39,834 bases of DNA from a virus. The stretch is from positions 1 to 39,834 of the IMG/VR virus record IMGVR_UViG_3300028194_000511. The stretch is one strand, 5' to 3'. The notes beneath the pieces are model-generated. The model saw only the letters and a list, made by a program, of their open reading frames with translations. It was not told the origin of the DNA and did not search any database. Positions 1 to 39,834 of this stretch are shown here, piece after piece (the first letter of the stretch is position 1; each line of letters starts with the position of its first letter). Position numbers and translations under genes: made by a program.

Positions 1-885
1 TACATCGTATTTTGCTCGTGCGGCGGCGAGAGCTCTACTCCAAAGTTCTGGATTAGTTGGTTTGTTTTCTTCTGTAAGTTCGATTACTCTTTCTTCTAAT
101 TGAGATTGTTTTCTTTCTTCAACAACTTTTACTATTGTATCAACGTGTCCTTGTACAAAATAATGTTCTTTCTCCAATCCTAACATCTTACCCATCTTCA
201 TAATGTTTTTTGCTATATTGTTAGCAACCATTATGTAATCTGTTTCAGGTTTGTAACCACCTCTTTGAATATGTTCTTCTATAAAGAAAAGTGCATCTAA
301 TAATCTTGCACTTCTTTCAGCCATATCCATATCTACACCTTTAGATTCCATATCACCATACAATGTTGATGCCGTAGGGCAAATGTGAAAGTATTTGGTT
401 TGGTAATTACCTATTCTAATTTCTTCTTTATCATTTTCATCTTCACCCATTGAACTCATATCTTCATATTCATGTGAGTGAGTTACTTCACTAATAAATC
501 TATTTACAAACATTCTAACATTTTCGTTCATACCTTCTTTAAGTGAAGTAATTTTAGCACCTACGGGCCCGCCAATAAACATTGATGCGAAAAATGAAAT
601 AGCATCTATAATCTCATACCCATCCCATTTTGCCGCTTTAGCAATTGGTACACCATGATTCTGTTCAATCGAATCTTCCATATCTGTTCTACCAGCATAT
701 TTAGATTTATTTGCTTTAGGGAACATATTTTGAACTTTCTTAGCTTCACTATGGAAGTTAGCATCTGTTAATGCACCTATTAGGATATGTTTTAATCCGT
801 GGTGTACTTCTGGGTCTGAACCCTTAAATCCTTTAAAATATGCATCTAAGTCTTTTTTAACTTTTTTGTTTAATCTAGTATTCAT
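1..885 (-). CDS. Partial marine-phage protein, 3' end beyond window
   Basis: The ATG at 885-883 opens a minus-strand frame that stays open for all 295 codons to the left edge, so the stop and C-terminus are missing. It begins MNTRLNKKVKKDLDAYFKGF and is acidic and Met-rich in the middle. A short glycine/alanine stretch near residues 100-110 (FIGGPVGAKI) is the only mildly hydrophobic part. The last visible residues, PELWSRALAAARAKYDV, resemble the start of a small domain I recall from many marine viral proteins (pattern P-x-LW-x-RA-x-A-x-A, usually followed by a YPSAYANGW-like motif). That next motif would fall outside the window. The ATG follows the stop of the upstream gene by 2 bp, so the genes are probably translationally coupled. 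Function is unknown; the domain resemblance is from memory and unverified. Confidence 0.75.
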   Translation of the reverse strand, partial: MNTRLNKKVKKDLDAYFKGFKGSDPEVHHGLKHILIGALTDANFHSEAKKVQNMFPKANKSKYAGRTDMEDSIEQNHGVPIAKAAKWDGYEIIDAISFFASMFIGGPVGAKITSLKEGMNENVRMFVNRFISEVTHSHEYEDMSSMGEDENDKEEIRIGNYQTKYFHICPTASTLYGDMESKGVDMDMAERSARLLDALFFIEEHIQRGGYKPETDYIMVANNIAKNIMKMGKMLGLEKEHYFVQGHVDTIVKVVEERKQSQLEERVIELTEENKPTNPELWSRALAAARAKYDV

Positions 886-887
886 TG

Positions 888-1313
888 TTATGCCCCTGTT
901 TTGCTATTTGTAGGTTTTTTACCTTTAGTTCTATTACCACCCTTTTTCGTATCACCAGCTTTCTTTTGGTCTGCTCGTTTCTTTCTTACAAAAGCGGCTC
1001 TACCTTTAGGTCCTAACTTATTGGCTTTTTCTTGTGATAAACAAGCGGCGTATGCACCACCCTCTTTACCATCTCCACACTTACCTAACTTCTGTCCTTC
1101 ACTTCCGTATCTATCCCATCCACCACCTGAGGTTGAACCTGTCTTACCTGTACCTAACCATTTTCTTAAATCTTCAGTCATTAGGTTTTCTGAACAAAGG
1201 TGTTCATATAAATCAGACATAACAAACTCAACACATAATGTTGAGGATGTACCATTTGATGAATATGATTCAAATTTAGATTCTAAAAATTCTTTAATCT
1301 GTGTTTTGTTCAT
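888..1313 (-). CDS. Small basic Gly/Lys-rich protein with paired cysteines, unknown function
   Basis: This is a 141-residue protein. The N-terminal third (about 1-55) is a probable helical region with Cys27 and Cys40. The remainder is low-complexity, glycine- and lysine-rich and strongly basic. A core near residues 50-112 has the pattern W-x-GTGKTG ... WDRYG ... GKCGDG ... YAACLSQEKA ... RAAFVRKKR. I recall this type of Trp/Cys/Lys core from short proteins of marine phages and giant viruses, where function is unknown. The basic tail suggests nucleic-acid or virion association, which is inference. The start overlaps the end of the preceding Cys-rich gene by 20 bp, and its stop lies 2 bp before the next ATG, so three genes form a tight translational cluster. 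Confidence 0.75.
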   Translation of the reverse strand: MNKTQIKEFLESKFESYSSNGTSSTLCVEFVMSDLYEHLCSENLMTEDLRKWLGTGKTGSTSGGGWDRYGSEGQKLGKCGDGKEGGAYAACLSQEKANKLGPKGRAAFVRKKRADQKKAGDTKKGGNRTKGKKPTNSKTGA

Positions 1314-1890
1314 TTTTAAGTTTCCCTATAAAGGTTTCTCTAAAGGTTTCAAATTCCTTATCAATTTTTTCTACTATCTCTTCTTCACTCATCCCTTTCC
1401 ATTTTTCAATAGAACCATCTTCGTTTACGAATGATGCTTGAAGAGTAGTTTTTAAAACTTCCTTTTCTAACTCAGCTTGTTTTAACCAAGCCTCAGCGTT
1501 AGCTAATATTTTCTTTCTTTCATATTCCTCATACTTACCTTCTAGCTTTAAGTTGTGTTCCATTTCTACAACACAATTTAAACACATACCATGTATAACT
1601 TTCATTTTTAAATCAGCTTGACCTGGCTCAGTACAATTACAAGAACTATTTTTACTATTACAATTAGGAAATTCTCTTAGCTCTTGTCTAAGTTCTGATA
1701 GTTTCCCAACTTTAACTTTGTAACCTTTTCGTTGTTCCCACTTTTGACCTTTATTATCAGTCCAAGTTTCACCAACTTCTTTTCTTTCAATGATTTTATC
1801 AGTAAATGAGATTGTTTTTTTAGTTTGGGTTTTGTGTTCCCCACCTAACATCTCTTTTACTGCTTTTACATTCTTTAACTTATTTGACAT
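1294..1890 (-). CDS. Conserved-type phage hypothetical with cysteine cluster
   Basis: The 198-residue product begins MSNKLKNVKAVKEMLGGEHK. Residues about 25-70 are rich in Lys/Glu/Trp/Gly (EVGETWTDNKGQKWEQR). Residues about 77-108 hold a cysteine cluster (CNSKNSSCNC, then HGMCLNC), followed by an acidic and basic helical tail (EMEHNLKLEGKYEEYERKK) ending near EEEIVEKIDKEFETF. The spacing C-x6-C-x-C ... H-x2-C-x2-C suggests a metal-binding (probably zinc) site, but no known zinc family is recognised. I recall similar hypothetical proteins in T4-like cyanophages. The gene sits directly after the nucleotidyltransferase-ligase fusion with a 33 bp gap that contains the conserved AT-rich element. 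The Shine-Dalgarno signal is weak (only AAAG before the ATG). Role unknown. Confidence 0.75.
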   Translation of the reverse strand: MSNKLKNVKAVKEMLGGEHKTQTKKTISFTDKIIERKEVGETWTDNKGQKWEQRKGYKVKVGKLSELRQELREFPNCNSKNSSCNCTEPGQADLKMKVIHGMCLNCVVEMEHNLKLEGKYEEYERKKILANAEAWLKQAELEKEVLKTTLQASFVNEDGSIEKWKGMSEEEIVEKIDKEFETFRETFIGKLKNEQNTD

Positions 1891-1898
1891 AACTTTGT

Positions 1899-1917
1899 TT
1901 TTATATAAATATGAGAA
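1899..1917. promoter_or_regulatory. Conserved AT-rich intergenic element, copy 1
   Basis: The plus strand reads TTTTATATAAATATGAGAA, with core TATAAATA at 1904-1911. The same element recurs at 26499-26517 and 38519-38536, and as a TATAAGTA variant near 17973-17990. Here it lies 14 bp upstream of the Cys-rich gene start. It may be a promoter, but the T4-late-like core reads rightward, away from the gene. A leftward promoter here would leave a leader of only a few bases, so strand is left open. Confidence 0.35.
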
Positions 1918-1923
1918 TTTTAT

Positions 1924-4209
1924 TTAAAAGTACATTAATCCTAATATCTGATTTAATGATGCGAATGTACCAGTTAATTTATATGTTCCACCTTTATATG
2001 TGAATACAATTCCTTCATTCGGTACAATCTTATCTTTGCCACCAACTGCGGCTAATCTTTCTAATTCCATTCTTAGTTTTTCAATCTTTTTAACATCACC
2101 ACTTTTCTGAACTGCTTTTACAGTTTTATCTAATTCAGATTTCATAGTTCTAAGTGCTTTATCAGGATTAACTGTAAGTGCTGAACTCATAAATGAAAGT
2201 ACATCTGCACCTACACCTAAGAATATATCTTCAAACTTTCTAAGGTTTTGTTTAGATATCTTTGCTTTATCTTGCTTATCTGTTTTGGTTGCCCAAGCTA
2301 ATACTTTAGAATCTGTAATATTCTTTTTATTTAATCTGAATGAGTTATCAAAGAATGCCCATCGTTTAACTAATCCCATTTTGGTTTTGTTATCTAATGT
2401 AGATGGTGTGTTCTTATCAACATATTGTTCCCACCATGCTTGATGATAATCCGCAACACCATTTGAATCTTTTAGTTTAAATTCTTTTTGAATTTTGTTT
2501 AATGCTGAATAATATTTACTTTGTTGTTTTGAAAGTTCTACCGATTGTGGTAGTTTAACAACAGGTGGTCCTTGAATTGTATAATTCTTTTGAACATCTT
2601 GATTGATTTGTTTTATCATACCAGCTAAGATTCTTGCAGCTGAAGTATCAGCTCCAATTGCTTTCCCATCCATATTATATTGCATTGTTCCGTGGAATAC
2701 TAAAAGTGGTTGTCCATAAGGAATTACATTTACTGATGTTGGGAATATAACTTCTATATTCATAAAGGATGAACCTTGATTGAATACTTTATCTCTTTGT
2801 GCTTTTGATAATGATTTGATTGCTTTAGATAAATCTTCCATAGCGAAGTTGTATGCATCAGTTAATCCACCTCTTCCTTGAAACTTAGAAGCTACTCCAC
2901 TAATATCTAATGCGTTTTCACCACTATTCTTTAGGTGTCCACCATTACGAGCAGCGATTAATCCTTTATCATCTCTATAACTAATAGCAAGTGCTTGTCC
3001 ATCTGTTTTTTCTCTAGCGAATTCCAACTTACCATTTAATGCGTTTGATATAATTGTTTTTAAATCACCAAAAGTTAAATTCATTTGTGTATCGAATGGA
3101 TGAGCCATATGCCCATATGCTCCACCTTCAGTAATCAATCCTTCTGTTACTATATTTTCTGGTGGGGTTTCTTTTGTAGGTTCATCTTTAGAACTATCTT
3201 TAGAAGCTTCAGCATCTAAGAAAGAAACTAATTTATATCCTACTGTTGTAGCTACTTTTGTAATATGAGCTTTCCAAGCTTTATATGCTTTATTACCTTT
3301 TAAATCAATATATCTTTGAGATTGTGAATCTAATCCTGCTTTACCTGTAGGGAAATATGATACTGGATATTTATCTGCTATTCCACCATCAAATAAATCA
3401 TATATAGTTTCTTCATCAGTACCTAATATATAATCAACTACTTGCCAACCTAATGTATTTGCGGTTTCATCACCAACTGTTTTATATGATTTTGAATTAC
3501 CATAAAATGCGCCGGGCCCATCATCAACAGTTCCTTTGGATGTTGATATTTGGCTTGCTTCTTTTATTAGTTTGTTAAAATCAAATGTAGATAAAAATTG
3601 TTCCATTGTGATTTCTAACTTACCCAATCTACCTGTTATGAATTTATATATCTTAGGGTCGAACTTTCCATCGTATGCTTTTTTGAAACCTGCTTTTCTA
3701 ATTTCTTCAGTACCTGATGATAGTGTTTTTCTAACTTCAGTTCCACTAATTCCACCACCTTGAGCTGGTGCTACATAAACATAACCCTTATCTTCATATC
3801 CTTTTTCAATTCTATCAGGATGGTATGGTTCAAAGTATTTACCTTTTAATCTGTATCTATCTTTTTCACCAACAACAGTTACAAATGCTGTAGTTTCTTT
3901 ATTGAACTTACCTATAATTTCTTTTGGTGCATATGGGTTTTTGATTTGAACTATTTTAGAAGATGGTATTTTAAACATCTTCATCATAATCATTTTCTTT
4001 TCGTTGAATTTGAAAGGTGATTTGATATTATCGGTTTTATTAGATGTACCAATATAAACATTATCTTTACCAAATTGTTTTACCAAATGTGTATAAGTTA
4101 AATAATGCCCTTTATGAAACGGTTGAAATCTACCAGCGTAAACTACTACCTGTTTTTTTATATCTTCAGTTAAGATTCCCTTAACCCATTCTTTAATTAA
4201 TTTTCCCAT
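1924..4209 (-). CDS. Fusion: NMNAT/cytidylyltransferase-like domain plus ligase-type covalent nucleotidyltransferase
   Basis: This is a 761-residue two-enzyme chain. Residues about 19-195 match the HxGH nucleotidyltransferase superfamily (NadM-like): GRFQPFHKGH at 26-35 with H32 and H35, and the second signature GISGTEVR at 153-160. Such enzymes transfer AMP or CMP, for example NMN plus ATP to NAD. Residues about 210-335 (GPGAFYGNSKSY, then LGWQVVDYIL) are an unrecognised domain, followed by a Lys/Glu/Pro linker. Residues about 362-761 look like a DNA/RNA ligase-type nucleotidyltransferase: motif I KTDG at 401-404 (K401 would carry AMP), a motif III-like FMNIEVIFP at 482-490, motif IV NEGIVF at 731-736, and a motif V-like YKLTG at 743-747. 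The chain ends right after motif V with no room for an OB-fold, so strand joining is doubtful. About 240 residues separate motifs III and IV. A Shine-Dalgarno AGGA lies about 10 bp before the ATG. Confidence 0.8.
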   Translation of the reverse strand: MGKLIKEWVKGILTEDIKKQVVVYAGRFQPFHKGHYLTYTHLVKQFGKDNVYIGTSNKTDNIKSPFKFNEKKMIMMKMFKIPSSKIVQIKNPYAPKEIIGKFNKETTAFVTVVGEKDRYRLKGKYFEPYHPDRIEKGYEDKGYVYVAPAQGGGISGTEVRKTLSSGTEEIRKAGFKKAYDGKFDPKIYKFITGRLGKLEITMEQFLSTFDFNKLIKEASQISTSKGTVDDGPGAFYGNSKSYKTVGDETANTLGWQVVDYILGTDEETIYDLFDGGIADKYPVSYFPTGKAGLDSQSQRYIDLKGNKAYKAWKAHITKVATTVGYKLVSFLDAEASKDSSKDEPTKETPPENIVTEGLITEGGAYGHMAHPFDTQMNLTFGDLKTIISNALNGKLEFAREKTDGQALAISYRDDKGLIAARNGGHLKNSGENALDISGVASKFQGRGGLTDAYNFAMEDLSKAIKSLSKAQRDKVFNQGSSFMNIEVIFPTSVNVIPYGQPLLVFHGTMQYNMDGKAIGADTSAARILAGMIKQINQDVQKNYTIQGPPVVKLPQSVELSKQQSKYYSALNKIQKEFKLKDSNGVADYHQAWWEQYVDKNTPSTLDNKTKMGLVKRWAFFDNSFRLNKKNITDSKVLAWATKTDKQDKAKISKQNLRKFEDIFLGVGADVLSFMSSALTVNPDKALRTMKSELDKTVKAVQKSGDVKKIEKLRMELERLAAVGGKDKIVPNEGIVFTYKGGTYKLTGTFASLNQILGLMYF

Positions 4210-4240
4210 AGTAATAAATATCCTATTAAATTTAATTTCA

Positions 4241-5383
4241 TTAGTTATTTTCTAATTCAGTTACTCTTGCTTTTAAAGATGTAACTTCAGCCGATAATTC
4301 TTGTACTGCTTTTATCAATGGAGATATAAATTCACCATATCTTAACCCTAATGAACTTGAAACAAATGTATAATCACTAAAATCTGTTATTCCATCTTTT
4401 ATAAGTTCTGATTTTGAATAATCTTTAGTAACATCTACTATCTTAGAGGTATCTTCCGAGTCAGGTTTTTGAACTACTTTTGTGTATATATCATCTGAAA
4501 CATATCCACCGAAATTATCTGTATGTATTCCTTCTCCTGCCAATGAGGATGATACTTCTTGTGCTATCAATCCATAATGTGGTCTTACACCATTGTTCTT
4601 CCATTTATAAGATACAGGTCTTAATCTATTAATAAATGATAATCCTAAGTTTGAATCTGTTATTTCTTTTTTAAGCCTTTCATCTGATGATGAGTTAACA
4701 GAAGTATCATGTGCATAAATAGCATCCCACCTTTTAGTACTTGTACCTAAATTATAAGCGTTATCAGTCATTGGTCTCCAATGTTGACAGATTCCAACAC
4801 TACCATCGAGCTCCATTCTAGTGGTTGCACCTTGTCTAAAGTGCATATCTCCACCAAAGTTATAATCAAAATACCCATTATCACCTGTAATGTGCAATCT
4901 TATATTATCTGTATTAGCATCTGTATCACTAACATAAAAATCTCCACCTGATAGAAACGTTTTTCCATCTGACCTTAGTCTAAAAACACCTTTATCAGAA
5001 CTATTATATAATCGCATGAGCCATCTAGAACTCGAGTCGGTTGCTGACTTTCCATATATAAACTCTGTCTGGGTCGAAGAGTTATAACAATCCACTTTAA
5101 ATGCAGTAGTACCAGTTCTTAACAAATCCAAATGGCCATCATCTGTAACTGATGAAAGAGTTGCTGTAATCGTTGCATTATCAACTGCAATTATTTTCAA
5201 CCCCTCATAGTTACTAGGTGATTTAATTTCAATTGGGTGTTGATTAGTAGAACCTGAAACAATCATTCCTTTTCTAAAAGTTTTTGTTTCATCACTATTA
5301 TCAGATGCGTCTGTTAATATTAAATCAGAACCTTCTTTTCTAAATTTGTAAGTCTGTCCTTCAAATAATGTTTGATTTGCCAT
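4241..5383 (-). CDS. Tail fibre/tip protein with C-terminal S74 intramolecular chaperone
   Basis: The product is 380 residues. The N-terminal half (1-200) is beta-rich, Ser/Thr/Asp-rich fibre sequence. The phrase NLGTSTKRWDAIYAHDTSVN (211-230) leads into SSSDERLKKEI at 231-241, the conserved start of the S74 (endosialidase/L-shaped fibre type) chaperone. It is followed by LRPVSYKWKNNG and HYGLIAQEV (residues about 255-277), both typical of that family. The C-terminus (about 355-380) is a short coiled coil. S74 domains trimerise the upstream beta-helix or fibre and are then released by self-cleavage just before the Ser of the S-D pair. Here Ser233 and a Lys in the ERLKKE stretch are candidate catalytic residues. 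A strong AAAGGA Shine-Dalgarno precedes the ATG. The gene follows the giant fibre gene by 12 bp in the same frame. Confidence 0.88.
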   Translation of the reverse strand: MANQTLFEGQTYKFRKEGSDLILTDASDNSDETKTFRKGMIVSGSTNQHPIEIKSPSNYEGLKIIAVDNATITATLSSVTDDGHLDLLRTGTTAFKVDCYNSSTQTEFIYGKSATDSSSRWLMRLYNSSDKGVFRLRSDGKTFLSGGDFYVSDTDANTDNIRLHITGDNGYFDYNFGGDMHFRQGATTRMELDGSVGICQHWRPMTDNAYNLGTSTKRWDAIYAHDTSVNSSSDERLKKEITDSNLGLSFINRLRPVSYKWKNNGVRPHYGLIAQEVSSSLAGEGIHTDNFGGYVSDDIYTKVVQKPDSEDTSKIVDVTKDYSKSELIKDGITDFSDYTFVSSSLGLRYGEFISPLIKAVQELSAEVTSLKARVTELENN

Positions 5384-5395
5384 ATTTTTTCCTTT

Positions 5396-8300
5396 TTAGA
5401 TTTGTTGTTTAATGAGGAATTGAGTTAATAAATTTCCAGTATATGAAAGTAGTCCTGAAGTAATAGCCCCATCATCAAATTGGATTAATGTATCTGTTGA
5501 TATTTTTAATTCCATATCAGATATTGCATCTGAAGTTACGTTTGATGGAAATTTTATATCTGAAATTATATATTGTGGTGCGGATTCTAACGTAAGATTC
5601 ATAGTTACATTTCCACCACCACTACCATCTAATAATAATCTAGTTCCATTATTTGTTGAACCACTACCGGTAACGTAGTTTTCAAAAAAAGAACCTGAAT
5701 TAGTATCTGTAACAATTACAAATTTTTCTGTTAAATTAGTTGCTGTTACGAATCCTTCTTTAGTTACTTCAAAACCTGGATTACTTGTTCCACCCATTTT
5801 CATAGAACCACTATTCAAATCTAAAACAGAACCCTCACCTGGCGATATGTTTGTTGATTCTAATTTACCTGTCTTTATATTATCACCAGTAATAACAGAT
5901 GCTCTTCTAATAGGTATAATTGCTATATCTTTTATATATCCATGCTCTGTACCATTTCCACTCCAATTCAATATGTTTAATGAAAATGCAGCTGCAGTAT
6001 TAGTAGGTGTATATATTGTTTCAAATGTTGTATATTTCGTTGGCCAATATGTACCACTTAAATTTACACGGTCACCATTTTCACCCTGTCCTACTCCAGC
6101 TGAACCTGAAACTCTATACCACGATGCTCCACTAAATCCAGTATCAGTCCAATGGGTACTACCACCTGCTACATAACCTGGCTCTGAGTTAGTTGAATTT
6201 GCTTTGGAAGATAATGTAACAAACTTATCACTAGTCCCCAATTGTGAATTTGATTCATATATTCTAAGGTATAATCCTGATGTAGTTGATTGACTTGAGG
6301 ATGTACCACCTTTTAGGGTAAGTCTAATTTTGTATTTATTTGAATCAACTGCTACTGCTTTTGTTGCTACACCAAGATTTTGTTGGCCAGATTTGTATAT
6401 ATCTAAAACATTTCCATTTCCATCGCTTAAATCAGTAAATGTAAATATATCTGTGGCTGATGTTCCATACGCTGAGAAGAAATCTACAGGTCTACCCGCT
6501 CCATCATCCTGCCCAGTACTTGGTGGTATCATTACGTTAAACAATTCCTCAGAAGGGTCAACACCTAAATTAACTACCGTACCATCTGGCTGAACTACAG
6601 ATAAATCACCCTGAATTACTACAGAATCACCATTATCAATTGTAAAATTAGGAGTATTGATTTCTAATTTACCAGCAGTATGATTAAATCTCATATAATT
6701 ACCGCTATCAATACCAACTGCAAATTTTGCGTTTGGCCCATCTAATAATATACCATTTTCTGATGTATATGCGTTAGTACCACCAATTTTCATAACACCA
6801 TCATTTAACCCTAATGATGTACCTGTATCTGTTGTTAAGTTATTTGATTTTATAGTACCAGTTGTAATTGAATCACCACTAATTTTTGTAGAACCACCAC
6901 CACCAACTTCAGTTAACTTAATATAATCTAAGTAAAGTATACCAGGTGTATTATCAAAGTGGGATAAGAACATTGGAGTTATATACCCATTAATTGCATC
7001 AGAATGTATTGTACCAGGGTCGGTATCAGAATTATGTTGACCACCATTACCACTACTTGCTGTTCCTTTAAAGAAACCTCTGTATATTACCCACCCTTCA
7101 CCTGTTGCACTTTTGTATAAACCACCTGCAGCAAAATAGTGTTGGCTACCAAAATCATTTGAACCATGAACGTTAACCTTTGTTGTTCCATCACTTTTAT
7201 ATGCCGTAATACCTGCAAAAACACGACCACCACCATGAGTAAACTTAAATCTAACTTCAATTTCATATAATGAGTTTTCGTTAAATGGTATTAATTTATT
7301 TGAATTTAACCAAACCTCATCGTTACCACTATTATCACCAAATTTTGCAACTTTACCTGAAAATTCTCCTTGTGATGTAAGTAAGGATTGTTGGGCTGCA
7401 GAACCATAATTATAATATCCTACACCACTTCCATCAACTTGAGGTGAATTAGAATTAACAAATACATCACTAGCAGCTGCATATTGTGCGAAATCATCAT
7501 AGAATACAGTTGCTCCGTTTGAATTTTTACCTTCAAAGTTTACATCACCTGATATTGTAATGTTTCCATTTGAGCCACTTATAAATTGGGTATTAGTATT
7601 ACCTAAGAAAAACTTATCTACATTAACTTGAGCTTTTGAACCACTAATTAATAAAGACCTATCTGTATTATTCCAAGCTAAGTAACCACTATCACTACCA
7701 CTTGCGCCACTAGCGTTTCCACCTAAGTAGAAGTTACCACCACTATCTAAGAATGATGTAAAATCTGTCAACGCTCCATTGTTACCACTTATTCCAGTAT
7801 GGAATCCAAATACTTGTGAATTCATTAATAAACCTGGAGTACCAATTGGTCCGATACCAGTTAAACTAGCATCTAAGTATGAGAAGTCTTGGTTATCAGC
7901 ACCAGTTGCACCTGCCTTAGATTTACCGATTGAATAAGTTTTTTCAAGTGTAACTGAACCTGATGTTGCTCTAATATCTGTAGAACCACTATCAGGTGTT
8001 AATCCACTAATACTTAAAACGTTTGTAGATAATGCCGCAGTTAATCCAGTTGTTGTATTTATTAATGTGTAAGTGTATGCTGATGTTTTATCAGTAATAC
8101 CTTCAAATACTGCCATCGTAGTACCACTACCAGCAAATGATGAAACAGTTCCATTGGCTGCGGCAGGAATTACATCTGCTTCAGATGTTAAAAATGCCGT
8201 TACTGCATCTGCCCCAGCATCTCCATCTGAACCTGGTTGAACTGCTACGATTGTAACAGTATCAAATGCTAATTCAGTTTGATTACCATCTGCAACTCCT

Positions 8301-11300
8301 ACTCTAATTGTTTTAGGAGATGAGAAATATGATGATGGAACAGTGAAATTTGCTGTATCTCCGTTTGCAGAAGCACCATTTGTATATGAGGTATCATTAG
8401 TTAATCCATCACCTGTAAACTTAAAGTATCCATCTGTAAAGTTTTGTGAATTAGCTGATAATGCAATTGTACTACTTGGTGAAGGTGAACCACCAGCTGC
8501 ATTATATGTAACAACATTAGTTGCCGCAGTTAATGCTACAGTTTTAGAATCAGAACCTTCAGCTCCTTCAGCCCCTTCTTTAGATTTACTAAATGAATAT
8601 GTTTTTGTAAATGCAGTTCCAGTTGTATTATCAGTAATTGTAATCGTTCCTGTTCCACTATCCGCCGTTACTGCTGTTGGTGTAAACTTTCTTTGAGAAT
8701 TACTTACCGATGGGGATAGTGTTATACCACTATTAGTTTTAGCTGCTCTATAGGTGTTAGCACCATATGGTGATGAATTATCATTTGTTAACTGAGTAGT
8801 TCCTTTAAATACTCTAACCTCAGTTGCACCTGCTGCTAAATTACTACTATCTACATCACCATTGAAAGCTGCTGGGAATGTATGTGATTCATTTGTTAAG
8901 AATACAGTATATGCATCTGCTCCTGCCGTACCATCTGCTCCACCATCTAAGGCGAATACTTTAAATGAATCACTTAAAGATTCTGATGTTGCTGTTATCG
9001 TTATTGGGTATTTAGCTTTGGGTAAGTTTAATGTACTAAATACTAAACTACCGCTTATTACTCCACTATTATTTGATAATGATGTAGGGGAAAATGTAGG
9101 TATAGTAGTTATATTATTACCTAATGCATCTACAATTGTTATATCAGATGCCGTTAAAGTTTTTCCTAAATTTTGTTGAGTAATAAATAACTCAATTGTT
9201 GTAGGGTCAGGTGTTGTTGCAGATGCCGATGCAAACGCAAATACTTGTGAATCACCAGTTAATGATATTAAGGATGCTGATGTTCCTGGAAGCCCATCAC
9301 TACCTTCTTTAGATTTTGTTATATTTTGAGTTTTAGTAAAACTGAAATTAGTACCATCTGCGGTTTTACCACTAATTGGATATGAAATAGTTACTGAATC
9401 GGTACTATTATCCATAGATGAATGATTTCCAACTACTGCGTAATTACCATCTTCTGTTATTGTTCCAACAGTTATTTTATTTGTTGGAGAAACAGTTGGT
9501 GTACCAACTTTCCAATGAGCCGCAGTTGTTCCACTTGCATCGTAATCTAATTCTGTAGTACCTTCATAAACATATATTTCAGTTCCACTATTTGAGTAAG
9601 AAGATACAACCCCTGCTGATGTTGCTGGTACTATGTGTGCTTCGTTGGTTAATAAATATTGTAGTGCGGAAACACCATTTGCCCCACCTTCTACTTTAAT
9701 AATCGATGTACTATCAGTTACACTATCTTTAGTTACCGATACTGATAATGGTAAATCTGATTTTGCTAAGGATGAGAATGGAAGTGTAAATGTTCGTGTA
9801 CCTGTTCCATTTGTAACTGTACCACTAACTGTTGGTGTGTTGATTGTACCACCACCAGTTTTAGTAATTGTAATATCAGTTCCTGCAATAGCTCCACTAA
9901 GATTTTGTTGATTTATTGAGAAAACTACTGATGTTGGCGTTGCCGTAGTATCCGATGAATCATCAAATGCGAATGTTTGAGTATCTGATGATATTGTTAT
10001 TGTTTTAGCGTTTACACCGGGAGTTCCATCAGTTCCATCATCACCTTGCAACGCCTGTGATATTGACATTGTTTTACTTAATACAGTAGAACCTGATGTT
10101 GCGGTAACTACAACCGAACCACTAAATGGTGCATCTGCTTGTGTTATTGTTACAGTATCGCCACTTGTAGTTGTTGTGATATGAGATGAAACAGAACCTG
10201 TGTTTATTAAATATTTATTCGTTACATCTGATGTTCCTTGAAATACTAAAATATCTGTACTTGCTCCACCAAATGATATAACATTACCTGATGAACTTAC
10301 AGGAAGTGTATGTGAATCATTGGTTAATAATGCCGTTATTGCTGATGTTCCATCAGTTCCTACCGCACCACCTTCTATTTTAGATATTGTTACCGAATCT
10401 GATAATCCATGACCTGATACATTTGCTGTAATCGTTATTGGTAATTTGGCTTTATCACCACCTACACCACCAGCATTAGTTGCCGATGCGAATGTAATAG
10501 AACCACTAACGATACCTGTTCCATTTGAAACATTATTATTATCAAATCCAAATCCAGTTAACTGAGTATTAGCACTATCTCTTACATCAATATTACTACT
10601 CTGAATTGTTTTGTATCCAGCAGAACCACTTAGGTTTTGTTGTTGGAAACTAAATTCAATTGATAATGGTTCTGCTGTAGAATCACTAGCACTTAGGAAA
10701 GTAAATACAGGTGAACTTAAGCTACCAATTAATAATTTTGCTGAAGTTCCATCCGAACCATCCGAACCTTGTCGTGCTTTTGTTAACGACATTGTTTTAA
10801 CTAATGATGTACTTGAACTAACTGCTGTTATTGTTAACGAACCACTGTCGTGTCCCATAGCGGTTATGTTAAATGTATCTGTACTTTTAGTAAAGGTAAC
10901 ACCTAAAGAACCTGTACCTGAAAGTGCATAATTGTCTGTGGCATCTGTTACCCCTTCAAATATATCTATTTTTGTTGAACCACCAGCAAATGATGCTACT
11001 GCTCCAGCTGAATCTGCAGGGAAGGTATGGGATTCATTCGTTAAGAAAGCATTTACTGCATCCGTACCATCCGTACCACTTGTTCCACCTTCTACTTTAA
11101 ATATTTTTAAACTATCGGTTAATCCATCTTGAGTAATTGTAATCTCTAATGGTAATTTAGTTTTATCACCATTAACAGTTCCACCACCACCTGGACTTCC
11201 AGCTGGCCCAAACGTTATTGAACCACTAACCAATCCAGTATTGTTAGTTAATGATGAAGGTGCTAATGTAGGGTTTGTTAAGGTGTTACCACCTGCATCT

Positions 11301-14300
11301 TTGATTACTAAATCATTTGTATCAATGGTAGCACTTAAATTTTGTTGATTAATTACTAATTCTATAGTATTATCTAATGCAGTTGATGAGGATGATGAAG
11401 CAAATGAGAATACAGGTGAATCAGATGTAATTGTTAACATCTTAGCATCATCACCAGCAAGTCCTTGCGCTCCTTGCTTAGATTTAACTAAACTCATTGT
11501 TTTACTTAATGATGTACTTCCACTTGTAGCCGTTATATTAACAGAACCACTATCGCTTGATAATGCGGTTATAGTAACTCTTTTACCACTATCTGTTGCA
11601 GTTACATCCACTCCGTTGGAAGATGAAATTACATAGTTGGATGTTACATTAGTAATTCCTTGAAACACTTCCATATCTGTGAATGCTCCATTGAAAGATA
11701 CAATGTTTCCATTATTAGCGGCTGCGAAGGTGTGAGCTTCGTTGGTTAAGAACGCAGTAACTGCGTCTGTACCATCAGAACCTGCCGTACCACCCTCAAC
11801 CTTAAATACTTTTATTGAATCTGTTAAACTATCTTTTGTTGCTGAGATAGTTACAGGCAACTTATCTTTATCAGAACCCAAACCACCTGCAGAGGTTGCA
11901 GCTGAGAATGATAAACTACCACTTGCAATTCCACTAAAATCAGAATTTACATTTGTATTATTAAAAGCAAATCCAGTAATGTTTGTTCCATCTGCTCCTG
12001 TGATTGTAACATCACTACTACCAATCGTAGCGTTGTTTAAATTTTGTTGATTGAATGAGAATATAACAGATGTTGGTTCTGCGGTGTTATCACTCGCACT
12101 TAGGAATGAGAATACTTGAGAATCTACAGATGCTACAATATTTTTAGCATTAGCTCCACTTAAACCTTGCGGACCTGCTACACCACCAACATTTAATGAC
12201 CAAGCCGTATATTGTCCACCACCAGTAATTGTATCTACGTTTAATGACATTGCACCATTGGCTGAGTTGTATGAGTTCACCGTACCATTAATAAAGTTAG
12301 AACTATCTTTAGAAAGAACTGCAGTTAATCCCGCAGTCCAAGCTAATCCAGTATCTGCTGTAAATGTTAGTGTATCATCTGCTGATAATGTTGTTAAGTT
12401 TATTGTTGTTGTAATCGAAGTATCTGCAAACTTATCACCATCTTGTCCTTGCTTAGCTTTGGTTAAACTCATTATCTTATTGATACTAACACTACCACTA
12501 GCCGCATTGATTGTAACAGAACCACTATCGCTAGTCATTCCTGTTACATCTACGTTTGCATTAGAATCTCCAACCGAATATGTACCACTATCCCCTATAA
12601 GATTTGTTGATACTCCCGTTCCGTTTGTTCTACTAATTGTATAAGCTGAAGTTTTATCGGTAATACCTTCAAATACAGTTACATCAGTATCAGCGCCTGT
12701 AAATGAGATTACTGTACCATTCGGTTGTGCAGCTAATGTATGTGATTCGTTACTAAGAATTACTTGAACTGAATCAGTACCATCTGAACCACCCTCAACT
12801 TTAAATATTTTTACTGTATCGTTTAATCCATCTTTGGTTGCCGCAATGGTTACTGGGAATTTGGCCTTATCACCACCCATACCACCTGCATTCGTATTTC
12901 CTAAAAATGAAATAGAACCACTAACGATACCCGTTCCATTTGCAACATTATTATTATCGAAATCAAAATTAGTAATATTACCACCACCATTTAATGCGAT
13001 TGTAAAATCACTACTTTGTAATGTTAGGTAACCAGCAGAACCACTTAGGTTTTGTTGTTGGAAACTAAATTCAACAGATGTTGGTGTTGCCGTAGTATCC
13101 GATGAATCATCAAATGCCATTACTTGTGAATCTAATGAACCAATTAGTAATTTAGCAGATGTACCATCTCCACCATCAACACCCTGTCGTGCTTTTGTTA
13201 ACGACATTATTTTATTGATACTAACACTACCACTACTAGCATTTACAGTTACACTACCACTATCGTGTGCCATAGCTGATATGGTTACTGTTTTTCCACT
13301 ATCAGCTGCAGTTACACCAATACCATTTGATGAGGATATAACATAATTAGAAGTTGAATTTGTAATTCCTTCGAATACTTCCATATCCGTAGCACCACCA
13401 GTAAATACTGCTATAGCGCCAGTAGCATCAGCTGCGAATGTATGTGATTCGTTTGTAAGGAAAGCGGTTACTGCATCAGCCCCATCTTCTCCTTCATTAC
13501 CACCATCAATTTTAAATATTTTTAAACTATCTTCTAACCCATCTTTAGCTACTTCAATTGTTAAAGGAAGTTTTGTTTTAGTAGAAGATAGAGTACTATT
13601 AAATGTTATACTACCACTAACTTGCCCAGTTCCACTCGTTACATCTGCTACAAATGTTGGGTCTGTTAAAGCGTTTCCACCTGAATCTTTAATTGTTATA
13701 TCACCAGCATCAATTGTACCACTTAGGTTTTGTTGATTAACAATAATTAAAATATCATTATCTTCAGGAGTTGATGAAGATGCCGATGGAAATGCAAATA
13801 TTTGGGAATCTGAAGTAAGAGTTAATAATTTAGCTGCTGCACCAGGTAAACCAGCAGTACCCTGCTTTGATTTAGAAAGTGTCATTACTTTACTTAAAGA
13901 TACACTAGCTGATGTAGCCGTTATAGTAACCGAACCACTATCGTGAGTCATACCTGATATGGTTACTGTTTTTCCACTATCAGCTGCGGTCATACCTGCA
14001 CCATTTGAAGAAGATATAACGTAATTAGATGTTGAATTTGTTACACCTTCGAATACTTCCATATCGGTTGTAGCTCCAGCAAATGATACTACAGTTCCAT
14101 CATTTTGGGATGGTAATGTATGGGATTCATTTGTAAGGAATGCAGTAACTGCATCAACACCAGCAGTACCATCTGAACCACCTTCTACTTTAAATACAGT
14201 TACGGAATCTGTTAGTGAATCATTAGTACAAGAAATAGTTAATGGTAAACTACTCTTAGCCCCATTTAAACCACCACTACTAAATCCACCAGTAAATGAT

Positions 14301-17300
14301 ACACTACCACTTACGATACCACTTTTTTGATTTGTACCACCGCCTACACTATTACTATCAAATGAGAAATTTGTAACTGCATTACTATCAGCCGTTGTGA
14401 TTGTAATATCAGATGATTTAATTTTATCGTTTAAATTCTGTTGTGAGAATGCGAATGTAATACTACCCGGCGTTGCTGAATTATCAGTTGAATCATCAAA
14501 TGCGAATACTTGAGAATCAACACTTGCTATTAATGTTTTTGCATTATCACCATTTACACCAGGCGTTCCATCAGTTCCATCATCACCCTGTCTAGTTATA
14601 CCAACTGACATTATCTTAGATAATGATACCGAACCACTAGCAGCAGTAATAGTAACACTACCACTATGTGGTGTTGTTGTAGATGCTATAGTAAATGTAT
14701 TTGATGAAGAGGTTGCTGTTATATATGATGGTGAACTTTCAGTAAATGTATAAGCTGAAGTTTTATCTGTAATACCCTCAAATACTTTCATTTGAGTATT
14801 AGCACCTGCGTATGATTGAATTGCTCCCGATGAACTTAGTGGGAGTGTATGTGCTTCATTAGTTAAAAATGCAGTAACTGCATCTGTACCATCAGAACCT
14901 GGCTGAACACCAAATAATGTTAATGAATCAGCTGATATTACTGAACCAGCGGATGCTGAATTAAATGCTTTTACTTCATACGATTTTGGTGTACTAGCAG
15001 TTGGTTTCTCTAATGTACTATTTACAGTAAATGTACTTGTTGTACCTCTACTACCTTGAAGAGTTCCATCTTTATAAAATTCATAATATACATTACCTAC
15101 AAAGTTTTGTGGTACTGCGGTTAGTGTTATTGTTTGATTAGATGGAGCTTCACTACCATTAGCATCGAATGTAATAACATACTTATTAGCTGATAATTCT
15201 ACTGTTCTTGCAACTGAACCACTTGATACATTATTAATTGCAGTTTCTACTGATGTACCATCTGAGAAGTTTAAATCACCAACGATTGTTAGTGTAGATG
15301 TTGTTGGATTCCAAGATAATTTATTAGCTAATGAAAATTTAGAACCTGAATCTACATAGAACCCAGTGTTTGAATTATTGTAATCACCTGCTCCAGTAAA
15401 TAATTTACCATCTTGCATTTCGATTCCACCAATAGAACCTGTTGTTGCAATTATACCACCTTGAAGAAATACATTATCAGTTGCTAAACCGAACCCTGGA
15501 TTTGAATTACCAAACACATAAGATGAATTTGCTAAACCACCCAAATCACCTAATCTGGCTTTTAATGCTACATCATATAATCCACTACCCGTTCTTTCAA
15601 CGATATCCATATATGGTGTATCTGTATCATTTGGGTTGGCGTTCATTTTGATATAACCAGTATTTAACTTACCAGTCGAAACAATAACTTGCCCATCCTC
15701 ATACACTTGAGCTGCTGATGATAAATCACCCACAAAGTTACCTTGTGAACCACTTCCGTAGGCTCGAGAAATCATTATCCTACCATGCGTTTCATCTTCA
15801 CCACTATTATCACCATCAATTGATGCTGATTGTAATAATACATATTCTGTTTGAAAACCTGAACTATCTACTTTCTTTATGAGGAGTATTTCACCTTGTG
15901 AAAATCCACTAGCATTCTTAACAGACATTGTTGTATCTGTTGCTGTTATAGAACCTGTAATTGTTGTTGAGTTAGCTACCCATAATTGTCCACCAACTGC
16001 GTTTACCGATTCTTTCTCAAAAGTAGTTGTTCTTAACGTACCTCTAATTCTAACATTTTCAAATTCTGCAGTTCCGTTTCCTTCAGATGATATTTTCCAA
16101 CCCTTTAACCCACTAGCGAAATCTCTTGTCTGTAAGATACCTTCTGGTTTCATTATAAGGTTTCCACCTTCTATAGAGCTTGTTGTAATATCCCAACCAC
16201 CAATCGATGCTGATACGAATCGTGCGAAACCATCTGAATCAATAGATGATGATGAGTTTGCTTTTGTTGAGGCGTTTCCACCTATTTGAGCTGGAGTTCT
16301 TAGATTATCAACTGTTAAATCAGCAAGTATTGTTGCATTTGCTCCAATAATTAAACTACCTGCTCCACTATTAGCAGAAGGATTTAAGTGAAATATTGAT
16401 GAACTAATTTCTATGTTACCATCAGAACCACTTATAAATTGTGAGGATGCATTACCTATAAAAAACTTATCAGTTTTAACATCTAATAAACCACCACCTG
16501 CAGTTGTGAATATAAGGTGTCTTGAATCGTTATCACCAACGAATTCCATACCAACACCATCCAATGTATCTTCACCGAATTTAAGGTTACCAGAACCACT
16601 ATAGATTACGAATCCACCTGGTGCTTTTCCTAATGATGCTGATGTGATACCTCTATATCCAACAGAACGCATAAATCCACTACTAGCTCCACCAATCTCA
16701 ATACCACTTCCTAATGTATTTGATATAAAGATAGAACCACTAATTAAGTTTTCTTCACCACCAATATAAATGTTATCACCATCAAATACAAATGGTTCGG
16801 ATATTGTTTCTGTTCTTGATATACTACCCTCAGCGTTAAGATATAATAATTTTAGTATCTTAGGGTCTTTTAAGTTTTTAGATGGGATTGGTACTTTGAT
16901 ATGAAACGATGAGCTAAATGGAACATCTACTTCGTTTACTAATTCAAAATCACCTGGTAATCCATCGGATTTTTGTAATACTTTTATTTTATTTACAAGA
17001 CCTGTTATAGGTTCTACATTTGAAAAACTTAGATTTGCAAAGTTTCTTTTGTTTTGTGTAGATACATTTGAACCACTTTGAATATATTCAATAGTATAAT
17101 TAGCTTCTTTTATAAATTCGTAAGTATGTATTAAATCTTCTCTATCTTGAAAAGATGATGTAAAGTTTGTTGTTGGTTTTAACGTATTACCATTTAGTAT
17201 TTCTTTAATAGATGAACTAAAAAATGTAGAACTTAATGGATTTTCAATAGTAGCTTTAGGTAACGCTGGTTCTGTGAAGTTATTAAGGAGTATCTCCCCA

Positions 17301-17947
17301 CCCACCATTTCAGAGTTAAACGAAGTACCATCGTTAGTTTGAACTATCGGAGTAGTACCACTAAACAAATACTTAACTTTACCTGTTTGAGTTGTTTTTA
17401 CCAACTCACCATTAGATTGTGGTTGGTTCTCATATTGTTCTACACTTTGTGATACTGCTACAATAGGTAAAATATCATCTTTAAATATAATTTGAGAAGT
17501 ATTATCTCTTTCCCTATCTACAGTAACAGTAGTTTGCCACTTTACATTAATTTTATTTCTATGAATTGATGGGAGTGGGTTTCCATTCAAATCAACATTA
17601 GCAATACCAGCTAATGTAATTATTGCTTCACCATTTGGTGTATTATCATCACCTTTATCGTGATAAATCCAAATAGATATAACCCTACTTTTATCGTTTT
17701 CTAAATAATCTGGTATCTCATAGTATATAGCATTACCATTAGAATCCCTAACATCAACATAAATTTTAGTATCAGGTACCAAATTTGTTGGATGCGCAGT
17801 AATTCTTAAAAGATTTTTACCTTTCTGTAAAACCTGTGGTACATCAGAAACTCTAAAGTACTTTGTTGACTTCGCAGATTCATCAACTATAAAAGTTTGT
17901 ATATCTGTTACATTCTCTCGTACCGAATTTTTATAAACTAAGGACAT
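5396..17947 (-). CDS. Giant tail fibre / host-recognition protein with modular repeats
   Basis: The product is 4183 residues, with very few cysteines and dominated by Ser, Thr, Gly, Asn and Asp. The N-terminus (about 1-210) resembles a virion-attachment region. Residues about 480-900 hold tail-tip-like text (FISGSDGNIEISS, ASIGGWDITTSSIEGG, GGIIATTGSIGG). Residues about 911-3350 form about ten copies of a two-module repeat: module A (VTAFLTNESHTLP ... MEVFEGIT ... HDSGSVTITATSGSVSLSK) and module B (SDSQVFAF ... QQNLSG ... LTDSVKIFKVEGG), joined by collagen-like G-x-DGTDG linkers. Towards the C-terminus lie a second FISGSNGNITISG segment (about 3450) and two jelly-roll, carbohydrate-binding-like segments (about 3487-3660 and 3810-4015). 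No S74 domain is present; it is encoded by the next gene. The start is fixed by TAGGAG 5 bp upstream; an ATG 4 bp earlier is out of frame. Adsorption to host glycans or surface protein is inferred. Confidence 0.9.
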   Translation of the reverse strand: MSLVYKNSVRENVTDIQTFIVDESAKSTKYFRVSDVPQVLQKGKNLLRITAHPTNLVPDTKIYVDVRDSNGNAIYYEIPDYLENDKSRVISIWIYHDKGDDNTPNGEAIITLAGIANVDLNGNPLPSIHRNKINVKWQTTVTVDRERDNTSQIIFKDDILPIVAVSQSVEQYENQPQSNGELVKTTQTGKVKYLFSGTTPIVQTNDGTSFNSEMVGGEILLNNFTEPALPKATIENPLSSTFFSSSIKEILNGNTLKPTTNFTSSFQDREDLIHTYEFIKEANYTIEYIQSGSNVSTQNKRNFANLSFSNVEPITGLVNKIKVLQKSDGLPGDFELVNEVDVPFSSSFHIKVPIPSKNLKDPKILKLLYLNAEGSISRTETISEPFVFDGDNIYIGGEENLISGSIFISNTLGSGIEIGGASSGFMRSVGYRGITSASLGKAPGGFVIYSGSGNLKFGEDTLDGVGMEFVGDNDSRHLIFTTAGGGLLDVKTDKFFIGNASSQFISGSDGNIEISSSIFHLNPSANSGAGSLIIGANATILADLTVDNLRTPAQIGGNASTKANSSSSIDSDGFARFVSASIGGWDITTSSIEGGNLIMKPEGILQTRDFASGLKGWKISSEGNGTAEFENVRIRGTLRTTTFEKESVNAVGGQLWVANSTTITGSITATDTTMSVKNASGFSQGEILLIKKVDSSGFQTEYVLLQSASIDGDNSGEDETHGRIMISRAYGSGSQGNFVGDLSSAAQVYEDGQVIVSTGKLNTGYIKMNANPNDTDTPYMDIVERTGSGLYDVALKARLGDLGGLANSSYVFGNSNPGFGLATDNVFLQGGIIATTGSIGGIEMQDGKLFTGAGDYNNSNTGFYVDSGSKFSLANKLSWNPTTSTLTIVGDLNFSDGTSVETAINNVSSGSVARTVELSANKYVITFDANGSEAPSNQTITLTAVPQNFVGNVYYEFYKDGTLQGSRGTTSTFTVNSTLEKPTASTPKSYEVKAFNSASAGSVISADSLTLFGVQPGSDGTDAVTAFLTNEAHTLPLSSSGAIQSYAGANTQMKVFEGITDKTSAYTFTESSPSYITATSSSNTFTIASTTTPHSGSVTITAASGSVSLSKIMSVGITRQGDDGTDGTPGVNGDNAKTLIASVDSQVFAFDDSTDNSATPGSITFAFSQQNLNDKIKSSDITITTADSNAVTNFSFDSNSVGGGTNQKSGIVSGSVSFTGGFSSGGLNGAKSSLPLTISCTNDSLTDSVTVFKVEGGSDGTAGVDAVTAFLTNESHTLPSQNDGTVVSFAGATTDMEVFEGVTNSTSNYVISSSNGAGMTAADSGKTVTISGMTHDSGSVTITATSASVSLSKVMTLSKSKQGTAGLPGAAAKLLTLTSDSQIFAFPSASSSTPEDNDILIIVNQQNLSGTIDAGDITIKDSGGNALTDPTFVADVTSGTGQVSGSITFNSTLSSTKTKLPLTIEVAKDGLEDSLKIFKIDGGNEGEDGADAVTAFLTNESHTFAADATGAIAVFTGGATDMEVFEGITNSTSNYVISSSNGIGVTAADSGKTVTISAMAHDSGSVTVNASSGSVSINKIMSLTKARQGVDGGDGTSAKLLIGSLDSQVMAFDDSSDTTATPTSVEFSFQQQNLSGSAGYLTLQSSDFTIALNGGGNITNFDFDNNNVANGTGIVSGSISFLGNTNAGGMGGDKAKFPVTIAATKDGLNDTVKIFKVEGGSDGTDSVQVILSNESHTLAAQPNGTVISFTGADTDVTVFEGITDKTSAYTISRTNGTGVSTNLIGDSGTYSVGDSNANVDVTGMTSDSGSVTINAASGSVSINKIMSLTKAKQGQDGDKFADTSITTTINLTTLSADDTLTFTADTGLAWTAGLTAVLSKDSSNFINGTVNSYNSANGAMSLNVDTITGGGQYTAWSLNVGGVAGPQGLSGANAKNIVASVDSQVFSFLSASDNTAEPTSVIFSFNQQNLNNATIGSSDVTITGADGTNITGFAFNNTNVNSDFSGIASGSLSFSAATSAGGLGSDKDKLPVTISATKDSLTDSIKVFKVEGGTAGSDGTDAVTAFLTNEAHTFAAANNGNIVSFNGAFTDMEVFQGITNVTSNYVISSSNGVDVTATDSGKRVTITALSSDSGSVNITATSGSTSLSKTMSLVKSKQGAQGLAGDDAKMLTITSDSPVFSFASSSSSTALDNTIELVINQQNLSATIDTNDLVIKDAGGNTLTNPTLAPSSLTNNTGLVSGSITFGPAGSPGGGGTVNGDKTKLPLEITITQDGLTDSLKIFKVEGGTSGTDGTDAVNAFLTNESHTFPADSAGAVASFAGGSTKIDIFEGVTDATDNYALSGTGSLGVTFTKSTDTFNITAMGHDSGSLTITAVSSSTSLVKTMSLTKARQGSDGSDGTSAKLLIGSLSSPVFTFLSASDSTAEPLSIEFSFQQQNLSGSAGYKTIQSSNIDVRDSANTQLTGFGFDNNNVSNGTGIVSGSITFASATNAGGVGGDKAKLPITITANVSGHGLSDSVTISKIEGGAVGTDGTSAITALLTNDSHTLPVSSSGNVISFGGASTDILVFQGTSDVTNKYLINTGSVSSHITTTTSGDTVTITQADAPFSGSVVVTATSGSTVLSKTMSISQALQGDDGTDGTPGVNAKTITISSDTQTFAFDDSSDTTATPTSVVFSINQQNLSGAIAGTDITITKTGGGTINTPTVSGTVTNGTGTRTFTLPFSSLAKSDLPLSVSVTKDSVTDSTSIIKVEGGANGVSALQYLLTNEAHIVPATSAGVVSSYSNSGTEIYVYEGTTELDYDASGTTAAHWKVGTPTVSPTNKITVGTITEDGNYAVVGNHSSMDNSTDSVTISYPISGKTADGTNFSFTKTQNITKSKEGSDGLPGTSASLISLTGDSQVFAFASASATTPDPTTIELFITQQNLGKTLTASDITIVDALGNNITTIPTFSPTSLSNNSGVISGSLVFSTLNLPKAKYPITITATSESLSDSFKVFALDGGADGTAGADAYTVFLTNESHTFPAAFNGDVDSSNLAAGATEVRVFKGTTQLTNDNSSPYGANTYRAAKTNSGITLSPSVSNSQRKFTPTAVTADSGTGTITITDNTTGTAFTKTYSFSKSKEGAEGAEGSDSKTVALTAATNVVTYNAAGGSPSPSSTIALSANSQNFTDGYFKFTGDGLTNDTSYTNGASANGDTANFTVPSSYFSSPKTIRVGVADGNQTELAFDTVTIVAVQPGSDGDAGADAVTAFLTSEADVIPAAANGTVSSFAGSGTTMAVFEGITDKTSAYTYTLINTTTGLTAALSTNVLSISGLTPDSGSTDIRATSGSVTLEKTYSIGKSKAGATGADNQDFSYLDASLTGIGPIGTPGLLMNSQVFGFHTGISGNNGALTDFTSFLDSGGNFYLGGNASGASGSDSGYLAWNNTDRSLLISGSKAQVNVDKFFLGNTNTQFISGSNGNITISGDVNFEGKNSNGATVFYDDFAQYAAASDVFVNSNSPQVDGSGVGYYNYGSAAQQSLLTSQGEFSGKVAKFGDNSGNDEVWLNSNKLIPFNENSLYEIEVRFKFTHGGGRVFAGITAYKSDGTTKVNVHGSNDFGSQHYFAAGGLYKSATGEGWVIYRGFFKGTASSGNGGQHNSDTDPGTIHSDAINGYITPMFLSHFDNTPGILYLDYIKLTEVGGGGSTKISGDSITTGTIKSNNLTTDTGTSLGLNDGVMKIGGTNAYTSENGILLDGPNAKFAVGIDSGNYMRFNHTAGKLEINTPNFTIDNGDSVVIQGDLSVVQPDGTVVNLGVDPSEELFNVMIPPSTGQDDGAGRPVDFFSAYGTSATDIFTFTDLSDGNGNVLDIYKSGQQNLGVATKAVAVDSNKYKIRLTLKGGTSSSQSTTSGLYLRIYESNSQLGTSDKFVTLSSKANSTNSEPGYVAGGSTHWTDTGFSGASWYRVSGSAGVGQGENGDRVNLSGTYWPTKYTTFETIYTPTNTAAAFSLNILNWSGNGTEHGYIKDIAIIPIRRASVITGDNIKTGKLESTNISPGEGSVLDLNSGSMKMGGTSNPGFEVTKEGFVTATNLTEKFVIVTDTNSGSFFENYVTGSGSTNNGTRLLLDGSGGGNVTMNLTLESAPQYIISDIKFPSNVTSDAISDMELKISTDTLIQFDDGAITSGLLSYTGNLLTQFLIKQQI
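10617..10659 (-). repeat. 43-bp exact direct repeat, copy 1
   Basis: This stretch is identical base for base to 13032-13074, about 2.4 kb away in another module-B copy (encoding part of FSFQQQNLSGSAGY). Flanks diverge soon after on both sides. Identity across synonymous positions points to recent duplication or gene conversion between repeat units. Confidence 0.85.
12175..12445 (-). other. Extra module inserted in the fourth repeat of the giant fibre
   Basis: Between module A and module B of the fourth repeat the protein carries about 90 residues absent from the other units. They start KFADTSITTTINLTTLSADD, continue LTFTADTGLAWTAGLTA, and end QYTAWSLNVGG, followed by a collagen-like GVAGPQGLSG linker. 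The module resembles small beta domains that I recall between collagen-like segments in phage fibres. It is bounded by Gly-rich linkers on both sides, as expected for a shuffled module. Function unknown. Confidence 0.6.
13032..13074 (-). repeat. 43-bp exact direct repeat, copy 2
   Basis: This is the partner of 10617-10659. It encodes the same FSFQQQNLSGSAG segment with identical codons, while adjacent sequence in this unit is closer to a different copy near 9931-9965 (the stretch covering TTATPTSV). The unit is therefore a mosaic. Confidence 0.85.
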
Positions 17948-17952
17948 TCATT

Positions 17953-17958
17953 CTCCTA
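17953..17958 (-). promoter_or_regulatory. Ribosome binding site of the giant fibre gene
   Basis: The minus strand reads TAGGAG, then AATGA, then ATG. Two ATG codons follow. The first (17951-17949) runs into a stop after six codons, and the second (17947-17945) opens the 4183-codon frame with a 5 bp spacing. The site therefore decides the start. Confidence 0.75.
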
Positions 17959-17972
17959 CTATTTCTACTTTA

Positions 17973-17990
17973 TATATAAGTATGAAAAAT
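17973..17990. promoter_or_regulatory. Conserved AT-rich intergenic element, variant copy
   Basis: The plus strand reads TATATAAGTATGAAAAAT, with one base changed (G for A) from the TATAAATA core of the other copies. It sits 28 bp upstream of the giant fibre start, in the 53 bp gap after the Mre11-Rad50 gene. Its right side also forms a weak 7 bp inverted repeat (TATAAGT at 17975-17981 with ACTTATA at 17993-17999). A promoter or processing site for fibre expression is possible but unproven. Confidence 0.35.
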
Positions 17991-18000
17991 ACACTTATAA

Positions 18001-21000
18001 CTATAAATATCTAATTGATGAAAATCCACCTAATTTTGTAATATCTATAATCTGGTCAACCATATCACGCGTTTTATCAATATGAGATATCGTAACTATA
18101 AAATCAAATTGATTCTTCAAGTAATCAAATAATAAATATAAAGAATTAAAGTTATCCGTATCTAATGAACCAAAACCTTCATCGATTGCTATGAAGTTTG
18201 GACGTGGTAAATTTGATACATTTACTAACGCCGTTCTGATTGCTACAGATGATATAAACTTCTCCATACCACTTGTTAATTCTAATGGCCAGAACTCTTC
18301 CGTACCATATGCTATATATGAGTTTATATTCTTACCATCGGTATTTAGGATTATTTGAAAATCTACAATTGGTTGTAATATATTATTTATTTCTACTTCT
18401 AACTTAGGAAGTATATCTGATATTAGTTGATATGGGATTCCATCTCTTCTAACACATTGTAAATAATATTCATAACCTTCATACTTCTGTTCCATATGTT
18501 CTAACTTATCTATGGAATCATTCACAGTCTGAATTACGTTTTTTGAAATTTTAATATCACCACTTACATCTATGATATCATCATTGAGATTAGAAATATC
18601 CGTATCAAAAATATCTAAAGATAATTTGGTTTTATCAATTTTTTGTTGTACCTTTGTATTATAAGTTACCGATGCTTTCTGCTCTAATGATTTACTTATA
18701 TCTGTAGATGTGTATCTAAGTTTAGTTACTAAGTCTGATAATTCTAAATTACAAGATTTATTAGTTAACGATAATTTTTCAATCTCATTAGATAGATTAT
18801 CATAATTAGCTTTTATATCTTTTACTTTTACTAATACACCTCTAACATCGTACTTAAACATCTCAGATTGCATATCAATTATTTCTTCAGATAATCTTTT
18901 TGATTTAGAAGTTAATTGAATTATATCATCAGATAGTGTTTTAGATTGTTTAGCGAATGGTGTATTTTTATTCTGTACACAATGTTCACAATTATCATCA
19001 AATGTTAATTGCCCTATCCCCTCTAAATGTTCTTTCTTATGTTCTATATCAGTATTTAAACTATCTAAAGATGAGGTTATCTCTTCTAATCTATTAACAT
19101 ATGATTGATACTTTAAATGATTTTCTTGCAATAACATTAAATCATATGATTCGTATTCAGTACTAACTGATTTTATTTCGGCTGATAGATTATCTAATTC
19201 AGTTTTATAACCCAAACATTCTGATTCTTTATCTGATAGGTTGGATTTTAGTTTAGTTTTTAATTCTTTTAAAGATTCAGTATCTATGATTGTATCATCT
19301 ACAGGTTTTAGATTTGATATTAACGTATCCTTTTTTTCCCGTAGTGTATATCTTTTATCTTTTAACTTAGATATTTTATCATTATACTTAACTAATACCT
19401 TTTCATTTTTTTGTAAATCTTCTTTTGCTTTTACTAATTTATCAGTAAAGTTTTGATTCTTATAATCTTTTAGTAATGCACTTAGTTCTCTAATCTCATC
19501 ATTTGCTATCTTATATAATTCTTCAAATACATTCATATCTAAGAATTGAGCAAGAAGTTCTTTCTTTTCTCTTTGAGATTTTTCAATGAACCCACCACTA
19601 TTAGATTGATTAGACATTGCTGTAAGAATGAAATCATCATACGAACCAACATACTGTCTGATTATGGAGTTGGTATCTCTACGTTCTTCACCATTTAATG
19701 AATGTTTTACTCCATCTTTAATACAATAAAATTCTACGTCAACTTTTACAGTTCCTCTTTTTGGAGATTTTTTACCTACTCTTTCAATAAAATAATCAAT
19801 TCCATCAATCTCAAAGTTAAACTTACAATCAAATTTTGATTTAGAATAATTTAATACATCTAATGCTTTAGTTGTACGAGAACATCTATCAAATAAACAA
19901 AATGATAACGCATCCCATAAAGATGATTTACCACTAGCGTTTGGAGCAAATATACCATATGCCCCTTTCATTTGTGAAAAATCAATTATATTTTTAGTTC
20001 CGTATGAAAACATATTAGAAAACTCAAATGTTTTTGGTTTCCATATAATATTCTTCATACCTTTAACACCACCTAATTTATTATTTATATCTTGATTGAT
20101 ATTTCTAATAATCTCAAGGGTTTCATCAGCAATCATATACTTATCCGATAAGTATGATTCCATTAGTTGGTTTTGAAATCCAATATCTCTTACGTTTTGT
20201 AAGGTAATATTTGAGTTACCTTTTGAATCTTTTGTATCTGATAATACTTTTTGTATTGTTAACTCTTGTACTTTTCTACCCGTCTTTACCTCAGATATTA
20301 TTTTCTTTAACTGAGATTGTGATGTATCCTTTACTCTAACTCTCATACGAGGTTTGTTAGGAATAATTGGAGTACCAATTACTTTACCATCTTCTACATC
20401 GATAGTTACATATCCATAATCGTTATGAATTGGAACGAACTCTGATTCTTTAGTTTCAATATCCCAAACTAATATTCCATGCTCAGAATATTTAGCTTCG
20501 GCGTGATTCTGCATAATTGTAGAACCACAATACTTAATCGTACCCTCATCGTTTAGTGATTGGTTTGGAACGTGAATATCACCTAATAGAACTAAATCGT
20601 ATCCATCGAATGAATCTACCTTTACATTTTTATTCTCTAATTGAAACCCATATTCTGTTTTTACCTTATCTACAGGCGCATGATATAATGCAATCTTATA
20701 ATCACCATGCACTTCTTCAGATGGTATAATTTCTTTAGAATCCCCAAAAACCGATGAGTGTGAAAAGGAAATTCCGCCCATTTTCCAAACCCCATCATCT
20801 TTCAGATAATGTAAATTAGAATGGTTCAATGCATTTACGATTGGTGATAATGCATCTAATCTATTTGGATTATTTAGATTAGCATCGTGATTACCTGGTA
20901 TCAGAATAGTTGGTAACATATCTGATAAGTTCTTTAGAAATGTTTGTGTCATCTCTATAACTTCAGGTGTCATATCGGTTTTGGCATGAACTATATCACC

Positions 21001-21171
21001 ACAAAGAACGATAACACTATCATCAGTTTTTGTAGTTTTAATATATTCATAAAGGTTTTCGAATACTTCTCTGTACTCTTTGTGCCTTTTTAAGTTTCTA
21101 ATATGAACATCTGCTATGTGGTAAATCTTTTTGATTGTACCATCATACTTAATTCTTTTTGATTTTCTCAT
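18001..21171 (-). CDS. Single-chain Mre11-Rad50 (gp47-gp46) recombination nuclease
   Basis: The 1056-residue chain joins two proteins that are separate in T4. Residues about 14-240 are an Mre11/gp47 metallophosphoesterase: DVH at 21-23, GDIVH at 58-62, GNHD at 93-96, H164 and GDIH at 197-200 supply the metal ligands. Residues about 372-1056 are a Rad50/gp46 SMC-type ATPase: Walker A APNASGKSS at 409-417, long coiled coils at about 550-720 and 740-900, a zinc hook CEHC at 728-731, signature ELTSGMEKF at 964-972, Walker B NFIAIDEGFGSLD at 992-1004 and switch His1030. In T4 this complex resects DNA ends and drives recombination-dependent replication. The start overlaps the primase stop (ATGA), so translation is coupled. 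A methionine at residue 372 (20058-20056) could be a relic or internal start of the Rad50 part. All key motifs appear intact. Confidence 0.93.
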   Translation of the reverse strand: MRKSKRIKYDGTIKKIYHIADVHIRNLKRHKEYREVFENLYEYIKTTKTDDSVIVLCGDIVHAKTDMTPEVIEMTQTFLKNLSDMLPTILIPGNHDANLNNPNRLDALSPIVNALNHSNLHYLKDDGVWKMGGISFSHSSVFGDSKEIIPSEEVHGDYKIALYHAPVDKVKTEYGFQLENKNVKVDSFDGYDLVLLGDIHVPNQSLNDEGTIKYCGSTIMQNHAEAKYSEHGILVWDIETKESEFVPIHNDYGYVTIDVEDGKVIGTPIIPNKPRMRVRVKDTSQSQLKKIISEVKTGRKVQELTIQKVLSDTKDSKGNSNITLQNVRDIGFQNQLMESYLSDKYMIADETLEIIRNINQDINNKLGGVKGMKNIIWKPKTFEFSNMFSYGTKNIIDFSQMKGAYGIFAPNASGKSSLWDALSFCLFDRCSRTTKALDVLNYSKSKFDCKFNFEIDGIDYFIERVGKKSPKRGTVKVDVEFYCIKDGVKHSLNGEERRDTNSIIRQYVGSYDDFILTAMSNQSNSGGFIEKSQREKKELLAQFLDMNVFEELYKIANDEIRELSALLKDYKNQNFTDKLVKAKEDLQKNEKVLVKYNDKISKLKDKRYTLREKKDTLISNLKPVDDTIIDTESLKELKTKLKSNLSDKESECLGYKTELDNLSAEIKSVSTEYESYDLMLLQENHLKYQSYVNRLEEITSSLDSLNTDIEHKKEHLEGIGQLTFDDNCEHCVQNKNTPFAKQSKTLSDDIIQLTSKSKRLSEEIIDMQSEMFKYDVRGVLVKVKDIKANYDNLSNEIEKLSLTNKSCNLELSDLVTKLRYTSTDISKSLEQKASVTYNTKVQQKIDKTKLSLDIFDTDISNLNDDIIDVSGDIKISKNVIQTVNDSIDKLEHMEQKYEGYEYYLQCVRRDGIPYQLISDILPKLEVEINNILQPIVDFQIILNTDGKNINSYIAYGTEEFWPLELTSGMEKFISSVAIRTALVNVSNLPRPNFIAIDEGFGSLDTDNFNSLYLLFDYLKNQFDFIVTISHIDKTRDMVDQIIDITKLGGFSSIRYL

Positions 21172-22100
21172 ACACCTAATAACTTATACTCCATTAACTT
21201 TCTTAGTGAAAGTAACTCAGTATTTTCTATCTTTTCATTAATATCATTAAAGCCCATATCTGATGGGTCTGAATCTTTTAGTTCAACGATGTGAACATTT
21301 ACTCCATTGTTCATAAGGGATTCTGCGAATCGGAGTGAATTCTTAAATGCATCTGAATCTAATGCCAAATATACACTTTTAACTCCCTTACTGATAATTC
21401 TCTTTTGTAGTTCCGATTGTGGTGATTTACCAAACAATGGAATACTATTCATTCTAACTGCTATTGCATCAAATACTCCTTCACATATTACAATTGGTAA
21501 ATCCCAATTGATAAACATTTCAAATCCTACTACATCTTTAGATACATCTGGATTCTTATGTTTGAATGTTGTATCATAAAAACTTCTACCTACAAAATAA
21601 TTTAACATACCATTCTCATCATACGATGGTACAATTACTTTATGTTTGTATATGCCTTCCTCACAATACCCTATTTGGTATTTTAATATCTCTGCGGATG
21701 ATACACCTCTTCGGTTAAGATAAGACAATGCATGCTTCCTTATAACGGATGTAGATGGTTTCCACAATGGGATATATTCTGTAGGAAGTTGAACTATCTT
21801 AGATTCTTTTGTAATTGAATCTGATTTATATCTATACTTTCTTTTGAAGATTGAATTGTGCTCATCCCACATCTCTTTAGATACTTTTAATTTTCTGAAA
21901 AGAGAACGGATTGATTTACCTTTTTCATCAGATATCCAACAATGCCAAGGATTATCTGCATTAGAGTTTAACTTTATGTTTATCTCTAATTTAGGTTTAT
22001 GATGATTCACAAACGGAGACCAAAACGCATAGTTATCACCACTTGTTTTCTTAGCCTTACCTAAGATTGATTCTAGTAAAGAGAGTAGTCTTTCTTCCAT
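21168..22100 (-). CDS. DnaG/gp61-type TOPRIM primase with degenerate zinc domain
   Basis: The product is 310 residues. The N-terminus (about 20-75) has the layout of a CHC2 zinc domain: SPFVNHHKP at 28-36 occupies the usual CPFH place and PWHCWISDEKG at 51-61 the usual HCFGCG place. Two of the usual four metal ligands are Ser instead of Cys, so zinc binding is doubtful. Residues about 125-190 are the primase core (YLNRRGV, then KVIVPSYDENG). The TOPRIM motifs follow: VICEGVFDAI with E207, and LALDSD with D248 and D250. It would synthesise primers for lagging-strand replication. It is short compared with cellular DnaG, as expected for phage primases, and no helicase domain is attached. It lies 30 bp after the resolvase and overlaps the Mre11-Rad50 gene by 4 bp. 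The start has only a weak Shine-Dalgarno. Confidence 0.85.
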   Translation of the reverse strand: MEERLLSLLESILGKAKKTSGDNYAFWSPFVNHHKPKLEINIKLNSNADNPWHCWISDEKGKSIRSLFRKLKVSKEMWDEHNSIFKRKYRYKSDSITKESKIVQLPTEYIPLWKPSTSVIRKHALSYLNRRGVSSAEILKYQIGYCEEGIYKHKVIVPSYDENGMLNYFVGRSFYDTTFKHKNPDVSKDVVGFEMFINWDLPIVICEGVFDAIAVRMNSIPLFGKSPQSELQKRIISKGVKSVYLALDSDAFKNSLRFAESLMNNGVNVHIVELKDSDPSDMGFNDINEKIENTELLSLRKLMEYKLLGV

Positions 22101-22130
22101 ATTGTTCTAAATATACAAAAAATATTTGAA

Positions 22131-22556
22131 TTATCCAAAGAAATTAGTAATTGGTTTTTCATCTATCCATTCTTGGGGTATTTCTTTCTTAGCCCATTTG
22201 AATCCGTTCTTATCACACCACTGTGCATATGTGGTTTTAGAACCTTTGTATATTTTAGAATTTGGGGATTGTAATACGAACCTTAAATCCTTATCAGGAT
22301 TCTGTTCTTTTATATGTAAATGTTTTTTTCTATCTTCAGGTAAGAACCATCCTTTTGATTCTATGAAGATTCCATTTGGTAGTTTGAAATCAGGTTTGTA
22401 TGTATGATTGGTTGCTGGGATTGTATATTCAAATTCATGCTTTTCGTATTCACCATCAATACCAATTGATTGAAGTTGTTCATCTATGCGAGTTTCTAAC
22501 CCACTTTTATGACCTTTCATCTTTTGGATGTGAGACCAATTTCCTTTTTTATTCAT
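22131..22556 (-). CDS. T7 endonuclease I-type Holliday junction resolvase
   Basis: The 141-residue protein aligns by eye with T7 gp3 along most of its length. Shared segments include KSGLE, IPATNHTYKPDF, LPNGIFIESKGW, DRKKHLHIKEQNP and IYKGSKTTYAQWC. The four catalytic residues known in T7 gp3 (E20, D55, E65, K67) correspond to E21, D56, E66 and K68 here, so the enzyme is expected to be active. It cleaves four-way and branched DNA as a dimer, resolving recombination intermediates and debranching DNA before packaging. T4 itself uses the unrelated endonuclease VII (gp49), so this phage pairs a T7-type resolvase with T4-type recombination nucleases. It follows the LamG fibre gene by 17 bp and precedes the primase. 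The start lacks a strong Shine-Dalgarno. Confidence 0.95.
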   Translation of the reverse strand: MNKKGNWSHIQKMKGHKSGLETRIDEQLQSIGIDGEYEKHEFEYTIPATNHTYKPDFKLPNGIFIESKGWFLPEDRKKHLHIKEQNPDKDLRFVLQSPNSKIYKGSKTTYAQWCDKNGFKWAKKEIPQEWIDEKPITNFFG

Positions 22557-22573
22557 AACTTTTTATTTTTATA

Positions 22574-24679
22574 TTATCTCGGTGGGTTATAACTCCCATT
22601 AATTCCACCTACTGGGCTTGTTGGTAATGGGTCATTATTAACCACTGGTTCATCTGCTGGTGGTAGTACATCTGGCGAATCCATATTAGCGTTTCCATCA
22701 ATAGGTGGTTCATATGCTTCACCAAAATCACCATCTACTAAAATATCAGGTCTATCTAATTTACCCCAAATATATTTGCTGGTAAGTTCACCATTTTCTT
22801 TTATTGATTTAACCTCAGTAATTGTAGCAGTATTACCACTCATTAAAGAACCAGTGCCTGGTGCTCCGAAAGGGCCATCCATATCCATTCTAACTTTTAC
22901 AGTTATATCTACATCACTTCTATTTTGAATTGCTGATGCTAGTTTACCAACTGCTATCAAATCACCATTAGGGTTATATAACCCAAGTGTTGTAAAGTAA
23001 TTTTTAAAATCAGAACCAGTTACCATTCCCTTCATTTCCGAAGCTTCTGAATCATTGTTTATTTTTAGTGTTGGATTTTGTGATACGTTAAATTCATTCG
23101 CCCCAACTTCACATAATACATTTAATTCATGTAATTGTTTTGATGATTTGTATTTTGTTAACCAACCATATTCAGAAGAGTTGGGTACATTATCATTTTC
23201 ATTAAGAACTTCGTTACCATAATTCCAAGTACCACTTTGCCCAGTCCAAACATATCTGTATTTTGGTCTTGGGTCTGATACTACCATTACTCCGTGATTG
23301 TAAAATACTTCACCAACAGTATCTGTTTGGTATGCTGAACCTGTTACATAATCGTTATTTGCTAATCCTTTAATTTCTGATTCTGTTAATCCTTTGTTGT
23401 ACATACGGAACTCATCTAAAGAGCCGCTTAAACTAGCAAAATCTGAAAATTTATCAAACCCACCATCAGATATAAATCTACTACCTAATAATACATCATA
23501 AGAGTTTGATATACCCCTCATTGTTATATTATCAATACTACCACTTGTTGGTAATGAACCAGTAGCTTCCTTTACACCATCAACCCAAAGTTCCATATGA
23601 GAACCTGTTTTATTAAAACATATGTGATGTGGTTCGTTATCGTTTATCTTAGTAGTTGATGAAGTAAGTATACGTGTGATTCCATTTGATAATGATATTC
23701 TAACTTTACCATTATTAGAACCTGCTTCTTGATTATATACTTCTAAATCAAATGGGAAGTTACTACTTCCAATATTTCTTCTTCTAAGAATTTGGTCACC
23801 TTTGTTGGTTGTACCATAATCTTTTTGAGTACCTCGTTTAGATACTATTGCGTTATGAGTTCCAGATGCATCAGATTGGGATGTTGGTAATAGTGTCCAT
23901 ACTGATACTGAGTAGTTGTTTGTTTCAAAAAACTTATAATTTGGTTTGTTATCAATTAGTACATATGAATCCGAACCATTGAATTGTACCATCTTTCCAG
24001 ATGGTAATTGAGTCGGACCTGTTGTTTTTATTCCATCTATATACTTTAGATTCTTACCAACCCCATTGTTTATGTAACCACTTCTATCTTCTATTACATT
24101 ATCAAAGGCAACTTCTCTATCAGTAACCTCATCATTAAATCCCCAATATCCAATTAGATTTCCGAAAGGAACATATGAACCAGTCGGTAATGTAGTATCA
24201 ATTAATTTACCATGATACTCATCTAACTTTACATCTTTAATTGTTATATTAGTTAAATCACTTGATGTAACTGAAGTATCTACTACTTCAATTGTTCCCG
24301 GTCTAATACCATCACCTAATCTATTATGTGGTACTGAAAATATAGATGCTGTCGCAAATAAATCTCTTTCTGTTCTAGCTCTATGTTTAAAAAACATTTG
24401 ATTTAAACTAGACCATACAACTTTCTGATGTTTTACTTTTAGAAAATCTGTTGAGTTTGATTGTGAGTTATCTAATTGGTCGACTTCTCTATACGCTGGT
24501 AAGCTTATTGATTCTGAAACATTAATCTTTTCACCAAATTCTGGAGATATACCTTTTATTACCGAAATTAATCTTGAATCGCTTCGATGATTAATATCAG
24601 TAACTACCCAGCGTTTGTGAGTATTGAATGGTCTTAATTGTATGCCACCCCCATTGATTGGTTTGTAAGCTGTTGCCAT
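22574..24679 (-). CDS. Tail fibre-type protein with LamG-like domain
   Basis: The product is 701 residues. Residues about 1-130 are an N-terminal region of unknown fold. Residues about 173-440 form a LamG/concanavalin A-like jelly roll: LIGYWGFNDE, VQFNGSDSYV, NNYSVSVWT, HHICFNKTGSHMELWVDGV and SGSLDEFRMYNKGLTESEI are diagnostic. Residues about 455-600 are a domain shared with the neighbouring 360-residue protein (GEVFYNHGVMVV ... TTLGLYNPNGDLIAVGKL). The tail is Pro/Asp/Asn-rich. LamG domains often bind glycans, so an adhesion or decoration role on the virion is inferred. The gene starts 30 bp after the upstream gene and has no strong Shine-Dalgarno. Confidence 0.8.
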   Translation of the reverse strand: MATAYKPINGGGIQLRPFNTHKRWVVTDINHRSDSRLISVIKGISPEFGEKINVSESISLPAYREVDQLDNSQSNSTDFLKVKHQKVVWSSLNQMFFKHRARTERDLFATASIFSVPHNRLGDGIRPGTIEVVDTSVTSSDLTNITIKDVKLDEYHGKLIDTTLPTGSYVPFGNLIGYWGFNDEVTDREVAFDNVIEDRSGYINNGVGKNLKYIDGIKTTGPTQLPSGKMVQFNGSDSYVLIDNKPNYKFFETNNYSVSVWTLLPTSQSDASGTHNAIVSKRGTQKDYGTTNKGDQILRRRNIGSSNFPFDLEVYNQEAGSNNGKVRISLSNGITRILTSSTTKINDNEPHHICFNKTGSHMELWVDGVKEATGSLPTSGSIDNITMRGISNSYDVLLGSRFISDGGFDKFSDFASLSGSLDEFRMYNKGLTESEIKGLANNDYVTGSAYQTDTVGEVFYNHGVMVVSDPRPKYRYVWTGQSGTWNYGNEVLNENDNVPNSSEYGWLTKYKSSKQLHELNVLCEVGANEFNVSQNPTLKINNDSEASEMKGMVTGSDFKNYFTTLGLYNPNGDLIAVGKLASAIQNRSDVDITVKVRMDMDGPFGAPGTGSLMSGNTATITEVKSIKENGELTSKYIWGKLDRPDILVDGDFGEAYEPPIDGNANMDSPDVLPPADEPVVNNDPLPTSPVGGINGSYNPPR

Positions 24680-24709
24680 GCGGTTTCATTATCGTTCTTA
24701 AAATATTAT

Positions 24710-25792
24710 TTAAAAGTCTAACTTAACTTTCACCAATACTTCATTTGAAAATGATTTTAAAATTGGTTTAGATAACTTAGCCACTGCTAATAGTTCCTGT
24801 GAACTATTGTATAACCCAACTGTTGTAATATATGATTTAGGATTGTTTGCAAATGTTTTTTGTGAAAACGCCCCATTTGAACCTGATGTAAATGATGGAT
24901 TGTTTGAGAAATTGTATTCACCATTCTTAGCTCTTACGAAATAGAATGTTGATTGTACTCTTTCTTCGTTTCTTGCTGCGAATCCGTGAGATGCGTTAAT
25001 TACTGCCGAACCACTTAATGATGTATATAATTTATATGCGTTATCACCATTTACGTTTGAACCAGTAACAGTACCAAAACCTAATTTTGTATTCAGAGTA
25101 TCTGCGTTAAGTACAATAACACCCTGTTCTGGATAAACTTGTCCATAATAAGTTTTTGGTGAATGAACTCCGTTAAGGATTGAACCTGAAACTAAGTTAT
25201 ATACTCTACCAATTTGAGTTGCTGCTTGTTGTGTATCTCCACTATCATCAATTAACTCATGTACTACGTTAGAAGAATGAATATGAACATTAGAACCAGT
25301 GTTAACATTATTAGCGATACTAATACCATCTAATTTTCCTAACGTAAGTTCGAAGTTTCCAGGGTCAAGTCTATCTTTCAATCTAGCTCTATTGAGGTTG
25401 ATTGCGTAAATATGTTGAGATGCAACATCGTTAAATGAGAACACTCTCTGATTATCTGGAAGTAGGATTTGTGCGTACTGAGAATAGATAGCGTTTGAAG
25501 GTGAATCTTCATTCTGCCCTAAAGAACCACTACCTGCGTTGTGTCCGTATGTTACTGAAAATTGTGATTCAGATGTAACTCCTGTTGAAATTCCATCGAA
25601 AATCTCATAGTAATATTGTTTCTGAGTAGCTGATTGTGCAGATGATGTATGGAATGTAGTTAATGTACCTACATTACCACTCCATAGACCTCTGGTCACT
25701 TTTTCTACACCACCTTCTACAACATCGCCTACTTTGAATGCCGTATATACTCTTTTTGATGTATTAAACGAACCTGCTGGTAAAATTGCCAT
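24710..25792 (-). CDS. Virion structural protein sharing a C-terminal domain with the LamG protein
   Basis: The product is 360 residues, starting MAILPAGSFNTSKRVYTAFK, and is Ser/Asn/Gly-rich without signal peptide or membrane segment. From about residue 215 it matches the neighbouring LamG protein: GQVYPEQGVIVLNAD here against GEVFYNHGVMVVSDP there, and ITTVGLYNSSQELLAVAKL against FTTLGLYNPNGDLIAVGKL, ending in VLVKVKLDF against ITVKVRMDMD. The shared part is likely an assembly or connector module, and the N-terminal half is unrelated. A good AAAGGG Shine-Dalgarno is followed by AATAAG and the ATG. A baseplate-associated or fibre-connector role is inferred from position and composition only. 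Confidence 0.75.
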   Translation of the reverse strand: MAILPAGSFNTSKRVYTAFKVGDVVEGGVEKVTRGLWSGNVGTLTTFHTSSAQSATQKQYYYEIFDGISTGVTSESQFSVTYGHNAGSGSLGQNEDSPSNAIYSQYAQILLPDNQRVFSFNDVASQHIYAINLNRARLKDRLDPGNFELTLGKLDGISIANNVNTGSNVHIHSSNVVHELIDDSGDTQQAATQIGRVYNLVSGSILNGVHSPKTYYGQVYPEQGVIVLNADTLNTKLGFGTVTGSNVNGDNAYKLYTSLSGSAVINASHGFAARNEERVQSTFYFVRAKNGEYNFSNNPSFTSGSNGAFSQKTFANNPKSYITTVGLYNSSQELLAVAKLSKPILKSFSNEVLVKVKLDF

Positions 25793-25810
25793 ATCTTATT
25801 CCCTTTTAAA

Positions 25811-26473
25811 TTATAATGTTGAATCTAATGTGTTACCTACTGAAATATCAGGATTGTTAGTAACTGTTAAATCAATTTCCGTACGTCCACCCGTTTCATT
25901 TCCAACAACAAATATCTTAGTTGATATATCAGTATTATCTGCTAATACCTTAGTTGTAATTGTAAATGCCCCATTTGTACTAATCGTAACACTTCTTCTA
26001 TCTTCGTTAGAACCAACTGTATCTGAGTTGTTTGCTATCCCACTACCATCTCCAACGATACTTGCTGCATCTGAGTTAAGTAATGTAACAGTAAACCCTA
26101 ATGTATCATTACCACCATTTTTAGTAGTAAGAGTTACAGATTGTTGTTGTCCACCTTCTTCTAAACTAATTGAGCTTGGGTTAGATTGAATAATAGGGAT
26201 TCTTATTGTGTTCTTTGGAAGTGTTAACAACTTATATCTTAATGAATAGTTCTCATCTGTTACTGCCTCTACTATCGGCATGTTTTCAATTATGATTCCA
26301 TAATAGTCTGAACCTAGCGGGTGTGCTGGATTCCATAGTTCGTAATCTACTTCGTCATCTGCCAATGCGAACTGACTGATTACAAAGAAGTCCCTACCCT
26401 TTGCTAATAACTCTCGACCTTTCTTAGTTAGAATAGCGTCTACTGTTATTGATGAATTATCTAAATATCCCAT
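25811..26473 (-). CDS. Virion protein: widespread phage N-terminal domain plus Ig-like C-terminus
   Basis: The product is 220 residues. Residues about 9-100 include VDAILTKKGRELLAKG, FALADDEVDYELWN and ENMPIVEA, a pattern I recall from structural proteins of many large tailed phages (function unassigned). Residues about 103-205 are an Ig-like or beta-sandwich segment (SISLEEGGQQQSVTLTTKNG, then TVTLLNSDAASI, then NGAFTITTKVLADNTDIS). Ig-like domains on phage particles commonly mediate weak glycan binding or decoration. AAAGGG precedes the ATG by 8 bp. The gene lies between the coiled-coil gene, across the longest intergenic gap in the window (78 bp, holding the conserved AT element), and the 360-residue protein gene. 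Confidence 0.75.
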   Translation of the reverse strand: MGYLDNSSITVDAILTKKGRELLAKGRDFFVISQFALADDEVDYELWNPAHPLGSDYYGIIIENMPIVEAVTDENYSLRYKLLTLPKNTIRIPIIQSNPSSISLEEGGQQQSVTLTTKNGGNDTLGFTVTLLNSDAASIVGDGSGIANNSDTVGSNEDRRSVTISTNGAFTITTKVLADNTDISTKIFVVGNETGGRTEIDLTVTNNPDISVGNTLDSTL

Positions 26474-26498
26474 ATTATTACCCTTTTACAATTTGTTT

Positions 26499-26517
26499 TC
26501 TTATATAAATATTAAAA
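26499..26517. promoter_or_regulatory. Conserved AT-rich intergenic element, copy 2
   Basis: The plus strand reads TCTTATATAAATATTAAAA, with core TATAAATA at 26504-26511. It lies 31 bp upstream of the Ig-like protein gene in the 78 bp gap 26474-26551. The rest of the gap is almost pure A/T and includes the Shine-Dalgarno AAAGGG near 26482-26487; nothing else is seen there. It matches the copies at 1899-1917 and 38519-38536. Confidence 0.4.
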
Positions 26518-26551
26518 AATAAATATTTACACTAACTTTTTTAATTTTGTG

Positions 26552-27652
26552 TTATTTTCTGTTTTTTCTATCATCTTTATCCATCTTCACGATGAAATCA
26601 TCTTCTGTATTATTCTTAGATAATGTTTGTCTCAACACTTCTAAAACATCTCTCTTTTCTTCGTAATTTTCAAAAGGAGATTTCTCTGATGGTTTGATTA
26701 ATATATCCGTTGATTTCGTTGCTCTTTCAGAATCAAAATCTGAATCTTCACTTTCAACAATATCTCTATGGGGTATAATTGGCCTACCCAATCTAATTTC
26801 CATAGCTTTTACTTCTTTAATTGTTCTTTCAACTTCATTCAACCCATCTAATTCAGGATTTCTATCTTTCTTCTCCTGTTGTTCTATAATTATCTCTTCT
26901 TCTAAAAAAGTTGAAACATTTACTGCTGTTTTAGTATTTGTAACCATTCTAACTTCTTTTTGTTTTCGAATTTTTTCTCCTTCAAGACGAATAACCATAT
27001 TTTGTTTGAGTTTTTCTTTTTTAATTCTAATTTCTTCAGCTAAACGAATAGCTTCTTCTTTTTTCTTTTCAATATCTTTATCTTTGATATTTTTTTCACC
27101 AACGATATCTGGATATTTTTCTTTTAGATACAAATAAAAATCTATCTTCATTTGCTCTAATTCTTTTTTGAAAGTTATTCTTCGTTCCTTTTCATCTTCA
27201 AATGCTTCTTGAATCTTTCTGAATCGTTCATCTTCAATAGCTCTTCTTTCTTTTTCTTCTGCAAAGATTCTACGTCTATCTTCTTCGTTATATTCTTTTG
27301 TATCTAATATCGGGTCTACCTTTATCTCAGTTGTTTTAGGATTTAATATAGCAGATACGATTGAATTTACATCTCCATCATTTGTTGGTAATGGTTTTAC
27401 TAAATTAATTAACTCAGCTTCTGATACTTTATCCTCTTTGGTAATTACTATATTATCTTTTAAAGGTTTTCCTGTTTTTACTAAAACTTCAGGTTCTTTT
27501 ATAATTTTAGAAATTTTAGTAGATTCTTCTAAAGGTCTTTTTGGATTTTTTATTAATGGTTTTGACATACGGTCATTCAATCTCTTTTCAATTAGATTGT
27601 TTAATCTACCCTTATCCCGTCTATCTCTAAATTTTATATTTTTTCTTGCCAT
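26552..27652 (-). CDS. Highly charged coiled-coil protein, probably virion-associated
   Basis: The 366-residue protein is extremely rich in Lys, Glu, Arg and Ile. It starts MARKNIKFRDRRDKGRLNNL, a basic region, then a linker with repeated Pro/Lys/Asp. From about residue 120 to 290 it is a long predicted coiled coil (RRRIFAEEKERRAIEDERF, DEKERRITFKKELEQMK, KKKEEAIRLAEEIRIKKEKL). The C-terminus is acidic/basic (KMDKDDRKNRK). No enzymatic motif is seen. It lies 10 bp after a 1617-residue structural protein whose own C-terminus is also a charged coiled coil, so the two could interact in the baseplate or tail; this is inference. A scaffolding, tape-like or chaperone role is an alternative. Confidence 0.7.
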   Translation of the reverse strand: MARKNIKFRDRRDKGRLNNLIEKRLNDRMSKPLIKNPKRPLEESTKISKIIKEPEVLVKTGKPLKDNIVITKEDKVSEAELINLVKPLPTNDGDVNSIVSAILNPKTTEIKVDPILDTKEYNEEDRRRIFAEEKERRAIEDERFRKIQEAFEDEKERRITFKKELEQMKIDFYLYLKEKYPDIVGEKNIKDKDIEKKKEEAIRLAEEIRIKKEKLKQNMVIRLEGEKIRKQKEVRMVTNTKTAVNVSTFLEEEIIIEQQEKKDRNPELDGLNEVERTIKEVKAMEIRLGRPIIPHRDIVESEDSDFDSERATKSTDILIKPSEKSPFENYEEKRDVLEVLRQTLSKNNTEDDFIVKMDKDDRKNRK

Positions 27653-27662
27653 TACTTATCCA

Positions 27663-30600
27663 TTAAAAAGGTGAACCATTTTTTATATCAAATTCTTTTC
27701 TTCTAAACATCTCAGCTTCTCTTAGTTGTAATTCTTTTTTGTATCGTAAATCAAATTCATCTGCTCTAGCATCTTCAATCTCAATCATCTTTTCAATTTT
27801 ACGTCTGAATTCTCTAAGTTCTCTTCTGTATTCTTGCAGTCGTTTCCAATAAATATCATCATCTACAATTAAATCTTTAATATCTAATACATCTAACCCA
27901 GTTGCTGTATCTACATCTAAGTTTCCTTCAGCCGCAGTTTGAGATGTTTTTATTAGTACGTTAGGGTCTGCTTTGAATATTTCAATAACAGGTTTCCCAT
28001 CTGGAGTATCAGGTGAATTTGTTGTTAATGAATCAGATTTTGCTTTACATCCTAAAAATCTAAGATTTTCTACTGCTAATGGTAATTCATCAGTTCCTAC
28101 TTGTGCTGGTTCGAATGATGATGAATTTGGAAGATTTAAAGATGCTGATAATTCTGAACTATAAAATAGTTTTTTAATCTGGCCATATTGTGCTTCTCTA
28201 TTATTTACTATTGTAGTTGCGATTGGATTATAATTCCAACTACCATTAGAACCAGTATTCCAATTTAAACCATACCCAACATCTGTCCCTGCTTTATAAA
28301 CAGGTATTACATATCTATATTTTGATGGTGCGTACATATCTCTAACTTGTGGATTCCCAACATCTTCTACATCATCTTTTTGTGAAGTAATAATAAATAG
28401 TTTAGATGTATCTATAGGATTACCATCATAACCCAATTCTTCTGCAAATACACTAGATGATGGCATGGTTGAAATCTGAGTTTCATATTGAACATTATCA
28501 GCATTTAAACTATAAGAGTTTGTAAGTTCGGTTTCTAATATATGGTTTGATGCAGATACAGGTCTATCAATTGATGCTATTGTAACTGAATACATCGGTC
28601 TGGTCTGAGTTACCTTAGTTAATGATTTAGCTTTAGGTCTTTCTAAGATATGTGGTTCAATTAAAATACCTGAGTTGTAATCAACCCTAGCTGGCATTGT
28701 TTGTCTGATTTGTTCAAACACCGACATATCGTATTTAGCAAGTATATCTATCGTATTATTAATTAAGTTTTTAGAACTATATTTTTTAAATACTTGTCTA
28801 CGAATATAATCTAGTTCTTCATTTTGTTCGGTGAATCCACTTCTTTGGTCTGGATTACCTATGTAATCATCAATATCAAAATATCCCGTATGATTTATAA
28901 TATCATCGTTATACATCTTAGTAGCGGCTAAATAAACACCAACTACGTTTGAATCAACTGGTGCTGAATCGTATTGTGATTTTTCCATTTTGTTTTCAGT
29001 ATTAAGAATACCAGTCAATGGGTTTGCTTCAGTTCTAACTTTATTGTTAAGGATATTGTTAGCTCCTGCTGATGGAACTTTTGTATAATACTCTTCAGTA
29101 ACCCCAATCAAATCATCATTTTCAAAATTAAATAATGATGCCGTTAAATGATAACCACTTTCCGAACCTGTTAATTGTTGGTTAGGGTGTTGTGATTTAT
29201 GTGAATCGGGATTCGTAATTGTTTTTAAATTAGAATCAGGTAAGAATCTAAACTTTAAATCAAAGAATGATGAAGTTAATGAATTACCATGATATGATTC
29301 TCTTGATAATGTATGTTCATCAATCACAATATCATTTAGTTGTTCTGCCCAATATCTTATTTCTTGAATAGAACCACTCATAGGTTGTGTATTTCCCCAT
29401 AAGGTTGGTGCTCCAGCTATTGTTGGAAATGAATTACCAAACTCAACAGAATTATTACTCCCAGTCCAAGCTGCATTATATGATGATTCGGTTGAACCAT
29501 TAATTGATATACTTGCTGATTTACTTACTTGAATTCTATCTTTTCTATTTCTTCTATATTGTAATTTGTAAACATTATCTTTTGTTATATCATCTACAGA
29601 ATTTTCTCTTTCTATTAATAGAGTTCCCATATTAGAATCAAATATATTAACATCTGAAATAGATGCTGATTTATACCCACTACTACCACTTAGGTAAAAA
29701 TGTATGTTACCTTTTTTATTATTAACAACATTTGGATATTTTGATTCAAATAGTACTGCGAAATCTTTATCCTTACGAATAACACCAGTGTGTCTGTTTA
29801 GATTTTGTGCTACTTGTAATTCAATAACATCGATTGGGTTAGGCCCACCTTCGTTTATTGTGATATTACCACCCATCCCACTATGATTTGTACAATAGTA
29901 TTTTAAAGAAGGGGTTGATGCAGATACTACAATTTGAACAGTTGCGTTAGCTTGTCCTTGCGTTCCACTTACGGTAACACCAGTTGTATAACTTGAATTA
30001 TCAGATGCTTTTTGGAATCTAAATGGATGTGAACCATTTGATGAATCACTTACATCAAATTTATATGTGTTTCCTGCATCTAATACTAAAGTTGGTTGTT
30101 TTACTTCATCAATTTCAAATACACCATCAACTACTTTAACTACCTTAGTTATAGTTGAACCATCACCAGGAGTATTATTATTAATTTCGTAAGTTACAGG
30201 ATTTATATCTGCTACTTTATCCCAAGGAACTGTAATGTAATTATTGTTATCCATTCTTAAATGGTAAACAAATCTATCATGCTCCCAATAAGGTCTTACA
30301 TTATTCTCAATTACAGGCCCACCATATTCTCTGATTGATAGGAATGTTTGGGGAATACCATATGTAGCTATTAATGCTTTAACTGCTCTTGCTGAACCTT
30401 TTGTTTTTAGAAGGTATGGGATATTGTTTACAATTCTTCTCCATACTTCATTATTAATTTGTTCGTGTGATTTAGATGGAAGTGAACCACTATTGGGTAC
30501 ATTACCAAATTTATCAGTTCCTAATCCAAACTCCCAAAGGTTAGATGTATCTTTACCATGTGTTAGTTTCCATCCCATAGATTTTGCTACATCATAAAGA

Positions 30601-32516
30601 AGGTCGTTTGGCATACCATCATAAGGATGTTCTTCTCTTTCGTTAACAGATGTTAATGCGTGTATATATGACCAAGTTATATCAAAGTGATGCCCAATCA
30701 TATCTACGAATAAAACATATTCTTTGTTTAAAGGGTCCTCTACAATTGATGCTGGTACTATTTTTGTTAATCTTGCATCATTAAATGCGTCGTGAATACT
30801 TGCCGAATCAATTAACCCATTATAATGTGCTATACCTTGCGATGATGTAACACTGTGGTTTACATTTGGGTATGTACTTGATTTAGGCCAAGGTTCTAAT
30901 GGACTTGCGGATGATGTATAATGAGTATATAATGAACCTGTAGATTCGGTGTACATCCAACGTTCCCAACCATCCAAACCACTAACGACCATATCACGTC
31001 TACTAATTGATTGTGATATATTAGTCATAGCTTCAGAACCACTTACACCTTCTAATGTTTTAATCCTAGAATCAAATGATTCAACTAATTCTAATTTATA
31101 TTTTAAATTGTTTACTCTTTCAACAGCTGATGAGTATTTCACAAATGAACTAAATGTAGTGTAATCTAAATTTAACTTTACCCCACCAAATGAACCACTA
31201 ATATATTTATCAATAATTTGTTGTGATGTTGATAAGTTAGTATCTAATAAATCATTCCAACTTTTTAAATCAGTACCTTGAGATTTTCCATAGTTACCCA
31301 TATCAATCTTAAAGTTTGGTGATGAAAAGTTTGGTTGCTCTTCTATCGTTAATACATTGTAAAGTAATATTCTTTCAATGTAAGAACTTCGTATCACCTC
31401 ATCTATTGTACAATTTATTGGTTGCAGCCCATCAGGTAATGGTTTATATAATTTGACAACTACAGTCTTTAGTTCTGAAGGGCTTATTGTAGGATTATAA
31501 AATCTAGCTTTAGCAAATCTTGCAATACTAGACCAGGCGGTGAACTCAGCGTTAGCATTTGTTAAACCATTATAAAAATGAGAGTTTTGAGGTATTGATA
31601 TTGGATATATTTTTTCTTCTGGTGCACCAAAATAATCTGCATCGTAGTAATAATCTACATCTTCAGTTCCATCTATTTTTGTTAATTCGTAATAAGCTGG
31701 TTGATTTGGACTTGTTGAATCAATTTTTATCTCAGCTTTTGCAAATCTACCAGTTGTTTTGTAAATACTTCTTGGATAGAAGTTGGCAGAATCTGTAATT
31801 GGTTGTTTAGCTGCATAGAATTCTATCCAAAAATTATCTTCTGATTCTTGTTCTGATGGTGCAAAGAATGTTGCCGTTCCATCTTCAAGTGTAGATGTTG
31901 GGAAGGGTATATTTGCTGTCTGAATACCGATTTTTGGATTGTTTGCAAAACTCACATCAGTAACTAATACCTGGTCATTATTTCCAAAATTTAAAACTAA
32001 ATTTGGTTTAAAAGGAATTGTGTTTTCTACAACCTCTGAATCTATTGATGTTTCTGATGGTCTGTTTGGTGGATTATCGATTAACCCTTTTAATTGAGTT
32101 AATAGATGAGTAGGGTCTCTAAATTCTAATTCTAATTCTGTTCTATCAGAATTGATATTTTTTATCCTCATATCTGATGTATGAGGTTTTACAAAATTGT
32201 AAACAATACTATAATATCCTGAATCTAAGGATGTACTTCTAGCCTGCATCTCAGGTCTTATTAATAAGTTTGTTTCGAGTGGGTCATCTCCTTGATTCAA
32301 TTCATACTGAAGCATACCATCTAACGATTTGATTAACTTATCAGCTGAGTATATGTGAGCTTCCATTTTACAAAAAGTATCAAAATCACTTGGTTGTAAT
32401 TGTTCTTTAACCGATAGTAGATTTGATAAATCTTCTAATGAATGCAATTGCACACTATCGATTGGAACTTTTGAGGAAACCAATATATCTTTATTTTGAA
32501 ATCTATCTATTGCCAT
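27663..32516 (-). CDS. Large baseplate/tail protein with cupredoxin and LamG-like domains
   Basis: The product is 1617 residues. Residues about 1-680 are structural sequence without a recognised fold. Residues about 680-728 (EVWRRIVNNIPYLLKTKGSA, then VKALIATYGIP) resemble the tail-protein-I (P2 gpI) helical motif, supporting a baseplate location. Residues about 745-1065 look like a LamG-like jelly roll (MDNNNYITVPWDKV, FAVLFESKYPN, SGSIQEIRYWAEQLNDIVID) interrupted by a cupredoxin domain at about 775-890 with SHPFRF (H830) and YYCTNHSGMGG (C875, H878, M881). The C-terminus (about 1550-1617) is a charged coiled coil. By order after gp25 and gp6 it could correspond to the gp7 wedge region of T4, but I see no sequence proof. 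It starts 4 bp after the upstream stop, within TAAGATATGGC. Confidence 0.82.
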   Translation of the reverse strand: MAIDRFQNKDILVSSKVPIDSVQLHSLEDLSNLLSVKEQLQPSDFDTFCKMEAHIYSADKLIKSLDGMLQYELNQGDDPLETNLLIRPEMQARSTSLDSGYYSIVYNFVKPHTSDMRIKNINSDRTELELEFRDPTHLLTQLKGLIDNPPNRPSETSIDSEVVENTIPFKPNLVLNFGNNDQVLVTDVSFANNPKIGIQTANIPFPTSTLEDGTATFFAPSEQESEDNFWIEFYAAKQPITDSANFYPRSIYKTTGRFAKAEIKIDSTSPNQPAYYELTKIDGTEDVDYYYDADYFGAPEEKIYPISIPQNSHFYNGLTNANAEFTAWSSIARFAKARFYNPTISPSELKTVVVKLYKPLPDGLQPINCTIDEVIRSSYIERILLYNVLTIEEQPNFSSPNFKIDMGNYGKSQGTDLKSWNDLLDTNLSTSQQIIDKYISGSFGGVKLNLDYTTFSSFVKYSSAVERVNNLKYKLELVESFDSRIKTLEGVSGSEAMTNISQSISRRDMVVSGLDGWERWMYTESTGSLYTHYTSSASPLEPWPKSSTYPNVNHSVTSSQGIAHYNGLIDSASIHDAFNDARLTKIVPASIVEDPLNKEYVLFVDMIGHHFDITWSYIHALTSVNEREEHPYDGMPNDLLYDVAKSMGWKLTHGKDTSNLWEFGLGTDKFGNVPNSGSLPSKSHEQINNEVWRRIVNNIPYLLKTKGSARAVKALIATYGIPQTFLSIREYGGPVIENNVRPYWEHDRFVYHLRMDNNNYITVPWDKVADINPVTYEINNNTPGDGSTITKVVKVVDGVFEIDEVKQPTLVLDAGNTYKFDVSDSSNGSHPFRFQKASDNSSYTTGVTVSGTQGQANATVQIVVSASTPSLKYYCTNHSGMGGNITINEGGPNPIDVIELQVAQNLNRHTGVIRKDKDFAVLFESKYPNVVNNKKGNIHFYLSGSSGYKSASISDVNIFDSNMGTLLIERENSVDDITKDNVYKLQYRRNRKDRIQVSKSASISINGSTESSYNAAWTGSNNSVEFGNSFPTIAGAPTLWGNTQPMSGSIQEIRYWAEQLNDIVIDEHTLSRESYHGNSLTSSFFDLKFRFLPDSNLKTITNPDSHKSQHPNQQLTGSESGYHLTASLFNFENDDLIGVTEEYYTKVPSAGANNILNNKVRTEANPLTGILNTENKMEKSQYDSAPVDSNVVGVYLAATKMYNDDIINHTGYFDIDDYIGNPDQRSGFTEQNEELDYIRRQVFKKYSSKNLINNTIDILAKYDMSVFEQIRQTMPARVDYNSGILIEPHILERPKAKSLTKVTQTRPMYSVTIASIDRPVSASNHILETELTNSYSLNADNVQYETQISTMPSSSVFAEELGYDGNPIDTSKLFIITSQKDDVEDVGNPQVRDMYAPSKYRYVIPVYKAGTDVGYGLNWNTGSNGSWNYNPIATTIVNNREAQYGQIKKLFYSSELSASLNLPNSSSFEPAQVGTDELPLAVENLRFLGCKAKSDSLTTNSPDTPDGKPVIEIFKADPNVLIKTSQTAAEGNLDVDTATGLDVLDIKDLIVDDDIYWKRLQEYRRELREFRRKIEKMIEIEDARADEFDLRYKKELQLREAEMFRRKEFDIKNGSPF

Positions 32517-32519
32517 ATC

Positions 32520-33587
32520 TTAACTTTCACTCACTGTTGCTGCATTCTCTTGGGCCTCATCACTAACTACTCCCTGTCCACCACCATTATAGGTATTAGT
32601 TCCACCATTTGTATTGGCTGGGTAGAATGGCGCTGGGTCATCTGCTAATAAACAATTAACCTCAAATACACATTTATCACCCATAATGTAAACACCATCA
32701 TTAACAGAACCAAAGTTAGATGTTATTTGATATAAATCATTTACTTCTAAATCATTATTTGGAATTGTTAATTCTAAAACATGCATAGGATAAAATGGTT
32801 GGTCTGCAGCTATTACCGTACTACCCTCTGTTACTACACGCTTTCTATTTTCTTCATTAGTTCTTCCCGCTCTCTTTCTCATAATAGCTGCGTATTGTCC
32901 TACATCATATCCATTACTATGTCCGATTCTAAAACTAACTACTGCTCTAATGAAAAGGTCTCTTCCCGAATCCTTTAATTCTTGAGTAATTCTATATCCG
33001 TATTGTTCTAATTCTGGTCCGAATGCTTTATTATCCCATGAAAGTTCTCTATGCCCTTTAAATGTAATAAAACCATCAGTTGCACTTCTAACACCATCGT
33101 TATGATAACTTACACCACCAAAGTGAGTGTTACCAAAATCTCTTTGGCTATTTGAAATTTCAGATGTGTTTATATATCTGTAAGAAGGTGCATCTGCTGT
33201 TAGTTCATATCTACCACTAAATGTATCTTTAGGTTCTTCTTCTTCTGAACCTCTTACTGACCTTAAAGATTGGTTTTGTACTTTATAAATCTTTTCCTCA
33301 TTCAATCTATTTTGTTGAATTATTTGACTTTCAAATTCAACAGGTGTTGTAAGTAACTCATTTGATAGCTGTGGAATATTACGTTTATATTGATTAGCAT
33401 CAAATCTAATAACCTCACCCGGTATTCTTTTAAATCCATATTCATCTGGCTGAGTACCTTCTTCGATTGTATAAGACACAATTTGGTTTGAACTATTTCG
33501 TCTTATGTTTCGATAGTTTTCTGTTTCATTTTGAATTGTTATATTCAAAAGATTTGAGCTATTGCTTGGTGAATTATCTACTGCCAT
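32520..33587 (-). CDS. Virion structural protein, unknown family
   Basis: The product is 355 residues, begins MAVDNSPSNSSNLLNITIQN, and has no signal peptide or membrane span. The middle holds aromatic beta-type sequence (YRYINTSEISNSQRDFGNTH, then FITFKGHRELSWDN, then LFIRAVVSFRIGHSNGYDVG). The C-terminus is Asn/Gly/Pro-rich. Its ATG overlaps the stop of the preceding gene by one base (TAATG) and its stop lies 3 bp before the next ATG, so it belongs to a translationally coupled baseplate block. I do not recognise the family. A baseplate wedge or fibre-attachment role is inferred from neighbours only. Confidence 0.72.
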   Translation of the reverse strand: MAVDNSPSNSSNLLNITIQNETENYRNIRRNSSNQIVSYTIEEGTQPDEYGFKRIPGEVIRFDANQYKRNIPQLSNELLTTPVEFESQIIQQNRLNEEKIYKVQNQSLRSVRGSEEEEPKDTFSGRYELTADAPSYRYINTSEISNSQRDFGNTHFGGVSYHNDGVRSATDGFITFKGHRELSWDNKAFGPELEQYGYRITQELKDSGRDLFIRAVVSFRIGHSNGYDVGQYAAIMRKRAGRTNEENRKRVVTEGSTVIAADQPFYPMHVLELTIPNNDLEVNDLYQITSNFGSVNDGVYIMGDKCVFEVNCLLADDPAPFYPANTNGGTNTYNGGGQGVVSDEAQENAATVSES

Positions 33588-35611
33588 TATCTTACCACTT
33601 TAAATATAAACCCATCGAAATATTGTTGGTTGCCACTTCGGTCAACTCTAAATTCGAATTGATAAAATCTTTCGGGTTGTAATGTATTAAATCTAAAATC
33701 AAAGAAGTTTCCAGTTGAATCACAACTAACCTTTGTATATGTTGTATCAAATGGAATCAATACTAAATTTGTTTCTACATCTCTAACCTGGTAATAAGTA
33801 GTTGCGGGTAGATATTTAATTTGGTTGTATGGTGCTGAGTTTGTAAAACTTCTTTGAGGATATGTTTCTCTACCAACAACTCTTAACTTAGCTCTTGATA
33901 ATTCTTTATATTCTGTTTTTAGATTCTTCATATATAATGTAATATCATCTGCAGTTAGTTCTGTAAGTGAACCTGTTGCGAATGATGCATCATCCCACCT
34001 AGCTTCTAATGTAGGAACATATATTGTATGAGTATCGTTTGAGAAGAACTTTGATGAACCATATTTAGTAGAACCAGTTTCTTCTAAAACAGGTCTTTTA
34101 ATAAGGAATCCATCGTTTGGTCTTGAACCATCTAACATATCATGTACATACGCAGTAACTTCTACATTCAAATCAGATGTTGTTTTTGTAAATGTTTGAG
34201 AATAATTAGTACCTTTAAATGATGAGGTGTACCAAGTTGCACCACCTGAATTCTTACTGAAACCTGCTTCACTTATCTCCGGCGAATCTAATGAACCTGA
34301 ATATGTAATTTTAAAATCATCTATAGAACCACTTTTTGCGGCGCTCGATGCATTATAGTATGTATATGCAAATATATAATCACCAGTTACTACTGGTGTA
34401 AATGCTATTGATTGTGTTGCTTTAGCAGTATATGAGGATGTTAGATTTGTTATACCTGTTCTTAATGGTAATCCATTATTATCATATATTAAGAAATCTA
34501 TTTTATCGAAATCGCCAGGTGTAATTGATGCTGATATTTGGTAGTTTAATCCTGCTTGTAAATTCAAAGAATATTGTGCATCTGCTCCCCCATCATCAGC
34601 GTATAAATTTAATAACGATTGAGATGCAAACATTCTAACACTATTAGATAAACTATCGTTTACTCTATTTCTTAAATTAAAGTTACCTTCATTCTGAGTA
34701 AATGTGTCCCACACAACTAAATTACCTGCTTTTTGATAAATGTACACTTCATCAAATGTACCTGTTGTTGAAGAACCATCACCACTTCCATCAAAGAAAG
34801 TAAATCGTAATTCATGCTCTCCAGTTACTGTAGCTGCTAAATCAAATGATTGAGTAGATGATGCTGTTATGGCACCAACCATACCTTCGTAATCACCTTG
34901 GTTCTTTAAAACCCCATTAGGGTCTTTAATTCTAAATGTAACATCATCAAATGAGTTAGGGTCTATTTGGAATTGAACTCCATATGTAAATCCAGTCTGT
35001 AGATATGCTGGGAACACTAACGTAGTTCCTGCAAAGTTTGATGCTGATATAACTAATTGTTCGTTGACAATAGATGTAGATGGCGCATTACCATTAAAAT
35101 CGTTAATAGATTCTGTTAGGTGGGCCGAGCCACTTCCGTTTGCAAATGATTCGTATAATACAACACCCCTCTTTGGAGTTGTTTCAACATCATTACCATT
35201 TAATATTGATGTAGAATCCACACTCCACAAATTATTTGAATTTCTGCGTTCCCAACTACAACCATTTGTGATATTCGGAGAATCGTTATACTGACCCATA
35301 CCTTCAGACCAACTCTCTGAAACGGGGTAAACTTCTAATGTGTATTCAGTCTGTACTTCATTAGCTTCGATGGTTGTTAAGTTCATTTGATATTTAGAAG
35401 AGGTTGGTATATCACCTGCTACAACTGATTGTGATATATCAGTTAAATCAAATTGTGTAAGTACTCTACTATTACCAACGAATACTGTGTTTGATTCTTC
35501 ATCGAAGAACTTGGTAATTTCTAACACTTCATCTAAACCAGTGTTTTGAGCTTTACGAGTGTTTAATTCGTAAATTGTAGTATCTTTTTGTCCGTATATT
35601 CTATAAATCAT
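33587..35611 (-). CDS. Baseplate/tail structural protein with DNRLRE-like start
   Basis: The product is 674 residues. The start MIYRIYGQKDTTIYELNTRK resembles DNRLRE-type beta domains (surface or carbohydrate-associated), continuing with TQFDLTDI and LEVYPVSESWSEGMGQYND. Two internal segments look duplicated: LESINDF-type jelly-roll text around residues 155-280 (ISASNFAGTTLVFPAYLQTG, then GEHELRFTFFDGSGDGS) and around 300-430 (LNLQAGLNYQISASITPGDF, then TGDYIFAYTYYNASS). Both follow a G-x-x-Y-x-x-x-x-x-I-x-P pattern and end in a small-molecule-like SGSIDD/TGTFDE strand. The C-terminus ends RFYQFEFRVDRSGN. It lies directly after the gp6-like gene and probably contributes to the baseplate periphery or fibre attachment; this is inference. 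Confidence 0.72.
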   Translation of the reverse strand: MIYRIYGQKDTTIYELNTRKAQNTGLDEVLEITKFFDEESNTVFVGNSRVLTQFDLTDISQSVVAGDIPTSSKYQMNLTTIEANEVQTEYTLEVYPVSESWSEGMGQYNDSPNITNGCSWERRNSNNLWSVDSTSILNGNDVETTPKRGVVLYESFANGSGSAHLTESINDFNGNAPSTSIVNEQLVISASNFAGTTLVFPAYLQTGFTYGVQFQIDPNSFDDVTFRIKDPNGVLKNQGDYEGMVGAITASSTQSFDLAATVTGEHELRFTFFDGSGDGSSTTGTFDEVYIYQKAGNLVVWDTFTQNEGNFNLRNRVNDSLSNSVRMFASQSLLNLYADDGGADAQYSLNLQAGLNYQISASITPGDFDKIDFLIYDNNGLPLRTGITNLTSSYTAKATQSIAFTPVVTGDYIFAYTYYNASSAAKSGSIDDFKITYSGSLDSPEISEAGFSKNSGGATWYTSSFKGTNYSQTFTKTTSDLNVEVTAYVHDMLDGSRPNDGFLIKRPVLEETGSTKYGSSKFFSNDTHTIYVPTLEARWDDASFATGSLTELTADDITLYMKNLKTEYKELSRAKLRVVGRETYPQRSFTNSAPYNQIKYLPATTYYQVRDVETNLVLIPFDTTYTKVSCDSTGNFFDFRFNTLQPERFYQFEFRVDRSGNQQYFDGFIFKVVR

Positions 35612-35624
35612 ACTATATCCTCGT

Positions 35625-37565
35625 TTAGAATTGTTGTGTTACAACCTGTCCTCTAATATCTTGATTTGGAAACTTAACTTCAAATATAGATGGGTCTTTA
35701 GGTGGGTATATAATACCACCCTTAGTTGCATTTAATATACTATATTTGTTTGATGAATAGTTTCCGTTAAATTTGTTTACTATCTGTAATCCACCCTTGC
35801 CATCTCTATCAGGTCTTACTACAGTTTGTACTCCATCTACCTTATCAATCTCAACATAAATTTTTGATAAATTAATTGGTTCATTAATTCTCCAATTGTC
35901 AACATCAAAATAATCTTTTAATCTATTAATAACTCTTAATAAAACTTCGTTAGAGTTGAATTCTGGCATAACTACAATTTCAAAATTACACCCGATATTT
36001 ACAATATGTGCATTTTTTATGTTTACTGCATCTGTTAGTATTCTATGATACGAAATATAATTTTTTAGATTGTATTTGGTAGCTGCATTTAGATGTGTTA
36101 AATTCTTTTGATTATCGTATCCACAAGTATATAAATTTAATGCTAGTGGGTTTGGAATCTCAGTATTAATATATTGTCCATCTTGTTTAGATTGTTCTAA
36201 TTGATAATCTTGAACTAAGTATGCTTTAGCAACAGAACCGAATTGTGGTGGAAGTGCGTAACATCTCATTACATAATCTTCTCTCGTTACAGTTCTATTT
36301 TGTGCTGCAAAGAATGCCATAGCATTCTGTCTAATTTCTTCTTGTGATTCTGTAGTCTTACCACCCACAGCTGCGTTTGGATTTGAACAAGCTATAGATT
36401 GTCTACAAAACTTAACTAAATTAGTATTTAGATTTATTTCATTTTTAAAAGTAGTTGTACTTGATATAACACTAACTAAATCATTTGCCGGAACATTATC
36501 TTCGATACCATTACCAACTAAGTAAGTAACATTTAGTGTTGTATTTTGTGGTGCTACTCCATATGTTTTTGTATATAAAAAGTTTGATGGGTCTAATGAT
36601 GAATCTAAATTTTGATGTTCTGTATAAAGTGCTGAACCTACATTATCAGGGTTTGGTATTATTTCTTCATCTGCATTCGATGATATACCAGCTCCAAATC
36701 CAATAACTAAAACCCCATCATCTTCAAATGATGTTGTGTATCTTTTAGGAACTCTATTAAGTTCTAATAGGTATGGTGTATCACCACTATATTGGTGTAG
36801 GTATGTTGAATTATCTTCGTTATTATCTATCTGTTCAAATACAGTGTCTTGTGCTAAGTAAGGAACTCTAGTCCAAGTATCACCATCTGAATCTGTAATG
36901 TTTTTTATTCTTACTAGATTTTCTGATTCTATCTTTATTTTATCATAAATTTTTGGAGCGGCGAAATCAAATGTTTTTGTTTCTTCTCTACCACTCGTTG
37001 CTTTAACTTGCTTTTTTAACAAATAATAAACTGGTAGGTTTGTACTCTCATCTATTTGATATACTGATACTTCTGTTGGGTCAAATGATGATGAGAATGA
37101 AAAATCAATTGAATTTATAGTAGTAAATTCTACATTTGAAAAATCAGTAGAACCTATAATCATTCCTTCTGATAAGGTTGTGGCATAAGCAAAATCAGGT
37201 TTTACATCATCACCAGTCCCAGTTGCTGGTACTAATTGGAACACATCCATAGTTACCGATGCTGGAATAATATTTTTTGGTTTGTATCCTAATGAGTTTA
37301 CAATATTAAATAGGTTTATATTTTCTTCTGCCGTACTTAATAAAGATTCTCTTAATTGTGTATCTGTATAGAATGATAACACATCACCCACATACGATGC
37401 CATTTCCATAAACATCATACCAGGAGATGATTCGTTAAAATCATTGAAGGTATTTGGGAAGTAATTTTTAGAAAACTCAACTAAGTTTTTTCTAAATTCT
37501 CCAAAATCTCTACCGATTAACGATACATCCTTTTGTACTAAATCTGATTTCTTTTTATTTGCCAT
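35625..37565 (-). CDS. 6: gp6-like baseplate wedge protein (baseplate J family)
   Basis: The 646-residue protein is close in size to T4 gp6 (660 residues). The N-terminus (ESSPGMMFMEMASYVGDVL, YTDTQLRESLLSTA, NIVNSLGYKP) is the conserved start of gp6/J-type wedge proteins. Around residues 400-455 the signature ESQEEIRQNAMAFFAAQNR and VTREDYVMRCYALPPQFG is typical of the family. gp6 dimers form the inner ring of the contractile-tail baseplate that opens during sheath contraction. It follows the gp25-like gene by 9 bp, the same order as in many T4-like phages. Translation starts in the shared context TAAGATATGGC. Confidence 0.92.
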   Translation of the reverse strand: MANKKKSDLVQKDVSLIGRDFGEFRKNLVEFSKNYFPNTFNDFNESSPGMMFMEMASYVGDVLSFYTDTQLRESLLSTAEENINLFNIVNSLGYKPKNIIPASVTMDVFQLVPATGTGDDVKPDFAYATTLSEGMIIGSTDFSNVEFTTINSIDFSFSSSFDPTEVSVYQIDESTNLPVYYLLKKQVKATSGREETKTFDFAAPKIYDKIKIESENLVRIKNITDSDGDTWTRVPYLAQDTVFEQIDNNEDNSTYLHQYSGDTPYLLELNRVPKRYTTSFEDDGVLVIGFGAGISSNADEEIIPNPDNVGSALYTEHQNLDSSLDPSNFLYTKTYGVAPQNTTLNVTYLVGNGIEDNVPANDLVSVISSTTTFKNEINLNTNLVKFCRQSIACSNPNAAVGGKTTESQEEIRQNAMAFFAAQNRTVTREDYVMRCYALPPQFGSVAKAYLVQDYQLEQSKQDGQYINTEIPNPLALNLYTCGYDNQKNLTHLNAATKYNLKNYISYHRILTDAVNIKNAHIVNIGCNFEIVVMPEFNSNEVLLRVINRLKDYFDVDNWRINEPINLSKIYVEIDKVDGVQTVVRPDRDGKGGLQIVNKFNGNYSSNKYSILNATKGGIIYPPKDPSIFEVKFPNQDIRGQVVTQQF

Positions 37566-37574
37566 ATCTTAAAC

Positions 37575-38012
37575 CTACTCTATTGTACTTCCAGCTGAAT
37601 CATAAAACACTATTATCTGTTGGTTTGCACCTTGCTCCGTAACTCTAAACCTAAGTTGAATTTTTACAAAATTTCTATCAGGTTCTGTTTGAACATCTAT
37701 CTTGTCAATAACTATATAGGGTAACCAAAATTTAATATCTTCTGAGAGAGTATCTGAAATCTTCTCATCTAAGTTAATATCAATGTTTTCAAAGAGTTGA
37801 GAATACACATCCGAACCAAACAATGGTTGGAAGGGTCTTTCACCTTTTCTAGTCAATAATAGATTTTTTAAATTAGATACTGCCTGCTCTTCTGTTGTAT
37901 AACTTTGTGTGAATAATCCATTAGGTTTCCCAAATGGTAATTTTATACCAACAGCAACATCCTTTTTAAAATCTATAGGATTGTAGAAATATTCTTTTCT
38001 CTCCTTAGCCAT
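37575..38012 (-). CDS. 25: gp25-like baseplate wedge protein
   Basis: The 145-residue protein belongs to the gpW/gp25 family by size and by the segments NLLLTRKGERPFQPLFGSD, YSQLFENIDINLDEKISD and IDKIDVQTEPDRNFVKIQLR. The family member in T4 (132 residues) bridges baseplate wedge and sheath and is needed for sheath polymerisation. GGAAGG lies 6 bp before the ATG. The gene starts 3 bp after the upstream stop and is followed by the gp6-like gene, so this pair anchors the T4-like assignment of the window. Confidence 0.93.
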   Translation of the reverse strand: MAKERKEYFYNPIDFKKDVAVGIKLPFGKPNGLFTQSYTTEEQAVSNLKNLLLTRKGERPFQPLFGSDVYSQLFENIDINLDEKISDTLSEDIKFWLPYIVIDKIDVQTEPDRNFVKIQLRFRVTEQGANQQIIVFYDSAGSTIE

Positions 38013-38015
38013 CTG

Positions 38016-38507
38016 TTACCTTCCCTTTTTCTTATCAATCGCTTTCATCAATTGAGAATAATCTTTTTTAATAGAACCCATAACGTTTGCTACAACTTCG
38101 TTAGATGTATCAACAGGTCTACCATCTATATCTGTAGCTGGTGCTACTGATGTAGAACCCCCTTGCATAAATGATTGAGCTTGATTCGAATTGAATGTTC
38201 CATCCATATTTCTCCACTCACCACTAGCAGCTACATCATTTAACATTTCATTTAACATTGGGTTCTTTACATACGATTTATTTTCTGATTTCGTTTCTAC
38301 ATTTGGTTCTGATGAAAGAATTTCAGATAAATTAATATCCAATGGGTCTTTTTGTATTCTGTTTGATGTTCTTTTGGTTTTCTTTTTTGTTTCTTTTAAA
38401 AGTGGTTTAGATGCATTTCTAACTTCCGTAATGATAGGTTTTAGTTCTTCACGAACTACCTTTCTTACGATTACTTCCAATAATTGTGCTAAATCTTTTG
38501 CTTTCAT
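38016..38507 (-). CDS. Small helical phage protein of the baseplate cluster
   Basis: From the chosen start the product is 163 residues: MKAKDLAQLLEVIVRKVVRE, a predicted amphipathic helix, then a Lys/Arg linker (KKKTKRTSNRIQK), acidic text, and NPMLNEMLNDVAASGEWRNM near residues 85-105. A longer frame starts at 38564, but it would begin inside the upstream gene and translate the conserved AT-rich element, so the start at 38507 is preferred. The Shine-Dalgarno is weak. I do not recognise the family, although similar short proteins next to gp25 occur in other T4-like marine phages as far as I recall. A structural or assembly role is inferred from position. Confidence 0.7.
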   Translation of the reverse strand: MKAKDLAQLLEVIVRKVVREELKPIITEVRNASKPLLKETKKKTKRTSNRIQKDPLDINLSEILSSEPNVETKSENKSYVKNPMLNEMLNDVAASGEWRNMDGTFNSNQAQSFMQGGSTSVAPATDIDGRPVDTSNEVVANVMGSIKKDYSQLMKAIDKKKGR

Positions 38508-38518
38508 AATTTTTGCTT

Positions 38519-38536
38519 TATATATAAATATTAAAA
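38519..38536. promoter_or_regulatory. Conserved AT-rich intergenic element, copy 3
   Basis: The plus strand reads TATATATAAATATTAAAA, with core TATAAATA at 38523-38530. It lies 16 bp upstream of the chosen start of the gene upstream of gp25, in the 38 bp gap 38508-38545. It is nearly identical to the element at 26499-26517. Confidence 0.4.
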
Positions 38537-38545
38537 ACTTTCTTT

Positions 38546-39154
38546 TTATACTAATCCAACCCATACTTGTGGTATAGGTCCGAGTGGTACTGGTGTTACT
38601 GGTGAACCTGCGGTTACAAATTCTGTTTGTAATCCACCTACTGTTGTTAAATGTTTAGTAAACGCAGCTACTAATTTTGTTGCTAGTGGAATACCAAATG
38701 GAATTGCCATAGCTTCATGTGTAAATGCCGTACATAAATCGGCTTTTAATCCGGGAACTACTCCACCATTATTTATAATATGTGTTATCGGAACAGGTAT
38801 CCCTACAGTTCCAGTTGATAATCCCATATTGATTGGGTGAAATGGAGTTGGAGACATTGTAACTGCTAACCAATAGTTTGATGTTGCACTTGCCCAATCT
38901 GCAAAGTGTGATGGTTTTGGCTTACCCTCAGAATTTTTAATATCATCCAACGATTTCATTATAGCTGATTTGATTGGAGCATATGGTGGTTGTGATAATA
39001 CTGAATTTGCATGAAGTGTTGTCATAGAAGTTTTAACGGCTTTATGATACTCTGATGCTATCTTCTCAGCGGTTTCATCGTGAGTTTTTCCTTCTGTGGC
39101 TGAGTTAAGGTAACCACCTACTGCTGGTATGAATGTGGGCCAAAGTGCGGGCAT
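38546..39154 (-). CDS. Uncharacterised protein of the baseplate cluster
   Basis: The product is 202 residues and begins MPALWPTFIPAVGGYLNSAT. A helical, acidic and basic first half contains HDETAEKIASEYHKAVKTSM and SHFADWASATSNYWLAV. The second half is Gly/Pro/Val/Ile-rich (NMGLSTGTVGIPVPITHIIN, then AMAIPFGIPLATKLVAAF, then VPLGPIPQVWVGLV). It is hydrophobic but proline-broken, so transmembrane segments are unlikely. Its ATG follows the upstream stop by 1 bp. The neighbours are a probable baseplate protein upstream and the gp25 cluster downstream, so a baseplate hub or wedge part is plausible, but I do not recognise the family. Confidence 0.7.
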   Translation of the reverse strand: MPALWPTFIPAVGGYLNSATEGKTHDETAEKIASEYHKAVKTSMTTLHANSVLSQPPYAPIKSAIMKSLDDIKNSEGKPKPSHFADWASATSNYWLAVTMSPTPFHPINMGLSTGTVGIPVPITHIINNGGVVPGLKADLCTAFTHEAMAIPFGIPLATKLVAAFTKHLTTVGGLQTEFVTAGSPVTPVPLGPIPQVWVGLV

Positions 39155-39155
39155 A

Positions 39156-39834
39156 TTATTGTTTCATTGCTTTTATATCACTAAGTATAGATGCAACTTT
39201 TCCAGCATTAGTAGCCGGTCCTGTAGGTCCAACTCCAGTTGAATAGGTTGCTGCAGCTGAAGTTAAATCTTTTAACTCACTTGCTAACTTTTCTATCAAA
39301 GTAAATAGTTTATCCATTTCCATCTGCCATCCGGGTGTTGCGTTTATAATATCTTTTTTAGCGGCTATGATAACATTTTCATTTCTAGCATTTAAAAATA
39401 CTCTATCCGAATTAAGATATATGGAAGGTTTCCCATACGATGATGGGTTATCTGCACCAGCAATACCCGATTGGGCTGGTGTTAGTTTTATTTTTTGTGA
39501 TGAACCTAACCATATAGATGAAAGGTCATCATTAACATCTTCTATAATAAATTTATTGTAAGAACCACCACTCTTTCTACCATTTGATATAATTGTAATT
39601 GGGTCGTTATCGGTTGAGGAACTCCAACTTGGTGATTTAGTTGTATCAGAACCTTTGGGTGTATATCCAAATCTCATTGAATGTCCGAATCTACCTTCTA
39701 AAAGAACATCACCTATAAATGGTTGGATTGAACCTACATCACTTCTTTCAGAGAACCCCTTACCCAATTTGGATGAAGAACTACCACCACTAATACCCGG
39801 AACACCTGCTGCAGCTGCTGCGTATTTTGCGGCA
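39156..39834 (-). CDS. Partial virion structural protein, probably baseplate (5' end beyond window)
   Basis: The frame is open from the right edge, so the N-terminus is missing; 225 residues are visible. It reads AAKYAAAAAGVPGISGGSSS, a low-complexity linker, then VGSIQPFIGDVLLEGRFGHS, MRFGYTPKGSDTT and DPITIISNGRKSGG, then an Asp/Ser/Leu stretch (DVNDDLSSIWLGSSQKIKL), PSIYLNSDRVFLNARNENVI and a C-terminal helix (MEMDKLFTLIEKLASELKDL). A TTG at 39767 could be taken as a start, but the frame continues upstream without a stop and with coding-like sequence, so it is treated as internal. The I-G-D-x-x-x-E-G-R-F-G-x-S-x-R-F-G phrase recurs, as I recall, in baseplate-type proteins of T4-like marine phages. 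A spike- or hub-type role is a guess. Confidence 0.7.
   Translation of the reverse strand, partial: AAKYAAAAAGVPGISGGSSSSKLGKGFSERSDVGSIQPFIGDVLLEGRFGHSMRFGYTPKGSDTTKSPSWSSSTDNDPITIISNGRKSGGSYNKFIIEDVNDDLSSIWLGSSQKIKLTPAQSGIAGADNPSSYGKPSIYLNSDRVFLNARNENVIIAAKKDIINATPGWQMEMDKLFTLIEKLASELKDLTSAAATYSTGVGPTGPATNAGKVASILSDIKAMKQ

Follow-up and report, generated by a model that had tools for sequence, protein, structure and literature searches.

A predicted cupredoxin module with an amicyanin-type ligand set, inserted into a tail/baseplate-region protein of a viral genome fragment

The protein P0001, encoded in a 39,834-nucleotide marine phage fragment from IMG/VR (the window, by which the whole analysed stretch is meant), contains an inserted module that is probably a mobile, outward-facing accessory cupredoxin with an amicyanin-type copper site. 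The sequence of the module, its predicted fold, the conservation and joint loss of its ligands, its insertion and its distribution in virion proteins were shown computationally; copper occupancy, oxidation state, outward placement and role are inferred. The coordinates are collected in Table 1.

Table 1. Position of P0001, the inserted module and its predicted copper ligands in the window
Feature	Position	Strand	Basis
P0001, tail/baseplate-region protein, 1617 aa	27663..32516	(-)	Open frame
Inserted cupredoxin module, residues 779-891 (113 residues), between TYEI and PNPIDVIELQ	29844..30182	(-)	Missing in homologues with up to 97% identity in the adjoining core; fold model
His830, predicted N-terminal type 1 copper ligand	30027..30029	(-)	Sequence; invariant in alignment A1
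Cys875, predicted thiolate ligand	29892..29894	(-)	Sequence; invariant in A1; sole Cys in 65/67 domains
His878, predicted second His ligand	29883..29885	(-)	Sequence; invariant in A1
Met881, predicted axial ligand	29874..29876	(-)	Sequence; at least 90% conserved in A1

The assignment of P0001 to a contractile-tail region, and with it the virion location of the protein, is inferred from synteny, since baseplate wedge-type genes (35625-37565 and 37575-38012; PHROG 219/6/261/43) lie upstream and genes of tail-fibre type, as well as very long tail genes, lie downstream. Two open reading frames of unknown family, coding for 355 and 674 residues (32520-33587 and 33587-35611), separate P0001 from the wedge-type genes and gave no match in the PHROG search. 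Outside the cupredoxin domain, P0001 itself was matched by no library model. The region around the module resembles lectin/LamG-like domains by eye only, and this identity is not claimed, Pfam giving no match.

The AlphaFold2 model of the isolated domain, built on an alignment of 67 sequences, had nine strands with a pLDDT of 94.6 and a pTM of 0.87, and residues 779-891 are predicted from it to belong to the cupredoxin superfamily by their Greek-key beta-sandwich fold. All the listed top matches of a Foldseek comparison with the PDB were cupredoxins, rusticyanin (1rcy) being the first (E 1.4e-4, probability 1.0), and lower matches included multicopper oxidases, copper nitrite reductase, laccases and amicyanin. 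The TM-scores to rusticyanin and amicyanin were modest (0.54-0.59, rmsd about 6 A); cyanophage tail fibre and structural proteins matched the model at 0.8-0.9. The domain modelled within its host-protein context was poor (pLDDT 59.5) and was left out of the evidence.

Sequence comparison with known families gave little. Nothing scored above the gathering cut-off in Pfam or NCBIfam, and only sub-threshold profile matches were seen, to Copper-bind (E 0.019, in 3 of 67 members) and to rusticyanin (E 0.025). No significant match was found in a sequence search of the PDB, the alignment with pseudoazurin (E 0.57) covering the Cys-His stretch. With hhalign the CxxHxxM of the family fell in register with the amicyanin loop, weakly (p 0.014, 18 columns aligned). 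Since no sequence match exceeded the gathering score, the module is not filed under PF00127 and is regarded as a new sequence branch of the cupredoxins.

The initial annotation had placed a cupredoxin with a complete type 1 copper ligand set at 29800-30300, naming H830 in SHPFRF and C875, H878 and M881 in YYCTNHSGMGG, with the spacing of the amicyanin loop. This was largely borne out: the range contains the module, the two motifs occupy residues 829-834 and 873-883 with the four residues exactly as named, the cupredoxin assignment is supported by the predicted fold and the Foldseek matches, and the Cys-x2-His-x2-Met spacing is that of 1aac. The retention of all four ligands held for the window copy and for most copies elsewhere. 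The ligands follow the order of the fold, His, Cys, His, Met, and the C-terminal loop that bears the last three is short. A type 1 site of amicyanin type is inferred from this arrangement, with copper binding and ligand geometry unmeasured. The methionine is kept even where the loop is one residue longer, as in CVAHGITM (L126) and CSTHGNSM (L022).

A chance occurrence of the motif was ruled out by the near-absence of other matches in the window and by the completeness of most copies collected without regard to the ligands (see below). In six frames the strict C-x2-H-x2-M pattern was met only twice elsewhere in the window, once on the plus strand at 30854, out of frame and overlapping the P0001 gene, and once in a stretch containing a stop. 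Two other roles for the cysteine were excluded by the presence of one Cys per domain, as in the window copy and in most members (Table 1): a disulfide formed by C875, and a CuA centre, which needs two Cys ligands.

The module was found to be a clean insertion in P0001. Homologues of P0001 were retrieved with a 189-residue query ending before the domain, and the domain was present in only eight of these loci (L148, L150, L151, L159, L160, L162, L163 and L165), which represent four distinct versions, window included. In L149, which is 97% identical over the query and lacks the domain, TYEI is joined to PNPLDVIELQ by a two-residue linker; in the window the module occupies this junction, and the flanking residues and codons are the same as in the domain-less homologues. 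Because close homologues lack it at the same junction, the domain is dispensable and exchangeable, and it is likely to be a mobile accessory domain. The initial annotation is corrected here in that the domain was added to P0001 as an accessory and does not belong to the core of the protein.

The conservation of the ligands was assessed with a scan that was blind to them, in which 2.9 million IMG/VR viral contigs were searched with a pattern set on the G-x-TYKFD strand only. In the sample of 108 distinct uncut copies that it gave, a lower bound on their number, 95 had the His together with C-x2-H-x2/3-M, 12 lacked two or more ligands and a single one lacked the Met alone. When viral and cellular copies at less than 80% identity were taken together, all four ligands were present in 117 of 124. 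Loss of two or more ligands was observed in six copies of this set, compared with 1.0 expected under independence and a maximum of five in 20,000 shuffles. Tree structure is not taken into account by the shuffling, and the pattern used to collect the cellular copies itself included ligands, so the count from viruses is the less biased of the two. In the window clade carrying the domain, dN/dS values of 0.23-0.49 indicated purifying selection, with the ligands fixed. Loss of ligands in close homologues would have refuted the initial annotation; the check was run, and all copies in P0001 homologues kept the His-Cys-His-Met set. As the ligands are kept or lost together and each domain has a single Cys, a real metal site is the likely reading, in preference to a disulfide or a plain scaffold, although no metal-binding data support it.

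Tandem pairs of one complete and one degenerate copy were found in L308, L309, L284 and L289. The first two, from S-CAM22 and P-SSM7 gp7, are gp7-type baseplate proteins in which the complete copy is followed by a ligandless one. In L040, L089, L105, L137 and L143 a viral relative of the domain shares the TYKFDL strand but has none of the four ligands; a conserved TGN-x-(I/V)-(K/R)-T stretch comes after it.

The window domain matched 54 annotated phage records, and one relative used as query matched 125. The named records belong to marine Synechococcus, Prochlorococcus, Pelagibacter and Methylophilales phages or to uncultured marine phages; a plasmid search gave no match to the domain. Among the domain-bearing proteins, one has a T7 tail-fibre N-terminus and another a T4 gp9/10 N-terminus, and the PHROG matches fall in the tail fibre, gp9-like connector and baseplate wedge families. 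The cyanophage gp7 carries the domain together with a YHYH domain (as in L308) and lies beside gp9, the C-terminus of which bears a further complete copy. From these PHROG families and the T7 and T4 N-terminal domains the module is assigned to virion proteins of related phages, no mass-spectrometric evidence on virions having been used. Its presence in T7-type podovirus fibres also corrects the framing of the domain as one of contractile tails.

A single-sequence search of GTDB genomes found nothing; an alignment search found the same domain in marine bacterial genomes. Some of the cellular copies lie in short proteins whose N-termini resemble those of lipoproteins (SAR86, other gammaproteobacteria and one archaeal MAG), others in very large Flavobacteriaceae proteins, and part of the contigs concerned are phage-like. 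In L248, L255, L306 and L297 the gene of the bacterial cupredoxin lipoprotein adjoins a CIA30 gene, and genes for a regulator of ZntR type and for an SO_0444 Cu/Zn efflux transporter are close by. This gammaproteobacterial neighbourhood hints at a possible link to metal handling, in one clade only.

One of the closest known copper proteins is amicyanin of Paracoccus (1aac), in which the ligands are His53, Cys92, His95 and Met98 (PMC12723479). Its sequence, checked against 1aac, shares with the module the cupredoxin fold and the Cys-x2-His-x2-Met loop (YHCTPHPFMRG compared with YYCTNHSGMGG), and the distance from His to Cys is similar, 39 residues compared with 45. Amicyanin, however, is a periplasmic electron carrier and no virion domain, and there is no significant full-length sequence similarity. 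Rusticyanin, although the best match among solved structures, is a larger protein engaged in electron transfer in iron oxidation. Its Cys-His-Met loop is longer than that of the module.

The Ig-like accessory domains of tailed phages are mobile, dispensable beta-sandwich modules in virion proteins. The module is like them in its mobile insertion and unlike them in that they hold no metal and belong to another fold family. An established precedent for metal in phage tail fibres is iron, which has been discussed for marine phages; in T4 gp37 it is held at HxH sites by paired His along the trimeric fibre (PMC11705849). Both gp37 and the module would be cases of metal in tail fibres, the metal of the module being inferred, but gp37 has no single-domain type 1 copper site. 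No paper joining a cupredoxin with a phage tail fibre was found in the open-access literature, nor anything relevant on related topics, subscription papers being outside the scope. What is new here is the cupredoxin sequence branch, with the virion as a new location, the nearest precedent being iron in tail fibres.

In the proposed explanation, marine phages would repeatedly insert or append the module into tail fibre and baseplate proteins, in the manner of Ig-like domains, and it would probably be displayed on the tail exterior. It would most likely fold inside the host and acquire copper once the virion meets the periplasm or seawater. The bound copper would stabilise or rigidify the small beta-sandwich and might be redox-active at the host surface. 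A function in adhesion, stability or redox is thus an inference. The copper reading is considered likely, with the caveats that there is no direct evidence of copper, that the ligand geometry is unmeasured and that the surface placement is unproven. Against it stand the ligandless viral copies, which imply that the fold can serve without metal, the modest TM-scores and the lack of a Pfam or NCBIfam match above the cut-off.

The main rival is a metal-free, rigid display or spacer scaffold in which the ligands are a relic of a bacterial ancestor. In its favour, the ligandless copies are stable enough to persist, and metal is seen in none of the family models or structures. Against it, few alignment columns are conserved as well as the four ligands, even between very divergent copies; the ligands are lost together, as would be expected for a site that has been switched off, and they are fixed in the window clade under purifying selection. 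The scaffold is considered unlikely. The initial annotation had left undecided whether the domain binds copper or is only a scaffold; a metal site is now favoured, copper binding itself being inferred.

That the site holds another metal in the virion, such as Zn, or Fe as at the gp37 sites, could draw on the iron precedent and on the ZntR-type regulator and Cu/Zn efflux transporter near one group of cellular relatives, but a His2-Cys-Met set in a cupredoxin is how type 1 copper is bound, Met is unusual as a Zn or Fe ligand and the domain has no HxH motif, which leaves this rival with very little likelihood. An adhesin for a receptor or glycan, with the conserved loop touching the host and metal irrelevant, is also very improbable: the proteins that carry the domain are tail fibres and other virion proteins of modular build, and modular insertion is typical of adhesins, yet an adhesive face is expected to diversify between hosts, and no part of the domain varies less than the loop among phages that infect cyanobacteria, SAR11 and methylophiles.

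Returning to the copper-binding accessory cupredoxin, a bolder reading, which is no more than possible, is that the virions of marine cyanophages, pelagiphages and their relatives are loaded with copper, each particle bearing many type 1 sites on its fibres and baseplate, and that this metal acts in infection. It might form an element that responds to redox state or copper where the phage meets the host surface, or be delivered or scavenged; the idea would parallel, for copper, the iron-tail hypothesis. Should copper indeed occupy the site, an abundant set of marine phages would possess metalloproteins in the virion that belong to a class known otherwise from chains of electron transfer. Copper would then join the question of iron in phage tails and give a testable handle on the chemistry of the host surface during infection, and a domain missing from Pfam and now scattered under "hypothetical" and "tail fiber" annotations would receive a name.

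Some other genes of the window, all on the minus strand, deserve mention. The open reading frame at 18001-21171 (1056 aa) has an N-terminal metallophosphoesterase domain (residues 15-202) joined to an SbcC/SMC-like ATPase (PHROG 77) and looks like an SbcD-SbcC fusion (T4 gp47-gp46). The frame at 5396-17947 (4183 aa) had no hit in a Pfam search, and many of its stretches match families of long tail proteins, nine of them PHROG 33923; PHROG 38396 is matched as well. The frame at 1924-4209 (761 aa) has a cytidylyltransferase-like N-terminal domain and adjoins a tail-spike/Peptidase_S74 gene.
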